A DNA stretch of 64,000 nt from Muribaculaceae bacterium. Lineage in GTDB: Bacteria > Bacteroidota > Bacteroidia > Bacteroidales > Muribaculaceae. Shown piece by piece: positions 1 through 64,000 of the stretch; within the stretch, counting starts at the first letter, position 1; each line of letters opens with the position of its first letter. Under the pieces are notes generated by a model. It made no database searches, was not told the DNA's origin, and worked only from the letters and a program-made list of their open reading frames with translations. The position numbers and the translations under genes were made by a program. The stretch lies in NCBI GenBank assembly GCA_017427945.1, contig JAFRRT010000024.1, forward strand, positions 56,002 through 120,001, given 5' to 3'.

Positions 1-1281
1 ACGGTGATGCAGTTCTGCTCACAGCGCAATGGCGGCAGCATCAGGGAATTCCTCAAGTTCTGGGACGAAAAGAAGGACAAACTCGCGGTGAGCAGTGCCG
101 GCAATGGCAACGCCGTCAACATTATGACGATTCATGCCGCCAAGGGCCTTGAGTTCGACTGTGTAATCCTGCCCTATGCCAATTGGGAACTGGATGGCAA
201 CTCGCAGGAGAGGAATTACTGGATGCCCCGTGAAGCTTTCATCAGCCTTTTGCAGTCGATGCGGGCCGATGCTGGAGTATGCGATGCCGCAATAGTGCCT
301 CCGTTGCTACATGTCGATAAGAAGTCGCTGGTGGCATTAGACAACAATGGAGCTCTCCAGGGGCTGGCACATGATTTTGTCGCCAAGCAGCAGGCCGATG
401 TCTTGATTGATAACCTCAACAAGACCTATGTGGCGATGACAAGACCACGCTCTGAGTTGCATATCTTTGCCAAGCCTGCAAGAAGGGCAGGCATTGACAA
501 GCGCCGTGTCTCACATGATGATGAACGTTCATTGATGGCTATTCTTACGAGTTTCGGCAAGAACAACATGACGCCGATGGTGACACCCAACGGCACCCCC
601 GACGGCTGGTTCGAGCTGGGAGAGATATCCACCCGCGAGGAACTTGATGCCAAGCGTCAGAGTGACGAGAGCGATGTTCCTGCCCCCACGCCTCTGCCGC
701 TCAATCAGTACACCGTTAACCCCATTCCGCTCAAGGTCAAGGTAAGAGTGGACTATGCCTCCAGCACAAGCATTGATGCCGGACTGCGTCTGCATGGCGT
801 GATGAGCCGCATCCACAACTGTGACGATGTAGATAATGTCATCAGTCAGGCCATCAAGCACGGAGTCATCACTGACGACCCTGACGATCCCTGTGGCATC
901 AACAGCGTCAATGCCCATGTTGTAGCACCCATCAAAGACCCCGACAGCCGTGTAGCTGCTTGGTTCGACCGCGCCAACAAGGTCTATAGCGAGCGCACCA
1001 TCACTACCGCCAGCGATAGCCTCTTTGCCAAAGACGGCATCGAAAACCTGCGCCCGGACCGCATCGTCCGCCGCCCAGACGGCACCATTCTCGTTATTGA
1101 CTATAAGAGCGGTGAGCGCCGTGACAAGCAGTACTGCCGACAGGTTCAGCGCTACATTGATAAACTGCGCCTCATCTTCCCCGATGCCCCCATCACTGGC
1201 CGCATCTGGTACGTTACCCACGACCTCATCCTCGATGAGACTGGGAAAAACCAACCCATGGCCATAGATCAAACATCATAA
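1..1281 (+). CDS. AddA/RecB-like helicase-nuclease, C-terminal part (5' end outside window)
   Basis: This is the C-terminal 426 residues of an ATP-dependent helicase-nuclease of the UvrD/RecB superfamily, the type that processes double-strand DNA ends for recombination. The frame is open at base 1, so the gene starts upstream. Visible in order are helicase motif V (MTIHAAKGLEFDCVIL, about residue 40), motif VI (TYVAMTRPRSELHIF, about residue 140), and a C-terminal PD-(D/E)xK nuclease with RPDRIV followed by VIDYKSG and a QVQRY tail, the RecB-nuclease signature. The helicase plus C-terminal nuclease order fits AddA rather than UvrD. It ends 23 bases before hsdM on the same strand. The composition is GC-rich like the core genes, so I read it as the chromosomal neighbour of the restriction island rather than part of it, though cotranscription is possible. 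Confidence 0.85.
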   Translation, partial: TVMQFCSQRNGGSIREFLKFWDEKKDKLAVSSAGNGNAVNIMTIHAAKGLEFDCVILPYANWELDGNSQERNYWMPREAFISLLQSMRADAGVCDAAIVPPLLHVDKKSLVALDNNGALQGLAHDFVAKQQADVLIDNLNKTYVAMTRPRSELHIFAKPARRAGIDKRRVSHDDERSLMAILTSFGKNNMTPMVTPNGTPDGWFELGEISTREELDAKRQSDESDVPAPTPLPLNQYTVNPIPLKVKVRVDYASSTSIDAGLRLHGVMSRIHNCDDVDNVISQAIKHGVITDDPDDPCGINSVNAHVVAPIKDPDSRVAAWFDRANKVYSERTITTASDSLFAKDGIENLRPDRIVRRPDGTILVIDYKSGERRDKQYCRQVQRYIDKLRLIFPDAPITGRIWYVTHDLILDETGKNQPMAIDQTS

Positions 1282-1304
1282 AATTTAATAACTCTTACCA
1301 CAAT

Positions 1305-2867
1305 ATGGCAAAGAAACAAATCAAGGAAAAATCAATAGAGGAGGCCCTTTGGGAATCTGCCAACAAACTGCGCGGCTCGGTCGAACCCTCGGAGTACAAA
1401 CATGTGGTGTTGAGCCTCATCTTCCTCAAGTATGCCAACGACCGCTTCAACGAGCGGCGCGACGAACTCGTTGCCGATGGCAAGAAGGCCTTTGCCGACA
1501 ACCCCGTTTTCTATAATGCCAAGAACGTCTTCTATCTCGAGCCCGAGAGCCGTTGGGATTACTTGATTGAGAACGCCAAGCAAAACGACATCGCCATCAA
1601 GATAGACAAAGCGCTGGCGCGGCTGGAGCAGAGCAACCCCACGCTCAAGGGCGCCCTACCAAGCAACTACTACGCAGGCCTGTCGCTCGACCGCACCAAA
1701 CTTGCCGCCCTCCTCGACGAAATCAACAAGATAGACACCCTCAAGGACCCCGAGAACGATCTCATCGGCCGCGTCTATGAGTATTTCCTGGGCAAGTTCG
1801 CCATCGCCGAGGGTAAGGGCAAGGGAGAATATTACACCCCCAAGAGCATCGTCAACCTCATTGCTGAGATGATTGAGCCTTACCGTGGCAAGATTTATGA
1901 CCCCTGCTGCGGCTCGGGTGGTATGTTCGTGCAGAGCATGAAGTTTATCGAGGCACATCACGGCAACAAGCGCGACATCTCGGTCTATGGACAGGAATAT
2001 ACCAATACCACCTACAAACTGGCGAAGATGAACCTCGCCATCCGTGGCATCGCCTGTAACCTGGGCGAGATGGCTGCCGACACTTTCCACAACGACCAGC
2101 ATAAGGACCTGAAAGCCGACTTCATTATGGCAAATCCACCGTTTAACCAAAAGGCGTGGCGCGCCGAAAACGAACTCAAGGACGACCCGCGCTGGGTGGG
2201 CTACCAGACACCGCCCACAAGCAACGCCAACTACGGCTGGATTCTGAATATCGTTTCCAAACTCTCGGCCAATGGCACGGCGGGCTTCCTGCTCGCCAAC
2301 GGCGCGTTGAGTGGTGACGGCACCGAACTGGAAATCCGCAAGCAACTCCTGAAAAACCATCTGGTCGAGGCCATCGTCATCTTGCCGCGCAATATGTTCT
2401 ATTCGACCGATATCAGTGTGACCCTATGGATTCTGAACAACAACAAGCGGGCGCGCACAGTGGAGCAGAACGGCAAAATCATAAAATACCGCGACCGTGA
2501 GGACGAGGTGCTCTTTATCGACCTGCGACAGTGGGGTGAGCCCTTCGAGAAGAAATACATCCAGTTCCCGCAGGAGCAAATCGAAAAGATTGCTCTCAAT
2601 TTCCACAACTGGCAGCGCGTGGGCCACGAGCAAACCTATCACAACGAGCCGGAATATTGCTACAGCGCCACCCTTGAGGAGATAGAACAGAAGGGATGGA
2701 GCCTTGTACCGAGCAAGTACATTGAATTCCGTAACCGCGATGAGCAGATTGACTTCGACACCCGCATGAAGCAACTTCAAGCCGAAATGCGCGACCTTCT
2801 CCAGCAGGAACAGCAGAGCCAAAAAGACCTTAAAGCCCTCTTCGACAAACTGGGCTTTCCCATATAA
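1305..2867 (+). CDS. hsdM: Type I restriction-modification DNA methyltransferase subunit HsdM
   Basis: HsdM is the modification subunit of a type I restriction-modification system. It transfers a methyl group from SAM to adenine within the site chosen by HsdS. The 520-residue protein has the usual length. The N-terminal helical HsdM domain covers about residues 1-150. The SAM-binding motif DPCCGSGG starts at residue 199 and the catalytic N6-adenine motif NPPF is at 277-280. The C-terminal stretch (about 480-518) is charged and probably coiled-coil, as expected for contact with HsdS. It is followed by an unusual 148-base spacer with two inverted repeats, then a DUF2971 gene, so hsdS does not follow directly as it does in simple hsd operons. 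Codon use is GC-rich, unlike the inserted genes downstream. Confidence 0.96.
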   Translation: MAKKQIKEKSIEEALWESANKLRGSVEPSEYKHVVLSLIFLKYANDRFNERRDELVADGKKAFADNPVFYNAKNVFYLEPESRWDYLIENAKQNDIAIKIDKALARLEQSNPTLKGALPSNYYAGLSLDRTKLAALLDEINKIDTLKDPENDLIGRVYEYFLGKFAIAEGKGKGEYYTPKSIVNLIAEMIEPYRGKIYDPCCGSGGMFVQSMKFIEAHHGNKRDISVYGQEYTNTTYKLAKMNLAIRGIACNLGEMAADTFHNDQHKDLKADFIMANPPFNQKAWRAENELKDDPRWVGYQTPPTSNANYGWILNIVSKLSANGTAGFLLANGALSGDGTELEIRKQLLKNHLVEAIVILPRNMFYSTDISVTLWILNNNKRARTVEQNGKIIKYRDREDEVLFIDLRQWGEPFEKKYIQFPQEQIEKIALNFHNWQRVGHEQTYHNEPEYCYSATLEEIEQKGWSLVPSKYIEFRNRDEQIDFDTRMKQLQAEMRDLLQQEQQSQKDLKALFDKLGFPI

Positions 2868-2872
2868 AAACG

Positions 2873-2915
2873 TTCCAATCCTTTCCAATGTTTAAAGAAC
2901 TGGAAAGAATTGGAA
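2873..2915. repeat. Long imperfect inverted repeat after hsdM
   Basis: The arms at 2873-2887 (TTCCAATCCTTTCCA) and 2901-2915 (TGGAAAGAATTGGAA) are complementary at 14 of 15 positions around a 13-base loop. There is no T-run after it, so it is not a classical terminator. It could be an RNA hairpin protecting hsdM mRNA or a protein binding site. Confidence 0.6.
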
Positions 2916-2920
2916 AACTA

Positions 2921-2961
2921 GCAAATTCTTGCTAATTTTGCAAAAACTTGCTAGAATTTGC
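2921..2961. repeat. Second inverted repeat in the hsdM-DUF2971 spacer
   Basis: The arms GCAAATTCT (2921-2929) and AGAATTTGC (2953-2961) are perfectly complementary. The loop between them contains further near-copies of the same word (TTGCTAATTTTGCAAAAACTTGCT). It lies directly after the first hairpin, giving two stem-loops within 90 bases. Confidence 0.5.
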
Positions 2962-3015
2962 AAGAATTGATAACGTAATAAACAATTCTAAAATAATTAA
3001 TTAAGTAGGTTAGAT

Positions 3016-3858
3016 ATGCCATCCATCAAACTTACAGAAGAGCAATTACAAGAGTTACTGTCTTCACGATTAGTTAATTGCGACAGTTTTGTAAACACAT
3101 TATACAAGTATATGCCAGTAGGTCGTGTACTTGAACTTTTAGAGCATAAACGCCATAAAATAGGATTCGTTTCACCCGAAAAATGGCAAGACCCATATGA
3201 AATTAAATATCTAAATACAGATTTTACCGCATTTAACGGTTATAAACAACCCCAAATATTTTGCTTTTGTGCGAGAAAAGACAATCTTAATGAAGAAGCA
3301 TCATGGAAAATATATAAGAAAGAAAACGAACCGTTATTACGATTAGAGATTAATACTCTTCGTTTTCTACTGAGTATTATGAATTTTGCAAAGAGTAATA
3401 AATGCGATATATTCTTTTCTCGAGTTGATTATAGGTTGAAAAAAGAAGAAATAGATAATTTATACCTTCCTTCAAGTCCTTATTATCCTGAATATTTTAA
3501 TGATTTCGATGACAAAAAATACGTGAAAACGATGTCGATAAAAAGAAAAGCATTTGAATATGAGAATGAATATCGGATTTTTATTATTCCAAGAGATATG
3601 GAAAAAGTAAAGCGGTATATGAGAAAAGGCGTCTTATTAGTTCCCATTGACATCAATGCAATTATTAATTTTACTTATTATCCTTTAGAAAGAATTGATG
3701 ATAGTTTAATGGCTCAAATTAAAAAAGCTAAATATGATGCGGAATGCGATATCATCAGAAAACGTATAGAGGCTTCTTATCCTAACCCGCCGGACTCACT
3801 CTTTATCAGGTCAACACTATACTCTGATGTAGATATAATTGAAAAAGTCGAAGTATGA
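3016..3858 (+). CDS. DUF2971 family protein embedded in the hsd locus
   Basis: This 280-residue protein resembles DUF2971. It has the early LYKYMPV segment, a WQDPYE element at the place where the family usually has FNDPFE, FCFCARKDN, a WKIY segment and a late ENEYRIFI motif. The biochemical role of the family is not established, and members often sit near restriction or toxin-like genes. The gene is strongly AT-rich compared with hsdM. Its TGA stop overlaps the ATG of hsdS (ATGA at 3855-3858), which suggests translational coupling. An unrelated gene between hsdM and hsdS is unusual and suggests an accessory defence or regulatory role, but that is inference. A second DUF2971 gene lies at 62115-62891. 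Confidence 0.75.
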   Translation: MPSIKLTEEQLQELLSSRLVNCDSFVNTLYKYMPVGRVLELLEHKRHKIGFVSPEKWQDPYEIKYLNTDFTAFNGYKQPQIFCFCARKDNLNEEASWKIYKKENEPLLRLEINTLRFLLSIMNFAKSNKCDIFFSRVDYRLKKEEIDNLYLPSSPYYPEYFNDFDDKKYVKTMSIKRKAFEYENEYRIFIIPRDMEKVKRYMRKGVLLVPIDINAIINFTYYPLERIDDSLMAQIKKAKYDAECDIIRKRIEASYPNPPDSLFIRSTLYSDVDIIEKVEV

Positions 3859-4943
3859 CAAAGGGGTGTTTAGGAGAACATATCAGGGAAGTGAATGTCC
3901 GTAACCGTGATTTAACGGTGGCGCGGCTTGTCGGTCTCACGATAGACAAAGCTTTCATCCCTTCGGTAGCAAATGTCATCGGAACTGACCTCTCGAATTA
4001 TAAGGTAATTCGTCGTGAACAGTTCGCTTGCAGTCTCATGCAGGTAAGTCGTGATGGAAAAATACCTGTTGCCATGTTTGAGGAAGACGAGGCCATTATG
4101 TCGCCAGCATATCCGATGTTTGAGGTCATCGATACTTCGGTACTGATGCCCCAATATTTAATGATGTGGTTTTCTCGCAGCGAATTTGACCGTGAAGCAA
4201 GCTATTATGCTGTTGGTGGTGTTAGAGGCAGTTTGACTTGGGATGATTTCTGTAATATGCGGTTGCCGGTGCCGTCAATTGAGCGCCAGCGCGAAATCGT
4301 CGCCGAATACAAGACCCTGACCCGCCGCATACGCCTCAACCAACAAATCATCCAAAAACTCGAAGACACAGCCCAAGCCCTCTACCGAAACACCTTCATC
4401 GACAACATCGACAAACAAAACCTCCCCCCCGGCTGGCACCTCGCCACAATAGGGGAATTTTGTGATATCATTACAGGCAAAAAAGATGTAAATGAGTCAC
4501 TTAGTGAAGGGAAATTTAGGTTTTTTTCCTGTTCTCCAGATGCATACTTTTCAAATGAGTATATTGCAAAAGGCCCTGCTGTGTTGATAGCAGGGAATGG
4601 GTCTTATACGGGAAGGGTCACTTACTATGATAAGGAATTCGATCTATATCAACGAACTTATGCATGTATTCCTAAAAATACCAACATAGAATTAACCGCA
4701 TTTTTATATTGCATTCTTAGATTTGAATTCCAAGGACAATTTATGGGTGGATCAAGAGGGTCTTCAATACCGTATATCGTAAGAGGAGATATTGCCGATT
4801 TTGAATTTGTGTATAATGAGAACCGTTGTCTACTGTTTTCAAATGTAGCACAAAAGATTCTATCATATGCGCAAGTAAAAATTGCAGAAAACGAGAAACT
4901 AACCGAATTACAGTCTTTGCTCCTAGCAAAGATGGGTCAATAA
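3855..4943 (+). CDS. hsdS: Type I restriction specificity subunit HsdS
   Basis: HsdS recognises the two halves of the target site and positions the methyltransferase and nuclease subunits. The 362 residues show a first target recognition domain (about 1-140), a central conserved helical spacer beginning at PVPSIERQREIV (about 140-190), a second recognition domain (about 195-325) and a C-terminal conserved helix ending LTELQSLLLAKMGQ. The gene is a compositional mosaic: the central helix, about 4260-4440, is GC-rich, while the second recognition domain after 4450 is very AT-rich. This fits exchange of recognition domains by recombination. The last 50 or so bases recur at 6281-6334. The start overlaps the stop of the upstream DUF2971 gene by four bases. 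Confidence 0.93.
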   Translation: MTKGCLGEHIREVNVRNRDLTVARLVGLTIDKAFIPSVANVIGTDLSNYKVIRREQFACSLMQVSRDGKIPVAMFEEDEAIMSPAYPMFEVIDTSVLMPQYLMMWFSRSEFDREASYYAVGGVRGSLTWDDFCNMRLPVPSIERQREIVAEYKTLTRRIRLNQQIIQKLEDTAQALYRNTFIDNIDKQNLPPGWHLATIGEFCDIITGKKDVNESLSEGKFRFFSCSPDAYFSNEYIAKGPAVLIAGNGSYTGRVTYYDKEFDLYQRTYACIPKNTNIELTAFLYCILRFEFQGQFMGGSRGSSIPYIVRGDIADFEFVYNENRCLLFSNVAQKILSYAQVKIAENEKLTELQSLLLAKMGQ

Positions 4944-4944
4944 A
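4891..4944 (+). repeat. hsdS 3'-end direct repeat, copy 1
   Basis: This segment, from CGAGAAACTAACCGAATTAC to the stop codon, encodes the conserved C-terminal helix of HsdS (KLTELQSLLLAKMGQ). It matches 6281-6334 with about three substitutions and one single-base indel. The two copies bracket the metallo-hydrolase gene. Confidence 0.85.
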
Positions 4945-4957
4945 AAACCACAGAACT

Positions 4958-6271
4958 ATGAGCACAAGATTTACAGCATTAGAAATAGGTTCAGGCGATG
5001 CCTTTTTATTAGAAGATGAGGGCAAAACAATTCTTTTTGATTCTGGTGGCAGTAAGAATAGAATAAAAGATTTGTTAAAAGATAAAGGCATTACAAGAAT
5101 TGATATAGCGATCTGCTCCCATAATGACGGAGACCATGCAAATGGTTTTATAGGGTTATTAAAATCATATCAATTCATTATTGATGAAATATGGCTTCCT
5201 TATTGGTGGGCCAGCATACTACAATATGCAAATGAGCATGGCATCAACTGGGCAGAGGTCGAGATGACCTCTCATGAAATCAACGATAAAAAAGACTATA
5301 ATTCCAAGTTACTGTATTCAGATGAACATGAGCCAATATCTGACGAGGTTTTTGGTGAAGTGTTGTCAAACCTTGCAGAACGTATGGATAATAAGGACAT
5401 GTCACTATCTTCTGATAGATTATTTTACGATATTGCTTATGAAACAGCAAGAAATATGATTGATCGTTTAGCTTATGATACAAAACATAACATAGATATT
5501 CTTCATGATCCTAATTTAGCCGATATAATAGCCTGTGATATTGCTTATCATTTTGTTCAATATATATCTAATAGAGCTCATCGTGATGAAGTCAAAGATT
5601 TTTTTTACGGTCATATAGATGAATTCTTGCCACCTAATTCATTCGATCACCTTGTGACAGCTTACAGTGGCAGTAATATAAGGATAATGTTTAACAATAT
5701 AATGGAAATAGCAGTATGGGCTTATCAACGTGGTTGTAAAATCAAATGGTTTGAGCCGACTAAAAGTTTTACAAGAATTCCTATACCAAACTCTAATTTT
5801 ATAGCCTTGAATTCAACCTTAAAACGTCAAGTTAAAAAACTCAAAGATTTATCGGCTTTTGCCTACGCTTTGTATTTGACAGTTGAAAATGAGTACTCAT
5901 TGGTATTCGAATATTGCAAAGGTAATATCCCAATCATACGATTCTCTGCAGATTCAGATTGCGAATTTCCTGGTCCTCAATCTTCGTATGAACATGAAAT
6001 CATTGTGACCGCTCCTCACCATGGATCTGAAGCAAACGCAAATGTTTATGACGCTATTGATCCTAAAAATCAGGATAATATAATATGGATAAGAAGTGAT
6101 GCCCTGAACAAAACTCAAGGACGGCCGTGTAGTGATTTTAAGTTAAGGAAAAATAAATACTGCCTTACCTGCAAAAATCGCATCCGAAACAAAAAAATAG
6201 AGGTTTGCTTTGAATACGACATCTTAATCCGACAATGGAAGTCAATTAGTGGATATCAGTGCATTCGTTAA
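4958..6271 (+). CDS. ComEC-like metallo-beta-lactamase-fold hydrolase in the hsd locus
   Basis: This is a 437-residue protein of the metallo-beta-lactamase superfamily. The N-terminus has LEIGSGDAFLLEDEGKTILF and DSGG. The metal-binding motif SHNDGDH is near residue 48, and a later IVTAPHHGSEAN segment is typical of the C-terminal half of ComEC/Rec2-type soluble MBL proteins. The 250-residue stretch between these landmarks, rich in D, E, H and Y, is longer than in simple ComEC-like enzymes. I chose the ATG at 4958 because an in-frame upstream extension would run into the end of hsdS and the MBL fold begins at MSTRFTALEIG. The protein probably acts in the cytoplasm on a phosphodiester, but the substrate cannot be inferred. 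It sits between two copies of the hsdS tail and looks like an inserted defence cargo gene. Confidence 0.8.
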   Translation: MSTRFTALEIGSGDAFLLEDEGKTILFDSGGSKNRIKDLLKDKGITRIDIAICSHNDGDHANGFIGLLKSYQFIIDEIWLPYWWASILQYANEHGINWAEVEMTSHEINDKKDYNSKLLYSDEHEPISDEVFGEVLSNLAERMDNKDMSLSSDRLFYDIAYETARNMIDRLAYDTKHNIDILHDPNLADIIACDIAYHFVQYISNRAHRDEVKDFFYGHIDEFLPPNSFDHLVTAYSGSNIRIMFNNIMEIAVWAYQRGCKIKWFEPTKSFTRIPIPNSNFIALNSTLKRQVKKLKDLSAFAYALYLTVENEYSLVFEYCKGNIPIIRFSADSDCEFPGPQSSYEHEIIVTAPHHGSEANANVYDAIDPKNQDNIIWIRSDALNKTQGRPCSDFKLRKNKYCLTCKNRIRNKKIEVCFEYDILIRQWKSISGYQCIR

Positions 6272-6280
6272 CAGAATAAC

Positions 6281-6334
6281 CGAGAAACTAGCCGAATTAC
6301 AATCTTTGCTCCTAGCAAAGATGGGACAAATAAA
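6281..6334 (+). pseudogene. Remnant of an hsdS 3' end (direct repeat, copy 2)
   Basis: These bases would encode EKLAELQSLLLAKMGQ, which is the C-terminus of the intact hsdS at 4891-4943, with no HsdS body in front. The copy does not share the stop codon of the intact gene because of an extra A after the last Gln codon. It is either the scar of a second hsdS that has been lost or the product of a duplication that delivered the metallo-hydrolase gene. Confidence 0.75.
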
Positions 6335-6346
6335 TATAAAAATAAT

Positions 6347-7264
6347 ATGGAATGGTTAAAGAGTTTTAGCGATAGTGCACAAACGGCAATTATAGCAGGT
6401 ATAATAAGTGCGGTAGTAAGTATCACTATGTTTATTCTAAAAGGATGTTGGGACTGGTTCCAAGAGAAATACATGTTAAGATATAAATTGAAAAAGGAGT
6501 ACACCTTTAATCAACGAATGCATATTAAAGAAAGTCTTGCAAAGAGCAAAACTCCTTTAATTCAGGCATCTGAAGAACTTAATAGTAGATTAAAGAATTT
6601 TTCAAAGAATATTGATAAAAATTGGCATGATATTTCTGAAGACATGTGGACCAAACCGGATGCGTACTATTTGGTGTCTTTCGTATATCGTTTACTTGCA
6701 TTTTTCTATTGGCTAGAAAAAGCTGAGAGCGATATCTATAGTTTTGATTTCTCCGTGGCAGCGAAGGAGGAAAAAGTATATTTAAAATATGTTCAGTCAT
6801 TACGAAATTTTTTCTACGATTGTGATTTGCTTAACCCAGAGTTCGGTATCGAATATTTTGAGAAAGATTATCCATTTTTCAAAAATTTCATAAATAAATA
6901 TGTTAGTTACATGAAAAACCAAGATGGCAGCTTAATCTCCTATGAACAATTTGAGAAAAAGATAGCAGAGAATCATGAAATGATAAAGCCTGTGTTCGGG
7001 TATATTTCAAAGATTCGAAAAGAACGTTCAAATCAGAATTACAATATTATTATATCTTTTCATCTATTTTTAATGTTGTTTCTAAATAAATATGGCTTAG
7101 ATTACCACTATACAAGACGGGAAAAATTTAGAAAATTAATTACTGATCGCTATAACGATTTGAGAATTAAAAAAGGGCTAATGAACTTCTTTGAACGAAA
7201 TAAAATTGTAGATGAAGTAGAATGGATTATAACAGATTTATCACTAAGAGATAATAGTAATTAA
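6347..7264 (+). CDS. Membrane-anchored protein of unknown function in the hsd locus
   Basis: I do not recognise a family for this 305-residue protein. One hydrophobic segment (AIIAGIISAVVSITMFIL, about residues 15-32) should anchor it in the inner membrane. The rest is a hydrophilic, mostly helical, Lys/Glu/Tyr/Phe-rich cytosolic region. The gene is strongly AT-rich and starts just after the hsdS tail remnant, between the metallo-hydrolase and AbiH genes. Single-pass proteins with a long cytosolic helical domain are common as effectors or sensors of anti-phage systems, so it may be the partner of the metallo-hydrolase upstream. That is inference from position only. Confidence 0.6.
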   Translation: MEWLKSFSDSAQTAIIAGIISAVVSITMFILKGCWDWFQEKYMLRYKLKKEYTFNQRMHIKESLAKSKTPLIQASEELNSRLKNFSKNIDKNWHDISEDMWTKPDAYYLVSFVYRLLAFFYWLEKAESDIYSFDFSVAAKEEKVYLKYVQSLRNFFYDCDLLNPEFGIEYFEKDYPFFKNFINKYVSYMKNQDGSLISYEQFEKKIAENHEMIKPVFGYISKIRKERSNQNYNIIISFHLFLMLFLNKYGLDYHYTRREKFRKLITDRYNDLRIKKGLMNFFERNKIVDEVEWIITDLSLRDNSN

Positions 7265-7307
7265 TTATATTTGTTTTGAGGCAATAGCACAAATATCCAG
7301 CATCGAA

Positions 7308-7339
7308 TTGGATAATTAACAGAATTTTGTGTACATTTG
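7308..7339 (+). promoter_or_regulatory. Bacteroidetes-type promoter for abiH-hsdR
   Basis: TTG at 7308-7310 and TACATTTG at 7332-7339 match the -33 and -7 elements with 21 bases between them. The site lies in the 156-base gap before the AbiH gene, so AbiH and HsdR may be expressed separately from hsdM/hsdS. Confidence 0.55.
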
Positions 7340-7420
7340 CATCTGACTTCTATTAATAAAAAACATCAACCAGTCCCACTCTCTGTCATTGGCAATGTGT
7401 GGGCACATAATAGTTAAATT

Positions 7421-8407
7421 ATGAATGTATTATATATTTTGGGGAATGGCTTCGACTTGGCCATGGGTTTGAAGACAAGTTATCCAGACTTTTATAAGTA
7501 TCTTGAGACATTCACTGGGTCTGAACTCTTGGAGAGAATGAAGGATGAAATAAAAGCAGACAAAAAGAACTGGTCTGATATGGAAGAAGCTTTCGGGAAA
7601 TACACTCTCAATCTTAAGTCACAAAATGAACTTGGAGGTCTGTATAAAGATTTAAATCTTTGTCTACAAGATTATTTGATGTTACAGCAGAAACATTTTA
7701 ATCCAACTTATGACCAAAAAAAATCATTCAACAATGAGTTTTCATCTCCTGTGGACTCTTTTATAGAAGGAACTGATATTCAGAAATTTAACAGCATGGT
7801 TTTAGAAAACCGGTATTGTCATTTTAATGTTGTATCTTTCAATTATACTGATACTCTTGAAAAACTGCTAGATTACGATGAAAATAAAAGGCCGAAGGCA
7901 ACGTTAAAAAGTGGCACTATGGGTAGCATCGTTCATGTTCATGGTGTTCTCGGAGATTCAATAATATTTGGAGTGGATAACACAAGACAAATAGCAAATA
8001 CATCATTCAAGCAAAATAGAGATGCTACTGATCTTTTAATAAAGAAGAACTCCATTGAAGTTTTGAAATCACAAGATTATGAGAATTTTGAAAAACTTAT
8101 AACGGAAGCAAATTTGATTATACTATATGGCGTCTCTCTTGGTTTAACAGATAAAAGTTGGTGGAAAAGAATCAAAGAGGAGCTATTGAATAGAGAAGAC
8201 CTTAGATTAGTCGTACATATCTTTTCGCCTAATAGTGATCATCGCACAAAACAATTTGCGGGGCATGATGAGCGAGATTTTGAAAGACTCTTTGTGGAAC
8301 GATCCGGATTACGATTAAAAAAACTTCCCGAAGGACTTAAAGACAAAGTTATTTTTACCGTTAACTCAAAAGCGTTTAAATTAAAACCCCAAAATAGTCG
8401 ATATTAG
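7421..8407 (+). CDS. AbiH-family abortive infection protein
   Basis: The N-terminus MNVLYILGNGFDLAMGLKTS, followed by YPDFYKYL, is the hallmark of the AbiH family, which includes a lactococcal phage abortive infection protein. NFxD-type features follow: FNVVSFNYTDTLE near residue 145, and VHVHGVLGDSIIFGVD near 180, where the HGxxxD pattern resembles the SIR2-like fold often reported for these proteins. The 328 residues are near the family's usual length. The enzymatic activity of AbiH is not firmly known. The gene lies directly upstream of hsdR (six-base gap) and is AT-rich, so it is probably defence cargo cotranscribed with the restriction subunit. Confidence 0.85.
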   Translation: MNVLYILGNGFDLAMGLKTSYPDFYKYLETFTGSELLERMKDEIKADKKNWSDMEEAFGKYTLNLKSQNELGGLYKDLNLCLQDYLMLQQKHFNPTYDQKKSFNNEFSSPVDSFIEGTDIQKFNSMVLENRYCHFNVVSFNYTDTLEKLLDYDENKRPKATLKSGTMGSIVHVHGVLGDSIIFGVDNTRQIANTSFKQNRDATDLLIKKNSIEVLKSQDYENFEKLITEANLIILYGVSLGLTDKSWWKRIKEELLNREDLRLVVHIFSPNSDHRTKQFAGHDERDFERLFVERSGLRLKKLPEGLKDKVIFTVNSKAFKLKPQNSRY

Positions 8408-8412
8408 TTTTC

Positions 8413-11400
8413 ATGTCCCACTTCAACGAGCATAGCCTAGAGATGGCGATTGTGGAGCTGTTTGAGCAGCAGGGCTACAGTCACCAAAGCGGCGACACCA
8501 TCCACAAGGAGTTGCACGATGTGTTGCTGCGTGATGATCTGCGGATGTACCTGATGGACAGGTATGCCGACGTGGGCATTACGCCGCTGGAGGTGGACCG
8601 CGTGATGGCTTGCCTGACCGCCGACAACGGGGCGCCGCTCTATGAGCAGAATGCCCAAACCCACCGACTGATGACCGAGGGCTTTGCGATTAAGCGCGAA
8701 GACGCGTCGCTGCCCGATCTGTTCGTTGAAGTGATTGACTTTGATCATCCCGAGCGTAACATTTTTAAGATCGTCAACCAACTGGAGATTAAAGGGCTGG
8801 AGAAGCGCATCCCCGACGGCATCGTCTATGTGAACGGCCTGCCCGTGGTGGTGCTGGAGTTCAAGAGCGCCGTGAAGGAGGAAACGACCATCATGAACGC
8901 CTTCACGCAGCTGACGGTGCGCTACCGCCGCGACATCCCTGAGCTGTTCAAGTACAATGCCTTTGTCGTTATCAGCGACGGCGTGAACAACAAGTATGGC
9001 ACGCTGTTCACCCCTTACGAGTTCTTCTATGCCTGGCGCAAGGTGGAGAGCACCGACAAGCCGGGTGACGGCATCGACTCGCTGCACACGATGATGCAGG
9101 GGCTGTTCCGCAAGGAGCGGCTGCTGAGCGTCATCAGGGACTTTGTCTATTTCCCCGACTCGTCAAAGGGACAGCGCAAGGTGGTATGCCGCTATCCGCA
9201 GTTCTTTGCCACTCACAAGCTCTATGACAACATCCTGCAGCACAGCCACATCAACGTGCATGGTGACGGCAAGGGCGGCACCTACTTCGGTGCCACGGGC
9301 TGCGGCAAGAGCCTGACGATGCTCTTCCTGTGCCGCATGCTCATGCGCAGCCGCCATCTGGCAAGCCCCACCATCGTGCTCATCACCGACCGCATCGACC
9401 TGGATGACCAGTTGTCTGCCCTCTTCCTGAATGCCAAGCGCTACATCGGCGACGACTTCGTGCGTGAGGTGAAGTCGAGGCGGGAACTGGGCGAACTGCT
9501 ACGTGGGCGCAAGAGCGGCGGCGTGTTCCTGACCACCATCCACAAGTTTACCGAGGACCTTGACCTGTTGAGCGACCGTGCCAACATCATCTGCATCTCG
9601 GACGAGGCGCATCGCTCCCAGGTGAACTTGCAGCAGAGCGTGCGTGTGACCGAGGACGGCGTGCGCCGCACCTACGGCTTCGCCAAGTATCTGCACGACT
9701 CGCTGCCCAATGCTACCTACGTGGGGTTCACGGGCACTCCAATCGACGCGACCATCGATGTGTTTGGCGACGTGGTTGACGCCTACACGATGACCGAGTC
9801 GGTCAACGACGGCATCACGCGCCGCATCGTCTATGAGGGACGAGCCGCCAAGGTATTTACCGACCACAAGAAACTACAGGAGATTGAGGACTACTACAAG
9901 AAGTGCGCCGAGGAGGGTGCCAATGAGTACCAGATTGAGGAGAGCAAGAAGGCGGTGACCAACATCGACAAGATCTTGGGCGACCCCGACCGCCTGGCGG
10001 TGGTAGCACGCGACTTTGTGGAGCACTACGAGAAACGCGTCGAGGAGGGCAGCACGGTGTGCGGCAAGGCGATGTTCGTCTGCTCCAGCCGTCCCATCGC
10101 CTATAACCTATACAAGCAGATTATCGCCTTGCGCCCCGAGTGGAAAGAGGAGCGCATCAAGTTGGTGATGACGCGCGACAAGGACGATGACCCCGAACTG
10201 TTTGACCTGTGCGGCTCCGATGACGACCGCAAGGGACTGGACGTGCTGTTCAAGGATCCCGAGTCACCGTTCAAAATCGCCATCGTCGTGGCGATGTGGA
10301 TTACGGGCTTTGACGTGCCCTGCCTCGACACGATGTACATCGACAAGCCCTTGCAGCAGCACACGCTGGTGCAGACCATCTCGCGCGTGAACCGCGTGTA
10401 TGAGGGCAAAGACAAGGGACTGGTGGTAGATTACTTCGGCATCAAGAGCAACATGAACACCGCCCTCAAACACTATGCCGGCGGCGGGGAGATGGGTGAG
10501 AACATAGAGACCATCGACCAGAGTGTGACCATGGTCAAGGACGAGCTGGACATCCTGCGCCGCATGTTTGACAAGTTTGATTATTCCAAGTTCACCACGG
10601 GCAAGCCGCTGGAGCAGTTGCAGTGCCTGAGGGATGCCGCCGAGTTTGTGCAGCAGACCGATAAAACGGAAAACATGTTCATGGGACATGCCCGCAAATT
10701 GAAGTCGGCCTACAACCTGTGCTCCAACGATGACCGCATTACCGACCAGGACCGCGAGGATATCCACTTCTTCACAGGTGTTCGCTCCATCATCTACAAG
10801 TTGACCAAGGGCAATGCCCCTGATGCGTCACAGATGAACCGCCGCGTGAGCGAGATGATTGAGGAAGCGCTGAAAGCCGACGGCGTGGAAGAAATTGCCT
10901 CAGTGGACACCAACATCAAGCATCTTGATCTGCTCAGCGAGGAGTACATGGAACGTCTCAAACGCCTCAAGCAACCCAACACCAAGGTGAAGCTGATGGA
11001 AAAACTGCTGCGCACGGTCATCTCCGATTTCAAAAAGGTGAACAAAATCAAGGGCGTGGATTTCACCAAGCGCCTGAATCAGTTGGTTATCAGGTATAAC
11101 GACCGCAGCGATAACGCCGTGTTTGCCGAGGAAGTGCTCAACGAGGTGGCCACCCAGATGGCTGAACTGCTCAAGGAGGTGAACAAAGAGAAGAAGTCGT
11201 TTAAGGACTTGGGTATCACCTACGAGGAAAAGGCGTTCTACGACATCTTGAAAGAGGTCGCCCACAAGTTCGGCTTTGAGTATCCCGAAGACAAATTGCT
11301 GAAACTCGCCGCTGCAGTCAAGGCGATGGTGGACGACAAGTCGAAATATACCGATTGGGCCAACCGTACCGACATCAAGGCGGAGCTACAGATGGATCTG

Positions 11401-11604
11401 ATCCTGATTCTTGACGAGCATGGCTATCCGCCCGTGCCCCAAGACGAGGTCTTCAAGGAAATCTTTGAGCAAGCCGAGAATTTCAAGAAGTATGAGGCAG
11501 AGGTTGGACAGCAGTGGGATAATGAACCCCAATGGTCTGCTCCTGTAATGATGCCTTATAACCCGTTTGATAATGGCGCCATCTCAATGGCTGCCGAGCC
11601 TTAA
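8413..11604 (+). CDS. hsdR: Type I restriction endonuclease motor subunit HsdR
   Basis: HsdR translocates DNA by ATP hydrolysis and cuts it when unmodified sites are bound by the HsdMSR complex. The 1063-residue protein shows the N-terminal PD-(D/E)xK nuclease (D135 in PDGIV, then E149 and K151 in LEFKS). A superfamily 2 helicase core follows with Walker A GATGCGKS at 293-300, DEAH at 397-400, VGFTGTP about 440, and late motifs around ITGFDVPCLDTMY and QTISRVNRVY. The C-terminal 350 residues are helical and charged, as expected for the subunit-contact region. Codon use returns to GC-rich, like hsdM, which supports the view that the four AT-rich genes between them are later insertions. A strong terminator follows. 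Confidence 0.96.
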   Translation: MSHFNEHSLEMAIVELFEQQGYSHQSGDTIHKELHDVLLRDDLRMYLMDRYADVGITPLEVDRVMACLTADNGAPLYEQNAQTHRLMTEGFAIKREDASLPDLFVEVIDFDHPERNIFKIVNQLEIKGLEKRIPDGIVYVNGLPVVVLEFKSAVKEETTIMNAFTQLTVRYRRDIPELFKYNAFVVISDGVNNKYGTLFTPYEFFYAWRKVESTDKPGDGIDSLHTMMQGLFRKERLLSVIRDFVYFPDSSKGQRKVVCRYPQFFATHKLYDNILQHSHINVHGDGKGGTYFGATGCGKSLTMLFLCRMLMRSRHLASPTIVLITDRIDLDDQLSALFLNAKRYIGDDFVREVKSRRELGELLRGRKSGGVFLTTIHKFTEDLDLLSDRANIICISDEAHRSQVNLQQSVRVTEDGVRRTYGFAKYLHDSLPNATYVGFTGTPIDATIDVFGDVVDAYTMTESVNDGITRRIVYEGRAAKVFTDHKKLQEIEDYYKKCAEEGANEYQIEESKKAVTNIDKILGDPDRLAVVARDFVEHYEKRVEEGSTVCGKAMFVCSSRPIAYNLYKQIIALRPEWKEERIKLVMTRDKDDDPELFDLCGSDDDRKGLDVLFKDPESPFKIAIVVAMWITGFDVPCLDTMYIDKPLQQHTLVQTISRVNRVYEGKDKGLVVDYFGIKSNMNTALKHYAGGGEMGENIETIDQSVTMVKDELDILRRMFDKFDYSKFTTGKPLEQLQCLRDAAEFVQQTDKTENMFMGHARKLKSAYNLCSNDDRITDQDREDIHFFTGVRSIIYKLTKGNAPDASQMNRRVSEMIEEALKADGVEEIASVDTNIKHLDLLSEEYMERLKRLKQPNTKVKLMEKLLRTVISDFKKVNKIKGVDFTKRLNQLVIRYNDRSDNAVFAEEVLNEVATQMAELLKEVNKEKKSFKDLGITYEEKAFYDILKEVAHKFGFEYPEDKLLKLAAAVKAMVDDKSKYTDWANRTDIKAELQMDLILILDEHGYPPVPQDEVFKEIFEQAENFKKYEAEVGQQWDNEPQWSAPVMMPYNPFDNGAISMAAEP

Positions 11605-11645
11605 AGGGCGTATCTGCAACGAAATGTTGTGCTTATACTCATGTT

Positions 11646-11680
11646 GAGAGACGCAAATTTTGCGTCTCTCCAATTTTTTT
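11646..11680 (+). terminator. Rho-independent terminator after hsdR
   Basis: GAGAGACGCAAA (11646-11657) pairs perfectly with TTTGCGTCTCTC (11659-11670), followed by CAATTTTTTT. It closes the hsd island and overlaps the promoter of argS. Confidence 0.85.
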
Positions 11681-11689
11681 GTAATTTTG
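11659..11689 (+). promoter_or_regulatory. Promoter of argS
   Basis: TTTG at 11659-11662 and TAATTTTG at 11682-11689 match the Bacteroidetes -33/-7 consensus with a 19-base gap. The -33 element lies in the right arm of the preceding terminator. Confidence 0.65.
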
Positions 11690-11729
11690 CGGGTTAAAAT
11701 TCTGATAACAATAAAAACTACTATAGATT

Positions 11730-13514
11730 ATGTCGATTGATAATATACTTGCACAGGCTACCGCTCAGGCGGTCAAGGAGTTATATGGCGTGGATTTCCC
11801 CGCCGAGAAGATCGTTCCCCAGACGACGAAGAAGGAGTTTGAGGGCAACGAGACGATTGTGGTGTTCCCGTTCCTGAAGGCGTCGCACAAGGCGCCCGAC
11901 GTGACGGCACAGGAAATAGGTGAGCACATGGTGGCCCACTGTGAGGCGGTGGAGAAGTTCAACGTCATCAAGGGTTTCCTAAATATCACCATCAAACCGT
12001 CGTTCTGGACGGGCGTGCTCAAGCACGTAGCCGAGACTCCTGATTATGGCTTTACTGCAGCTACCGACGACAGTCAGCTGGTGATGATCGAGTATTCGTC
12101 ACCCAACACTAACAAGCCCCTGCACCTGGGACATGTGCGCAATAACCTGCTGGGCTACAGCCTCTCTAAAATCATGGAGGCCAACGGCTACAAGGTGGTG
12201 AAAACCAACATTGTCAACGACAGAGGTATCCACATCTGCAAATCGATGTTGGCTTGGCTCAAGTGGGGCAACGGTGACACGCCGGAATCTACAGGCAAGA
12301 AGGGTGACCACCTGATTGGTGACTTCTATGTGGCGTTCGACAAGCACTACAAGGCCGAAATCAAGGAACTCGTTGAGAAGGGTATGAGCCCTGAGGAGGC
12401 CGAGAAACAGGCTCCACTCATCCAGGAGGCTCACGACATGCTGCGCCGCTGGGAGGCTGGTGACCCCGAGGTGCGCGCCCTGTGGGAAAAGATGAACAAT
12501 TGGGTCTATGCCGGCTTTGACGAGACTTACAAGCGCATGGGCGTATCGTTTGACAAGATTTACTACGAGAGCGACACCTATCTGGTGGGCCGTGACACCG
12601 TGCTCGAGGGTCTTGACAAGGGCCTGTTCTACCGCAAGGAGGACAATAGCGTGTGGGCTGACCTTACTGCTGACGGATTGGATCACAAGCTGTTGCTGCG
12701 CAGCGACGGCACGTCGGTCTATATGACGCAAGATATCGGCACCGCTCAGCTGCGTTACAAGGACTATCCCATTGACCGCATGATTTATGTGGTGGGCAAT
12801 GAGCAGAATTACCATTTCCAGGTGCTCTCGCTGTTGCTTGACAAGCTGGGCTTCAAGTGGGGCAAGGATTTGGTGCACTTCTCCTACGGTATGGTTGAGC
12901 TTCCCAACGGCAAGATGAAGTCCCGCGAAGGTACCGTTGTTGATGCCGACGAACTCATGGACGAAATGATTGCCACCGCTACCGACATGGCCAACGAGCC
13001 TGGCCGTCTGCAGGGTGTTCCCGAGGACGAGCGCGATGACGTGCTCCGCATGATCGGTCTGGGTGCTTTGAAGTACTTTATCCTTAAAGTGGACCCAAGA
13101 AAGACCATGCTGTTCGACCCCAGCGAGTCCATCGACTTCAACGGCAACACGGGTCCCTTCATCCAGTACACTTATGCCCGCATCCAGTCGGTATTGCGCA
13201 AGTGCTGCGACAATTACAAGACGGCAGACATCAGTCAAGTGGTTCCCAACGAGAAAGAGACTTCGCTTATACAGAAACTCGCTGATTTCACCACTGTCGT
13301 TGCCGATGCAGGCCGCAACTACAGTCCCGCCCTCATCGCCAACTACGTCTATGACTTGGCTAAGGAGTACAACCAGTTCTACCATGACTGCAGCATCCTC
13401 AAGGAGATGGAGGACCAGGTACGTTGCTTCCGCCTGCTGCTGAGCGCAACGGTTGCCGACGTCATCTGCCGCGGCATGTCGTTGTTGGGCATTGAGATGC
13501 CCAACAGGATGTAA
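11730..13514 (+). CDS. argS: Arginyl-tRNA synthetase
   Basis: ArgS charges tRNA-Arg with arginine in the cytoplasm. The 594-residue class I synthetase has an N-terminal additional domain (about 1-110), the HIGH-type motif as HLGH at residue 132 within SSPNTNKPLHLGHVRNN, the KMSKS counterpart as KMKSR at residue 395, and a C-terminal helical anticodon-binding DALR domain with NYVYDLAKEYNQFYHDC. Length and motif order are normal. It has its own promoter just after the restriction island, is not in an operon, and is followed by a 68-base gap to the BI-1 gene. It has the typical codon use of the core genome. Confidence 0.97.
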   Translation: MSIDNILAQATAQAVKELYGVDFPAEKIVPQTTKKEFEGNETIVVFPFLKASHKAPDVTAQEIGEHMVAHCEAVEKFNVIKGFLNITIKPSFWTGVLKHVAETPDYGFTAATDDSQLVMIEYSSPNTNKPLHLGHVRNNLLGYSLSKIMEANGYKVVKTNIVNDRGIHICKSMLAWLKWGNGDTPESTGKKGDHLIGDFYVAFDKHYKAEIKELVEKGMSPEEAEKQAPLIQEAHDMLRRWEAGDPEVRALWEKMNNWVYAGFDETYKRMGVSFDKIYYESDTYLVGRDTVLEGLDKGLFYRKEDNSVWADLTADGLDHKLLLRSDGTSVYMTQDIGTAQLRYKDYPIDRMIYVVGNEQNYHFQVLSLLLDKLGFKWGKDLVHFSYGMVELPNGKMKSREGTVVDADELMDEMIATATDMANEPGRLQGVPEDERDDVLRMIGLGALKYFILKVDPRKTMLFDPSESIDFNGNTGPFIQYTYARIQSVLRKCCDNYKTADISQVVPNEKETSLIQKLADFTTVVADAGRNYSPALIANYVYDLAKEYNQFYHDCSILKEMEDQVRCFRLLLSATVADVICRGMSLLGIEMPNRM

Positions 13515-13582
13515 AACGGGTTAAGACAACATCCGTTGGCATGATATTTGCATCTTCAACAAGAAACTAGATACTCAACAAT

Positions 13583-14311
13583 ATGAATAATTGGAATGAC
13601 AACTACCAGAACGGCTACAACACTGCCGTTCAAGCCGAGAACGAGATGACGCTGCAGCGCTACGTCGCTGGCGTGATGCGCAAGGTGTATGGCAAGATGA
13701 CGCTGGGACTGCTGGTAACGGCGCTCACCTCATGGTTCATGCTTTCGACCCCTGCTGTGATGAACATCTTCATGGGCAGCAAGGCAGTGTTCTTTGGTGC
13801 TTTCATCCTGGAATTGGTGCTCGTATTCTACCTGAGTGCCCGCATCGATAAGTTGAATACCGCCACTTCAACAGTGCTGTTCTACCTGTACAGCATGTTG
13901 AACGGTATCACTTTGACGCCGATATTCATGTTTTATACCAATACGAGCATCGCAACGACTTTTGCCATCACGGCAGGAACCTTTGGCGCCATGACTATCT
14001 TTGGCTATGTCACCCGCCAGGACCTTTCTAAGATAGGCTCTTTCCTGTTTATGGCTCTATTGGGACTGATTGTCTGCTTGGTGGTGAACATGTTCGTGCA
14101 TAATTCGATGTTTGAACTGCTTATCAGCTGCGCCGGTGTGCTCATCTTCGTGGGCCTTACCGCTTGGGATACGCAGTCCATCAAGCGCATGGCGGCTCAG
14201 GCCGACCAGACAACAACAGGCAAAGTCGCTACGATGGGCGCTCTGATGCTCTATCTCGACTTCATCAACCTGTTCATCTACTTGTTGCGCTTCTTCGGCA
14301 GTCGCGAGTAA
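13583..14311 (+). CDS. Bax inhibitor-1/YccA family membrane protein
   Basis: This 242-residue protein has seven hydrophobic segments after a hydrophilic N-terminus of about 40 residues. That is the topology of the BI-1/YccA (TMBIM) family, whose structurally studied members are pH-sensitive calcium leak channels. Family features visible are FMLSTPAVMNIF after the first helix, the YSMLNGITLTPIF segment in the middle, and the C-terminal TAWDTQSIKRM with LYLDFINLFIYLLRFFG. The YccA homologue in enterobacteria interacts with the FtsH protease; a similar role here is possible but not shown. It is a single gene, and an imperfect GATATTTGC element about 30 bases upstream of the start may be its promoter. 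Confidence 0.9.
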   Translation: MNNWNDNYQNGYNTAVQAENEMTLQRYVAGVMRKVYGKMTLGLLVTALTSWFMLSTPAVMNIFMGSKAVFFGAFILELVLVFYLSARIDKLNTATSTVLFYLYSMLNGITLTPIFMFYTNTSIATTFAITAGTFGAMTIFGYVTRQDLSKIGSFLFMALLGLIVCLVVNMFVHNSMFELLISCAGVLIFVGLTAWDTQSIKRMAAQADQTTTGKVATMGALMLYLDFINLFIYLLRFFGSRE

Positions 14312-14340
14312 TTTGAAGGGTTTAAGAACCAACATCATAC

Positions 14341-14378
14341 ACAGGCATGTTGTGCACCTCATGTGACAGCATGCCTGT
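14341..14378 (+). terminator. Hairpin after the BI-1 gene, weak terminator
   Basis: ACAGGCATG (14341-14349) pairs with CATGCCTGT (14370-14378), followed by the short T-rich stretch GATGTTTTATG. The long loop and weak T-run make it only a probable terminator. Confidence 0.45.
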
Positions 14379-14510
14379 GATGTTTTATGGTGTTTGATAC
14401 TATGAAACGACAGATGCAGGGATTTGTTCCCGCATTAATCGGCTGACAATACAATAAAATGGCGATTTCTTAGTTAATATGATAAATACAAACCAATTTT
14501 CTAATTAGAA

Positions 14511-15683
14511 ATGAAACTGTACAAATCAATAGTTGCCGTCGCTCTGATGGCTACCGCTTTTACCGCTTGGTCTCAGGACGATATCAAGAATACTGAGTTC
14601 AACCCCATCACCACCGGTGTCACCTCGCTGAGCATCACTCCCGATGCGCGTGGTGCTTCAATGGGTGACCTGGGTGCTGCTACCGAGGCCGACGTCAATT
14701 CTCAATTCTGGAACCCGTCAAAGTATGCCTTTGCTTACAGTAAGGCCGGTGTTTCGTTGTCCTATACGCCCTGGTTGCACAAGATTGTGAACGACATCTA
14801 TCTGGCTAACCTTGCAGGTTACTACAAGGTGGGTGGCAGCGATAATCAGGCAATAAGCGCCTCTTTGCGCTATTTCTCGCTTGGTGAGGTACAGGCAACC
14901 GATGGTGACGGTGCCACGCTGGCAACCATCAACCCGTTTGAGATGGCGGTGGATATGGGTTATTCGCGCAAGTTGAGTGAAAAGTTCTCGATGGGTGTTG
15001 CCCTGCGTTTCATTTACAGTGACTTGGGTTACAGCGCCATGAACACGGGTGAACAGACCTCGAGTGCCACGGCATTTGCCGCCGACATCTCAGGCTATTA
15101 CACCACCTTCCCCGTCATTGGCCGCAACGAGTGCCAGTGGGCTGTGGGTTTCAATCTTTCCAACATCGGTTCCAAGGTTTCCTTTAACAAGGGTAATGAC
15201 CCTGCTTATCTGCCTGCGAACCTCAAGTTGGGTACCGCGTTCACCTTCCCGTTGGCCGATTACAACAACCTGACGCTTGCCTTTGATGCCAACAAGATGC
15301 TCGTTCCCGCCAAGCCCCGCCTTGCCGACTACGAGGACGCATTGGCCTATGACGATGCCCTGCAGGAGTGGAAGGACAAATCTTCCATCTCGGGTATCTT
15401 CGACAGCTTCAGCGATAACTTTGCAAAGCGTATCACCTACTCGGTGGGTGCCGAATATGCCTACAATCAGCAGTTCTTCCTGCGTGGTGGTTACTACTAC
15501 GAGAGCAAGTATGCCGGTAACCGTCAGTACTTCGGCCTTGGTGCGGGCTTCTCGCTCAATGTTATCAAGATTGATGCCAGCTACATGATTGCAACTGCTC
15601 AGAACAGTCCTTTGGACCAGACCTTACGTTTCACCTTGTCGTTTGACATGGACGGTATCAAGGACTTGTTCGGACGTAACTGA
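14511..15683 (+). CDS. porV: Type IX secretion system outer membrane protein PorV
   Basis: PorV (LptO) is an outer membrane beta-barrel of the Bacteroidetes type IX secretion system. It shuttles cargo with C-terminal sorting signals from the translocon to the attachment complex. The 390-residue product has a signal peptide of about 21 residues ending TAWSQ, then the family-specific start [20 protein letters not shown] with [22 protein letters not shown], and amphipathic strands ending in a phenylalanine-rich barrel terminus ([11 protein letters not shown]). The length is typical. Other T9SS genes are not in the window. The 199-base upstream region has no consensus promoter I would call. ispF starts 16 bases after the stop, so the two are probably cotranscribed. 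Confidence 0.92.
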
Positions 15684-15699
15684 TAAAACAAGTTTTTCT

Positions 15700-16191
15700 A
15701 TGTTCCGCGTGGGAATGGGATTTGATGTGCATCGCTTAGTCGAGGGCAGACCCCTCTGGCTGGGCGGTGTCAACATTCCATGGGAACGCGGACTGCTGGG
15801 GCACAGCGATGCCGACGTCGCTATTCACGCCCTGTGCGATGCCCTGTTGGGTGCCGCTGCTTTGCGTGATATAGGCTACCATTTTCCTGATACAGACCCT
15901 CGCTACAAAGGCATCGACAGCCGTCTGCTGCTCAAGCATGTGATGCGTCTGCTGGATGAGCAGGGCTACCGATTGGGCAACTGCGACATCACTATCTGTG
16001 CCGAACAGCCTAAACTTAACCCACATATTCCTGCCATGCAACAGGAACTTGCGGCATGCATGGGATGTGAGGTCGGTCAAGTGTCCATCAAGGCAACAAC
16101 CACCGAGAAACTGGGATACACCGGTCGTGGCGAGGGCATCGCCGCCTATGCCGTGGCATTGCTTGAAACCAAAACCGCGACATCATGCTGA
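15700..16191 (+). CDS. ispF: 2-C-methyl-D-erythritol 2,4-cyclodiphosphate synthase
   Basis: IspF converts CDP-ME 2-phosphate to the cyclic diphosphate MEcPP in the non-mevalonate isoprenoid pathway. The 163-residue protein has metal ligands in GFDVHRL (Asp and His near residues 8 and 10), the conserved [25 protein letters not shown] run, the second [13 protein letters not shown] loop, and the C-terminal [20 protein letters not shown] signature. I chose the ATG at 15700 because the family begins with this R-x-G-x-G-x-D segment; earlier in-frame codons lie inside porV. Its last 7 bases overlap the following acyltransferase gene, indicating cotranscription. Confidence 0.96.
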
Positions 16192-17258
16192 CCGACAAAC
16201 AACTGCAGCGCCGCATCCCGTACCTTGACATCCTGCGTGTCATCGCGTGTTTGTTGGTCATCCTCATCCACACTCCCATCAGACCTTACGATATCTATTA
16301 CTATACGCCGTCAGTAGCTGGTGCCATCTATACAGTGCTTGTGGCGGTGAACTGCAACCTCTTCTTCATGATTACCGGCGCGTTGCTGTTGCCGGTGACG
16401 ATGCCTGACGGCAGGTTCCTCAGGCGCCGCTTGCGCGTGATCTTGTTCCCGCTTATCGTGTGGACAGTCATTTACCTGCTGGAGCATGCATTCGTCCTGC
16501 ACAATTTCACCCCAAGGCTCTTGACATCCATCTTGTTCCATCCGGTTGAGGGTGTGCTGTGGTATGTCTATGTGCTGCTGGTCATATACGTGACGCTACC
16601 TCTGGTGAGCAAGTGCATCAATGCCATCGGCAAACGTGGTATCGAGGTCGTGTTGGTGCTGTGGGTGCTCTCATCGTTCATTCCCTTCCAGCATGGCATT
16701 TTCATCGAGGCGGCACACTATAATGACAACATGTTCGGGGCGTTTGCCAACTATTACGGCTATGTCCTGTTGGGTTATTACATGCATCAGTACGGACTGC
16801 CGGTTTTCACGCGTGAGCATGGCTGGAAGTTCGGCCTTTTCTTCTTTTTCGGCATCGTTTTGGTACCGCTTTTTGAGTTCCTTGTCCAGAGCCATTTCCA
16901 CATCTCTTGGCAGGAAAGCATCGATGCGCTCACATGTGACATTAGCATCAACAATGTGGCGATGGCCATGTTGCTGTTCTCGCTGGTGCAGCATTTCGCC
17001 CCAAAGAGCTATGACCGCGAGAAGCATCCTGCTGCCGCCACCTGGTGGCCACGATTGAGTATGGCGACCTTTGGTATCTACCTATCACAAATGATTGTGT
17101 TGCGCCACATTGTTTGGCCCTTGACTGAGACGTGGCTCACCAAGGCCCACTGGATTGTTGATTGCCTGGTGAGCGGTGTGCTGGCCTTCATTGTCTGCTT
17201 CGTGCTGGTCCAGTTGCTCCGCCTTCTTCCACACCACCGTTTCATCGTCGGCAAGTAA
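16185..17258 (+). CDS. Acyltransferase 3 family membrane protein
   Basis: This 357-residue protein begins with [22 protein letters not shown], the first helix and catalytic-histidine region of the acyltransferase 3 (OafA/YiaH-like) family. About ten hydrophobic helices follow. Such enzymes acylate sugars on cell-surface polysaccharides or lipids from the inner membrane; the acceptor cannot be inferred here. The start overlaps ispF by 7 bases. The C-terminus ends in a short basic tail. No surface-polysaccharide genes flank it, so it may be a stand-alone modifier. A second protein of the family lies at 31497-32456, clearly different in sequence. Confidence 0.87.
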
Positions 17259-17335
17259 GCTGCACAGCCCTGTAGCAATCATGTCTTTTCGACTTTTTCG
17301 CGTTCCCGTCATCTGATTGAAAATGGCGGTTATTT

Positions 17336-17366
17336 TTTGCTAATTCGAAATGAAAACTTATCTTTG
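17336..17366 (+). promoter_or_regulatory. Promoter of the secreted phosphodiester glycosidase gene
   Basis: TTTG at 17336-17339 and TATCTTTG at 17359-17366 are both perfect matches to the Bacteroidetes -33/-7 elements with a 19-base gap. The start codon is 38 bases downstream. Confidence 0.75.
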
Positions 17367-17404
17367 CGTCATATAATCCGTCAAACCTTCAACAATATAA
17401 AACA

Positions 17405-19864
17405 ATGAAAAAAATATTACTCTTGATACTGTTAACAGTGGCCTGTGCGGTATTTCCTGCTCGTGCCTCGTTTGTGATTAATGGTAAAACCTATTCGGCC
17501 GACACCATGATGCGTCGTCAGATAGGTCCAGGTATGATCAACACGATTGTACGCATTCCGGGCATTCCGCTCAACGTTTATGTTATTGAGGTTGACTTGA
17601 ATGATCCCAACAACAGGGTGGAAACAACCTACGGTCTTAGTAAGTTGGGCAACACGGAGAAACTCTCCTCGGCAATGGTACGCCACCGTACTCCCACTAA
17701 ACGACCGATAGCAGCATGCAACGCCAACTTCTGGGTGGTCCATGGCAGCTATTTAGCCAATTTTGAAATGGGCTCACCGTTAGGAGGCGTTGTTTGTAAT
17801 GATACCACTGTCGTCAATGACAACAATACCTATGACACATGGAGTGGCGGTCCGCAGAATAACGGCACGGCTGCCATTACACATGATAAAACCATTGTTA
17901 TGGGACGTGTCAGGTGGAGCGGATTCATTCATTCTGAGAAGTTCGCTCAACCTCTTGAATATCAAAATGTCAACCGCCGTGCTGTGACAGGAGAGATTTG
18001 CCTGTATGGCCCTCCTTTCAGCCGTACTCGTGCATTTGAAAATAATTGGGTAAATACCACCACCAAGGGTTCTAATTATAGTGATAATTACTACCTAACC
18101 TTTGTGGATGGGAGCCAATGGGCTGTGAATGCTCCCATGACATTAAGGGTGGACAGCATAGTCACAGGCAAAGACCGTCGCACTTTGGGGCGCTTTGATG
18201 CCTGCTTGACGGTTACCGGTGATGCAAATAAGGCAATCATGAGTGCTCTTGAGGTGGGTGACGTCATCCAACTGAATTCGGGATGGACGCCTCTTGATGC
18301 CGATGCCTCGGTGATTCCGGCTACACCCATTGAGAATCTCGTGTGTGGCAATGCGACTATCATGCACAACGGCGAGTTGACCTCTCGAAACGAAGAGGAT
18401 GGATATAATGTCACGGATTATTCCCGTACTTGCTATGGCACTTCTGCCGATGGAAAGCATCTCTATATGCTCGTGATTGATAAATCGGCAAGTAAGACTT
18501 ATGGTAACTCAGTAGGTTGCACCACAGCCACAGCCTGTGAGATTTTGCGTCAGATGTGCCCCGATGTCAGCGAGATGGTGAACATGGATGCCGGCGGTTC
18601 GGCCGAAATGCTTGTGCACGGCAAGGTCATCAATACCACGACCGAAGGCACACCGCGTGGTGTGGCGTGCGGATGGATGGTGGAAGCTGTAGGCGAAGAA
18701 GATAACGAGTTGGCAAGTATCGCTTTCGACCAGTTCCGTCTGGACGTCCCCGAGTTCGCTACAGCCACTCCCCGCATCCTTGGTTATAACAAGATTGGCG
18801 AGCTGATTGATGAGGATGTGAAGGGCTTTACCTTGACATGTACAGAGTCTGTCGGAACGGCTGAGGGAGAAACCTTTGTCGCTACCGATGTCGAGGCATG
18901 GGGCTCTATCACAGCCACTCTGGACGGCATGTCTGCAACAATTCCTGTTCATGTGATGCCTGCAACGCCCTATATTTTGCTGAATCCCCTTGTTATAGAC
19001 GACCGTGAGTATTCTATCGAGGTGGCATCAAAGCTGATTGACAAGGTGTATTTCTATGACACTTCAGGTGTTGATTGGACCGTTAACGACACAACCATCG
19101 CAACAGTTCATGACGGCATGCTGCAGGGCGTGCAGAATGGCAAAACTAAAATCAGCTGTACAATGGGCCCGTACAACCTGTCGGGCAATGTAAGGGTTGA
19201 AATCAGCGATGAACCTTATCGCTATGAGCCTTGGACCGAATGGACTGTCTCTGGCTCTGGTGCCAAAAATTTGGTGCTGGATGAGGAAACGGGTCACTTG
19301 ACCTTCAATTATGTCACAAACAGGGCCCCTAATATCAAGTTGACAAAGAACTTGTACCTGTTTGGCCTTCCCGATTCGGTGGTTTTCGTCTTCAATTCAA
19401 CCATGCCCATCGACTATGTGCAGATTGATACCCGTAATTACTTCTTTACCAAGACCAATTACGTGAAATTCATGCCCGAGGACGATGCTGCCTATTTTGA
19501 GCCTGGCGTGGACCACGTGTTGGCGTTCAACCTCAAGGAATTAGGTGGCGCTGATTATGTGGGTACTTATCCCATCAATATCAAGACCATCAAGTTTACA
19601 TTGACCAAAACGGCTGCCGAGGGCGAATATGAGCTTGACCTCAAGGCATTGTATTGCCATTATCCCAACTTTGGCGAAGAGCCGCCTGTAGTTATCCATG
19701 GCGATGTTAACGGAGATGGCGAGGTCAACATTGCTGACATCAATGTCATCATCGATGCCATCCTCACGGGTTCCACCTCCAGCGAGAATGCCGACGTGAA
19801 CGGAGACGGCGAAATTAACATTGCCGACATCAACTTTATCATCGACCTGATCCTTGCTGGGTAA
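17405..19864 (+). CDS. Secreted phosphodiester glycosidase (NAGPA-like) with dockerin-like C-terminus
   Basis: This 819-residue secreted protein has a signal peptide of about 21 residues (MKKILLLILL to PARAS). Its middle part belongs to the NAGPA/phosphodiester glycosidase family, with the signature NMDAGGSAEM at residue 393 followed by RGVACGWMVEA. The family removes sugars linked through phosphodiesters; the natural substrate here is unknown. Residues about 440-600 form Ig-like, probably beta-sandwich regions. The end (766-819) carries two dockerin type I-like repeats, each with a DVNGDGEVNIADIN-type calcium loop. No cohesin is present nearby. In this group of bacteria such tails are common on secreted proteins and their role is unclear. 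It has its own strong promoter. Confidence 0.83.
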   Translation: MKKILLLILLTVACAVFPARASFVINGKTYSADTMMRRQIGPGMINTIVRIPGIPLNVYVIEVDLNDPNNRVETTYGLSKLGNTEKLSSAMVRHRTPTKRPIAACNANFWVVHGSYLANFEMGSPLGGVVCNDTTVVNDNNTYDTWSGGPQNNGTAAITHDKTIVMGRVRWSGFIHSEKFAQPLEYQNVNRRAVTGEICLYGPPFSRTRAFENNWVNTTTKGSNYSDNYYLTFVDGSQWAVNAPMTLRVDSIVTGKDRRTLGRFDACLTVTGDANKAIMSALEVGDVIQLNSGWTPLDADASVIPATPIENLVCGNATIMHNGELTSRNEEDGYNVTDYSRTCYGTSADGKHLYMLVIDKSASKTYGNSVGCTTATACEILRQMCPDVSEMVNMDAGGSAEMLVHGKVINTTTEGTPRGVACGWMVEAVGEEDNELASIAFDQFRLDVPEFATATPRILGYNKIGELIDEDVKGFTLTCTESVGTAEGETFVATDVEAWGSITATLDGMSATIPVHVMPATPYILLNPLVIDDREYSIEVASKLIDKVYFYDTSGVDWTVNDTTIATVHDGMLQGVQNGKTKISCTMGPYNLSGNVRVEISDEPYRYEPWTEWTVSGSGAKNLVLDEETGHLTFNYVTNRAPNIKLTKNLYLFGLPDSVVFVFNSTMPIDYVQIDTRNYFFTKTNYVKFMPEDDAAYFEPGVDHVLAFNLKELGGADYVGTYPINIKTIKFTLTKTAAEGEYELDLKALYCHYPNFGEEPPVVIHGDVNGDGEVNIADINVIIDAILTGSTSSENADVNGDGEINIADINFIIDLILAG

Positions 19865-19927
19865 AAAAAACACTGCTGAAATCAGATTTATTACTAAAAA
19901 AAAGTACTATTGAACTGAAATAATAGC

Positions 19928-19942
19928 TATCTTTGCAAAGAT
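19928..19942 (+). promoter_or_regulatory. Promoter -7 element with overlapping palindrome ahead of the ABC importer operon
   Basis: TATCTTTG at 19928-19935 matches the -7 consensus and overlaps the perfect 14-base palindrome ATCTTTGCAAAGAT (19929-19942). No well-spaced -33 element is visible. The operon start codon is at 19956. The palindrome could bind a regulator that blocks transcription. Confidence 0.5.
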
Positions 19943-19955
19943 AAGCTTCTGGGAA

Positions 19956-20702
19956 ATGGATTTGCTAGCATCACATATCAAAAAAGCCTTTGGGGATAAC
20001 AGTGTTCTGACAGATGTATCTCTGACGCTCACTGCTGGAAAAGTCTCTGTTTTGATGGGAACGAATGGTGCAGGCAAAACCACCTTGCTGAATATCTTGT
20101 CTGGTTTTATGAAGCCGGATGGCGGCTCCATAAAACTTGATGGCAAGGAAATCTTAAGCATTCGGCCAAGTACCATTGCCAATTTGGGTATTAGGAGGAC
20201 TTTCCAAGACATGAGACTGATAGGCGAAATGACAGTACTTGAAAATGTCCTGTTGGCTTTCCCTGGTCAAGTGGGAGAAAAGTGGTGGAAAGCCTTGCTT
20301 CCATTGCCTAAAATTGCTGCCGAGCAGAAAGCAAATACAGATAAGGCAAAACTCATTTTGGAACAGTGCTTCATCGATGATATCATGGCGAATAGAGCCA
20401 AGGATATTTCTTACGGCCAGCAAAAGCTCTTGAATCTGGCATGTTGCCTTGCTGGTGATTCGTTGGTATGGTTACTTGATGAGCCGGTAGCTGGGGTAAA
20501 TTCAGCAAACCGTGAGAAGTTGACTCATGTTATTCAAGATCAAAAGGCTTCGGGAAAGTCAATTTTGATTATTGAACACAATAGCGATTTTATCGAGAGT
20601 GTAGCTGATGAAATCTTGTTTTTGAATAAAGGCGTTATCAGCAATTACCCGTCTTATAATGCGTTTCGAAATGACATGTCAGTAAAAAATGCCTACGTAT
20701 GA
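19956..20702 (+). CDS. HAAT-type ABC transporter ATPase, LivG-like
   Basis: First gene of a six-gene operon for a branched-chain amino acid/urea-like (HAAT) ABC importer. This 248-residue ATPase has Walker A GTNGAGKT (35-42), the Q-loop region RRTFQDMRL, the LivG-type signature SYGQQKLLNLA (starting about 152) in place of LSGGQ, and Walker B VWLLDEPVAGV. The SYGQQ form and the RTFQ segment match LivG/UrtD ATPases rather than export ATPases. The stop overlaps the next gene's ATG by four bases. Complete HAAT importers are not common in Bacteroidales, which suggests acquisition by transfer. Confidence 0.9.
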   Translation: MDLLASHIKKAFGDNSVLTDVSLTLTAGKVSVLMGTNGAGKTTLLNILSGFMKPDGGSIKLDGKEILSIRPSTIANLGIRRTFQDMRLIGEMTVLENVLLAFPGQVGEKWWKALLPLPKIAAEQKANTDKAKLILEQCFIDDIMANRAKDISYGQQKLLNLACCLAGDSLVWLLDEPVAGVNSANREKLTHVIQDQKASGKSILIIEHNSDFIESVADEILFLNKGVISNYPSYNAFRNDMSVKNAYV

Positions 20703-21403
20703 GTATCCTGAACATTCAAAATATCAATACTGGTTATGGCAAGAAGCAGGTGCTTCATGATGTGACATTGGAGGTCAAGACGGGAAGCGCATTATTGTTG
20801 GTGGGCTCAAATGGTTCAGGAAAGAGCACGTTACTGAAGGCCATATACGGTTTGTTGGCTCTTTGGGGAGGTTCAATTGAATATGAGGATTCATTGCTCC
20901 AAAGCAAGAGCTTCAAGACACCAACCTATCGCTTGATACAAAGGGGACTAATGTATGTACCTCAAAAGGATGCGCTCTTTGATGACATGACGGTGGAAGA
21001 GAATATTCGTGCTGCAATGTTGCATCAAACCAACAAAAAGGAATCACGGCAAAAAGTGCTTCAAGTGTTGGAGCTGATGCCCGAGCTGAATGGGCGTAAA
21101 AACCAGTTGGCTAATAGGCTAAGCGGAGGAGAACGCAAACTATTGTCTCTGGCGATGGTTGTGGCCAACGAACCCAAGTTACTCCTATATGACGAGCCTC
21201 TTGCAGGAATCTGCGAAGAGAATGTACCAATGGTGATGCATTGGCTTCAAATAATACGCGAAAAAGGCACAACTATGCTCATCGTGGAACATCGCATCAA
21301 AGAATTGATTAACTTTGCAGATACAATAGTCGGCTTGAAATTGGGCCAACTCCATACTGAGAATTTAACCACATTAGATAGCATTAAATCGTTTATGATA
21401 TGA
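20699..21403 (+). CDS. HAAT-type ABC transporter ATPase, LivF-like
   Basis: The second ATPase of the importer has 234 residues, with Walker A GSNGSGKST (about 36-44), a canonical signature LSGGERKLLSLA, and Walker B LLLYDEPLAGI followed by the switch histidine in IVEHRI. LivF proteins pair with LivG to drive the LivHM permease, which is what the gene order indicates. ATGA overlaps join it to both neighbours (20699-20702 and 21400-21403), so expression is translationally coupled. Confidence 0.9.
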   Translation: MSILNIQNINTGYGKKQVLHDVTLEVKTGSALLLVGSNGSGKSTLLKAIYGLLALWGGSIEYEDSLLQSKSFKTPTYRLIQRGLMYVPQKDALFDDMTVEENIRAAMLHQTNKKESRQKVLQVLELMPELNGRKNQLANRLSGGERKLLSLAMVVANEPKLLLYDEPLAGICEENVPMVMHWLQIIREKGTTMLIVEHRIKELINFADTIVGLKLGQLHTENLTTLDSIKSFMI

Positions 21404-22527
21404 ATAAGAAATCAATTATCTGGGCAGTTCTTGCCATCGCTGTGTTAGTAGGTATCATGTGTTGGCATAAATACCAACCATCTGCAAATAACAACTCTGA
21501 AACTGTAAAAATAGGTGTTTTGTTACCGTTGACGGGAGCGGGAGATATCTATGGTAAAGATTTAAAGAGTGGAATCGATCTTGCCTATCAAGAGTCGCCA
21601 ATTAAAGATAGAATTCAACTCGTGTATGAGGATGATGCTACTGATGTCACAAAAGGCATTAATGCATTTAATAGTCTGATATTTAAAGATGTTGATATAG
21701 TGATAGGTGGCATCATGAGTAATGTTGCAAGTGGAATTCTTCCGATTGCAAATAAAAATCATGTGTTACTCTTTTCCCCAAAAGCGACTGCTGTTGACTT
21801 GAGTAAGGAAAATGATTATTTCTTTAGAATATGGCCAACAGATGATTTGGATGGCAAGTATTCAGCTGCATATGTCGTTGATAATCTGAATCTAAAGCGT
21901 ATAGCTATTTTATATGATGATGGCACCTATGGCGTTGGTATCAGGAATGAATTCAAGAAATATCTGAATGGCAAAGACGTTGAAGTCGTTTTTGATGAAG
22001 GTTATTCAAGTGGCCAAACGAATTTCAGAACTCAAATATCAAAAATTAAAAGCAGTAAGCCAGATGTGCTCTTTTTGCCTGCCTATTACAAAGAAGCGGT
22101 GCTGATTTTAAAACAGTTAAATGAGAATAATTGTGATTTCTATATTTCGGGTGTTAGCAGTTTCCTTGAATCCGAAGTAAAACAGGCTGCAGGTAAACTT
22201 ACAAATAAAGTGTTCTTTACATATCCATTGTATTCAGTGGATAGCAGTAATCCATCAACAGAGTATTTTAATGTACAATATGATGCCGCATATAAAGATA
22301 GAAAACCTAATGCTTTTTCAGCACATGGTTATGATTCGTTTAAGGTGCTTGAACGAGTTATTATGAGTCTTGAGAAAGAGAATAAAGAAGTAAATGCTAC
22401 CAATATGAAAACTGCATTGGAGGCGATGGATGTCTATCATGGTGCAACTGGAGATTTGCGTTTCGATAAAAATGGTGATGCAGATAAAGGCCTGCAGATT
22501 CTGTGGCTAAAAGAAGTTAATCTTTAA
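21400..22527 (+). CDS. Membrane-anchored LivJ/K-like periplasmic binding protein
   Basis: This 375-residue protein is a type I periplasmic binding protein of the receptor-ligand-binding (LivJ/K, UrtA) family. It has an N-terminal hydrophobic segment (IIWAVLAIAVLVGIMCW), then KIGVLLPLTGAGDIYGKDL, the ligand-site regions VIGGIMSNVASGILPIAN and FRIWPTDDLDGKYSA, DGTYGVGIRNEF, and a C-terminal YHGATGDLRFDKNGD. These are standard for the family. The cysteine after the hydrophobic segment is not in a lipobox, so the protein is probably held by an uncleaved N-terminal helix. Ligand identity cannot be read from the sequence. The gene is much more AT-rich than the ATPase genes before it. Confidence 0.88.
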   Translation: MNKKSIIWAVLAIAVLVGIMCWHKYQPSANNNSETVKIGVLLPLTGAGDIYGKDLKSGIDLAYQESPIKDRIQLVYEDDATDVTKGINAFNSLIFKDVDIVIGGIMSNVASGILPIANKNHVLLFSPKATAVDLSKENDYFFRIWPTDDLDGKYSAAYVVDNLNLKRIAILYDDGTYGVGIRNEFKKYLNGKDVEVVFDEGYSSGQTNFRTQISKIKSSKPDVLFLPAYYKEAVLILKQLNENNCDFYISGVSSFLESEVKQAAGKLTNKVFFTYPLYSVDSSNPSTEYFNVQYDAAYKDRKPNAFSAHGYDSFKVLERVIMSLEKENKEVNATNMKTALEAMDVYHGATGDLRFDKNGDADKGLQILWLKEVNL

Positions 22528-22539
22528 ATTGATATAGGT

Positions 22540-24729
22540 ATGGGTGATAAAGAGAAAATGATCAAGGATAATATACTCTCGTTTATTAAATCCATTGATT
22601 GGGTAGCGACAGCAGTTGCAGTAATCATAACGATTATTATTTCAATCTTATGGAATGTTTCTTTTAACTATTTTAACAGTTTTTGGAATACTGTAATAAC
22701 AGCTTTTTTGAAATATATTTTGACGTTCATCTTACTTGTGATAATAGTACATCAACCTAGATTCTTAATAAAAAAAATAGGGAAGATAATTCAAGACAAT
22801 GATAATTATTTAAAGAAAATAGACAAGTGTCCACGAATGACGGCATTTTATACTGATGGTAATTTTTTAAAGGATAAAATAGATTCGATGGCTCATTTAG
22901 AACCGAATCAACGCTGGCAGTTTTCAATGTTCATCACACAATTACTGACGAATCAATTTAAAGACTTTTCAATAAAAATCAAAATTATTGATTATTCTGG
23001 TTTTTCTAAAGAAATCATGAAGGAATGCAAATCATCAGTCTATTTGACAGGATCAATGAGGCCATCCTCTTGGCTAAATGCATTAGCAGATAATAATAAG
23101 AATGACGTAAAGTATAAATTCTTTAATAATCTCCTGCCCTCTGATCAGCAATTTCCAATCAATGAGAATAATCACTCTGTATATATAAATAAATGTCAAA
23201 CATTAGAGAGATTGAGGGTTGTCTGCTTGACACCAGAAGACATGAATTTTCTTTTTATTTCTGAGAATAGCGTACATGAATATTTTAGAATAAATAGTAC
23301 AAAAGGTGGAATAAAAACATATTTCACGGAATGGGAAAGCCATGCTGGAAAGATGGATGAAGATGCTCTGATGAATGTAAGATTTCCATTTAATAGCAAT
23401 GATATGCAACCCTTAGTATATGAATATGCGCTTTATGATGGTGCCTTGTTGTTTAAGTTTAAAAAAGTAAATAAAATTTGGGGTGAGCTAACAGTGATAA
23501 ATGGAAAGTGGCCACATGAGTCTGAATCAAATAAGAAAGAATTCAAGGCAGTACAAGATTTTTTTAATTATTTTAAAGACAATACAAACTCTTCCAAAAA
23601 AGACTACATGAGCATTATTAGTGATGTTCAGAAGAACAAAATTGATATGTTGAAGATGATAATTAATAATAGAATCCTTCCACATAAGTATTCTTACTTA
23701 TACAGTGGGGCTGATAAATGGGATGAGTTTATAAAAAAGGGAGGTACAAGGTACGGTAATCGTTCAACTTTAGCGATAGTTGAGTTTCTTAATCATTTTT
23801 TTAAAAGTGACACAAACCTCGACATCGTTGAAATAGGAGCTGGTAATGGTAACCGTATTGCTGCTGTATGTGACGCACTAGGAACAGACGATATAAAACA
23901 GTATAGATTAGTTGATATTAGCAATCAATTGTTAGAAGAGTCCCTACAACTTCTATTGAATCGATTAGGAAAAGACAAAATTGTTGAACCTTTGCTTTTA
24001 GATTGTTGCTCTAGTGAAAAACATGAAGAACTAGAAGAGACTATAAATAATAAAACTGTTCTTATTTTAAGTAATAGCACACTATTTACTGAAGTTGAGT
24101 TCAATTGGGAGTCATTCAAGGCTGCACACCAAATATTTATTTCATTAGATTTGTATGATGATAATAATAGTACATATTCGGATTTATCTAAAGCTGTTTC
24201 ACTTTTTCTGTTTCCATTAAAGGTTTTTGAAATCCCAATAATAGATGAACTGATTGAACCACTAAGTAACTATCTATTTCAACAAAAATACGATACAGAT
24301 AAGAATTGTTTTAATATTTATTTCAATCTCAAGATATATTTGGAAATATTGAGAGGGAAAACAAGCAATGATAAAGCTGTCTCTAGTTCTGAAATTGCAG
24401 AAAAAATGACTTCTGACATTGAGGAAAGAAAGAATATTTCCAAAATCATTGATTCTGTATGGAATGCTAGTAATTTGTTGAAAACAACTGATTTATTATA
24501 TAATGCTCCAGTCGAATTACAATCAAGAGATTATATTTCTTTAAGAAAGAAACTATTAGATATAGATAAGTTGACAGTTTTGTCTTGTTTGAAATTTAAG
24601 AAAGAAAAGGAAGATGCTCATATAATTAGATCGATTAGAACGTTTTTCGAAAAGAAGGGTTTTAATGCAAATGTAAAGGTGGCAAAAGATAGGGATTTTG
24701 TGGGTGTCAAATTAACGAAGAGAACTTGA
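22540..24729 (+). CDS. Membrane-anchored protein with SAM-dependent methyltransferase domain inside the ABC importer operon
   Basis: I know no described family with this architecture. The 729 residues begin with two transmembrane segments (about 20-40 and 48-70). A middle region of about 340 residues follows, with no motif I recognise. Next comes a class I methyltransferase fold with motif I IVEIGAGNGNR at 429-439 and the acidic motif II end YRLVDIS with Asp459. ILSNSTLF further on resembles the motif region of EgtD-like (Methyltransf_33) enzymes. About 130 more helical residues end the protein. Topology suggests that the catalytic part is cytoplasmic. It lies 12 bases after the binding protein and 20 bases before the LivH-like permease, so it is built into the importer operon. 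It might modify the imported compound, but that is inference. The gene is strongly AT-rich. Confidence 0.7.
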   Translation: MGDKEKMIKDNILSFIKSIDWVATAVAVIITIIISILWNVSFNYFNSFWNTVITAFLKYILTFILLVIIVHQPRFLIKKIGKIIQDNDNYLKKIDKCPRMTAFYTDGNFLKDKIDSMAHLEPNQRWQFSMFITQLLTNQFKDFSIKIKIIDYSGFSKEIMKECKSSVYLTGSMRPSSWLNALADNNKNDVKYKFFNNLLPSDQQFPINENNHSVYINKCQTLERLRVVCLTPEDMNFLFISENSVHEYFRINSTKGGIKTYFTEWESHAGKMDEDALMNVRFPFNSNDMQPLVYEYALYDGALLFKFKKVNKIWGELTVINGKWPHESESNKKEFKAVQDFFNYFKDNTNSSKKDYMSIISDVQKNKIDMLKMIINNRILPHKYSYLYSGADKWDEFIKKGGTRYGNRSTLAIVEFLNHFFKSDTNLDIVEIGAGNGNRIAAVCDALGTDDIKQYRLVDISNQLLEESLQLLLNRLGKDKIVEPLLLDCCSSEKHEELEETINNKTVLILSNSTLFTEVEFNWESFKAAHQIFISLDLYDDNNSTYSDLSKAVSLFLFPLKVFEIPIIDELIEPLSNYLFQQKYDTDKNCFNIYFNLKIYLEILRGKTSNDKAVSSSEIAEKMTSDIEERKNISKIIDSVWNASNLLKTTDLLYNAPVELQSRDYISLRKKLLDIDKLTVLSCLKFKKEKEDAHIIRSIRTFFEKKGFNANVKVAKDRDFVGVKLTKRT

Positions 24730-24749
24730 GCATTGAGTGAAGTGTATAT

Positions 24750-25631
24750 ATGGCTATTATGCAGTCTTTTTTAGAAATATTGTACTGTCAAGCGATTTTG
24801 TTGATTATATCATTGGGTTTCTCAATGATATATTCAACATTGCGCTTTATTAATTTTTCACATGCGATTTTTCTTACGCTAACAGCTTATCTTGTATATA
24901 GCGGTTCAGTTTTATGCCATTTGCCCTTAGGTGTGTCAGCGCCACTTGCATTAGTATCAAGTGTGATACTGTCATTAATTATCAATAGGCTTGTTTATAT
25001 GCCTTTAATAAAACGAAGAAATGAAAGTTGGCAGTTAATGATTGTATCATTGGGAGTGTATGTCGTTATGCATAATGTGGTGTCTCTTATTTGGGGGGAC
25101 GGTGCACTTAGTTTTCGCACATGGGAGGTAAAGACTGGGCATGAGTTCTTTGGGGCATATATCACTAATGTGCAAATCATTACGTTCGTCATAAGTGTTG
25201 TTCTGTTTGCGTTGGTTTGGTTTTTTCGGGAGAAAACCATTATCGGGAATCAGATCAAGGCGGTGTCATCGAATGATGTATTAAGCGGTATTTTGGGTTT
25301 GAACAAGAACCGAGCAATCATGTGGAGTGTAGCCATCGGAACAGGTTTGGCGGCTGTTGCTGGAATTCTCATTGCTGCTGATACAGACATGACACCGACT
25401 ATGGGTTTTAATTGGTTACTTTATGCCGTGGTGGCTATGATCATTGGCGGCATGGGGAAGATGAGGTACCTTGTGTTTGGGTCATTGTTGCTTGCAACAG
25501 CCCAGCATTTGGCCGCCTATTATTTTGACAGCAAGTGGATGAATGCCACGGCATATATCATCCTCATTGTTTTCCTGTTTTTCCGTCCAACGGGCTTCAG
25601 TGGTAAGCAACTTAAAAAGAGTAGTGTTTAG
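24750..25631 (+). CDS. HAAT-type ABC transporter permease, LivH-like
   Basis: This 293-residue permease of the branched-chain amino acid type has about eight hydrophobic helices and typical LivH features: LGFSMIYSTLRFINFSHA in helix 1-2 (LivH proteins have GLNLIFGTLRVINFAHG-like sequence), a LIVSLGVYVVMHN segment, and the cytoplasmic ATPase-contact loop QIKAVSSNDVLSGILGLNKNRAIM. It is separated from the methyltransferase gene by 20 bases and from LivM by two bases. Composition shifts from AT-rich at the 5' end to moderate at the 3' end. Confidence 0.9.
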   Translation: MAIMQSFLEILYCQAILLIISLGFSMIYSTLRFINFSHAIFLTLTAYLVYSGSVLCHLPLGVSAPLALVSSVILSLIINRLVYMPLIKRRNESWQLMIVSLGVYVVMHNVVSLIWGDGALSFRTWEVKTGHEFFGAYITNVQIITFVISVVLFALVWFFREKTIIGNQIKAVSSNDVLSGILGLNKNRAIMWSVAIGTGLAAVAGILIAADTDMTPTMGFNWLLYAVVAMIIGGMGKMRYLVFGSLLLATAQHLAAYYFDSKWMNATAYIILIVFLFFRPTGFSGKQLKKSSV

Positions 25632-25633
25632 TC

Positions 25634-26506
25634 ATGGAATATCTGCTACATCTTGCCATATTGATTTGCATCTATACGATTCTTTCTCAATCATTGAGTT
25701 TGGTGGCTGGCTATAGTGGCCAGATGTCACTGGCTCATGCAGGTTTTTATGGCATAGGAGCATATATAGCTGCATTATTGTCAGTGAACCTTAGTCTGCC
25801 ACCTGTTCATAATTTGTTTGCAGCGATGATACTATCTGGTGCTATTGCTTATGTGGTGGCTAAGGTAGCCGTGCGTACAATTGATGATTATTTCATCATT
25901 ATCACCTTGGGTATCCAGGTGGTGATTTATTCTATCATGAATAATTGGCAAACTGTGACCAATGGTCCGTTGGGTATTGCTGGAATTCCTTCATTCTCAG
26001 TCTTTGGATTTGAGTTTGATGATAAAGTCTCATTTTTGCTGCTTGCTGTGCTTTTGACCGTGTTTGTCTGGTTTGTTCTGTCGAATCTCATGAAATCACC
26101 ATTTGGAAGGATTTTGCGTGCATTGAGCGAGGACGAGGTTTATACAAAAAGCCTAGGTAAAGATGTGGCACAAGCAAAGGTGGTTTCTTTTGTTATCAGT
26201 GGTATGCTTGCATCAATTGCGGGCGTGCTGTATGCCCACTATATCAGTTATATCGATCCATCAAGTTTCACAATTGAGGAGTCTATCTTTATCTTGAGCA
26301 TCGTGATTATCGGTGGCATGCGCAACCTACTGCATATCTTTTATGCCGCCGCTTTCTTGGTACTTCTTCCCGAGGTGTTCCGTTTTGTGGGGATGCCTTC
26401 ATCTGTTGCTGCCAATATGCGCCAGATTTTCTACGGCGTAGCACTTATCTTGGTGATTTATCGCAGTGGTGCGATGAAATTGAAAAAAGAAAGCTCTATA
26501 GGTTAG
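25634..26506 (+). CDS. HAAT-type ABC transporter permease, LivM-like
   Basis: The second permease subunit has 290 residues and about eight helices, with LVAGYSGQMSLAHAGFYGIGAY, the diagnostic LivM N-terminal sequence. The ATPase-coupling loop is SPFGRILRALSEDEVYTKSLGKD, and a DPSSFTIEESIFILSIVIIGG segment follows near the end. It is the last gene of the importer operon. The next gene, sufB, has its own promoter and an inverted repeat in the 121-base gap. Confidence 0.9.
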   Translation: MEYLLHLAILICIYTILSQSLSLVAGYSGQMSLAHAGFYGIGAYIAALLSVNLSLPPVHNLFAAMILSGAIAYVVAKVAVRTIDDYFIIITLGIQVVIYSIMNNWQTVTNGPLGIAGIPSFSVFGFEFDDKVSFLLLAVLLTVFVWFVLSNLMKSPFGRILRALSEDEVYTKSLGKDVAQAKVVSFVISGMLASIAGVLYAHYISYIDPSSFTIEESIFILSIVIIGGMRNLLHIFYAAAFLVLLPEVFRFVGMPSSVAANMRQIFYGVALILVIYRSGAMKLKKESSIG

Positions 26507-26542
26507 TTATAAGTGTTTTTCTGTTTTTTTTGTTGCAGCTGG

Positions 26543-26564
26543 GCAAAGAAATGAATTTCTTTGC
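26543..26564. promoter_or_regulatory. Perfect inverted repeat over the -33 element of the suf promoter, possible operator
   Basis: GCAAAGAAAT (26543-26552) and ATTTCTTTGC (26555-26564) are perfect 10-base arms with a two-base spacer. No T-run follows, so a terminator is unlikely. The right arm contains the TTTG used as the -33 element of the suf promoter, which is where a repressor would act. Confidence 0.5.
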
Positions 26565-26593
26565 GCTCGGCTTGCGCAAAAGTTGTATCTTTG
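26560..26593 (+). promoter_or_regulatory. Promoter of the sufBCDS operon
   Basis: TATCTTTG at 26586-26593 is a perfect -7 element. TTTG at 26560-26563 is a -33 candidate at the slightly long gap of 22 bases. The sufB start codon is 35 bases further on. Confidence 0.6.
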
Positions 26594-26627
26594 TCGGTTC
26601 AAACCTTATGGTTAACTCATTTGACCG

Positions 26628-28088
26628 ATGAAAGAGATTGAAAAACCTGAAAAAGGGAACAAGATTATAGAGGAAGCGGCGCAAGCAGAGTACAAGTACG
26701 GCTTTGTGACCGATATCGAGACCGACGTCATTCCCAAGGGGCTTGACGAGGATGTGGTGCGCCGCATCTCGGCCTTGAAGGGTGAGCCGGAATGGCTGCT
26801 TGAGTTCCGCCTGAAAGCATACCGCCATTGGTTGACGCTAAAGGCTCCGACCTGGGGCCATGTGCATGTGCCTGAAATTGACTATCAGGCCATCAGCTAT
26901 TATGCCGCACCGCGCCAGGCTAAGAAAGGTGGTCCCGAGGACATTGACCCCGAGTTGAAGAAGACTTTTGACAAGTTGGGTATTCCATTGGAGGAACAGC
27001 TGCGCCTGAGCGGTATGGCTGTGGATGCAGTTATGGACAGCGTGAGCGTGAAGACAACCTATCGCGACCGTTTGGCCGAGCTGGGCGTCATCTTCTGCTC
27101 CATCAGCGAGGCGGTGAAGGACTACCCTGACCTGGTGCGCAAGTACTTGGGCAAAGTGGTGCCTTATACCGATAACTTTTATGCCGCCCTTAATTCGGCT
27201 GTTTTCAGTGACGGCTCGTTTGTCTATATTCCCAAAGGTGTGCGATGCCCGATGGAGTTGTCCACCTACTTCCGCATTAACACAGCCCAGACAGGCCAGT
27301 TTGAGCGTACGCTTATCGTTGCCGACGATGATGCCTACGTGTCCTATCTGGAAGGTTGCACCGCCCCCATGCGCGACGAGAATCAACTGCACGCTGCTAT
27401 CGTCGAGATTGTTGTAGAAGACCGTGCCGAAGTCAAGTACAGTACCGTGCAGAACTGGTATCCGGGCGACAAGGACGGCAAGGGTGGCATCTATAATCTG
27501 GTGACAAAGCGTGGCCTGTGCCGCGGTGACCACAGCAAGTTGTCGTGGACTCAGGTCGAGACGGGAAGCGCCATAACATGGAAATATCCCAGCTGTGTGC
27601 TCAAGGGTGACCACTCGATTGGTGAGTTCTACAGCGTGGCACTCACTAACAATTGGCAAGAGGCTGATACCGGCACCAAGATGATACATTTGGGCAAGAA
27701 CAGCACCAGTACCATCGTGAGCAAGGGTATCAGTGCCGGACACAGCCAGAACAGCTATCGCGGTATGGTCAAGATTGCCCCTAAGGCTACCGGCTGCCGC
27801 AACTTCACCCAATGTGACAGCTTGCTGCTGAGTGACACCAGCGGCGCCCACACCTTCCCCGTTATCGAGGTGGGCAATGACACGTCGGTGGTGGAGCACG
27901 AGGCAACAACGAGTAAAATCAATGAGGACCAGATATTCTACTGCAATCAGCGCGGTATCCCTACCGAGGACGCCGTGGGACTCATCGTCAACGGCTATGC
28001 CAAGGAGGTGATGGCCAAGTTGCCGATGGAGTTCGCTGTCGAGGCACAGAAACTACTTAGTGTTTCCCTTGAGGGTGCAGTAGGGTAA
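26628..28088 (+). CDS. sufB: Fe-S cluster assembly scaffold protein SufB
   Basis: SufB forms the SufBC2D scaffold on which iron-sulphur clusters are built. The 486-residue protein shows the family's conserved blocks: [28 protein letters not shown] early, the [26 protein letters not shown] core, [20 protein letters not shown], and the C-terminal segment [23 protein letters not shown] with the conserved cysteine. Length is typical. It is the first gene of sufBCDS; no sufA, sufE or sufU is seen here. A Bacteroidetes promoter and a 10-base inverted repeat lie upstream and could make it responsive to iron or redox state. Confidence 0.97.
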
Positions 28089-28124
28089 GATTGAATGATT
28101 AAAACGATAACAAGATATAGCGTC

Positions 28125-28883
28125 ATGTTAGAGATAAAGGATTTAAGAGCCTCTATTGAGGACAAAGAGATATTAAAAGGTATTAACTTGACGGTTAAGC
28201 CTGGTGAGGTGCATGCCATCATGGGGCCTAATGGCTCGGGCAAGAGTACCTTGAGTTCGGTGCTTACCGGTCATCCCGCTTTCACTGTTACAGGCGGCAG
28301 CGTGTCGTTCTACGGCAAGGATCTGCTGGCTTTATCGCCCGAGGACCGCGCCCACGAGGGTCTGTTCCTGAGTTTCCAATACCCTGTTGAAATACCGGGT
28401 GTGTCGATGGTCAACTTTATGCGCACCGCATTGAACGAGAAGCGCAAATACTTTGGCCAGGAGCCTTTGAGTGCCGCTGATTTCTTGAAGCTTATGCGTG
28501 AGAAACGCTCTATCGTGCAATTGGACAATAAACTTGCTTCACGCGCCGTTAACGAGGGTTTCTCGGGTGGAGAGAAGAAGCGCAACGAGATTTTCCAGAT
28601 GGCGATGCTGGAGCCCAGGTTGAGCATCCTTGATGAGACCGACAGCGGCCTTGACATTGATGCACTGCGCATCGTCGCCAGCGGTGTGAACACCCTCAAG
28701 AGCAAGGACAACGCCACTATAGTCATCACGCACTATCAGCGCTTGCTGGATTACATTAAGCCCGACTTCGTTCACGTCCTTTACAAAGGACGCATCGTCA
28801 TGAGTGCCGGTCCCGAGCTGGCATTGGAGCTTGAAGAGAAGGGTTATGACTGGATCAAGGAACAAGTCGATGCACAGCAATAA
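28125..28883 (+). CDS. sufC: Fe-S cluster assembly ATPase SufC
   Basis: SufC is the ABC-type ATPase of the SufBC2D complex. From the ATG at 28125 ([11 protein letters not shown]) the protein has 252 residues. I prefer it to the ATG at 28095 because the family starts with this short strand. Walker A is GPNGSGKST, the signature region is [19 protein letters not shown], and Walker [15 protein letters not shown] is exactly of the SufC type, which distinguishes it from transporter ATPases. It is six bases before sufD. Confidence 0.96.
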
Positions 28884-28889
28884 AAAGCC

Positions 28890-30239
28890 ATGAACGCGCT
28901 TAAGCAATATATCGATCTGTTTGACCAGAACAGTTCCCTCATTGAGGAACAGTCGCCCGCCCTGCTTAACACACTGCGGCGTGTCGCCCGTGAACATCTG
29001 CAGGATGCTCAGTTGCCTCGCAAGGGTAGCGAGGACTATGAGGCCACTGACCTTGAGGCTGTCTTTGCCCATGACTATGGCGTGAACGTGAACCGGCTTC
29101 CCTTTGAAGCGGACCCTGCCAATACCTTCCATTGCGATGTGCCCAACATGAGCACATGCATGTATTACAACAGCAACGACACTTTCCATAGCAGTGCTAC
29201 CGCTGAGCGCAACATCGGTCAAGTGGTAGTTGAACCTTTCAGCATGGCGGCTGTGGATTATCCCGAAGTGATGAGCGACCATTACGGTAAACTTGCTAAT
29301 TTGAGCGACCCCACTGTTGCACTCAATACCTTGCTGTTGCAGGACGGCCTATTCATCTATGTGCCCGACGGTGTTGTCGCCGAGCGCCCCATCCAGTTGG
29401 TCAACATATTTAATGCCGCCCTTGACATGATGGTACAGCGCCGTCTGCTTATCATCGTGGGCAAGAATGCCGCCATCAAGTTGCTGGCATGTGACCATAC
29501 CCAAAGCCCCGATTACCATTACCTGAACAATCAGGTTGTGGAAATCGTGGCCATGCAGGGGAGCACGGTAGATTTCTATGATATGGAGGAGAGCACCCCG
29601 CTCACCAGCCGAGTATCGTCCATCTATGTTGAACAGCACGAGGGCAGTAATGTTCTCATCGACGGCATTACGTTGGTTAACGGTTTCACCCGTAACAATT
29701 ACCACGTCGAGGTCAACGGCGAGCATGCCGAGACACAATTGCTGGGTATGACTATTGCCAGCGGTAATCAGCATGTGGACAGCCACACGTTCATCAGCCA
29801 TAATGCGCCCCATTGCCACAGCAACGAAATGTTTAAGTATGTGCTCAATGACAATGCTGTTGGCGCTTTTGCCGGGAAGATTCTTGTAAAGCCCAACTGT
29901 CCGCGCGTTGAGGCCTATCAGGGCAACCGTAATCTGTGCGGTGCCCCGACTGCTAAGATGTACACCAAGCCGCAGTTGGAGATTTATACCGATGATGTGA
30001 TGTGTTCGCATGGTTCGGCAGTGGGCCAACTTGACGAGGAGGCGTTGTTTTATATGCGTACTCGCGGCATTGGCATTGATGAGGCTCGCCGATTGTTGAT
30101 GCAGGCTTTTGTCGCCGATGTCATCGACGGTGTACGTCTTGATGCCTTGAAGGACCGCTTGCATTATCTGGTGGAAAAACGTTTTGCAGGTACTCTCAGC
30201 AACTGTGCTGGATGCCTTCAAGCATGCCGAAAAAGTTAG
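28890..30239 (+). CDS. sufD: Fe-S cluster assembly protein SufD
   Basis: SufD is the paralogue of SufB in the scaffold complex and is needed for iron entry. The 449-residue protein has a variable N-terminal half, with a region around YEATDLEAVF, and a conserved beta-helix C-terminal half: SHTFISHNAPHCHSNEMFKYVLNDNAVGAFAGKI, then VEAYQGNRNL, and DDVMCSHGSAVGQLDEEALFYMRTRGI with the conserved cysteine and histidine. It ends with a cysteine pair in CAGCLQAC. It lies between sufC and sufS with short gaps. Confidence 0.95.
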   Translation: MNALKQYIDLFDQNSSLIEEQSPALLNTLRRVAREHLQDAQLPRKGSEDYEATDLEAVFAHDYGVNVNRLPFEADPANTFHCDVPNMSTCMYYNSNDTFHSSATAERNIGQVVVEPFSMAAVDYPEVMSDHYGKLANLSDPTVALNTLLLQDGLFIYVPDGVVAERPIQLVNIFNAALDMMVQRRLLIIVGKNAAIKLLACDHTQSPDYHYLNNQVVEIVAMQGSTVDFYDMEESTPLTSRVSSIYVEQHEGSNVLIDGITLVNGFTRNNYHVEVNGEHAETQLLGMTIASGNQHVDSHTFISHNAPHCHSNEMFKYVLNDNAVGAFAGKILVKPNCPRVEAYQGNRNLCGAPTAKMYTKPQLEIYTDDVMCSHGSAVGQLDEEALFYMRTRGIGIDEARRLLMQAFVADVIDGVRLDALKDRLHYLVEKRFAGTLSNCAGCLQACRKS

Positions 30240-30270
30240 CTACACGGCTACTGAAAACTGATAACTGAAT

Positions 30271-31482
30271 ATGGACATCAACAAGATACGCGAAGATTAC
30301 CCCATCCTGCAGCGGCAGATTGAGGGCCGGCCCCTCATCTATCTTGATAATGCTGCCACATCACAGACACCCCGCCAGGTGGTGGAAGCCATTGACAGGA
30401 TGTATTATCACTACAAGGCCAATGTGCATCGTGGCGTACATACCCTGTCGCAGGAAGCTACCGATCTGGTGGAGCTGACACGTGAGAAGGTGCGGGCATT
30501 CATCAATGCAGGCAGTATTGAGGAGGTCGTTTTCACGCGAGGAACTACCGAGGGTATCAACCTTGTGGCTTCCTCGTTCGGACAGATGTTGGAGAACGGC
30601 GACGAAATCATCGTCACCGTAATGGAGCACCACAGCAACATCGTGCCTTGGCAACTCATAGGGCAACGCAAGAGGGTGACCCTTCGCGTGGTACCTATTG
30701 ACGATAGCGGCCAATTGGACATGACAGCCTATGAGGATTTGTTCGGTGACAATACCCGCTTTGTAGCACTTGCTCATGTCTCGAACGTGCTTGGAACGGT
30801 CAATCCCGTTAAGGAAATGATTGCTATTGCCCACCGCCATGGTGTGCCCGTGCTCATCGATGGAGCACAGGCTGCACCGCATGTGAAGGTTGATGTGCAG
30901 GATTTGGATTGTGATTTCTATGCTTTTTCCAGTCACAAGATGTATGGCCCTGCAGGTGTTGGCATCCTCTATGGCAAGCGCTACTGGTTGGAGAAGATGC
31001 CGCCTTATCAGGGTGGGGGAGAGATGATCGGACAAGTGACGTTTGAACGTACTACCTTTGCTGACCTGCCTTTTAAATTTGAGGCTGGCACGCCCGACTT
31101 TGTCGATATCGCTGCTTTTGGTGCCGCACTTGACTATGTTCAAGAGCTCGGTATCGAACGCATCGCAGCACATGAACATGAATTGCTAAAGGCCGCTGTT
31201 GATGGATTGAGCGATATTGAGGGAATACGATTCTTCGGCACAGCCCCCGACAAGAGTGGGGTGGTATCGTTCTTGGTAGGTGACATCAGCAGTTATGATA
31301 TGGGTCTGTTGCTTGACAAACTGGGCGTCGCCGTGCGCACTGGGCACCATTGTGCCCAACCGCTGATGGCACGTTATGGCGTGCAAGGCATGGTGCGCGC
31401 CTCCTTTGCGGTTTATAACACCTTTGATGAAGTCGCCTCATTTGTTGCAGCTACCCGCCGTGTCGCCGATATGCTACGATAA
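30271..31482 (+). CDS. sufS: Cysteine desulfurase SufS
   Basis: SufS is a PLP-dependent cysteine desulfurase that supplies sulphur to the Suf scaffold. The 403-residue protein begins IREDYPILQRQIEGRPLIYLDNAATSQ, as group II desulfurases do. The PLP lysine is K223 in SSHKMYGP, and the catalytic cysteine is C361 in RTGHHCAQPLM, which is the SufS form rather than the longer IscS loop. It is the last suf gene; an acyltransferase gene starts 14 bases later and might be read through. Confidence 0.96.
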   Translation: MDINKIREDYPILQRQIEGRPLIYLDNAATSQTPRQVVEAIDRMYYHYKANVHRGVHTLSQEATDLVELTREKVRAFINAGSIEEVVFTRGTTEGINLVASSFGQMLENGDEIIVTVMEHHSNIVPWQLIGQRKRVTLRVVPIDDSGQLDMTAYEDLFGDNTRFVALAHVSNVLGTVNPVKEMIAIAHRHGVPVLIDGAQAAPHVKVDVQDLDCDFYAFSSHKMYGPAGVGILYGKRYWLEKMPPYQGGGEMIGQVTFERTTFADLPFKFEAGTPDFVDIAAFGAALDYVQELGIERIAAHEHELLKAAVDGLSDIEGIRFFGTAPDKSGVVSFLVGDISSYDMGLLLDKLGVAVRTGHHCAQPLMARYGVQGMVRASFAVYNTFDEVASFVAATRRVADMLR

Positions 31483-31496
31483 TAACACCTCTGATA

Positions 31497-32456
31497 ATGC
31501 CGAGTAAAGGGAATAATAGAAACTATGGGCTGGACTTCCTCAAGGGACTTGCAGCATGTTTCGTCGTGTTCATGCATGTCAGATTCCCTGGCTTTTACGG
31601 TGATCATTTGTCCTCATTGGGACGCTTTGCAGTCCCAGTGTTTTTCATGACATCAGGCTACTTTGCCTTTGGCGCAACTAAAGAGAAAACTTTGAAGTCC
31701 ATCAAACGCACAAGTGTATATCTGATTATTGCCTATCTGATAGCTTTTTTGTCGCTGTTTATCATTAGTGGATTTAGTCTTGGACGTTTGTGGCAACTAA
31801 TTGACCAAAAAATACTCAATGTTAACCACTTTTTGAGATTTGTGTTTCTTGCTGATTCTAGAATAAGTGGTGTGGCTTGGTTCCTTTGGTCTTTGTTGCT
31901 ATGTTATGTGTTAAAGTATTTCTTGGGCACAAAGTTGCGCTACATCGCTTATATAGGGCTGTTTGTAAGAGTTGCAGGTTCAATTCAATATCCATTTCTC
32001 CACTTGACAATCCCTGTGAACACTCCTTGGGTTACAGGTATACCTTTCTTTATTATTGGTGAATTGTTAAATGAGAATAAGGAATGGGTCGATCGTTCAG
32101 TTTCATCTGCCTTGGCCGCAGTTGTCGCTGTTACGGGATTCTTGATAATGCTAACTTCATTCTTTTATCCCTCCTTATTTTGGTTTATTGGTACCTTGCT
32201 GTTGTCACCGGCGTTATTTGTGTTGTTCAGCAGGATGGATATAAAGTACAATGCTATGTGCTTATTGGGCAGCGTTTACGCCTTCTTTATCTACATTGTC
32301 CACCCACTTGTGATGCATGTGTATGATGCCTTTAGGCCTTCTCCGTCAATTGCCGAGTTATGGCTGAGGCCTTGGATTGTGCTTTTCATCACCATCTTGT
32401 TGGCTGTAACGTATTATGGTATTAAAGGGTTGATTCTCAAAAAGAAGACCAAATAG
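31497..32456 (+). CDS. Acyltransferase 3 family membrane protein
   Basis: This 319-residue membrane protein begins with NYGLDFLKGLAACFVVFMHVRFPGFYG, where the conserved D and the H in FMHV match the acyltransferase 3 family. It has about ten helices and a basic C-terminal tail. It resembles the peptidoglycan or polysaccharide O-acyltransferases in topology only; acceptor and donor are unknown. Composition is clearly more AT-rich than the suf genes. Position directly after sufS is probably incidental. Confidence 0.82.
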   Translation: MPSKGNNRNYGLDFLKGLAACFVVFMHVRFPGFYGDHLSSLGRFAVPVFFMTSGYFAFGATKEKTLKSIKRTSVYLIIAYLIAFLSLFIISGFSLGRLWQLIDQKILNVNHFLRFVFLADSRISGVAWFLWSLLLCYVLKYFLGTKLRYIAYIGLFVRVAGSIQYPFLHLTIPVNTPWVTGIPFFIIGELLNENKEWVDRSVSSALAAVVAVTGFLIMLTSFFYPSLFWFIGTLLLSPALFVLFSRMDIKYNAMCLLGSVYAFFIYIVHPLVMHVYDAFRPSPSIAELWLRPWIVLFITILLAVTYYGIKGLILKKKTK

Positions 32457-32489
32457 TATTAAGATAGTAATGCCAAACTGTGTTGGCTT

Positions 32490-33968
32490 ATGAAAAAGTT
32501 ACAACAGATATTGCTTATCGCCTCGTGCATCCTGTTAGGGTCGGCGAATGCGGTCGCCGACATGACCAATCCGATAGTGATGAACGACACCTTGGTGATG
32601 GAATTGAGCGACATTATAGCTAAGGGACTGCCTACCATGTATTTCAGTACGGTGGATGGTGAAGAACCGACGTGTGACTATGTCTCAGCTCCACCGGGAT
32701 GCATGGGTAAAACCATCACCAATGCCACCAAAGTCCCCGGCCGTCTTGTCATCTATAAGCGCATTGCTGATGTTGATAGTGTCATCTATGATAGTGGCGA
32801 TTACTTGAAGGATGTCAGTGGCATGACCATCAAGATTCGTGGAAACACCAGCGCATATGGCGAAAAAAAGCCTTATAAAATCAAGCTGCAGAAGAAGCGT
32901 GACCTGCTTTTCCGCGGCAATGATTCCATTTACAAGGACAAGGAATGGGTACTGATCAAGGACGATTATTTGCTTGCAACTGCTGGCTTTAAAGTTAATG
33001 AGATGTTAGGCTTGCCATGGACACCTGCCCATCACTATGTCAACGTGATTCTGAACGGTAATTACAAGGGTGTGTACCTGTTGTGCGAGTCAGTCAAGCG
33101 TAATCCAGATTGCCGTCTCAATGTGGATAAGCAGACGGGCTACATCTTTGAGTGCGACCCCTATTGGTGGAATGAAGATGTTTATGTGACTTCAATGACG
33201 TCGCCTTCCTATAATTTCACTTTCAAGTATCCTGACAGTGATGATATACAACCCGAGCAATTGGATTATATCCAGGCTGTAGTGACGGCCTATGAACAGT
33301 CGCTCTCTAAATCCAATTATCCTGACAAGATTGATGTTGCATCCTTTGCCGCTTGGTGTTTGGGTCATGACATTGCAGGCACTCAGGATTCCGGTGGAAC
33401 CAACCGGTTTTATACCAAGTATGACAATACCGACACCTCTAAGATATTTATGCCCCTGATGTGGGATTATGATTTGGGAGGACGAACCACAAACGCATGG
33501 TCGCGCTGTCACACCGTGCATTTCGCTAAATTATTCAATAACAGCAATCGCACCTTTGTTGACGAGTTTGTGTGGCTCTGGAGAAAGGTGGGTAGCACTT
33601 TTTATAGTGATATCATGGGATTCCTCAACGAGTTCCGTTCGTCACCCGAAGGAATGGGGATGGATGCCAGTACCAAGATGGAGGAGATGTTACACGGTTG
33701 GGAATTTTCCATTGATAATGTCGTGAGTGACCACGACGATTGGTATAAAAAGCGGGCAAGATGGTTGAACACAAAAATCAATGCCTTGAATCCTATAGGT
33801 GATGTGAACATTGATGCTCATGTTGATATCGCTGATGTGACTGCATTGATTGATATGCTGTTAACTGGAGAAGTGACCTATCGCCATGCGGCCGATGTCA
33901 ACAATGATGGGCAGGTGAATATCGCTGATGTTACCGCAATCATCGATATCATCTTGACCGCAAATTAG
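32490..33968 (+). CDS. CotH-like secreted protein with dockerin-like C-terminus
   Basis: This 492-residue secreted protein starts with a signal peptide (MKKLQQILLIASCILLGSANAVA). Its body resembles the CotH kinase family: GMTIKIRGNTSAYGEKKPYK with IKL, then KEWVLIKDDYL, NYKGVYLLCES, and MPLMWDYDLGG, which contains the family's putative metal-binding Asp. CotH proteins are atypical kinases of secreted proteins in spore formers, but many Bacteroidales paralogues have unknown targets. Residues about 430-492 form two dockerin type I-like repeats (GDVNIDAHVDIADVTAL and DVNNDGQVNIADVTAI). This is the second dockerin-tailed secreted protein in the window after the one at 17405. Confidence 0.83.
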   Translation: MKKLQQILLIASCILLGSANAVADMTNPIVMNDTLVMELSDIIAKGLPTMYFSTVDGEEPTCDYVSAPPGCMGKTITNATKVPGRLVIYKRIADVDSVIYDSGDYLKDVSGMTIKIRGNTSAYGEKKPYKIKLQKKRDLLFRGNDSIYKDKEWVLIKDDYLLATAGFKVNEMLGLPWTPAHHYVNVILNGNYKGVYLLCESVKRNPDCRLNVDKQTGYIFECDPYWWNEDVYVTSMTSPSYNFTFKYPDSDDIQPEQLDYIQAVVTAYEQSLSKSNYPDKIDVASFAAWCLGHDIAGTQDSGGTNRFYTKYDNTDTSKIFMPLMWDYDLGGRTTNAWSRCHTVHFAKLFNNSNRTFVDEFVWLWRKVGSTFYSDIMGFLNEFRSSPEGMGMDASTKMEEMLHGWEFSIDNVVSDHDDWYKKRARWLNTKINALNPIGDVNIDAHVDIADVTALIDMLLTGEVTYRHAADVNNDGQVNIADVTAIIDIILTAN

Positions 33969-34039
33969 GACTTAGTCCACCCCCTCCGCCCTCACGCTGA
34001 ACCTTTATGATTTGATACCCATTATTGGGGTAGAAGAAA

Positions 34040-34076
34040 GAAAGACAGGACTCACGTCCCGTCTTTCCTCATTTTT
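34040..34076 (+). terminator. Terminator after the CotH-like gene
   Basis: GAAAGACAGGAC (34040-34051) pairs with GTCCCGTCTTTC (34056-34067) with one mismatch, followed by CTCATTTTTAG. Confidence 0.7.
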
Positions 34077-34198
34077 AGTGTTCTGAAGCCTAAAAACTTT
34101 TAACTAAACCCAAATGTTTATAGTATTAGATAATCATTGTTTTATTTGGCACAAATATACGAACTATTTTGTTGCAAAGCAAATAAAATCTATTAAAA

Positions 34199-34222
34199 GG
34201 CGTTTTTTTCAAATGAAACGCC
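34199..34222 (-). terminator. Bidirectional terminator after the glycosyltransferase gene
   Basis: GGCGTTT (34199-34205) and AAACGCC (34216-34222) form a stem with an A/T-rich loop. On the minus strand it is followed by TTTTAATAG, on the plus strand by ATTTTATT, so it can stop transcription from both sides. Confidence 0.7.
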
Positions 34223-34275
34223 ATTTTATTACAACTTATATTTTGCTTTAAGTGGCAGGAGCTTCGCCTATGGAG

Positions 34276-35259
34276 CTATCGCTTGGGACGGTATTTACGG
34301 CCTATAAGGTTGCACAGGATGTTGCGTCCCAGATAGGAGGCGATGATGCCGGCTTTGTTTTTCAGGCGTACGTTGCCGTCAACCAGACAATGGTAGCGCA
34401 ATCGTTTGATACCGTTCCAGCAACGGTCGGCCAGTTGATCATATTTGCCCGAGTTGTCCTGTTGACTCAGTAACAGGATATTGAAATAGGCGCTCAACAG
34501 GCGGCTGCGTACTGCAGGCAGCAACTTGTGGTTCTCCTGCTGAACTTGTTGCTCCAGCTGTTCGCAGATGTCGATGACGGCTGCGCGTTTGGGTGAAAAG
34601 CGTCCGAGGATGCTGTCGGTGCGCTGCCTGTAACCATAGAGCCTGACATCAATTTTGACAACTCGGTTGCTGCGTTGGTACAACGGATAGACGATGGCCA
34701 GGTCTTCATAAAACTGTCCCACAGGGTAGCGTACACCATCAAACATAGAGGCCTTGAACAAGCGTCCGCATGACGAGTTGGACACCCCTTGCTGATAGTA
34801 GATGGCCCTTAAGGCTTCATCCTTGTTATACAGCCGTGGATTCAAGTCGGTGCTGGTTGTGTCGCACCAACTGATGTCATTGCCATAAAAGGACACAAAG
34901 TCGGTGAGAACTACATCGGCTTGGTGTTCTTGCATGGTTTTGATAAGAATGGAAGCCGCCTCAAAATGCAACACATCGTCACTGTCCACCATAATGACCA
35001 GTTCACCGGTCATCATGTCAAGGGCGGTGTTGCGGGCGGCCGATAAGCCACCGTTGGGCTGGTGGATGACGCGGATGCGTTCATCGCGCTCGGCCCAACG
35101 GTCGCACATGTTGCCGCTGTCATCGGTGCTGCCGTCGTCAATCACGAGGATTTCGAGTCGGCGGTAGGTCTGGTTCACAATGCTTTCGAGGCATTGGTCG
35201 AGATATTCCGCCACGTTATAGACGGGCACAATAACCGATATGAGCGGCTGGCCGTTCAT
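34276..35259 (-). CDS. Glycosyltransferase family 2
   Basis: This 327-residue GT-A fold glycosyltransferase begins PLISVIVPVYNVAEYLDQCLESI, with the nucleotide-binding DDGSTDDSG, NGGLSAARNTAL, and the metal-binding DSDD motif in VMVDSDDVLH. Enzymes of this type build surface polysaccharides; donor and acceptor are not predictable. A basic C-terminus ending RKYRPKR lacks a membrane helix, so it is probably peripheral. The gene begins one base after the stop of cysS, so the two are probably cotranscribed, although the functions are unrelated. Confidence 0.88.
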   Translation of the reverse strand: MNGQPLISVIVPVYNVAEYLDQCLESIVNQTYRRLEILVIDDGSTDDSGNMCDRWAERDERIRVIHQPNGGLSAARNTALDMMTGELVIMVDSDDVLHFEAASILIKTMQEHQADVVLTDFVSFYGNDISWCDTTSTDLNPRLYNKDEALRAIYYQQGVSNSSCGRLFKASMFDGVRYPVGQFYEDLAIVYPLYQRSNRVVKIDVRLYGYRQRTDSILGRFSPKRAAVIDICEQLEQQVQQENHKLLPAVRSRLLSAYFNILLLSQQDNSGKYDQLADRCWNGIKRLRYHCLVDGNVRLKNKAGIIASYLGRNILCNLIGRKYRPKR

Positions 35260-35260
35260 G

Positions 35261-36736
35261 TCATTTTACTTTCCACTCAAAGCCGTCTTTAGTGTCCTTG
35301 ACCTCAAAGCCGAACTCGCCGAGTTTGTCGCGAATCAGGTCGCTGGTTGCCCAGTCCTTGTTGGCCTTAGCACTGCGACGCATCTCGAGCAACAAGTCAA
35401 CGGCCTTGCGATAAGGATCAAGGTCCACCCCTTCACCGCCTGCAGCGTCGTCACGGATGCCGAGTACGTCAAACAGATAAGTCTGGAAGACGCTCTTCAG
35501 CTCATCGATATCGGCTTGACTGAGTGCGGCATGGCCATCGTTGACCTGGTTGATGATTTTGCATGCGTCGAACAGGGTAGCAATCACCATGGGCGTGTTC
35601 AGGTCATCATTCATCGCGTCGGCACAGCGCTGGCGGTAATTCTCGAGCGTTACTGAAGACTGCTCTGCCGCGCTGATGGCATTCAGGCGATGCCATCCGT
35701 CAAGCATACGCTCGACGGCCTTTTCGGCAGCCTGCAAAGCCTCGTTGCTGAAATCTACGGTTCCGCGGTAGTGTGCCTGCAGGATGAAGAAGCGGATGGT
35801 CATGGGCGAGTAGGCTTGAGTCAGTGCGGGGTGGTCGCCCGTGAAGAACTGCTCCAGGGTGATGAAGTTGCCCAGCGACTTGCCCATCTTCTGCCCATTG
35901 ATAGTAATCATGTTGTTGTGCATCCAGTAGCGCACCATCTCGTCGCCCTGGCTTGCAACGGCCTGTGCTATCTCGCATTCGTGGTGCGGGAACACGAGGT
36001 CCATGCCGCCACCGTGGATGTCGAAGTGCTGGCCCAGATATTTACGTCCCATGGCGGTACATTCGCAGTGCCAGCCGGGGAAGCCGTCGCTCCAGGGCGA
36101 GGGCCAACGCATGATGTGTTCGGGCTGCGCTTTCTTCCACAGGGCAAAGTCGGCCTGGTTGCGCTTCTCGCCAACGCCCTCCAACTCGCGGCTGGCGTTG
36201 AGGATATCGTCGAGGTTGCGTCCCGACAGCACCCCGTAACGGTGGTCGCGGTTAAATGCCTCAACATCAAAATAGATACTGCCGTTACTCTCGTAGCCGT
36301 AGCCGTTGGCCATGATTTGCTTCACCAGCTCTTCCTGCTCGATAATGTGACCGGTGGCATGAGGCTCGATGCTGGGAGGCAGCACGTTGAGCTGCTGCAT
36401 GGCTGCATGGTAGCGGTTGGTATAGTATTGTGCCACTTCCATGGGCTCCAGCTGCTCGAGGCGTGCCTTCTTGGCAATTTTGTCCTCTCCCTCGTCGGCA
36501 TCGTGCTCCAGGTGTCCCACATCGGTGATGTTGCGCACATAGCGCACCTTGTAACCCAGCGTTTGCAGGTACCTGAACAGCACGTCAAAGGTGATGGCGG
36601 GCCTGGTGTGTCCCAAATGGGGGTCGCCATAGACAGTGGGGCCGCAGACGTACATGCCGACCATCGGCTCATTCAAGGGCACGAAATGCTCTTTGCGCCT
36701 GCTGCGGGTGTTATAAATGAATAATGGATGTTCCAT
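35261..36736 (-). CDS. cysS: Cysteinyl-tRNA synthetase
   Basis: CysS attaches cysteine to tRNA-Cys. The 491-residue class I enzyme has [19 protein letters not shown] (zinc cysteine C31, HIGH as HLGH at 40-43), the zinc-site segment [23 protein letters not shown], and the KMSKS counterpart KMGKSLGN. The C-terminal DALR-type domain ends with a short [16 protein letters not shown] segment common in CysS. It is the upstream gene of a two-gene unit with the glycosyltransferase. Confidence 0.97.
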
Positions 36737-36820
36737 TCTGTTATTGGTTTATAGTCCTTAGTCCCTGGTTTTTAGCTTTCGCCGGAACTATCAACTATTC
36801 TCTATTTACTGTCAACTCAA

Positions 36821-37141
36821 TCAAGCCTGTCCTTTAGGCAGGGGGAAGTCCATGATGTTGCCTTGATTGGCGGGACGATTGATCTTGATTTCGCCGAAGT
36901 TGCTCTCGTAGCGGCGGATGTTGTCCTGCAGGGCGAGCATAAGCTCTTTGGCGTGTTGGGGAGCCATGATGATGCGGCTCTGCACGCGTGCCTGCGGCAT
37001 GTTGGGGCCGCGCAGGATCATATCAATGAAAAAATCGTTGGGACCATGGGCAATCATTGCCATGTTAGCATAACGTCCAGGCAGTTCCTCTTTGGGAATC
37101 TCGATTTTGATTTGGTTCTGGTTTTGATTTTCGTTTGCCAT
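36821..37141 (-). CDS. DUF3467 domain protein
   Basis: This small protein of 106 residues has the features of DUF3467: GRYANMAMIAHGPNDFFIDMI, MPQARVQSRIIMAPQHAKELM, and LALQDNIRRYESNFGEI. The glutamine/asparagine-rich N-terminus precedes the fold. Function is unknown; the family is widespread in Bacteroidetes as a single-copy gene. It stands 29 bases downstream of the lipoprotein gene at 37171-37833 on the same strand and may be the last gene of that operon. Confidence 0.88.
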   Translation of the reverse strand: MANENQNQNQIKIEIPKEELPGRYANMAMIAHGPNDFFIDMILRGPNMPQARVQSRIIMAPQHAKELMLALQDNIRRYESNFGEIKINRPANQGNIMDFPLPKGQA

Positions 37142-37170
37142 AATTCAATCAATGTAATGTTATAAAATTG

Positions 37171-37833
37171 TTATTTGATAAAGTCATAATACTTGGTTGC
37201 GGGGAATGTCAAATCATTGACATAGATACGCAGGCAGCGGAACGAGTCTTTGTGCCACATCGCACCCACATTGAACGAGGCGTAGCAGTCGCGCCAAAAG
37301 GTGCCGCGCTCACCCCTGAGGTCATGCATCAGGTAACACTCAACGGTGTCGTTGGTCAAGGTGTTTCCATCGGCGACGAGCATAAATGAGCGGTTGGCAT
37401 TGGTATATTCGGCCTGGCAGTGGAGATTGATGAATTCGCCGGTGCGCCACATGCTGCGCAACTTCACCTCGTGGCAGGGGATGCTGTCGGGCGATACCAT
37501 GGTCATGCGCAGCGAGTCGCTGATGATGGCGCTGCAGCCATACACGTCGATGTTGCGGTTGCCGCTGGTGACTTTGTCAAGAAAATCATATCGCAGCAAC
37601 ACGCGCTGGTGAGTCTTGACGTCACTCAAGCTGACGCGTGACTGTAACATGACCGATGCCGAGTCGCCGTGCCCGATATATTCAAACAGGGCACCCATAT
37701 CGTTTTGCCCCAGATAGGTGACAATGTCATAGCGATAGTCGGTATAGGAACGGTCGATATCCTCCTGCTTGTCACACGAGACGAGGACCATCAGGATTGC
37801 AATCAGCGATATGGACAGGTATCTCAACATCAT
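37171..37833 (-). CDS. Lipoprotein, NigD-like
   Basis: This 220-residue protein has a lipoprotein signal with the lipobox LVSC at about residue 20. It is therefore expected to be anchored in the outer or inner membrane facing the periplasm. The rest is mostly predicted beta. The size, the lipobox and the terminal [15 protein letters not shown] resemble NigD-like proteins of Bacteroidales, but this match is weak. Its start overlaps the end of the LolD-like ATPase gene by four bases, so the two are coupled. Confidence 0.65.
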
Positions 37834-38507
37834 GGCTTTGCGGTGCGGATGGTTTCGTCGACGATGACACCGTCACGCATGTGCAGCGTGCGGTCGGCTT
37901 GGGCGGCAAGGCCCTCATCGTGGGTGACAATGATAAACGTCTGTCCCAGTTCATCGCGGAGCTCGAAGAACAGGCGGTGAAGCTCTTCCTTGTTCTGGGA
38001 GTCAAGACTGCCCGAGGGCTCGTCGGCAAGAATGACCTTGGGACTGTTGATGAGCGCACGTGCTACGGCAACACGCTGACATTCGCCGCCACTCAGCTGC
38101 AGGGGCTTGTGGTCCAGACGGTCGGCCAGATGCATGCGTTCCAGCAGTTGGCGGGCACGGCTATAGGCCTCGTTGCGTCCCACACCACCCAACAGGGCAG
38201 GGATGGCGACGTTCTCCAGCATGGTGAACTCAGGCAGCAGCTGGTGGAACTGGAACACAAAACCTATGTTGCGGTTCCTGAAGTGGGCCAGCTCTTTGTC
38301 CTTCAGCGTGAGCACGTTCTTGTTCTCGTAATACACCTCACCCTGCTGCGGCATGTCCAAAGTGCCTATAATCTGCAGCAGTGTTGTTTTGCCGGCACCA
38401 CTGGGTCCCACAATCGACACAATCTCGCCCTGGGTGATGTCGAGGTTCACCCCTCGCAGCACCTCCAGGTCGCCATAGCGCTTCACTATGTTTCGAGCCT
38501 CAATCAT
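37830..38507 (-). CDS. LolD-like ABC transporter ATPase
   Basis: This 225-residue ATPase of the MacB/LolD group has Walker [10 protein letters not shown], a [24 protein letters not shown]-loop region that is typical of LolD, the signature [15 protein letters not shown], and Walker [14 protein letters not shown]. LolD works with LolC/E permeases to release lipoproteins from the inner membrane, but no permease is adjacent here, so its partner is elsewhere. It overlaps the downstream lipoprotein gene by four bases. Confidence 0.85.
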
Positions 38508-38581
38508 TATCGTGTCAATTCTATTTATCTTACAATATTATTTTGCCCTTTTTGAGCGATAAATTCTTTTGTGTTTAGCCG

Positions 38582-39976
38582 CTATCCCATCAAGGTGGTG
38601 AAGGCTTTGATGAGCCAGCCGCTGATGGCCATGTAGATGGTGATGCCCACAATATCGTTGGTCACCGTGACGAAGGGGCCGGTCGCGATGGCAGGATCGA
38701 TTTTCAGTTTCTCAAGCACCAGCGGCACTATAGTACCGAACAACGAGGCAAACATGACTACCAGGAAGAGCGAGGTCGTCACGGCTGCAGCTGCGATGTT
38801 CGACTTGGTGGGGTCATTTTCCACGGGGAAGAAACGGGTGTAAAGGTAGATAAGGAATCCCATGACCAGCGCATTAATAAGCGCGGTGCTGAACTCCTTG
38901 AGCAAATGCTTGCCCACATGATGGATGTTCAGGCTGCCATTGGCAAGACCCTGCACGACGATAGCGCTCGACTGGGTGCCCACATTACCGCCGGTACCGC
39001 CAATCAAGGGGATGAACAGTGCCAAGCCCGGCAGGATGCGCAACAGGTCGGCATCGCCTTCGCCGCTTCCCAGAATCAAGGCGTTAATAATACCGCCCAC
39101 CAGTCCGATGAGCAGCCACGGCAAGCGGGCGCGAACCTGACGGAATACATTGTCGTCGGTTTCGATGTCGCCCCAAATACCTGATGCTAACTGATAGTCG
39201 CCCTCTCCCTGTTCACGCACACGGTCGATGATATCGTCAACCGTGATGCGACCTACCAGACGCCCGATACTGTCCACCACAGGCATTGCCACAAGGTCAT
39301 ATTTCTCGAAGTCGAGGGCAACATCCTCAATGTTGGTGTCGGTGCGCACGCTCAAGGGGTCAGGCTCCATGACGTGCTTGATTTTTGATGCCGAGGGGTT
39401 GGTAATTGTGGTCTTCAAGGGGAAGATGCCCTTGAGACGGTTGTCATCATCAACAACATAGATATTGTAGATTTCATCAATGTCCTCGGCCTGCTGGCGC
39501 ATCGCCTTGATACAGTCGGGCATCGACATGTTCTCGTTGACGACAATCATCTCGGTTGACATGTAACCACCGGCGGTGTCCTCGTCATATTGCAACAGGT
39601 CCACAATATCGCCAGCCTGCTCCACATCGTCGATATGGCTGATAACGTCCTCACGGTCCTCCTCGTCGAGCTCCTGAATCACGTCCACAGCATCATCGGC
39701 ATCCATCTGCTCTACCTGCTTGGCGATTTCCTCGTTGGGCATCAGTTCCATCAGGTCGTGGCGCTGATCCTCATCGAGCTCGACCAGTACATCGGCTGCC
39801 GTCTCGTCATCAAGCATCAACATGATGAACAGGGCATCCTCATCATTCAGGTCGCCCACCAGTTCGGCTATATCGGCCGGGTGCAGGTCCTTGATTTGTG
39901 CCCGCACGAGTTCATCATTCTTCTTGCTGATGAGTTCGTTGAGATTCAACAGATATTCCTCGGTAAATTCTTTCAT
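38582..39976 (-). CDS. mgtE: Magnesium transporter MgtE
   Basis: MgtE is a magnesium channel gated by cytosolic Mg2+. The 464-residue protein has the N-terminal MgtE_N helical domain (LHPADIAELVGDLNDEDALFIM), two CBS domains (about 135-260, with VDSIGRLVGRITVDDIIDRV), a connecting helix, and five transmembrane helices with FIPLIGGTGGNVGTQSSAIVVQGLA, the pore segment, near residue 330. The strongly acidic N-terminal half fits Mg2+ sensing. It lies downstream of rsmA on the same strand with an 85-base gap that contains a small hairpin. Confidence 0.96.
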   Translation of the reverse strand: MKEFTEEYLLNLNELISKKNDELVRAQIKDLHPADIAELVGDLNDEDALFIMLMLDDETAADVLVELDEDQRHDLMELMPNEEIAKQVEQMDADDAVDVIQELDEEDREDVISHIDDVEQAGDIVDLLQYDEDTAGGYMSTEMIVVNENMSMPDCIKAMRQQAEDIDEIYNIYVVDDDNRLKGIFPLKTTITNPSASKIKHVMEPDPLSVRTDTNIEDVALDFEKYDLVAMPVVDSIGRLVGRITVDDIIDRVREQGEGDYQLASGIWGDIETDDNVFRQVRARLPWLLIGLVGGIINALILGSGEGDADLLRILPGLALFIPLIGGTGGNVGTQSSAIVVQGLANGSLNIHHVGKHLLKEFSTALINALVMGFLIYLYTRFFPVENDPTKSNIAAAAVTTSLFLVVMFASLFGTIVPLVLEKLKIDPAIATGPFVTVTNDIVGITIYMAISGWLIKAFTTLMG

Positions 39977-40026
39977 TGCTTTTTTAGGTTTCTTAATTCG
40001 GTTGATTAATGTGACTTGGTTTTAAC

Positions 40027-40042
40027 GGGATATTTTCCCGCA
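40027..40042 (-). terminator. Small hairpin between rsmA and mgtE
   Basis: CGGGA and TCCCG flank a short A/T-rich loop around 40027-40042. On the minus strand it follows the end of rsmA and is trailed by TTAAAACC, not a T-run, so it is at best an attenuator or processing site. Confidence 0.25.
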
Positions 40043-40061
40043 TGGATACGGGGCTGGCCCG

Positions 40062-40853
40062 TCAAGTAACCGATGGCGGCTGCTCCATCGCGAGCCGCGT
40101 CAGGGCAATGAAATCTTCAACGCCCAATCGCTCGGGACGTTGTCGGAATACATCTCGCTCCATCACGGTGGGCTGTGCCATGAAAAACGGCTTCAACGAG
40201 TTGCGTAATGTCTTGCGCCGTTGTCCGAATGCCGCTTTCACCACACGCTTGAACATGCGCTCGTCAACACCCAGGTCGGTGACATCGTTGCGCTTGAGCC
40301 TGACGACGCCGCTCTTGACCTTGGGCGGTGGGTTGAACACATGCTCATCGACCGTGAACAGATACTCGATATCGTACCATGCCTGCAGCAGTACCGACAG
40401 GATGCCGTAGGTCTTGCTGCCGGGCGGCTCGGCAATGCGCTGCGCCACCTCGCGTTGCAGCATGCCGCTGCAGCACACCACTTGGTCACGATAGTCAAGC
40501 ACCTTGAAGAAAATCTGGGTCGAGATGTTGTAAGGATAGTTTCCAATGACGCAGAAGGGGGCATCGCCGTAAAGCTTCTTGAGGTCCATCTTCAGGAAGT
40601 CCTCGCCGATGATGCGGCCATGCAGTTGCGGGAAGGAGGCCTCCAGGTAGTTCACGCTCTCGCGGTCGAGTTCCACCACGGTGAGGTCCAGCCCCATTTC
40701 GAGCAGATACTGGGTGAGCATACCCATACCAGGCCCGACCTCCAGCACCGGCAGATGCTTGAAATCGTCCAGGGTGTGGGCTATGCGCTCGGCAATCGAC
40801 AAATCTGTCAAGAAATGCTGCCCCAGTGACTTTTTTGCTCTAACATTCCGCAT
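40062..40853 (-). CDS. rsmA: 16S rRNA dimethyladenosine transferase RsmA/KsgA
   Basis: RsmA dimethylates two adjacent adenines in the 3' terminal helix of 16S rRNA during small-subunit maturation. From the ATG at 40853 (MRNVRAKKSLGQHFLTD) the protein is 263 residues. An in-frame ATG at 40895 would add 14 residues unlike the family, so I use the later start. SAM motif I is VLEVGPGMGMLT, the acidic motif II VVELDRESV, and the catalytic motif NYPYNIS. The minus-strand element TACCTTTG at 40907-40914 is a fair -7 promoter sequence 54 bases before the start. Confidence 0.95.
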   Translation of the reverse strand: MRNVRAKKSLGQHFLTDLSIAERIAHTLDDFKHLPVLEVGPGMGMLTQYLLEMGLDLTVVELDRESVNYLEASFPQLHGRIIGEDFLKMDLKKLYGDAPFCVIGNYPYNISTQIFFKVLDYRDQVVCCSGMLQREVAQRIAEPPGSKTYGILSVLLQAWYDIEYLFTVDEHVFNPPPKVKSGVVRLKRNDVTDLGVDERMFKRVVKAAFGQRRKTLRNSLKPFFMAQPTVMERDVFRQRPERLGVEDFIALTRLAMEQPPSVT

Positions 40854-40870
40854 ATATGACCTTTTATTGT

Positions 40871-40914
40871 TAACTTTGCACGCCCGATGCGTCATTTATT
40901 AACCTGCAAAGGTA
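40871..40914. promoter_or_regulatory. Divergent -7 elements between rsmA and the flippase-like gene
   Basis: TAACTTTG at 40871-40878 (plus) and TACCTTTG on the minus strand at 40907-40914 are both perfect TAnnTTTG elements. They point in opposite directions towards the two genes and overlap each other's transcripts. Neither has a good -33 element. Confidence 0.45.
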
Positions 40915-40976
40915 AGGATTTTTACCGACTTGGCGCATACGGTGGCAGAATTTATCGTTACAAAAGAAGAAAAAAC

Positions 40977-42029
40977 GTGAAAAAGGCGATTTCCTATCTC
41001 GTGAAATACGGCATCCCACTGGTCATTGGTGTGGGATTGATGTGGTTCCTGTACAAGAACGTCGATGTCCACAGCATGATGGACACGCTTAAAAACGATG
41101 TCAACTATTGGTGGTTTGCCGGTGTGGCTGTGGTCAGTATCCTGAGCCATGTCTTTAGGGCATTGCGTTGGCGTCTTCAGCTCAAGGCGATTGATGTTAA
41201 ACCTTCGTTCAGCGCCGTGCTCAACAGCATCTTCGGCACTTATGCCGTCAACCTGGTTTTCCCGCGCTTGGGCGAGGTGTGGCGATGCGGCTATATCGCT
41301 AACCGCCAGAAGGCTTCGGTCACCCAGGTCATGGGCTCGATGGTTGCCGACCGCCTGACCGATACTGTGACCGTGCTGCTTCTCACGCTGGTGACCTTCC
41401 TGCTGGCGCAAGGAGCCTTTGGGCAGTTCTTTGACGCCTACCCGCAGATGAAGGAGAACTTCATGAACATCGCCAGCGATGCGCGTATTTGGTTCGGCAC
41501 TGCAGTGGTTATCATTGCTCTGGGCTGGCTGCTGGTGATGAAGACCGAGAACAAGTTCATCAAAAAACTGCAGCTCATGGCCCGCAACCTGTGGGAGGGT
41601 TTTGCCGGTATTGCCCGCATGGAAGGCAAGTGGTGGTTCCTGCTGCTCACGTTACTCATCTGGGGTTGCTACTTCCTGCAGCTTTATCTCGCCTGCAAGG
41701 CGTTCACTTTCACGAGCGGGCTGAGTGTGTTGGCCGTGCTCGTTGTCTTTGTGCTTAGCAGCATCGGCATGGGCATTCCCACCAATGGCGGTTTGGGTGC
41801 CTGGCACGTTGCTACCATCTTCGGCCTGTCGTTGTACGGTGTGGGCACGTTTTCACCCAGCAACTTCGACCCCCAGGCATCGGCATTCGCCATGTTTGTG
41901 TGGGGTTTCCAACAGGTGCTGGTTATTGCACTTGGCATCTATGCATTCATCAGCATGACGATTGACCGCCGCCGCATCGAGAGCGGCAAAACTGTCGTCG
42001 AAACCACCAATGATGAGATTAAGTTGTAA
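40977..42029 (+). CDS. Lysylphosphatidylglycerol synthase TM-region (UPF0104) family membrane protein
   Basis: This integral membrane protein has 350 residues from the GTG at 40977 and eight hydrophobic helices. Typical elements of the flippase-like UPF0104/AglD_N family are HVFRALRWRLQLKAIDVKPSF, NLVFPRLGEVWRCGYIANRQ, the D in VADRLTDTVTV, and GIGMGIPTNGGLGAWHV near the end. The protein lacks the C-terminal synthase domain of MprF, so a role in lipid or glycan flipping is more likely than aminoacyl transfer. I prefer GTG 40977, after an AAGAAGAAAA ribosome site, to ATG 40887, because the plus-strand -7 element at 40871-40878 would start the mRNA at about 40885. Confidence 0.82.
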   Translation: MKKAISYLVKYGIPLVIGVGLMWFLYKNVDVHSMMDTLKNDVNYWWFAGVAVVSILSHVFRALRWRLQLKAIDVKPSFSAVLNSIFGTYAVNLVFPRLGEVWRCGYIANRQKASVTQVMGSMVADRLTDTVTVLLLTLVTFLLAQGAFGQFFDAYPQMKENFMNIASDARIWFGTAVVIIALGWLLVMKTENKFIKKLQLMARNLWEGFAGIARMEGKWWFLLLTLLIWGCYFLQLYLACKAFTFTSGLSVLAVLVVFVLSSIGMGIPTNGGLGAWHVATIFGLSLYGVGTFSPSNFDPQASAFAMFVWGFQQVLVIALGIYAFISMTIDRRRIESGKTVVETTNDEIKL

Positions 42030-42070
42030 GCCGTTAGCAAGTCAATAATAGAAACTATAAGCCAAAAACT

Positions 42071-42616
42071 ATGGACGATAATTTCAACGATTATTTCACC
42101 GATGATGCTCCCGAGGAGGAGTCACAGATTCATCAGGAAACCGAGCAGGAGCGCGAGGAACGCGAAATCAAGGAGGCTACCATCGAACGTCGGGGCAGCT
42201 CCCTGAAGATTCTGCTCGTGCTCATTATCCTTGCCATGGCATTGTTCCTGGGCTGGTGGATGTGGCAATACTATTTCCACCCCTATCGCGTGAGCCAGGA
42301 AAAGGGATGGATTATGAAGGTGAGCAACGAGGGTACCTTGTTCAAGACCTTTGAGGGAGAGATGATCAGCGAGGGATATATCGAGGACACACTGGTTGCC
42401 CTGCACAGCGACTTCGCTTTCTCCATTCCTGAGGACAGTCTGGCCCGTGATGCTATGCGTTTGGCAGGCGAAGGCAAGCGCGTGGTGCTTACCTATGACG
42501 AATACAAGGGCACGGTCATGTGGCGCGGCAGCTCTCGTCATGTCGTCACCAAGATTGAACTCGACACATGCATCGTCAAGTCCAATCCCTATAAAGAGTC
42601 GGCCCCCAAGAAGTAA
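42071..42616 (+). CDS. Single-pass membrane protein of unknown function
   Basis: I do not recognise the family of this 181-residue protein. A very acidic cytosolic N-terminus (about 45 residues, rich in Asp/Glu) is followed by one transmembrane helix (ILLVLIILAMALFLGWWMW) and an outward-facing domain of about 110 residues with the segment KGWIMKVSNEGTLFKTFEGEM and a terminal IELDTCIVK. It follows the flippase-like gene by 41 bases and is probably cotranscribed. Confidence 0.6.
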   Translation: MDDNFNDYFTDDAPEEESQIHQETEQEREEREIKEATIERRGSSLKILLVLIILAMALFLGWWMWQYYFHPYRVSQEKGWIMKVSNEGTLFKTFEGEMISEGYIEDTLVALHSDFAFSIPEDSLARDAMRLAGEGKRVVLTYDEYKGTVMWRGSSRHVVTKIELDTCIVKSNPYKESAPKK

Positions 42617-42753
42617 CTTGGCGTAGCTGTTCAGGCGCGTCATTTTAGATTTGTTGCAACAATCATCATTAAGGAAATCATTTTTGCGGTGACTTATGGC
42701 AGTCCCCTTAAGTGATTTTCTTAATTTTGTGGGTTGAAATAACTGGCAAAAAC

Positions 42754-43170
42754 ATGGCAAAGAAGATTTATTTTGCAGGGTCCATCCGCGGCGGGCGCGT
42801 GGATGCCGACCTGTACCGGCGTATCATCGAATACATTCAGCGCACCGACATCGTGCTCACCGAGCATGTGGGCAAGAGCAACCTGAGCCTGACCGAGCAG
42901 GGCCGCGAACGTGACGCGCGCATCTACAACCAGGACACGGCATGGCTTCGCGAGAGCGATTTGCTGATAGGGGAATGTACCTGCCCCTCGTTGGGCGTGG
43001 GCTACGAACTGGCTTATGCCGAGCGTTTCGGCATTCCCTGCCACCTGTTCTATGACAAGACCAAGACACAACTGTCGGCGATGCTCACCGGCGACCCCTA
43101 CTTCCACATCTACCCCTACGAGAGGGAAGAGGACATCTATCCCTTGCTGGATGAAATCCTCGGCAAGTGA
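42754..43170 (+). CDS. DNPH1-like 2'-deoxynucleoside 5'-phosphate N-hydrolase
   Basis: This 138-residue protein resembles the DNPH1/RCL branch of the nucleoside 2-deoxyribosyltransferase superfamily, which hydrolyses the base-sugar bond of deoxynucleotides. Matching parts are KIYFAGSIRGGR, LTEHVGK, the NQDTAWLRESDLLIGECT segment and PSLGVGYELAYAERF with the catalytic glutamate. The start at 42754 is chosen because the fold begins with this beta strand; an ATG 42 bases earlier adds an unrelated extension. A TAATTTTG element at 42722-42729 may be its -7 box. A role in nucleotide-pool cleaning is inferred from family knowledge. Confidence 0.8.
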   Translation: MAKKIYFAGSIRGGRVDADLYRRIIEYIQRTDIVLTEHVGKSNLSLTEQGRERDARIYNQDTAWLRESDLLIGECTCPSLGVGYELAYAERFGIPCHLFYDKTKTQLSAMLTGDPYFHIYPYEREEDIYPLLDEILGK

Positions 43171-43199
43171 TATCCACTGACGTGTTTTCTGAAAACTGA

Positions 43200-43964
43200 T
43201 TATTTGCTGGTGGGGATGCTCATCCAGTACTTGCGCTCGTCGTCGGTCATCTGCTCGATGGCGTAGCGCAGGGCCGTGCGCGGCATCTCGTGGGCATGAC
43301 GCTCGAGGAACTGGCGCAACAGTTCCATGCTGCACCGCTTGCCCACCTCGCGCAGCATCCACCCCACGGCTTTGTGCATCAGGTCATGCGGGTGGTGCAG
43401 GTGCCACTCGGCATAGCGCAGGCACCACGAGGGGTCGCCCTGCTGTGTGGTCTTCCAGGTGCTCACCATGCTCATGCGCTGTTTCCACAGGCAGGGACTG
43501 GCCGCCAGTCCGTCCATGATTTCCGTTTTTTCCGCCAGGTGTGTGGGCAACAATAACCAACATCCGAGAATTTTGGGAGCTGACAGGTCCACCAGATCCC
43601 AGTTGTTGGCTTGCTCGGCATGTTGCAGGTACATGTTCACGATGGCATCGCGTCCGTTGATGGCCTTCTCGTCTTCGGCCAGGCGTTTGGTGGACAGTTT
43701 GCCGAACTTCTCGACCAGCATCAGCAGCCCGCACAGCCTCACCTCGTGCCAACGCGACGTGAGCAGTTCGGGCACCTCGTCAAGCGGCGTGTCGCGCACC
43801 GCCAGCTTGACGATTTGACGCGTCTGCGGCACTTTCAGCCCCAGGAATTCGTCGCCCTCGCCGTACTCGCCCGGGCCCGTCTTGAAAAAGCCCATCAACA
43901 CCTGCCGCTGCTTCTCGTTGCGCTGCGACTCCATATACCCGATTATCTCCTTGGCAGTCATCAT
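43200..43964 (-). CDS. AlkD-like DNA alkylation repair protein
   Basis: AlkD-type glycosylases remove positively charged alkylated bases through a stack of HEAT-like helices. The 254-residue protein has the family's opening FFKTGPGEYGEGDEFLGLKVPQTRQI, a middle HEVRLCGLLMLVEKF, NNWDLVDLSAPKILG, and WKQRMSMVSTW, with HDLMHKAVGWMLREVGKR at the end. The tryptophan/aspartate pair in NNWDLVD sits where AlkD has its substrate-binding residues. The gene is divergent from uraA. Confidence 0.9.
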   Translation of the reverse strand: MMTAKEIIGYMESQRNEKQRQVLMGFFKTGPGEYGEGDEFLGLKVPQTRQIVKLAVRDTPLDEVPELLTSRWHEVRLCGLLMLVEKFGKLSTKRLAEDEKAINGRDAIVNMYLQHAEQANNWDLVDLSAPKILGCWLLLPTHLAEKTEIMDGLAASPCLWKQRMSMVSTWKTTQQGDPSWCLRYAEWHLHHPHDLMHKAVGWMLREVGKRCSMELLRQFLERHAHEMPRTALRYAIEQMTDDERKYWMSIPTSK

Positions 43965-44072
43965 AGCGCAAAATTACTAATTATATTTGTCCTGTCATTG
44001 GCTTTGACAGGAAATCGCTTGTGCTCGGGCGGATAAATCTTCTCGCATTACCAAGAGAATATTTCCAAAGTG

Positions 44073-44103
44073 TTCGCATTATCGGATTTTTGAACTATCT
44101 TTG
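44073..44103 (+). promoter_or_regulatory. Promoter of the uracil permease gene
   Basis: TATCTTTG at 44096-44103 is a perfect -7 element. TTCG at 44073-44076 is a one-mismatch -33 candidate with a 19-base gap. The start codon is 20 bases downstream. Confidence 0.6.
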
Positions 44104-44123
44104 CATAACCGAAACCAATCGTT

Positions 44124-45338
44124 ATGAGTAACACCATCGAAAACTCTAATCTATCTCCCGCGAGAAAGACCATCGTGGGCATTCAGTTCCTCTTTGTGGC
44201 TTTTGGCTCGACTGTCCTTGTCCCCTTGCTTGTAGGCCTTGATCCTGCTACGGCATTGTTCACGGCAGGCTTGGGCACCTTCATCTTCCATCTGGTTACC
44301 AAGGGCAAGGTCCCCATCTTCTTGGGCTCCAGCTTCGCTTTCATCGCCCCCATCATCTCGGCATCTGAGCAGTGGGGCATGTCGGGCACCTTGGCAGGAA
44401 TGGCGGGTGTGGCATTGGTCTATTTCACGATGTCGGCATTGATTAAATGGCAAGGTCGCCGTCTGCTCAATCGTCTGTTCCCGCCAGTAGTCATCGGGCC
44501 CGTCATCATCTGCATCGGACTCTCGTTGTCGCCTGCGGCCGTCAATATGGCCAAGGAGAACTGGCTGCTTGCCCTCATTTCGTTGCTGACAGCCATTCTT
44601 GTGCTCGTCCTCGGGCGTGGCCTTGTCAAACTGGTGCCTGTGGTGTGTGGCATCATTGTGGGTTATATCGTGTCGTTTTTCATGGGCCTTGTCGATTTCT
44701 CGGCCGTCAGCAGTGCGCCGTGGTTTGCTCTGCCGTCAAGCATCACCCATTTTCAGCTGCCTCATTTCGCCTGGGAGCCGTTCCTGTTCATGATACCCGT
44801 TGCCATCGCTCCCGTGATTGAGCACATCGGTGACGTGTATGTGGTGGGGGCGGTAGCCGACAAGGACTTTGTCAAGGACCCCGGCCTGCACCGCACCATG
44901 CTGGGTGACGGACTGGCCTGCTTGGTGGCAGCCATTTTTGGCGGTCCTCCCGTGACCACCTACAGCGAGGTGACGGGTGCCATGCAGATTACCCGCATCA
45001 CCTCTCCCGTTGTCATCCGCATTGCCGCAGGCACGGCTATCGTCTTTTCCATTATCGGCAAGTTGAGTGCCCTGCTGCAGAGCATTCCCAGCGCTGTGTT
45101 GGGCGGCATCATGTTGCTGCTCTTCGGCTCCATTGCAGCTGTGGGCATCCAGAACCTGGTGAACAACAAGGTTGACCTCAATCAGACGCGCAATATCATC
45201 ATCGTGAGCATTGTCTTGACGCTTGGCATCGGTGGTGCCATCATCCCGATGGGCAGTTTCTCGTTAAGCGGCATCGGACTTTCGGCCCTGGCGGGTGTGA
45301 TTCTTAACCTTGTGATACCCCGTCCCAAAGAAGCGTGA
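44124..45338 (+). CDS. NCS2 family uracil-xanthine permease
   Basis: This 404-residue permease of the NCS2 (UraA/PurP-like) family has about fourteen hydrophobic segments. It carries PIFLGSSFAFIAPII, LFPPVVIGPVIICIGLSLSPAAVNMA, the EHIGDVYVVGAV motif with the substrate-binding glutamate, GLACLVAAIFGGPPVTTYSEV, and a TRNIIIVSIVLTLGIGG segment. The SSFAFIAP form points to a uracil rather than a xanthine carrier, but I cannot be certain. Its stop codon overlaps the GTG of the following esterase gene by four bases. Confidence 0.92.
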   Translation: MSNTIENSNLSPARKTIVGIQFLFVAFGSTVLVPLLVGLDPATALFTAGLGTFIFHLVTKGKVPIFLGSSFAFIAPIISASEQWGMSGTLAGMAGVALVYFTMSALIKWQGRRLLNRLFPPVVIGPVIICIGLSLSPAAVNMAKENWLLALISLLTAILVLVLGRGLVKLVPVVCGIIVGYIVSFFMGLVDFSAVSSAPWFALPSSITHFQLPHFAWEPFLFMIPVAIAPVIEHIGDVYVVGAVADKDFVKDPGLHRTMLGDGLACLVAAIFGGPPVTTYSEVTGAMQITRITSPVVIRIAAGTAIVFSIIGKLSALLQSIPSAVLGGIMLLLFGSIAAVGIQNLVNNKVDLNQTRNIIIVSIVLTLGIGGAIIPMGSFSLSGIGLSALAGVILNLVIPRPKEA

Positions 45339-46207
45339 TTCGTAACCAAATTAAATATGCTTTTGCGGCACTTTTGCTGTCGCTCTGCATCCTGCCCTGT
45401 CAAGCGGGACGGTTTGTCGATGACTCGGTGAAGGTCGACGGCCACATGCGCCGCCTGGCAATGTACCTGCCTGACGGCCTGCAGACCGACGCGCCCCTGG
45501 TGTTCATCCTGCACGGCTATGGTGCGGGCATCTGGCGCGAGAACCCCATGCTGGCTGCCGCCGACCGCCATGGCTTTGCCGTGTGTCTGCCTCAGGGGCT
45601 GAAAGACCCCCAGGGTGAGCCCAGCTGGAATGTGGGCTATCCTTTCCAACAGGGGTGGAAGGTCGATGATGTGAAGGCACTTTGCAAGATAGCCAAATAC
45701 GCGCAAAAGCGTTACCGCCTGAGCCGCGAGAACACCTTCCTTACAGGCATGTCCAATGGCGGCGAGATGTGCTATCTGATGGCCTACAGCAAACAGAATA
45801 CCTTCAAGGCCGTCGCTCCCATTGCGGGTTTGACCATGGCATGGATATATCAGCAGATGGATGCCCCGCGTCCTGTCCCCCTGATGGAAATCCACGGCAC
45901 CGAGGACCGTGTGTCGGAGTGGTCGGGCGACATGGAGAACAAGGGAGGCTGGGGAGCCTACCTGCCTGTGCCTGTCGCCATCGGTTACTGGGTAGCAAAG
46001 AACCGTTGCACCCATGAGGAGGTGGAACGTGCCGAGAGCCTCAAGGGCGACGAGGGCCACCCCATCATCAAGCACCGCTACAGCAGCCCCACCACTGGTT
46101 GTGACGTGTGGCTGTACGAGGTCGTAGGCGGTGTCCACAGCTGGCACAACGAGGACATCGACACTGGTGAGGAAATCTGGCAATTCTTCTCCCGATACCT
46201 GAAATAA
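45335..46207 (+). CDS. Secreted alpha/beta hydrolase, LpqC/polyhydroxybutyrate depolymerase-like
   Basis: This secreted esterase has 290 residues from a GTG start at 45335, in the GTGA overlap with uraA. No ATG exists in frame before the mature region, and a signal peptide (IKYAFAALLLSLCILPCQA) follows the GTG. Alpha/beta hydrolase landmarks are the oxyanion region PLVFILHGYGAG, the nucleophile elbow TGMSNGGEM with serine as Ser in GxSxG, MEIHGTEDRV, and a late GGVHSWH for the catalytic histidine. The family includes depolymerases and feruloyl esterases; the substrate is not evident. Although linked by overlap, function relative to the permease is unclear. Confidence 0.85.
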   Translation: MIRNQIKYAFAALLLSLCILPCQAGRFVDDSVKVDGHMRRLAMYLPDGLQTDAPLVFILHGYGAGIWRENPMLAAADRHGFAVCLPQGLKDPQGEPSWNVGYPFQQGWKVDDVKALCKIAKYAQKRYRLSRENTFLTGMSNGGEMCYLMAYSKQNTFKAVAPIAGLTMAWIYQQMDAPRPVPLMEIHGTEDRVSEWSGDMENKGGWGAYLPVPVAIGYWVAKNRCTHEEVERAESLKGDEGHPIIKHRYSSPTTGCDVWLYEVVGGVHSWHNEDIDTGEEIWQFFSRYLK

Positions 46208-46242
46208 ATGGCTCAAGCAGCCATGCCCCAGCCTTAGTTTTT

Positions 46243-46287
46243 CCTTTCGTTCCTTTCGTTCCTTTCGTTCCTTTCGTTCGTTTCGTC
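46243..46287 (+). repeat. Tandem array of five 9-base units
   Basis: Four perfect CCTTTCGTT units (46243-46278) and one diverged unit CGTTTCGTC (46279-46287) lie in the intergenic space after the esterase gene. The unit length is a multiple of three, but no gene covers it. Confidence 0.9.
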
Positions 46288-46380
46288 CGTTATATATATA
46301 ATATGGGCGGACGGACGGAAAAGAAAAACACGGAATTGTGTTAATTGTTTTCCTTTCTGTGACTGTTGATGAAGTTTTTG

Positions 46381-46388
46381 TATATTTG
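46381..46388 (+). promoter_or_regulatory. -7 promoter element of the glycerophosphodiesterase gene
   Basis: TATATTTG is a perfect TAnnTTTG match 25 bases before the start codon at 46413. No well-placed -33 element is visible. Confidence 0.5.
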
Positions 46389-46412
46389 CAACTGCTAATC
46401 AATAGGACTGCG

Positions 46413-47384
46413 ATGATGAGAAGAGTATTCACTTTGATGATAGTATTGGCCGTGGCGGTGGATGCTTGGGCCTGGAAACCGCTGTTTGTGGGCCATCGCG
46501 GCTGCAACATCGGTGTAGAGAACACTGCCGAGGCCTTCCGCAACGGCGTTGATGTGTACGGCTATGACGGTCTGGAGTGTGACGTGCGCGTGACCAAGGA
46601 CGGCTTCTATGTCATCAGCCATGATGAGACCACCAACCGCCTGGGCGGCAACCTCACGGTGGCCAATGCGACGCTTGCCGAGCTGCGTGCCGAGGAATAC
46701 ACCCAGACGCGCAACGGCGTGACCTACACGGGACACATCTGCACAGTGGCCGAGTATCTGGCCATCTGCGTCGAGAAGGGCGTCTTTCCTGTCATCGAAC
46801 TCAAGTGGACCACGGGCATCAACAACAATGACATGAGCAACTTCGAGGGGCTGGCCCACTTGGTCATCGACCAGGGCCTGACCGACAAGGTCATCTTTCT
46901 CACCTCGATGAAGCAGTCTCAGGAATATATCGCCACTCATTATCCCCAGTTCACCCGTCAATGGCTGTGCAACGCCAACTGGGCGGGCAACGAGGAGTGG
47001 TGCCAGCAGTACGGCCTTAACCCCAGCATCTCGATCGGCAACTTCGACGAAAACACCGTCAAGGCGTTCCACCGCATGGGGCTGAATGTGGCGATGTGGA
47101 CCGTGGATACCAAGGCCAATTACATGAAATACGGCAACATGGGCGTTTATATGATGACCTGCAACTCACTCCGTCCCAACGAGATGCCCGAACTCGACGA
47201 TATCGATTGGGGTGAAGATGGAGTGGGAGAGACCTTATCTGATGCCGTTACTGTCGATGCTACCGATTGGTACACAATGACGGGCACGAGCGTGGACAGG
47301 AACAACACCCCGGGCGGCATCTATATTGCCGTCAAACACCTGAGCGACGGCACCATTCAAGCCAGCAAAGTGCTGGGACGATAA
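46413..47384 (+). CDS. Secreted glycerophosphodiester phosphodiesterase
   Basis: From the ATG at 46413 (MMRRVFTLMIVLAVAVDAWA, a signal peptide), this 323-residue enzyme has the GDPD fold: FVGHRGCNIGVENTAEAFRN with the catalytic histidine, GLECDVRVTKDGFYVISHDETTNRL with the metal-binding E and D and second histidine, and NVAMWTVDTKANYM. It probably splits glycerophosphodiesters to glycerol 3-phosphate and an alcohol in the periplasm or outside. The last 50 residues (WYTMTGTSVDRNNTPGGIY and what follows) look like a degenerate T9SS-type sorting tail, compatible with PorV at 14511. The earlier in-frame ATG at 46338 would place the signal peptide internally. Confidence 0.87.
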   Translation: MMRRVFTLMIVLAVAVDAWAWKPLFVGHRGCNIGVENTAEAFRNGVDVYGYDGLECDVRVTKDGFYVISHDETTNRLGGNLTVANATLAELRAEEYTQTRNGVTYTGHICTVAEYLAICVEKGVFPVIELKWTTGINNNDMSNFEGLAHLVIDQGLTDKVIFLTSMKQSQEYIATHYPQFTRQWLCNANWAGNEEWCQQYGLNPSISIGNFDENTVKAFHRMGLNVAMWTVDTKANYMKYGNMGVYMMTCNSLRPNEMPELDDIDWGEDGVGETLSDAVTVDATDWYTMTGTSVDRNNTPGGIYIAVKHLSDGTIQASKVLGR

Positions 47385-47435
47385 AGTGTTTTTCAATTAA
47401 CGTCTGTTCGGTGAAAACGAAGTGCTGATAATCAA

Positions 47436-47480
47436 CTCCTCCCCTAAGATAGGGGAGGTGCCCGTTAGGGCGGAGGAGTA
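47436..47480. repeat. REP-like GC-rich hairpin element
   Basis: CCTCCCCT (47438-47445) pairs perfectly with AGGGGAGG (47451-47458). A weaker outer pairing of ACTCC and GGAGT encloses GCCCGTTAGGGC. Such intergenic stem-loops resemble dispersed REP elements. A similar word occurs near 33981-33996 in the opposite orientation. Confidence 0.6.
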
Positions 47481-47540
47481 TGATTGAACTGTAGACAGAA
47501 ACAAATTCGTCGAAATACCGTTAAGTGCGGCTTATTATAC

Positions 47541-48212
47541 CTAAAGCCTGACGCCTAATCTTTTGAGCGGCTTCTTCGGGAGCCGTGTCCACTTCTCGGT
47601 AGATGGCACGTTAACATCAAACACGTTGGACGTCTTTACCTGGCGTTTCCACGTCAGGTAGTTCTCGCTGACGATGGTACTCTCGCCCGTGTTGCGCTGC
47701 ATCTCCTCGTTGTCCATGCCGATGAGATAGAAGTCGCCTTGCTGGTAGCGGTAAGTGTAGGTATCGACCGAGGCGCCGTAACTGCCGGAACTGCAAAAGA
47801 GGCTGATGGCGATGCGCAACGTGCCACGGCGTGTGATTTCCAGAGTAATGTCGTGGCTGCAATTCTCGCTCTCGTCTGCGGGAATCACGTTGTCATATTG
47901 TTTCCATAGTTGCAGCCGGCCTTGCCCTGCGCCGAAGTAGATGGCGAGGATGGGCTGGTTGAAGTTATAGACGTAGCCGTCGTCGCGCGTCTTGAGGTTT
48001 TCCTCAAAGTCGGGCGTTGCCACCACCACAAGGTCAAGGATGCCGTCCTTGTTCAGGTCGCCCTGTGCCTCAATGTGTCGCCAGCCCGCAGGCACAATAT
48101 CGTCAACCGACGTGCCCTGCTGCGCCAAACCCTGTGCTTGCCCGCAGGGGGTGATGCTCATGAACAGCAGGACGGCCAAAACCGATTTCCAAATCTTTGA
48201 AGCTATCATCAC
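47541..48212 (-). CDS. Secreted protein with an EF-hand-like loop, unknown function
   Basis: This 223-residue protein has a signal peptide (about residues 1-27, ending GQAQG) and one FG-GAP/EF-hand-like calcium loop GDLNKDGILDLVVVATP near residue 52, as in VCBS-type proteins. The rest is predominantly beta. I recognise no enzyme motif. It is a single gene, transcribed away from the DUF4298 gene, with the promoter at 48231-48261. Confidence 0.65.
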   Translation of the reverse strand: MMIASKIWKSVLAVLLFMSITPCGQAQGLAQQGTSVDDIVPAGWRHIEAQGDLNKDGILDLVVVATPDFEENLKTRDDGYVYNFNQPILAIYFGAGQGRLQLWKQYDNVIPADESENCSHDITLEITRRGTLRIAISLFCSSGSYGASVDTYTYRYQQGDFYLIGMDNEEMQRNTGESTIVSENYLTWKRQVKTSNVFDVNVPSTEKWTRLPKKPLKRLGVRL

Positions 48213-48230
48213 ATGTTTGTTATTTGGTTA

Positions 48231-48261
48231 CAAAAGTATAAATAATCCAATGAAAACGCAA
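48231..48261 (-). promoter_or_regulatory. Promoter of the secreted EF-hand-like protein gene
   Basis: On the minus strand TACTTTTG (plus coordinates 48231-48238) is a perfect -7 element, and TTG (48259-48261) lies 20 bases upstream. Confidence 0.55.
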
Positions 48262-48280
48262 TATTTTGCGGTTTTCGGCT

Positions 48281-48310
48281 TTTGTGGCGCAAAGAAATAT
48301 TGTATTTTTG
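48281..48310 (+). promoter_or_regulatory. Promoter of the DUF4298 gene
   Basis: TTTG at 48281-48284 and TATTTTTG at 48303-48310 match the -33/-7 consensus with an 18-base gap. The start codon at 48342 is 31 bases downstream. Confidence 0.65.
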
Positions 48311-48341
48311 CACTTGAGAATAACTAAACACCGATATTCAG

Positions 48342-48641
48342 ATGAACGAGGATAAACAACAAATTGCACGCATCCGCAAGATGGAACGGCGGCTCGACCG
48401 TGCTTTGGCTGCCGTGAAACGCCTGTCGGCGGCATTGGACAAATATGAGGCGGTGCAGGAAGATATCGCCGCCCTTGACCAATACTACGGCAGCGGCGAG
48501 TGGCGCAAGGACTTTGAGGACGATGAGGCAGGCCGCCTGCCCGAGGGCTTGAAACGAGGAGTGCTCAGCGAGGACGGCATCTGGAACCTGCTCACCGACT
48601 GCAAGGAACTGAAAGACCGCCTGAAATCATTAGGGAAATAA
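48342..48641 (+). CDS. DUF4298 domain protein
   Basis: This small protein of 99 residues has the DUF4298 pattern. An N-terminal coiled-coil (RIRKMERRLDRALAAVKRL) is followed by LDQYYGSGEWRKDFEDDEAGRLP and RGVLSEDGIWNLL. The family has no established function. The protein is cytosolic and highly charged. It is a single gene with a clear Bacteroidetes promoter. Confidence 0.85.
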   Translation: MNEDKQQIARIRKMERRLDRALAAVKRLSAALDKYEAVQEDIAALDQYYGSGEWRKDFEDDEAGRLPEGLKRGVLSEDGIWNLLTDCKELKDRLKSLGK

Positions 48642-48713
48642 ACCGTTTATTATAGGTTGCCTGTGCTGTGACTCTGTCGCGGCCATGTCAGGACTAAACC
48701 AAAAATTTAAAAT

Positions 48714-49259
48714 ATGATTGACCAGATTATTGCCTTTAATAAGACTTTCGTAGAGCAAAAGGGCTACGAGAAGTATCTGACGGACAAGTACCCCAACAAA
48801 AAGTTGGCGGTGCTCTCGTGTATGGACACCAGGCTGACGGAGCTGCTTCCCGCGGCGCTCGGCTTAAGGAATGGTGACGCAAAGATTATCAAGAATGCGG
48901 GCGGACTGGTGATTTCCGCCTTCGATTCGGCGATGCGCAGCCTCATCGTTGCCATCTATGAGCTGGGGGTGGAGGAAATCATGGTGGTGGCTCATTCCAA
49001 TTGTGGCGCCTGTCACATGAGCTTTGACCATTTCCATCACGAGATGAATGCCCGCGGTGTGACCGACGAGACGCTCGACACCATTCGCCAATGCGGCATC
49101 GACCTGAATCATTGGCTGGAGGGTTTTAAGGACACGCCCGAGTCGGTGCGTAAAACGGTCACAACCATCAAAACCCATCCGCTGGTTCCACAGGGCATCG
49201 TGGTCCGTGGCTTTATCATCGATTCTGAGACCGGCGCATTAGAGGAAATCACAGTCTAA
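48714..49259 (+). CDS. Beta-class carbonic anhydrase
   Basis: This 181-residue enzyme interconverts carbon dioxide and bicarbonate. It has the beta-class zinc ligands in SCMDTR (C36, D38, R40) and HSNCGACH (H94, C97), within the block IIKNAGGLVISAFDSAMRSL. The enzyme is of the short clade-D/YtiB-like type often found in Firmicutes and Bacteroidetes. It may serve bicarbonate supply for carboxylases. It is a single gene that ends 24 bases before the winged-helix gene. Confidence 0.93.
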   Translation: MIDQIIAFNKTFVEQKGYEKYLTDKYPNKKLAVLSCMDTRLTELLPAALGLRNGDAKIIKNAGGLVISAFDSAMRSLIVAIYELGVEEIMVVAHSNCGACHMSFDHFHHEMNARGVTDETLDTIRQCGIDLNHWLEGFKDTPESVRKTVTTIKTHPLVPQGIVVRGFIIDSETGALEEITV

Positions 49260-49283
49260 GGCCAAAGGCTATACAACGCAGCG

Positions 49284-50318
49284 ATGAATCCCGTAGCCAT
49301 CAGATTGCTCAACCAGCAGCTTGTCGTCCCTCAATTTAGCAATCCTGAAGAGGTGGTCAGCCACATGGGCGCCATGCAGGCCCAGGAATACCGCATGATG
49401 CGGTGGGCGGTGGCGATGCGCACCCGCAGGCCGTCGGCACGGGCTTTCAAGGCGGCCTATGACAGCGGACGGATTCTCCGCCTGCACCTGATGCGCGGCA
49501 CTTGGCAACTGGTTGCTGCCGAGGATTACTGGCCTTTTCTCGAGCTGTGCTCGCCCAAGGCCTTCGCCGTTACCCGTGGGTGGATGCACAGCAACAAAAT
49601 CACCATCCCTGACGAGGAAGTGTCGGCCATTCGGGACATCCTTGCCCAAACGGCGGCGGACAAGGTGAGCGTGACCAAAGAGGACTTTGTTCAGGTGTTG
49701 GCCGAGTGGGACATCAGTATGGATGATCATCGGCTGTCCTATCACATCCGTATGGCCGAGATGTCCGGCACCCTGTGCAGCGGCGATCTGCTGCCGACAA
49801 AAGCGACCTACGCACTTGCCGCCAATAAGGTAAAACCATCGGAAAAGATGGACCGTGACGAGGCCCTGATGCGATTCGCCCGCAAGTACTTCCATAGCCA
49901 CCAGCCCGCAACGCTGGAGGATTTCGTCTGGTGGTCGGGGCTGAACATCAGCGACTGCCGCAAGGGCATTGCCCTGTTAGGCGACAACATCCACACTGAG
50001 AGGTATCAGGGCCGCGACTTCTACCTGACCGACGACTGCCGCACGCGGGGCTTCCGCAAGGGCAAATACCTGCTGATTCCCCCCTATGACGAATACCTCA
50101 TCGGCTACAAGAGCCGCGACATCGTCCTCCCGCCCGAGCACCGCCACCGTGCCCATAATAACAGCGGCATCTTCCAGCCCATCATCGCCCGTGACGGTAT
50201 CATTTGCGGCAACTGGTCCCCCTTCAAACCCACCTGCCAAGCAACCTTCTTCGACGACAGCCACGCCACAACCACCGTCGAAGAAGCCTGGCAATCCTAC
50301 CAACAATATCTCTCATAA
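49284..50318 (+). CDS. Winged-helix DNA-binding domain protein (HTH_42 family)
   Basis: This 344-residue protein has the layout of the winged-helix HTH_42 (PF06224) family. The opening RLLNQQLVVPQFSNPEEVVSHMGAMQAQEYRMMRWAVAMRT is the family's most conserved part, followed by RLHLMRGTWQLVAAEDY. YcaQ/AlkZ glycosylases are distant relatives, but the QxD/QxQ catalytic motif of AlkZ is not evident to me, so I leave the function open. It sits 24 bases after the carbonic anhydrase gene, so cotranscription is possible. Confidence 0.78.
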   Translation: MNPVAIRLLNQQLVVPQFSNPEEVVSHMGAMQAQEYRMMRWAVAMRTRRPSARAFKAAYDSGRILRLHLMRGTWQLVAAEDYWPFLELCSPKAFAVTRGWMHSNKITIPDEEVSAIRDILAQTAADKVSVTKEDFVQVLAEWDISMDDHRLSYHIRMAEMSGTLCSGDLLPTKATYALAANKVKPSEKMDRDEALMRFARKYFHSHQPATLEDFVWWSGLNISDCRKGIALLGDNIHTERYQGRDFYLTDDCRTRGFRKGKYLLIPPYDEYLIGYKSRDIVLPPEHRHRAHNNSGIFQPIIARDGIICGNWSPFKPTCQATFFDDSHATTTVEEAWQSYQQYLS

Positions 50319-50442
50319 TTCGCGGTGTTGATTTTGCTCACCGTTCAAGCAAACAGCTGTGAAAAATGGCCGAAAAATGTAAGTTTTTGTTCAATAATTA
50401 ACCTGTAGTGCATAAAATAGTACAAATTTTGTGCAATAGGTA

Positions 50443-50472
50443 TTGCTAATTGAAAATTAAATAGTAGATTTG
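50443..50472 (+). promoter_or_regulatory. Promoter of the AAA/DUF4143 ATPase gene
   Basis: TTG at 50443-50445 and TAGATTTG at 50465-50472 match the -33/-7 elements with a 19-base gap. The start codon at 50497 is 24 bases downstream. Confidence 0.6.
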
Positions 50473-50496
50473 TCGCCTGAAAAGGAATAACAGAAT

Positions 50497-51741
50497 ATGA
50501 AGACAATCATTCTCAACCAAAGAAAGGAGCGTGACGAGTTGATGTCACGTCACTATTTGACACGTCGAAATAATCAGGATAATGAGTCGTTGTTGAATAG
50601 TCACCTTATCAAATTGATCACAGGTCCTCGGCGTGTAGGAAAGTCTACACAGGCGCTGCTGATGTTGCGAAACAAAAATTTTGCCTACCTGAATTTTGAC
50701 AATCAACCGTTATTAGACGCTTGGGATGCAAACCTTGTCATGCGGATGCTTGATGATGTTTATCCTAATTATGAGTATTTGCTGCTTGACGAGGTGCAGA
50801 ACCTAAAGGCTTGGGATTTGTGGGTCAGTGAACTATATCGGCAAGGAAAGAACCTGATCATAACGGGAAGCAATGCCAAGATGCTGTCAAGTGAGATGGC
50901 TACGGCTTTAACTGGCAAGTATATTCAGGTGGAGATGCTGCCATTCAGCCTTGAAGAATTTTTTGACTGGAACAAACTTGCACTTCATGAACTTAAGGAA
51001 GAACAGAAGATAGAGACATCGGTGTTGTTAGACGATTATTTGCGGAATGGAGGTTACCCCGAGGCGGTGGCCTCTCGTCAACTGGCTCGTAGCTATCTCG
51101 ATACGTTGTTTGATTCAGTTGTATGGAAAGATGTTGCCAAGCGTCACAATGTCCGCAACATTACTGACTTAAATGACCTTGCCATGTATTTGGTTTCTAA
51201 CTTCTGCAATCTGGTAAGCGCCAATGAATTGACTGAAGAATTGGGCTTTTCCAGTGTAAACACTACCAAAAAATACATGGATTATCTGCATGAGCCATAT
51301 CTCTTTTATTATTTGCCTCGTTACAATAATAAACTGAAGCTGATGAAGAAGGCGCCACGGAAAGTCTATGTGGTGGACAATGGCTTTGTTGGGGCTAAAG
51401 CGTTCTCTCTGAGTGACAACCTCGGACGCCTGCTGGAAAACCAGGTGTTCATTGAACTGCTGCGCCGGGGCTATGATTCCGACAAAACCATGTTCTATTA
51501 TCGTTCGCGAAATAATAAAGAAGTGGATTTTGTTCTTCGCAAGGGAACACATATAGAACGTCTGGTGCAAGTATGTTATGATTTGAGCAGTCCTAAGACA
51601 GAGAAGCGAGAGGTTGAGAGTCTTGTAGAATGTGCTGGAGAATTGAACTGTAATAATCTTGTTATTGTAACAAACAGCGCTCATCGCGTTATAGAGAAAT
51701 GCGGCTACAAGATAGAGGTTGTGCCAATATCAAGGTTCTGA
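50497..51741 (+). CDS. AAA ATPase with DUF4143 domain
   Basis: This 414-residue protein has an AAA_14-type ATPase with Walker A GPRRVGKST (about residue 45), Walker B LLLDEVQNL, and sensor 1 LIITGSNAKML. A DUF4143 domain follows in the C-terminal half, with a DFVLRKG segment near the end resembling a nuclease-like fold. Such ATPases are common, often in multiple copies, in Bacteroides and archaea; function is not known. The gene is more AT-rich than its neighbours and alone in its transcription unit, which suggests horizontal acquisition. Confidence 0.86.
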   Translation: MKTIILNQRKERDELMSRHYLTRRNNQDNESLLNSHLIKLITGPRRVGKSTQALLMLRNKNFAYLNFDNQPLLDAWDANLVMRMLDDVYPNYEYLLLDEVQNLKAWDLWVSELYRQGKNLIITGSNAKMLSSEMATALTGKYIQVEMLPFSLEEFFDWNKLALHELKEEQKIETSVLLDDYLRNGGYPEAVASRQLARSYLDTLFDSVVWKDVAKRHNVRNITDLNDLAMYLVSNFCNLVSANELTEELGFSSVNTTKKYMDYLHEPYLFYYLPRYNNKLKLMKKAPRKVYVVDNGFVGAKAFSLSDNLGRLLENQVFIELLRRGYDSDKTMFYYRSRNNKEVDFVLRKGTHIERLVQVCYDLSSPKTEKREVESLVECAGELNCNNLVIVTNSAHRVIEKCGYKIEVVPISRF

Positions 51742-51797
51742 TAAACATATAGGAATGTGATAAAAAGGAAGAAAGACAAGCAAATAAGAAACTGACT

Positions 51798-52487
51798 ATG
51801 ACATTACAAGAAGCTATCACAGCCCGCCACAGTGTGAGGGCCTATAAAGAGCAGCCGCTGACGGACGCGGATGCGCAAGCACTGGAAGAGAAAATTGCCG
51901 AACTCAACCGCGAGGGAAGGCTCCACATCCAGTTGATACGGAACGAACCGAAGGCCTTCCTGGGCCCGTTTGCCCGCTATGGCAAGTTCCGCGGAGTGAG
52001 CAATTACCTCGTCATGATTGGCGAAAAAGCCGACGACCTGGACGAGCGAATCGGCTACTACGGCGAGCAGCTGGTGCTGTTTGCACAGACCATCGGACTG
52101 AACACCTGTTGGGTGGGACTCAGCTATACCAAGATACCTGGGACTTATGAACTCGGCGAAAACGAGAAGATTGGTTGCTATATCGCTATCGGCTATGGTG
52201 ATACGCAAGGCGTGTCGCACAAGATCAAGCGCATCGACCAGGTGAGCAACATCAGCGACGATAGCCCCGAGTGGTTCCGCCGTGGCGTCGAAGCAGCCCT
52301 GCTGGCTCCCACCGCCATCAATCAGCAGAAGTTCTCGTTTGAACTCCTGCCTGCCGAAGATGGCCAGCCCGCTCGTGTCCTTGCCAAACGCCATTTCTCC
52401 ATGGTGGGCTACACACAAATGGACCTGGGCATCGCTCGCTACCACTTTGAAATCGGCGCCGGCAAAGAAAACTTCCAGTGGGCTTGA
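51798..52487 (+). CDS. Nitroreductase family protein, first paralogue
   Basis: This is an FMN-dependent nitroreductase family enzyme of 229 residues, of the TM-type PF14512 kind: RHSVRAYKEQPL at the N-terminus (FMN-binding arginine and serine), YYGEQLVLFAQTIGLNTCWVGLSY, GCYIAIGYGDTQGV, and VEAALLAPTAINQQKF. Substrates are unknown. It is about two-thirds or more identical by eye to the product at 61399-62085. It is the first gene of a short operon with the acetyltransferase and P-loop kinase genes. Confidence 0.87.
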   Translation: MTLQEAITARHSVRAYKEQPLTDADAQALEEKIAELNREGRLHIQLIRNEPKAFLGPFARYGKFRGVSNYLVMIGEKADDLDERIGYYGEQLVLFAQTIGLNTCWVGLSYTKIPGTYELGENEKIGCYIAIGYGDTQGVSHKIKRIDQVSNISDDSPEWFRRGVEAALLAPTAINQQKFSFELLPAEDGQPARVLAKRHFSMVGYTQMDLGIARYHFEIGAGKENFQWA

Positions 52488-52506
52488 AACAGATAAATCA
52501 GAGTTT

Positions 52507-53163
52507 ATGAAGATTATCAACAGACCCAATCCAAACGAGGCATTCCCCAATCCTAACATTCCAAGCCTCTGCTTCATCAAGAATGTGGTGAAGAACCCGA
52601 ACATTATCATTGGTGACTACACTTACTATGATGACGTTGATGGTGCCGACCAGTTTGAAAAACATGTCACCCATCACTATGACTTTATTGGCGACAAGCT
52701 GATTATCGGGAAGTTCTGTGCCATAGCCAAAGGCGTGGAATTTGTGATGAACGGTGCAAATCATAGGATGGACTGTGCAACTACTTATCCGTTTTATGTC
52801 ATTGGTGGAGACTGGGGTAGCGCCATCGCTCCTGTAAAGAATGAGTTGCCGTTAAAAGGTGATACGGTTGTTGGCAATGACGTGTGGATAGGGCAGAACG
52901 TGACCGTGATGCCTGGCGTTCACATCGGCGATGGAGCCATCATTGGAACAAATTCAGTTGTGGCAAGTGATATTCCACCATATGCCATTGCTGTGGGTAA
53001 TCCGTGTAGAGTGGTCAAGATGCGATTTGACGACGAACTCATCGACTTGCTGTTACAATTCCGATGGTGGGATAAAAGCATCGAAGAGATTGAAAACCTG
53101 ATGCCCATCCTCTCTTGCATGGATTTAGAAAAGGTCAAATCAGAAATAAAGGCAAGGCTATGA
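52507..53163 (+). CDS. Xenobiotic acetyltransferase, Vat/CatB-like
   Basis: This 218-residue left-handed beta-helix acetyltransferase most resembles the Vat (streptogramin A) and CatB families: the start INRPNPNEAFPNPNI, YTYYDDVDGADQFEKHV, IIGKFCAIAKGVEFVMNGAN with HRMDCATTYPF directly after, and the hexapeptide repeats GDTVVGNDVWIGQNVTVMPG. The tryptophan and histidine in these segments occur in the active sites of known xenobiotic acetyltransferases. Resistance to streptogramin or chloramphenicol is possible, but many homologues do not confer it. The start at 52507 is 19 bases after the nitroreductase stop, and the stop overlaps the next gene's ATG by four bases. Confidence 0.85.
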   Translation: MKIINRPNPNEAFPNPNIPSLCFIKNVVKNPNIIIGDYTYYDDVDGADQFEKHVTHHYDFIGDKLIIGKFCAIAKGVEFVMNGANHRMDCATTYPFYVIGGDWGSAIAPVKNELPLKGDTVVGNDVWIGQNVTVMPGVHIGDGAIIGTNSVVASDIPPYAIAVGNPCRVVKMRFDDELIDLLLQFRWWDKSIEEIENLMPILSCMDLEKVKSEIKARL

Positions 53164-53687
53164 TTATACTGATAACAGGTGCGTCCCACACGGGCAAAAC
53201 GCTACTGGCTCAGCGGATGCTCGAGAAATGCCATTATCCCTATCTGTCCATCGATCACCTGAAGATGGGCTTGATTCGTAGCGGCAACACCCGTCTCACG
53301 CCCGAGGATGATGACGAGCTGACCGCATACCTGTGGCCCATCGTCCGCGAGATGATAAAAACCGCCATCGAGAATAACCAGAACCTGATTGTGGAAGGTT
53401 GCTACGTTCCGATGGATTGGCGGCAGGACTTTGACGAGCAGTATCTACCATCCATCCGCTTCATCTGCCTTGCCATGACCGATGAGTATATCGACGCGCA
53501 CTTCGATGAAATCAAGGAATACGCCTCCACTATTGAGTCTCGGTTGGATGATACCTCATGCTCAATCCAAAGCCTGAAAGCAGACAACTGGGCCTACATC
53601 AAAGGCTGTCAAGACAACGGCGAGCCAGTCACCCTCATCGACTCGGACTTTGAAGAGACAATGAGCGAAACAATAGAAAAAATCTAA
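53160..53687 (+). CDS. P-loop kinase-like protein
   Basis: This 175-residue P-loop NTPase has Walker A GASHTGKT at residues 7-14, a SIDHLKMGLIRS segment that resembles the substrate-binding part of 2-phosphoglycerate kinase or zeta-toxin-like kinases, and NLIVEGCYVP as Walker B. A nucleotide or small-molecule kinase is likely. It starts in a four-base overlap with the Vat-like gene, so the two are linked, but a role in the same resistance or detoxification function is inference. Confidence 0.75.
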   Translation: MIILITGASHTGKTLLAQRMLEKCHYPYLSIDHLKMGLIRSGNTRLTPEDDDELTAYLWPIVREMIKTAIENNQNLIVEGCYVPMDWRQDFDEQYLPSIRFICLAMTDEYIDAHFDEIKEYASTIESRLDDTSCSIQSLKADNWAYIKGCQDNGEPVTLIDSDFEETMSETIEKI

Positions 53688-54100
53688 CCAAATGTTGTGC
53701 GTTCACCATGCAGGGAATAACGCATGGATTTGATTTCCTGTATGTTACTGATCAATGCAGTGATTCCGAAGGTCATCAACAATGAGATGACAGCAACAGT
53801 TATGAATCGGGAATTCTCGCTTAGCCATTGCAGGATAGCGATTTGCGAATTGATGGTAATGAGTGGAGCAGACATCGGAGCAGACAGGACATATACCATG
53901 GCAAAAGCACCACTAATGATACCAGCTATGAATGCTGCCACCATTGCCATTTTGTAGCGACGGATGGTTGCTTCCTGATGCTGCTTGATATACTCTATGG
54001 CATCCAGACGCTTGGTGAGCGATGCCATGAAAGCGTCACTGTCGTCGAAGTGCGGTTTCTGGGCGAGGAAAAGTTCCTCAAGGGCTTTATCTTTGTTCAT
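53684..54100 (-). CDS. Putative anti-sigma factor or sigma-associated membrane protein
   Basis: This 138-residue protein has a cytosolic N-terminus of about 50 residues, then two transmembrane segments (AMVAAFIAGIISGAFAMVYVL and FITVAVISLLMTFGITALI). Anti-sigma factors usually show such an N-terminal domain followed by membrane helices, and its start overlaps the stop of the ECF sigma gene. I did not see the conserved zinc motif of ZAS-type anti-sigma factors. It is the last gene of the operon. Confidence 0.65.
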   Translation of the reverse strand: MNKDKALEELFLAQKPHFDDSDAFMASLTKRLDAIEYIKQHQEATIRRYKMAMVAAFIAGIISGAFAMVYVLSAPMSAPLITINSQIAILQWLSENSRFITVAVISLLMTFGITALISNIQEIKSMRYSLHGERTTFG

Positions 54101-54573
54101 AACTGTAGTTTCGCTTTAAGTTTGTCACGTCCTCGTGAGAGTTGTGTCTTCACTGCGCTTTCCGATGCCTCGGTAATCGCGGCAATTTCCTTGATGCTGT
54201 ATCCGTTGAGATAGAACAGGGTGATTGCAGAGCGTTCCTTGGGCGGGAGCGTGCGCAAGGCAAGGTAGAGGTCTTGATGGGCAAAAGAAGAATCGGCAGC
54301 CGTGCCGCTGACGAGCGTCCGCGCTTCGTCAATGCTTTCCATCGTCCTGCAACTTGCCTTGTGGTTGAGGAAAGTGTTGTAGGCTATCTTGAAGAGCCAC
54401 GAGCGGAACTTCCCTTTGCTTTGATAACCCGTTAGCGAGAGGTAAGCTTTGACCAGTGCATCTTGAGCCAGGTCGTCGGCATCGTCCTTCTTGCCGCAGC
54501 ACAGGGCGAGCAAGAAGCCTCGCAGGGCCTCTTGCTCACGCTCCACGTGTGCTATGAATACTTCGCGTGTCAC
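54097..54573 (-). CDS. ECF-type RNA polymerase sigma factor
   Basis: This 158-residue sigma-70 family ECF protein has region 2 (DDADDLAQDALVKAYLSLTGYQSKGKFRSWLFKIAYN) and region 4 (LPPKERSAITLFYLNGYSIKEIAAITEASESAVKTQLSRGR). It directs RNA polymerase to a subset of promoters in response to a signal relayed by an anti-sigma partner. The next gene (53684-54100) overlaps by four bases and is the likely partner. The gene upstream is a DUF6249 membrane protein three bases away, so all three are an operon. Confidence 0.92.
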   Translation of the reverse strand: MTREVFIAHVEREQEALRGFLLALCCGKKDDADDLAQDALVKAYLSLTGYQSKGKFRSWLFKIAYNTFLNHKASCRTMESIDEARTLVSGTAADSSFAHQDLYLALRTLPPKERSAITLFYLNGYSIKEIAAITEASESAVKTQLSRGRDKLKAKLQL

Positions 54574-54576
54574 CGA

Positions 54577-55023
54577 TTATTCTTGCATCGCCACTCTTTT
54601 CTCCTCGGCCTCTATCTCTTTGGCGAGCATCTTTTTGCCTACACCGTAATTGATCAGGAAGGCGATGCCCACTCCCAACGAAATCAGGCCAAAACAAATG
54701 GAGGTAATGGGGTCATCGGTACCGCCTAATTGGTTCTCACCCAAAAAAATACCAAACCCAATCAGTCCTAAGCCAAGCAGCGTGGTGAGGCAGCCCCACA
54801 GCAGCTTTGTAAGCAGTTTCTCCTTCAGCAGTTTTCCCTTGGTGGAAATTTTCTTGAGCACATCCTCGATATCCATGTCGGGATTCTTCTCGATGGCAGC
54901 CAGCGCAATCTGGGTGCGGGCGTTGGTCTCGTTCATTTTCTGGCGGACAATCAACCAGATAATCACGATGGGAAGAATACAGCCACATGCAAACGGCACT
55001 AATATTTTAACTAAATGTTCCAT
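54577..55023 (-). CDS. DUF6249 family membrane protein
   Basis: This 148-residue protein has an N-terminal helix (VKILVPFACGCILPIVIIWLIV), a MNETNARTQIALAAIEKNPDMDIED segment that looks like DUF6249, and two further helices. The family is found in Bacteroidetes next to ECF sigma factors, and a role in signal perception is plausible. It is the first gene of the sigma factor operon. Confidence 0.75.
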   Translation of the reverse strand: MEHLVKILVPFACGCILPIVIIWLIVRQKMNETNARTQIALAAIEKNPDMDIEDVLKKISTKGKLLKEKLLTKLLWGCLTTLLGLGLIGFGIFLGENQLGGTDDPITSICFGLISLGVGIAFLINYGVGKKMLAKEIEAEEKRVAMQE

Positions 55024-55141
55024 TTTTGTATTGAATTATAGATGTTAAACTTTCTGCTTATTGAACCGGTCACTTATATAACAGGTCAAACAAGCAAAAG
55101 GTTACATTCGCTGCAAAAAAACTGCTTATGTCGGCTTAGAC

Positions 55142-55867
55142 CTACTCAAGAACAAAGCTACGGGGATAGTAGTCGCTATAGAATCGGCCATCGGTAGCGG
55201 TAAACTTCAACACGCAATAGTTGGGATCGGTAACGCCACCGGGATAGTACTCCGTATCACCATCGCGCCAAATCATTTCCTTGCTCTTGGCATCGGTCAG
55301 CACCTCCATCGTGCCGCGCAACATCATTGCCTTGAAGCCTTCGGCATCGCAGAAGTAGATGCTCGCCTTGGGGTTGGTTTTATAGTGGGCAACACGCAGC
55401 GAGAAAGTATTGGTGGTGAAATAAAAGACCTTGATGCCTTCACGCACGCGAGGTGCCAGCATAGCCTTGGTGCATGGGAAACCTTCATCATCCACCGATG
55501 AGATATAGGCGATGGGCAGTGTGTCTGCCATATGGGCGATGAGCGATTTGACAGGAGCCAGGGCAGGATTCTCAGGCATCTCGTCATTGTCAGCGATGGT
55601 CAAAGTCTTGCGCCATCGTTTCAGATGCGGGAAAAACATCTTCATCTGGCCGATGGCCTCTTCCTTAGTCAGTTGTATCCCCAAACCTTCATTAAACACC
55701 CCTACAAACTGAGCACAATGCTCAATCATCTCGTCCATTGTGCAATCCTGCGTGAACTTGCCGTCCTTATAGCAATACATGCAATATTCCTCGTTCTTGC
55801 TACCATCGGCATTGGTGCCAAGCACCTCGTCAGTAAGCGGCATTCCACAACTCTGACAGAATTTCAT
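55142..55867 (-). CDS. Zinc-ribbon plus pyridoxamine 5'-phosphate oxidase-like protein
   Basis: From the ATG at 55867 (MKFCQSCGMPLTDEVLGTN), this 241-residue protein has a CxxCGMPL-type zinc-ribbon domain with a second YCMYC pair, a middle helical segment (about 45-90), and a C-terminal PNPOx-like flavin-binding split barrel with FFPHLKRW, SVDDEGFPCTKAML and VREGIKVFYFTTN. I prefer this start to an ATG at 55879 because GGAG lies at a proper distance. Substrate unknown. Promoter elements are visible at 55904-55934. Confidence 0.82.
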   Translation of the reverse strand: MKFCQSCGMPLTDEVLGTNADGSKNEEYCMYCYKDGKFTQDCTMDEMIEHCAQFVGVFNEGLGIQLTKEEAIGQMKMFFPHLKRWRKTLTIADNDEMPENPALAPVKSLIAHMADTLPIAYISSVDDEGFPCTKAMLAPRVREGIKVFYFTTNTFSLRVAHYKTNPKASIYFCDAEGFKAMMLRGTMEVLTDAKSKEMIWRDGDTEYYPGGVTDPNYCVLKFTATDGRFYSDYYPRSFVLE

Positions 55868-55903
55868 TGTTTTCTCCATATTTCTTCTATAGTTTTGACA
55901 TTG

Positions 55904-55934
55904 CAAAAATAGGGAGAGTTGAGCGTACCACCAA
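55904..55934 (-). promoter_or_regulatory. Promoter of the zinc-ribbon/PNPOx gene
   Basis: On the minus strand TATTTTTG (plus coordinates 55904-55911) is the -7 element, and TTG (55932-55934) lies 20 bases upstream. Confidence 0.55.
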
Positions 55935-55971
55935 GTTTCTGGGATAAACAACACCCTTTTGTGACGAATGA

Positions 55972-57063
55972 CTATAGCAGCCCTTTGATGAAGGCGGTCA
56001 TCATGGCGTCGTGACGTCGGACGTCGCGGTACAGGGCCAGTTGGTTGCGGGCACGGTCCAGGTTGTGCGTCGGATACTTGATTTTATAATAGGTGTCGCC
56101 GTTGATGTAGTCGGCAAGGAAGCGCACGCACTGCATGAAGGGGAACAGTGCCACGGCATAGGGCAGGTGCTCCACTTCGATGGGGGTGAGGAACTCGCGT
56201 GCGGACTCCAAATAACCCTTTGTGAAGGACTTGAAGATGGCCTCGTTGAAACCCACCTTTGACATGTCGGGGTCATCCTCGGCGGTGAAATTGGCGCCGG
56301 TGCGCAGGAAGTCGCCGTAGTCCGAGAAGATAAACGAGGGCATCACGGTATCGAGGTCGATGACGCACAGCACCTGGCCATCCTGGTCAAACAGCATGTT
56401 GTTGACCTTGGTGTCACAGTGGCAGATGCGTTTGGGCAGACGGCCCTCGCGGTGGAGGCGTTCGGCTTGGCACATCTCGTCGGCATCGCGTTTCAACTCC
56501 TCGACGATATCGCGCACCTCGTCAAGACGGCCTGCAGCATCGTTCTGGACCGCTTCTCGCAGTTGGCTCATGCGCAGTTCCATATTGTGGAAGTCAGGGA
56601 TGGGTTCGCCCAACTGCTCGGGCACATCCACCAGCATCTTCTGGAAGTTGCCGAAGGCTTTGCCGCAATCATAGGCGCTCTCGGGCGTGACGCCCTCACG
56701 GGTGATGGAGTCGGGGATAAACACCATCACGCGCCAGTAGCGGTCGGCCTCGTCGCGGTAGTGGGTTTTGCTGTCACGGGCCTTGACGAACTGCAGTACC
56801 TTGCGGTCGATGTCGTCGGTGTTGCTGTCCTCCAGTTTGTGGCGGATGTGCGCGGTTACCACCTCGATGTTATGCTGTAGCAGATCCACATCTTGGAAAA
56901 TGGCATTGTTGATGCGTTGCAGCACATAGTCCGGCGCATCGTCCCCCTCGGTAATGACGAGGTAGGTGTCGTTGATGAGTCCATTTCCCAACGGCTTGAC
57001 TTCATTGACAGTACCTTTTATCTCAAATTGCGCCAGAATCCCGGCAGTATCGATTGCCTCCAT
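55972..57063 (-). CDS. N-acetylhexosamine kinase-like phosphotransferase
   Basis: This 363-residue protein belongs to the aminoglycoside phosphotransferase (APH) fold. It has a nucleotide-binding N-terminal lobe with PLGNGLINDTYLVI, a catalytic loop HCDTKVNNMLF (HxD) and the metal-binding DLDTVMPSF (DFD counterpart). The N-terminus and length match N-acetylhexosamine 1-kinase (NahK) of the bifidobacterial type more than drug kinases. It is 48 bases downstream of a GH109-like gene on the same strand; phosphorylation of N-acetylgalactosamine released by that enzyme is a reasonable hypothesis. Confidence 0.75.
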   Translation of the reverse strand: MEAIDTAGILAQFEIKGTVNEVKPLGNGLINDTYLVITEGDDAPDYVLQRINNAIFQDVDLLQHNIEVVTAHIRHKLEDSNTDDIDRKVLQFVKARDSKTHYRDEADRYWRVMVFIPDSITREGVTPESAYDCGKAFGNFQKMLVDVPEQLGEPIPDFHNMELRMSQLREAVQNDAAGRLDEVRDIVEELKRDADEMCQAERLHREGRLPKRICHCDTKVNNMLFDQDGQVLCVIDLDTVMPSFIFSDYGDFLRTGANFTAEDDPDMSKVGFNEAIFKSFTKGYLESAREFLTPIEVEHLPYAVALFPFMQCVRFLADYINGDTYYKIKYPTHNLDRARNQLALYRDVRRHDAMMTAFIKGLL

Positions 57064-57111
57064 AATATTCCTTAATTAGTAGATAAATACCTAAAGCCTA
57101 AATGCTAATGC

Positions 57112-58641
57112 CTAATGCCTTAAGCCTGTTTTCCAATACTTGGCCCCCTTGTCTTTCAGCTTCTTGGTAAAGGCTTCGGCCGTGGCGCGGGCAGCGGCCT
57201 CGTCGGCGGGTGCGGCAATGGCGTGGCGGTAGCCGCGGGTTTTGTTCCATTCGCCTCGGGTGAAGTCGGGCACCTGCACAGGCAGATTGCCGTTGTCCAT
57301 AGAGATGCTGCCCAGTTCGGCCAGACAGCACCACTCGGCCAGGTCATAGACATCGATGTCGAGCGGCAGGCCGTTCTGCAGGCAATACACCAGGCGCGAG
57401 TCCATAATAAAGTCCATGCCGCCGTGTCCGCCCACTTCCTTGGCTTCCTCGCCATAGCGTGTCACGAGGGGCGAGGTGAACGACTTCAGCAGCGCCTCGG
57501 TATCTTCCTTGTTCAGGTAGGAGTGGCCCGTATATTCTTTGCTGGGGGTGATACCCGCCTTCTTCATCTCGGCAGCTGCCAGCGCAAAGCCCTCGACGGG
57601 ATATTTGTTGCAGAAGCCCTTGGTGCCCGTGAGTTGGTACATGCGGTTATAAGGCTGTGGCGTCATCACATTGTGGTGAACCTCGATGACTTTGCCGTTC
57701 TCGGTCGAGATGAGCGTGGTGGTGTGATCGCCATTCCTGAAGTCAGGGCAATCTTCGCCGGTGCGCTCTTTAATCAGTTCCTTGCCGTTGAACGAGCGGG
57801 TATCCATAGCCACCAGCGTCTTCATGCGGTCGCCGCGGTGGATGTTCAGCACCTGGGCGATGGGCCCCAGTCCGTGGGTGGGATAAACGTCGCCGCGGAA
57901 TTTGCTGTTATAGTCCAGGCGCCAGCCCAACTTGTCATCGTCACCCTTTTTCCAGTACTCGTCCCAATAGGGCGACAACTCGTGGCGGTAGGCACCTTGC
58001 ACATAGATGACCTCGCCCAGCAGACCTTGCTGCGCCATGTACAGTGAATTGAGCTCAAAGAAGTCGTAGCAGCAGTTCTCCAGCATCATCACGTGCAGAC
58101 GCTTGCTCTCGCTTAGGTTGATGAGCGACCATATCTCGGTCATGTTCATCGCCGACGGTACTTCGATAGCGACGTGATGGCCATGCTCCAGCGCCTCGCG
58201 CGCCACCAGGTAGTGATGCAGCCAGTCGGTGGCGATATACACCAGATCGATGTCGGTGCGGCGGCACAGCTCCTTGTAGCCGTCCTCGCCGTAATACACC
58301 TCGGCTGCAGGCATAGAGGCTTTCCGCAGAATCTCTTGACACGCCTCGGCGCGGTCACGCTCGTGGTCACACAGTGCTTTCACCTCGATGCCGGGAATGT
58401 GCGTCCAGCGTTCCACCGCATCGGGTCCGCGCATACCCAAGCCCACAAACGCTACCCTCACAACGGGAATCTTCTCCACTGTCAGCCCTAATGCCGACTG
58501 CTGCCCTGCAGGCCGCTCAGGCACTTGGGTGACGATGGTCCCGTTTTGGATGGTATAAGGCCAGTTGAACTGCGCCCACGTGTTTAACGGCAGCAGCGCC
58601 ACGACCGCCAAAACAAGTGCTATGATATATCTCCGTCTCAT
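57112..58641 (-). CDS. GH109-like exported Gfo/Idh/MocA-family protein
   Basis: This 509-residue exported protein has a signal peptide (IIALVLAVVALLPLNTWAQ), an NAD-binding Rossmann domain with VAFVGLGMRGPDAVERW, and a Gfo/Idh/MocA C-terminal domain. It matches the GH109 alpha-N-acetylgalactosaminidase family, which uses NAD+ in an oxidation-elimination mechanism. Landmarks are YIATDWLHHYLVAREAL, AIEVPSAMNMTEIW, and the late GGHGGMDFIMDSRL. Export signal and family fit release of terminal GalNAc from glycans such as mucin. The NahK-like gene follows. Confidence 0.88.
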   Translation of the reverse strand: MRRRYIIALVLAVVALLPLNTWAQFNWPYTIQNGTIVTQVPERPAGQQSALGLTVEKIPVVRVAFVGLGMRGPDAVERWTHIPGIEVKALCDHERDRAEACQEILRKASMPAAEVYYGEDGYKELCRRTDIDLVYIATDWLHHYLVAREALEHGHHVAIEVPSAMNMTEIWSLINLSESKRLHVMMLENCCYDFFELNSLYMAQQGLLGEVIYVQGAYRHELSPYWDEYWKKGDDDKLGWRLDYNSKFRGDVYPTHGLGPIAQVLNIHRGDRMKTLVAMDTRSFNGKELIKERTGEDCPDFRNGDHTTTLISTENGKVIEVHHNVMTPQPYNRMYQLTGTKGFCNKYPVEGFALAAAEMKKAGITPSKEYTGHSYLNKEDTEALLKSFTSPLVTRYGEEAKEVGGHGGMDFIMDSRLVYCLQNGLPLDIDVYDLAEWCCLAELGSISMDNGNLPVQVPDFTRGEWNKTRGYRHAIAAPADEAAARATAEAFTKKLKDKGAKYWKTGLRH

Positions 58642-58684
58642 AATACTGGATAATGATTATTCTTCTGATACAGAACACAAATAT

Positions 58685-59209
58685 TTAAAATTGTCCGTCC
58701 CACCATTTTGGACGAGGCAAAATATTTGAATGATCTCGATTATTAATTTTCCCAGGTATTCTATCACGATAACCAATACTTATTATTCTTAAATCATACC
58801 ATGGTGTATATTGATTCTTTTGACTTACGTTGCATTTTGGCTTCACCTCTTGGATAAGAGCACTTTCAATTGTTAGAAGCAATCGGTTGAAATGATAATG
58901 CTTCATATAATTGATGGGTGAAACGATTCTTCCAAAACGCACCTTAAACTCACCACGTTCTGCATAAAAAGGACAATTTGAATCATTTAGAGAGTGACTT
59001 AATACACGTTTGGATATCTTGCCTATTGATTTGCCGATATAAATTGGAGTAGAAGAATCGCCTGATTTAGCATGAATAGTTCTTGTAATATAATACAATC
59101 CTCCATCCCAATCTTTATTATACTTATCAACATTATTCCATGCAATTGGACGACTCCAATTGATTGTGATTTGATGAAGGTATTCAGGAGAATAAAGATT
59201 ATCGTTCAT
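58685..59209 (-). CDS. GIY-YIG nuclease-like protein
   Basis: This 174-residue protein has the GIY-YIG pattern: GGLYYITRTI, PIYIGKSIGKISKRVLSH and a later SALIQEVKPKCNVSQK with the glutamate expected for metal binding. It is a stand-alone domain without extra DNA-binding modules that I recognise. The gene is strongly AT-rich, and nothing nearby explains its presence, so acquisition from a phage or mobile element is possible. Confidence 0.68.
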   Translation of the reverse strand: MNDNLYSPEYLHQITINWSRPIAWNNVDKYNKDWDGGLYYITRTIHAKSGDSSTPIYIGKSIGKISKRVLSHSLNDSNCPFYAERGEFKVRFGRIVSPINYMKHYHFNRLLLTIESALIQEVKPKCNVSQKNQYTPWYDLRIISIGYRDRIPGKINNRDHSNILPRPKWWDGQF

Positions 59210-59687
59210 ACTTGACTATTTTTGATTTTTATAAGTAATAGTTTCTTACTTGCCGATGCAGGAAATAAGGGTTGTTGATACTCAATGAGTTAACACTTAA
59301 ACGGTAGAAATACGGTAAAACGGGGGTTTAACCGAAAAATCCAATCCGAAAAATTCACATTTTAACATAATTAACACTTTTTAGCCAACGTGTAGCATTA
59401 TCAGCTGCAAATATACGGAAAATTATTTGAAGTAAGCGGTTTTACATCCCTATTTTACACTATAACTTATGATTAGCACTTTCTTTTGCAGAAGTGCGAA
59501 AAGATATTGCTGTGAATTTCTTGGGATGTGATACATTATTGTGTCCTCACGAATACGCTGTTTTGTTCCAAATTCTACCTTGAATTGTTAAAAATGCCTT
59601 GTAAAGCGAATATTTTTCACTCTAACCTAACATAAAATAGAGAAAAAACACTAACTTTGCACTCGTAATAAATAATTATATCCTTAT
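59210..59687. other. AT-rich gene-free region upstream of hipB
   Basis: These 478 bases hold no credible reading frame. They contain one TGTAGC word at 59391-59396 and, at 59652-59659, the perfect -7 element TAACTTTG 28 bases before the hipB start. No good -33 element or operator palindrome is seen. Confidence 0.65.
59652..59659 (+). promoter_or_regulatory. -7 element of the hipBA promoter
   Basis: TAACTTTG is a perfect TAnnTTTG match; the hipB-like start codon is at 59688. No -33 match at the usual distance. Confidence 0.5.
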
Positions 59688-60008
59688 ATGAGTAAAACAA
59701 CAATGGGTAATAAACTGCCCCGAAAACTGGAACAGAAGATGCAGACGGTTGGCGAGCAAATCAGGCTTGCCAGATTGCGTCGTGATCTTAGTGTTGCACA
59801 GGTGGCTGAACGTGCAACCTGTTCACCTATGACCATTGCCCGGATAGAGAAAGGTGCGCCGACTGTTGCTATCGGTATCTATTTGCGTGTACTCTATGCC
59901 TTGCAGCTCGATGATGACATCCTGCTGCTGGCACAGAAGGATGAGATGGGGCGGGCCTTGCAGGATCTTGCCCTCAAACACCGTGAACGGGCATCAAAAA
60001 AAGTATAG
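59688..60008 (+). CDS. HipB-like XRE-family antitoxin
   Basis: This 106-residue protein has a helix-turn-helix of the XRE type: GEQIRLARLRRDLSVAQVAERATCSPMTIARIEKG. It is followed by a short helical tail. It precedes the HipA-like kinase by three bases. In HipBA modules the antitoxin represses the operon and neutralises the kinase. An in-frame ATG also occurs at 59703; both starts leave the HTH intact, and I keep the first because it is closest to the promoter. Confidence 0.85.
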   Translation: MSKTTMGNKLPRKLEQKMQTVGEQIRLARLRRDLSVAQVAERATCSPMTIARIEKGAPTVAIGIYLRVLYALQLDDDILLLAQKDEMGRALQDLALKHRERASKKV

Positions 60009-60011
60009 CCT

Positions 60012-61268
60012 ATGCGTACATTATTTATATATGCTGACTTCGACTGGCTTGAAACACCAATGCTTGTTGGCGAACTGGGCTATGAATCCCTTCGTGGCTC
60101 GGATTCCTATTCGTTCAAGTATGATAACGAATGGCTCCGTCAGTATGGCGGTCTTTTCCTGAGTGCCGACATCAACAACTATCCTGGTCAGCAATACACT
60201 CAGCCGGACAGGGACATCTTCGGATGCTTCAGCGACGCATTGCCCGACCGTTGGGGAAGGTTGTTGTTGAACAGACGCGAACAGATTCTTGCCACCGAAG
60301 AGAAACGTCCTATCCGTAAGCTTTCATCCTTCGATTACCTGATGGGTATCGATGATTTCTCCCGGATGGGCGGTTTCCGCTTCAAGGAGGATAAAGATGG
60401 TGAATTCATCAACTGTGAGAAATCGCTTCGTATTCCTCCTTTGACTGATATAAAAGCTTTGGTGGCAGCCAGTATGGAGATTGAGAAGAGCGAAGAACTG
60501 AATCAGCTTCCAGAGAAGAAATGGCTGTTGCAACTTGTTCATCCTGGCACTTCCTTGGGCGGTGCCCGTCCGAAAGCTGGTGTAATAGATGAAACGGGCA
60601 ATCTCTGTATAGCCAAGTTCCCATCGAGGAACGATGACTATGATGTCGGCCTTTGGGAGCATCACAGTCATCTGTTGGCGAAGGAAGCTGGAGTCGTGGC
60701 CGCTGAGACGAGTGTTATTGAGACAGGCGTGAAATACCATGCCCTGCTCTCAAAGCGTTTCGACAGAACAGCCGATGGTAAGAGAAAACATTTCGCTTCA
60801 GCCATGACCCTGCTGGGCTTGACTGATGGTTGCGATGTAAAGACAGGTAACGGCTACCTTGACATCGTGGACTTTATCCTCCAGAACTGCTGTGACGTGG
60901 AAGACAACCTTCGTCAGCTCTATCGCCGCGTGGCATTCAATATCGCCATCGGTAATAGCGATGACCATTTCCGTAACCACGGTTTCCTGCTCACTCCTCG
61001 TGGCTGGACGTTATCTCCAGCATACGACTTGAATCCGACAATCAATGAATACCAGGCATTGCTCATCAACTCCACAACCAATCATGCAGACTTGAATGTC
61101 CTGCTTGACTCATCAGAAGAATACATGATTGGCAAGGAAGAAGCAAAGCGAATCATCGATGAGGTAAAAGCTGGTGTGAAGCAATGGAAGTCGATTGCCA
61201 TCCGTCTTGGAATAGCCAAAAGGGAGATGGATGTGTATGAACAGGTTTATCAGCGTGCGCTTAAATGA
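60012..61268 (+). CDS. HipA-like serine/threonine kinase toxin
   Basis: This 418-residue HipA-family kinase has an N-terminal HipA_N part with LPDRWGRLLL, a P-loop-like GTSLGGARPKAGV, the lysine region CIAKFPSRNDDYDVGLWEHH, LLSKRFDR, the catalytic NIAIGNSDDHFRNHGFLL, and the metal-binding LSPAYDLNPT. In E. coli HipA phosphorylates glutamyl-tRNA synthetase and induces dormancy; targets of this branch may differ. It is paired with the HTH gene upstream, and composition is close to that of the core genome. Confidence 0.93.
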   Translation: MRTLFIYADFDWLETPMLVGELGYESLRGSDSYSFKYDNEWLRQYGGLFLSADINNYPGQQYTQPDRDIFGCFSDALPDRWGRLLLNRREQILATEEKRPIRKLSSFDYLMGIDDFSRMGGFRFKEDKDGEFINCEKSLRIPPLTDIKALVAASMEIEKSEELNQLPEKKWLLQLVHPGTSLGGARPKAGVIDETGNLCIAKFPSRNDDYDVGLWEHHSHLLAKEAGVVAAETSVIETGVKYHALLSKRFDRTADGKRKHFASAMTLLGLTDGCDVKTGNGYLDIVDFILQNCCDVEDNLRQLYRRVAFNIAIGNSDDHFRNHGFLLTPRGWTLSPAYDLNPTINEYQALLINSTTNHADLNVLLDSSEEYMIGKEEAKRIIDEVKAGVKQWKSIAIRLGIAKREMDVYEQVYQRALK

Positions 61269-61277
61269 GCATAAAAC

Positions 61278-61376
61278 TGTAGCGTAATGTAGCGGTGTTG
61301 AAACACAGCGACTTACACTGAATAAAGATAATTAATGCGTGTAGCGAAGTTGTAGCAGAGTGTAGCAATAAGTAGC
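61278..61376. repeat. Helically phased TGTAGC repeats after hipA
   Basis: TGTAGC occurs at 61278-61283, 61288-61293, 61340-61345, 61351-61356 and 61361-61366, with AGTAGC at 61371-61376. Within each cluster the spacing is 10 or 11 bases. They lie just before the nitroreductase gene at 61399. Confidence 0.85.
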
Positions 61377-61398
61377 GAACAAATATAAGAAAACGATA

Positions 61399-62085
61399 AT
61401 GACTATACAAGAAGCTATAGAAGCCCGTCACAGTGTAAGGGCATATAAGGAACAGCCATTGACAGAGGAAATTGTCAGGGTGCTTGAAGAGCAGATAGCA
61501 ATTTTGAACGACGAGGGCCAGTTGCATATACAATTGATCCTTAACGAGCCAAAGGCTTTTCAGGGAACACTGGCCAAGTATGGAAAGTTCAGAGGTGTCA
61601 ACAACTACATCGTCATGGCTGGGAAGAAGTCAGAAGACTTGGATGAGCGAGTTGGCTACTATGGTGAGCATCTGGTCTTATTGGCTCAGACCCTTGGACT
61701 GAACACCTGCTGGGTGGGACTCAGCTATTCTAAAGTGCCAGGAACCTATGTGCTTGATGAGGGAGAAAAGATTGCCTGTTACATTGCCATCGGCTATGGT
61801 GAGACACAGGGAGTTGGCCACAAGGTTAAGACTGTCGAACAGGTCAGCAATGCCAGTGACATTACCCCTTCATGGTTCAAGAAAGGAGTTGAAGCAGCCT
61901 TGCTTGCTCCTACAGCCGTAAACCAGCAGAAGTTCTCCTTTGAGTATGTTGGTATGGAAAACAGTCGTCATAAGGTTCTTGCCAAAAGAGGTTTTTCTAT
62001 GATTGGATATACTCAGATGGACTTGGGCATTGCGAAGTATCACTTCGAGATCGGGGCTGGAAAAGAAAAGTTTGTGTGGGTATAA
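61399..62085 (+). CDS. Nitroreductase family protein, second paralogue
   Basis: This 228-residue protein is a clear paralogue of the one at 51798-52487, with the same RHSVRAYKEQPL start, YYGEHLVLLAQTLGLNTCWVGLSY and VEAALLAPTAVNQQKF. Like its paralogue it heads an operon of small enzymes. The phased TGTAGC repeats are immediately upstream and may carry its regulation. Confidence 0.87.
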   Translation: MTIQEAIEARHSVRAYKEQPLTEEIVRVLEEQIAILNDEGQLHIQLILNEPKAFQGTLAKYGKFRGVNNYIVMAGKKSEDLDERVGYYGEHLVLLAQTLGLNTCWVGLSYSKVPGTYVLDEGEKIACYIAIGYGETQGVGHKVKTVEQVSNASDITPSWFKKGVEAALLAPTAVNQQKFSFEYVGMENSRHKVLAKRGFSMIGYTQMDLGIAKYHFEIGAGKEKFVWV

Positions 62086-62114
62086 AGTATTGAACGTTTA
62101 ACAGGCTCTGTAAG

Positions 62115-62891
62115 ATGATAGAAAAAGATAGAGAAAAAGTATTACGGGAAGGAATCCAAGAAGGATTCTATCCTCGATATCTATATAAATATTGGTCATT
62201 TAAAAGTGCAAAGCGTTTTCTGGAGAATTGTAAAATTAGATACTCGTCATGTTATGAGTTTAACGATCCTTTTGAAGGAAGTTATGGATTAATTGGCGAT
62301 GTTTCCAAGGAAGAAAAAACAGACTTTATTAAGCGCTATTGTCCTGAATGGGATGGAAATGAAGATATTCCATATCAGGATCTTAAGAAGCTGATTAATG
62401 TCATCATAAAAGAATCCATAAGGTGCACAGGTATATTTTGTTTAGCAAAAGAAAATAATAATTTGTTGATGTGGGCCCACTATGCTCATGAACATGAAGG
62501 AGTTTGTTTGAAGTTTGATCTATTAAAAGACACCAAAGCCTTTTCTTCTCTCCATAAAATAGTGTACACAACCGATTACCTGAATTTCAATTTTATTACT
62601 GATCCTTCCCGCGTAAATGACATTTTGACTCATAAGTCTGTTGATTGGATGTATGAAAAAGAGTATCGGGTGTTAAAAATCAATGAAGTCGGATTAGGTG
62701 ATGTAAAACCAGAGGCATTAGTTGAAATTGCTTTTGGTTGTAGAATGAGCAATGAGAATAAAGCGATTATTAAGCAATTGGTTTCAAACAATCCAAAATT
62801 AAATGTAGATTTCAAACAAGCGGGTATGCACTCTAACGATTATAGTATTATTATATGTGATGAAAGTGATAAAAGGTTTTATTACAAATAA
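62115..62891 (+). CDS. DUF2971 family protein
   Basis: This 258-residue protein has the standard DUF2971 pattern: LYKYWSFKSAKRFLENCKI, SSCYEFNDPFEGSY, GIFCLAKENNNLLMWAHYAHEHEGVCLKFD, and WMYEKEYRV. The WAHYA and EYR elements are the conserved core of the family, whose function is unknown. The gene is very AT-rich and is joined to the next by only two bases. Compared with the DUF2971 gene in the restriction locus (3016-3858) this one is closer to the family norm. Confidence 0.85.
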   Translation: MIEKDREKVLREGIQEGFYPRYLYKYWSFKSAKRFLENCKIRYSSCYEFNDPFEGSYGLIGDVSKEEKTDFIKRYCPEWDGNEDIPYQDLKKLINVIIKESIRCTGIFCLAKENNNLLMWAHYAHEHEGVCLKFDLLKDTKAFSSLHKIVYTTDYLNFNFITDPSRVNDILTHKSVDWMYEKEYRVLKINEVGLGDVKPEALVEIAFGCRMSNENKAIIKQLVSNNPKLNVDFKQAGMHSNDYSIIICDESDKRFYYK

Positions 62892-62893
62892 AC

Positions 62894-63244
62894 ATGAATA
62901 TAGAAGACTATCGTGAATACTGCCTTTCATTGGGTGAAGACGTTGAAGAGAAGCTGCCCTTCACGGCCTTTCACTATGCCAGTGGTGTATTGGTCTTCTA
63001 CGTTCATGGCCACATGTTTTCGTTCTTTGATTGTGATAACTATAGCGTGATTACGCTCAAATGTCAGCCAGAACGCATCGAAGAATTGAAGTCAAGGTAT
63101 GATTACATAGGAAAGCCGTTCAACGAATCGCCCAAATATTGGATTGGCATCAATCCTGAAACGGCTCCTGATGACCTCCTTCGGGAACTGACACGAAACT
63201 CATACGAGATAGTCAAAGCAAAGTACAAAAATAAACAAAAGTAA
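62894..63244 (+). CDS. MmcQ/YjbR family protein
   Basis: This 116-residue protein fits the MmcQ/YjbR family: N-terminal IEDYREYCLSLGEDVEEKLPF, then a beta strand VLVFYVHGHMFSFFD, and KCQPERIEELKSRY, with a final NPETAPDDLLRELTRNSY. YjbR has a double-wing DNA-binding fold, but the physiological role is unclear. It starts two bases after the DUF2971 gene. Confidence 0.88.
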   Translation: MNIEDYREYCLSLGEDVEEKLPFTAFHYASGVLVFYVHGHMFSFFDCDNYSVITLKCQPERIEELKSRYDYIGKPFNESPKYWIGINPETAPDDLLRELTRNSYEIVKAKYKNKQK

Positions 63245-63245
63245 T

Positions 63246-63440
63246 ATGTCAAGTATGAAACAAAATTGTGAAAACTGTAAGCTCAGGGCGCATTATGAAA
63301 AGAATCCCAAATCTATATTGGGTCGTTTCTGGCGCTGGCACATCAATTTCTGCCCTGGCTGGAAAGCATATTTTACCAGTCAGAGTGATGAGAAGAAAGC
63401 AGAATTAAGGGATAAGTACACTTTTACGAAGTACAAATGA
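63246..63440 (+). CDS. Small CxxC protein
   Basis: This 64-residue protein has one CxxC pair (CENCKLR) and the distinct segment LGRFWRWHINFCPGWKAYF, probably with a third metal or redox cysteine. Short proteins of this pattern are conserved in Clostridia and Bacteroidetes and have no known function, as far as I am aware. It lies in a tightly packed operon: one base from the gene before, and a four-base overlap with the gene after. Confidence 0.75.
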   Translation: MSSMKQNCENCKLRAHYEKNPKSILGRFWRWHINFCPGWKAYFTSQSDEKKAELRDKYTFTKYK

Positions 63441-63757
63441 TAAAGAACTATAAGATTGTCACGCTCTGTGGAAGCACCCGTTTCAAGGAGCAGTTCATCG
63501 AAGCGCAGAAACGGCTGACGCTTGAAGGCTGCATCGTCATTAGTGTGGGTTTATTCGGGCATTCTGGTGATGAAGAGGTATGGAAACCAGGTACAAAGGA
63601 AATGCTTGATGATATGCATCTACGTAAAATCGACATGGCCGATGAAATCTATGTCATTAACGTCGGCGGTTACATAGGTGAGAGCACCAAACGTGAAATT
63701 GCATACGCAGAGAAGACAGGAAAGAAGATAAACTATTTGGAACCAGTAATTAGATAA
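63437..63757 (+). CDS. Nucleoside 2-deoxyribosyltransferase superfamily (DUF4406-like) protein
   Basis: This 106-residue protein begins KIVTLCGSTRFKEQFIEAQKR and contains MLDDMHLRKIDMADEIYVINVGGYIGESTKREIAYAE, the core of the nucleoside 2-deoxyribosyltransferase-like fold with the late glutamate in place. It could handle nucleotides, but its substrate is unknown. It overlaps the small CxxC gene by four bases. Confidence 0.72.
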   Translation: MIKNYKIVTLCGSTRFKEQFIEAQKRLTLEGCIVISVGLFGHSGDEEVWKPGTKEMLDDMHLRKIDMADEIYVINVGGYIGESTKREIAYAEKTGKKINYLEPVIR

Positions 63758-63768
63758 ATCGGAATTTT

Positions 63769-64000
63769 ATGGTAACTTGTTTTGATGTATGTGAGATTCT
63801 TGAAATGCTGTCTGAAGCATCTGTAAAGGTGTTTCTGGACGGCGGTTGGGGCATTGACGCACTTATAGGCAGGGAAACAAGAATTCACAATGATATCGAT
63901 CTGTTCGTTGAGAAGAAAGACTACGGTAAGGCCATATCCGTGATTACCTGGAAGGGATACAGAGAAGTTGTAATGGACTATACGACCGATAGCCATACTG
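63769..64000 (+). CDS. Nucleotidyltransferase, lincosamide/aminoglycoside type (3' end outside window)
   Basis: An open frame starts at ATG 63769, 11 bases after the previous gene's stop, and runs off the window end. Its first 77 residues contain VKVFLDGGWGIDALIGRETR and HNDIDLFVE, the GGWGxD...HxDxD signature of Lnu- and AadB-type antibiotic nucleotidyltransferases. The DxD carries the catalytic metal ligands. Which drug, if any, cannot be said from the part present. It belongs to the operon headed by the second nitroreductase. Confidence 0.78.
   Translation, partial: MVTCFDVCEILEMLSEASVKVFLDGGWGIDALIGRETRIHNDIDLFVEKKDYGKAISVITWKGYREVVMDYTTDSHT

Follow-up and report, generated by a model that had tools for sequence, protein, structure and literature searches.

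In the window (the whole stretch of 64,000 nucleotides that was analysed), a HAAT-type ABC importer operon holds, between its ATPase and permease genes, a binding-protein gene, livJ, and a companion gene, X, that together appear to form a specificity cassette exchanged against the background of a conserved importer, because LivJ follows X, unlike LivG, LivF, LivH and LivM, and the swap occurs at one site. Across related operons, the LivG/LivF/LivH/LivM chassis is conserved, X varies, LivJ and X are co-inherited, exchange is seen at a single site and the cassette is lower in G+C than the chassis. The reading that we favor, with a probability of about 0.58, is a modular importer with a fixed chassis and a LivJ-X specificity cassette that would be exchanged as a unit and share a ligand.

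Six open reading frames form the tight operon (Table 1), all at the positions given by an earlier sequence-only reading. Overlaps of 4 bases join livG to livF and livF to livJ, and the remaining gaps are of 12, 20 and 2 bases, in agreement with the gene order and the ATGA-type overlaps and short gaps described in that reading. Its claim of a HAAT-type importer also stands: the Liv/Urt-type set, including LivFGHM, is complete within one operon, with two BPD_transp_2 permeases, two ABC ATPases and a Peripla_BP_6 protein, all with strong Pfam E-values. In both ATPases the Walker A, signature and Walker B motifs and the switch histidine are present, as read by eye in the translations. All five importer proteins score under the cut-offs of the curated NCBIfam Liv/Urt models, the best matches being to branched-chain amino acid and urea systems (bits against cut-off: LivG 170.7/362; LivF 149.7/285.8, UrtE; LivJ 129.3/477; LivH 116.7/250.3, UrtB; LivM 151.6/366, LivM model). 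The solved structures closest to LivJ are branched-chain amino acid binding proteins; its N-terminus bears a hydrophobic stretch, and no classical lipobox was seen by eye. LivM is the most conserved component, with up to 76-77% identity in named loci.

Table 1. Features of the operon and of its insertion site, in positions of the window.
Feature	Position	Strand	Evidence
LivG-like ATPase, chassis	19956..20702	+	ABC_tran 3.6e-30; G+C 0.42
LivF-like ATPase, chassis	20699..21403	+	ABC_tran 1.7e-30; G+C 0.43
LivJ-like substrate-binding protein, cassette	21400..22527	+	Peripla_BP_6 1.4e-52; G+C 0.358; SH-aLRT 99 with L092 and L094 LivJ
729-aa protein (X gene), cassette	22540..24729	+	Methyltransf_33 26.8 bits; G+C 0.303; relatives in L092, L094
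LivH-like permease, chassis	24750..25631	+	BPD_transp_2 2.4e-32
LivM-like permease, chassis	25634..26506	+	BPD_transp_2 6.1e-42
Inserted segment between dockerin-like gene and sufB	19865..26609 (ends approximate)	.	Same-genus comparison

The X protein of the window, of 729 residues, matches Methyltransf_33 at residues 376-508 (Pfam cut-off 23 bits), over profile positions 12-141 of 304 only, which is the SAM-binding half; the substrate-binding half of the profile was not matched, so the domain is not full-length. Motif I, previously placed at 429-439, is present one residue further on, at 430-440, and residue 459 is Asp as proposed. Two hydrophobic stretches (within residues 12-46 and 48-78, in 19-residue hydropathy windows) agree with the two helices that had been claimed. 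The middle region, already described as devoid of recognizable motifs, indeed has no Pfam match at E≤1 from about residue 95 to 375 (nearly 300 residues), and NCBIfam gives there only a weak FxLYD match (102-133; 16.7 against a cut-off of 23 bits). The protein thus resembles EgtD (Methyltransf_33) in its SAM-binding half and differs from it in the partial match and in the membrane hairpin and unnamed region that precede the domain. As a single sequence it has no PDB match at E≤10; with the profile of its family (A2), one methyltransferase of solved structure is hit, HvrF (E 2e-4), in the part around motif I. A PLD-like region, perceived by eye in this protein and in membrane partners at other loci, is a candidate.

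Full-length relatives were found only at two other loci, L092 (705 aa) and L094 (712 and 775 aa), with 21-24% identity, and they likewise lie between LivJ and LivH of Liv operons, whose LivJs group with that of the window (SH-aLRT 99). That the methyltransferase is a real part of the operon, as had been proposed, is thus supported. The proposal would have been refuted by homologues living mostly apart from liv genes, and no full-length liv-free homologue was found in genomes, plasmids, phages or viral contigs, for what is a very rare family whose co-occurrence rests on those two loci, both metagenome bins. Searches returned its own genome only among 61 genomes, its own and two weak partial matches (an EgtD-like protein and a sequence that contains two stops) among 393 genomes of the order and, with a profile, its own and four weak hits that cover parts of that profile among 395 genomes of the phylum. 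Plasmids and phages gave zero matches to the protein, and viral contigs scanned with one of its peptide patterns and two of LivM gave no real matches; on these results, mobile carriage of the operon was rejected.

What the sequence-only reading had singled out, the methyltransferase companion, proved to be one occupant among many of a hypervariable slot, and the idea that it is peculiar to this operon was rejected because X changes from locus to locus. Related operons share the order LivG-LivF-[LivJ + X]-LivH-LivM and are labelled mostly Bacteroidota and neighbouring phyla, although labels may be wrong because many loci are metagenome bins. X comprises amino-acid-handling or related families (EgtD-like, AlaRS-like, HisRS-like, aminotransferase, P5CR-like, M28 peptidase), kinds unlike amino acid enzymes (prenyl synthase, RelA/SpoT, GGDEF, TIR, sigma-54-type AAA), radical SAM, B12 radical SAM and CAP12-type TIR proteins, and others. 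Among PDB structures, the enzyme of L052 matches AlaRS, and L051 has a separate MT33 enzyme for which a solved histidine N-alpha-methyltransferase is hit (7scf, E 6e-4), another point shared with EgtD. G+C is below that of the chassis for X in 42 of 42 loci and for LivJ in 36 of 41. Of 43 complete slots, 36 contain one or more X proteins for which a membrane helix is predicted; this trend is modest because the other 7 slots have none and because 112 of 334 control ORFs of at least 200 aa also bear one. A common fold of the membrane partners was rejected after 171 profile comparisons, which, with the rows of one wrongly composed group (P0001_C) set aside, gave one fair link beyond the 729-residue protein, between the AlaRS partner and a 265-aa protein of L057 (probability 49, E 1.7e-4).

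The association of LivJ with X was examined in 47 operons, namely 44 of 69 loci plus the window, L040 and L041, of which 38 fell into eight classes and 9 were singletons. The classes, which are coarse, were drawn by hand before LivJs were compared, with the X proteins sorted by their Pfam names and BLAST clusters. The 25 excluded loci were L081 (the same operon as L040), 17 that run into a contig end, lack parts, are interrupted or have another order (L056, L062, L067, L072, L082, L083, L087, L093, L095, L099, L102-L107, L111) and 7 remote Liv operons, in which LivM is 25-33% identical (L109, L110, L112-L116); L043, the same operon as L071, was dropped, and loci of a second type were kept outside. 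When, for each component, only loci with a long enough gene were counted, LivJ had its nearest neighbour within its own X class in 30 of 35 loci, against a shuffled mean of 4.5, a value reached in 0 of 2000 shuffles being none as high, although the loci are not independent and such counts are not exact probabilities. The chassis stayed near chance (LivG 2/28, LivF 0/31, LivH 7/36, LivM 4/37). Without the near-copies L059 and L094, the counts were 28/33 for LivJ, 0/27 for LivG, 0/31 for LivF, 4/34 for LivH and 2/35 for LivM. The five LivJs with a nearest neighbour outside their class are those of L040, L063, L066, L068 and L078. In quick trees, made without a mixture model and with one long-branch warning (L057 with L076), X class changed 10 times on LivJ (least possible 7, shuffled mean 24.1), compared with 25 on LivM (24.4), 19 on LivG (20.1), 23 on LivF (21.3) and 22 on LivH (24.5); on LivJ, MT33, B12-rSAM and SPASM are not single clades (4, 4 and 3 changes). 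Within classes, enzyme identity followed LivJ identity with a pooled r of 0.86, against 0.08 for LivG, 0.25 for LivF, 0.29 for LivH and 0.29 for LivM, values that carry no p-value, leave out classes with fewer than 5 pairs per component and include L141, a near-copy of L052, in the AlaRS set. The MT33 class alone correlates weakly (rho 0.33), and a slight tendency is also present in LivH (identity within classes 0.559 against 0.535, a level attained in 87 of 2000 shuffles). Among 43 pairs with LivM at least 85% identical and no shared X class, unclassified loci included, LivJ identity had a median of 27% and a maximum of 40%; of the 5 same-class pairs at that LivM level, 3 have LivJs just 29-32% identical.

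The exchange can be followed in Porphyromonas, in which L051 (P. crevioricanis) and L052 (P. canoris) carry the operon at one shared site. Their DNA is 93.2% identical up to 19 bases into livJ, does not align from there to about 90 bases into livH, so that the start of livH belongs to the swapped segment, and is 92.4% identical thereafter. Porphyromonas operons with different LivJs have chassis 87-97% identical, which speaks against the favored reading, since a single pair of permeases would then have to serve many ligands, a heavy demand if these have no part in common.

These boundaries might also suggest that livF and livH merely serve as homology arms, their contents being exchanged together and LivJ and X being linked by position only. 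Some co-inheritance does follow from the physical linkage of adjacent genes, and unrelated genes have entered slots: an IS66 transposase (L083), a YhcG nuclease (L089), an integrase-type transposase that splits livJ (L064) and two DUF3990 proteins among the X matches listed (best 25 of 47 families; loci not traced). We nevertheless regard such hitchhiking as improbable, since the co-inheritance is still seen when LivJ identity has fallen to about 35-40%, and between loci of different phylum labels (window, L092, L094), while the adjoining chassis reassorts. Moreover, L141, from the genus group of L051, differs from L052 by a breakpoint inside the cassette (membrane partner 28% identical), yet LivJ (92%) and the AlaRS-like enzyme (93%) were kept together.

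The window operon itself has been inserted between sufB and a dockerin-like gene, judging from comparison with the same genus. A homologue of the dockerin-like gene (65-79% DNA identity over aligned pieces) lies directly before sufB in 4 of 13 same-genus loci (L147, L148, L150, L153), an acyltransferase-like gene stands there in L154 and L155, and no operon sequence was found within about 1.5 kb upstream of sufB in any of the 13 loci inspected. The distribution is patchy: LivM is matched in 17 of 384 genomes of the order, its own included (5 at 60% identity or more), and in 3 of 26 genomes of the genus group of L051, and P. loveana retains LivM remnants. This pattern, together with the hypervariable X, some effector-like domains and a membrane partner that is the most divergent component between the close relatives L141 and L052, would fit an anti-phage or conflict system, with the chassis as a sensor or delivery device and X as an exchangeable effector. 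PADLOC models, run like the family scans on 102 proteins (the 729-residue protein and 101 of 102 X ORFs, one L059 ORF being left out), give among the matches listed (best 25 of 70 families) the defence candidates PDC-M13A (2 members, best 4.9e-57), PDC-M10A (2, 1.5e-29), PDC-M51A (3, 9e-14) and mad2 (3, 7e-14), whose loci were not traced. In the same list, however, pVip, which is a radical SAM family, is hit most often (9 members), and the single member matching PDC-S02 is probably the guest of YhcG type in L089. The 729-residue protein matches 0 PADLOC families at E≤0.001, many X are plain small-molecule enzymes, and the searches of phages, plasmids and viral contigs described above were negative; a defence role thus appears highly improbable.

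In the modular importer that we favor, LivJ would capture one particular small molecule, most likely amino-acid-like, the chassis would bring it in, and the X enzyme would act on that molecule or make it, so that each LivJ-X pair probably shares one specific small molecule. X would be held at the inner face, anchored in the membrane through a hairpin of its own in the window or perhaps, at most other loci, by a membrane protein from a neighbouring gene. For the window, where X is an EgtD-like methyltransferase, the substrate may carry an amino group. Residue conservation in LivJ gave no decision on the ligand. Both roles suggested by the sequence-only reading, modification of the cargo at the inner face and use of the importer as a sensor, are possible.

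The same enzyme-receptor pairing, inherited together and swapped as a single block, could alternatively belong to a signal system, in which the enzyme makes a signal, LivJ and the importer take it up again and a partner responds inside, the whole acting as a pherotype-like cassette. We consider this possible, if somewhat unlikely. Candidate responders would be the membrane protein, TIR (including CAP12-type), RelA/SpoT, GGDEF and sigma-54-type AAA proteins and an HD-like protein seen by eye. A second operon type, LivHMGFJ-enzyme-large proteins (L042, L044, L045, L133, L134, L144), combines enzymes of the same kinds as in core slots (rSAM/B12, prenyl synthase, methyltransferase, PLP enzyme together with SDR) with large proteins that might be kinase-like or receiver-like; in these, an N-box of GHKL type was perceived by eye, and Response_reg was matched once, under its cut-off. 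Pfam does not confirm the kinase-like identity, which was rejected: 4 of 5 scanned large proteins have no match at E≤0.01. BLAST with ten second-type proteins found no relative beside core-type operons save at a query's own locus (L095), and second-type LivJs are about 21-35% identical to their nearest core LivJs, with classes mixed. Against a signal also stands that the slots showed no recognisable gene for an exporter or for a short precursor peptide; 104 of 113 gaps between their successive genes are of 60 bases or less (counting ORFs of 75 aa or more, and without the gaps that adjoin livF and livH; the 43 slots and 113 gaps include both copies of the duplicated operons L040/L081 and L043/L071). 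That these operons make up an undescribed import-based signalling family, mainly of Bacteroidota and neighbouring phyla, with a swappable synthase-receptor pair, a universal LivFGHM chassis and an exchangeable output partner, is in our view unlikely.

Com pherotype loci, in which a variable block lies between conserved genes, offer the nearest parallel to signalling. ComQ is an isoprenyl transferase, the comQXPA locus also holds a histidine kinase and a response regulator (PMC4008528), and B. subtilis has distinct pherotypes (PMC4408185). Shared with the present operons are an enzyme and, in LivJ, a candidate receptor within a variable block, and polyprenyl-synthetase-type enzymes in some slots; here, in contrast, the receptor would be the binding protein of an ABC importer, no precursor peptide gene was seen, the enzyme class changes and several phyla are involved. 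E. coli CyuP-CyuA unites, in adjacent genes, an amino acid importer and a cytosolic catabolic enzyme whose substrate is the imported amino acid (PMC9040844). Importer and enzyme are likewise side by side here, as many exchangeable pairs instead of one fixed pair. With LivJ-LivFGHM and UrtABCDE, the operon shares two ATPases, two BPD_transp_2 permeases and one Peripla_BP_6 protein, and it differs in scores under the curated cut-offs, in a built-in enzyme cassette and in a LivJ exchanged with the enzyme. One chassis serving several binding proteins has a precedent in E. coli, where LivJ and LivK use one LivHMGF core. No description of these operons was found in open-licence papers by title or start of the abstract, preprints being outside the scope.

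To conclude, our results support the notion of an importer used as an exchange platform, in which receptor and enzyme would move together over one fixed transport core at loci labelled as different phyla. Since the binding protein can be predicted from the enzyme class and vice versa, the pairs may provide a genomic key to ligands, and specific biochemical tests become possible for uncharacterised enzymes such as the stand-alone AlaRS-like, B12 radical SAM and EgtD-like proteins. If the signalling reading were true, these operons would represent a novel way in which bacteria communicate or recognise self.

The slot beside livJ, the gene for the substrate-binding protein, is hypervariable. A LivM alignment used to scan genome contigs picked out 69 loci, most complete ones being ordered LivG-LivF-LivJ-X-LivH-LivM or LivG-LivF-X-LivJ-LivH-LivM, where X is the gene or genes adjoining livJ, LivJ and X form the cassette, and LivG, LivF, LivH and LivM form the chassis. 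In Liv operons from other genomes, the gene after livJ was different nearly every time. A Pfam tally of 102 slot proteins (101 X proteins and P0001, the 729-residue membrane-hairpin protein encoded between livJ and livH in the window) returned radical SAM in 18 (with a B12 domain in 7), Methyltransf_33 in 5 (P0001 included), AlaRS-like tRNA-synt_2c and polyprenyl synthetase in 4 each, and aminotransferase and M28 peptidase in 2 each. Rarer types, with one or a few cases each, were RelA_SpoT, thioesterase, HisRS-like, Glycos_transf_3, glyoxalase, P5CR-like, TIR, CAP12-type TIR, GGDEF and sigma-54-type AAA proteins. A typical slot holds a soluble enzyme and a second protein, the latter often with predicted membrane helices; at least one protein with a predicted helix was present in 36 of 43 complete slots (control ORFs, 112 of 334). 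Some X proteins match the PADLOC defence candidates PDC-M13A, PDC-M10A, PDC-M51A and mad2. Guest genes also occur: a YhcG-type nuclease lies between LivF and LivJ in locus L089, an IS66 transposase in the slot of L083, and in L064 livJ is split by an integrase-type transposase. The AlaRS-like catalytic core stands alone, with about 340-360 residues, in L052, L058, L086, L090 and L141; the class II motifs are kept, as judged by eye, and the L052 protein has matches to alanyl-tRNA synthetases of solved structure.

Positions of features discussed in the text
Feature	Sequence	Position	G+C
Liv operon	window	19956-26506	
Low-G+C kilobases	window	3001-8000	0.31-0.42
Low-G+C kilobases	window	59001-64000	down to 0.35
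Motif I of the methyltransferase domain	P0001	residues 430-440	
Stand-alone AlaRS-like core	L052	6898-7908	

LivJ goes with X, and the remaining importer genes do not. We sorted 47 loci, which are not independent and many of which are metagenome bins, by our own grouping into eight X classes (38 loci) and 9 singletons. LivJ had its nearest neighbour by identity within its own class in 30 of 35 cases (shuffled mean 4.5; none of 2000 shuffles reached 30), whereas the chassis proteins stayed near chance, with 2/28 for LivG, 0/31 for LivF, 7/36 for LivH and 4/37 for LivM. After removal of two near-copies, the counts were 28/33 for LivJ, 0/27 for LivG, 0/31 for LivF, 4/34 for LivH and 2/35 for LivM. 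On a quick LivJ tree the X class changed 10 times, where 7 is the minimum and shuffling gave a mean of 24.1; the corresponding counts, with shuffled means in parentheses, were 25 for LivM (24.4), 19 for LivG (20.1), 23 for LivF (21.3) and 22 for LivH (24.5). Moreover, enzyme identity within classes rises with LivJ identity (pooled r 0.86 over 82 pairs); the values for the chassis proteins were 0.08 for LivG, 0.25 for LivF, 0.29 for LivH and 0.29 for LivM. By class, rho between enzyme and LivJ was 0.64 in B12-rSAM, 0.84 in AlaRS and 0.77 in SPASM, and lower in MT33 (0.33) and the prenyl class (0.49); TM-rSAM, with three pairs, had no special pattern. G+C lay below that of the own chassis for X in 42 of 42 loci and for LivJ in 36 of 41. 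There are exceptions, as five of the 35 LivJs have their nearest neighbour outside their class, and in three of five same-class pairs with similar LivM the LivJs are dissimilar.

Two Porphyromonas genomes record a cassette swap at one site. The operons of P. crevioricanis (L051) and P. canoris (L052) occupy the same chromosomal position; identities of the nine matched flanking ORFs span 72-95% and reach at least 89% in seven. Up to 19 bases into livJ their DNA is 93.2% identical; alignment is then lost and resumes about 90 bases into livH at 92.4% identity. Between these points lie an EgtD-like enzyme with a small membrane protein in one and an AlaRS-like enzyme with a larger membrane protein in the other, and the two LivJs share 26% identity. 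L141, from the genus group of L051, carries the L052-type LivJ (92%) and AlaRS-like enzyme (93%) in other surroundings, with a membrane partner only 28% identical to that of L052. LivM was present in 3 of 26 genomes of this group, and in P. loveana a complete operon (L055) occurs together with LivM remnants, one lying next to a piece of the same flanking gene.

In the window, the operon layout proposed by the sequence-only reading was borne out: livG, livF, livJ, the 729-codon gene, livH and livM run in one direction, with junctions of 4-base overlaps or 2-20-base gaps. In 4 of 13 same-genus loci inspected (L147, L148, L150 and L153), sufB is directly preceded by a homologue of the dockerin-like gene, and operon sequence was not found in the 1.5 kb upstream of sufB in any of the 13; the window operon is thus an insertion. 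The chassis genes livG, livF, livH and livM have a G+C of 0.41-0.43, livJ has 0.36 and the methyltransferase gene 0.30, with 0.48 for the whole window. Two other low-G+C stretches of the window may be further inserted islands.

P0001 has two hydrophobic stretches near its N-terminus and then nearly 300 residues of unnamed sequence, followed by a domain that Pfam assigns to Methyltransf_33 (EgtD family), the profile aligning over its first half only. The protein is very rare: outside the window's own genome, 61 genomes, 393 genomes of the order and 395 of the phylum gave weak partial matches at most, and searches of plasmids, phages and viral contigs did not find it. Full-length relatives (21-24% identity) were found only in L092, labelled Treponema (705 residues), and L094, labelled Fibrimonadaceae (712 and 775 residues), all between LivJ and LivH in Liv operons. 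The L092 relative is followed by a shorter one without the methyltransferase part. In these two loci and the window, membrane part and methyltransferase form a single chain, and the window LivJ clusters with the LivJs of exactly these loci (SH-aLRT 99).

Other arrangements were also seen. L132 and L095, from one genome, have no LivF, LivJ or LivH between LivG and LivM; in their place are an 87-residue ORF (L095) and a 163-residue ORF, PIN/DUF3368-like by eye, and upstream lies a 1153-residue ORF, parts of which look receiver-like and dikinase-like by eye. Downstream of livM in L040/L081, a Dam-like methylase, small phage-like genes and a tyrosine-recombinase-like ORF (by eye) suggest a mobile element. 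Some genomes have several such operons, with two close LivM copies and more distant ones in each of the genomes of L080 (G821) and L066 (G822).

We did not find a description of these operons in the open-access literature. Since LivJ is expected on the outer side of the inner membrane and the X enzymes are for the most part predicted to be soluble, direct contact is an unlikely cause of their co-inheritance, and a shared ligand would be the simplest tie. The chassis family is known to carry amino acids and amides, the best solved-structure matches of LivJ are amino acid binding proteins, and several X enzymes belong to amino acid families; we therefore propose an amino-acid-like ligand. LivJ would capture this molecule, the chassis would import it, and the membrane-tied X enzyme would act on it or make it. 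Import followed by conversion, and synthesis followed by sensing, predict the same genomic pattern. Conversion is favoured by the plain metabolic enzymes in the slots and by the fact that an exporter gene was not recognised, whereas sensing is favoured by the signalling-type partners (RelA/SpoT, TIR, GGDEF) and by a second operon type, in which LivHMGFJ is followed by one or more enzymes and large proteins. This type was seen in L042, L044, L045, L133, L134 and L144, several of which have in common an SRNxSHNxGSH-like motif by eye, and the window's genus has it in two genomes (L133 and L134; G006 and G036); a kinase identity of the large proteins, a likeness seen by eye, was not confirmed by Pfam.
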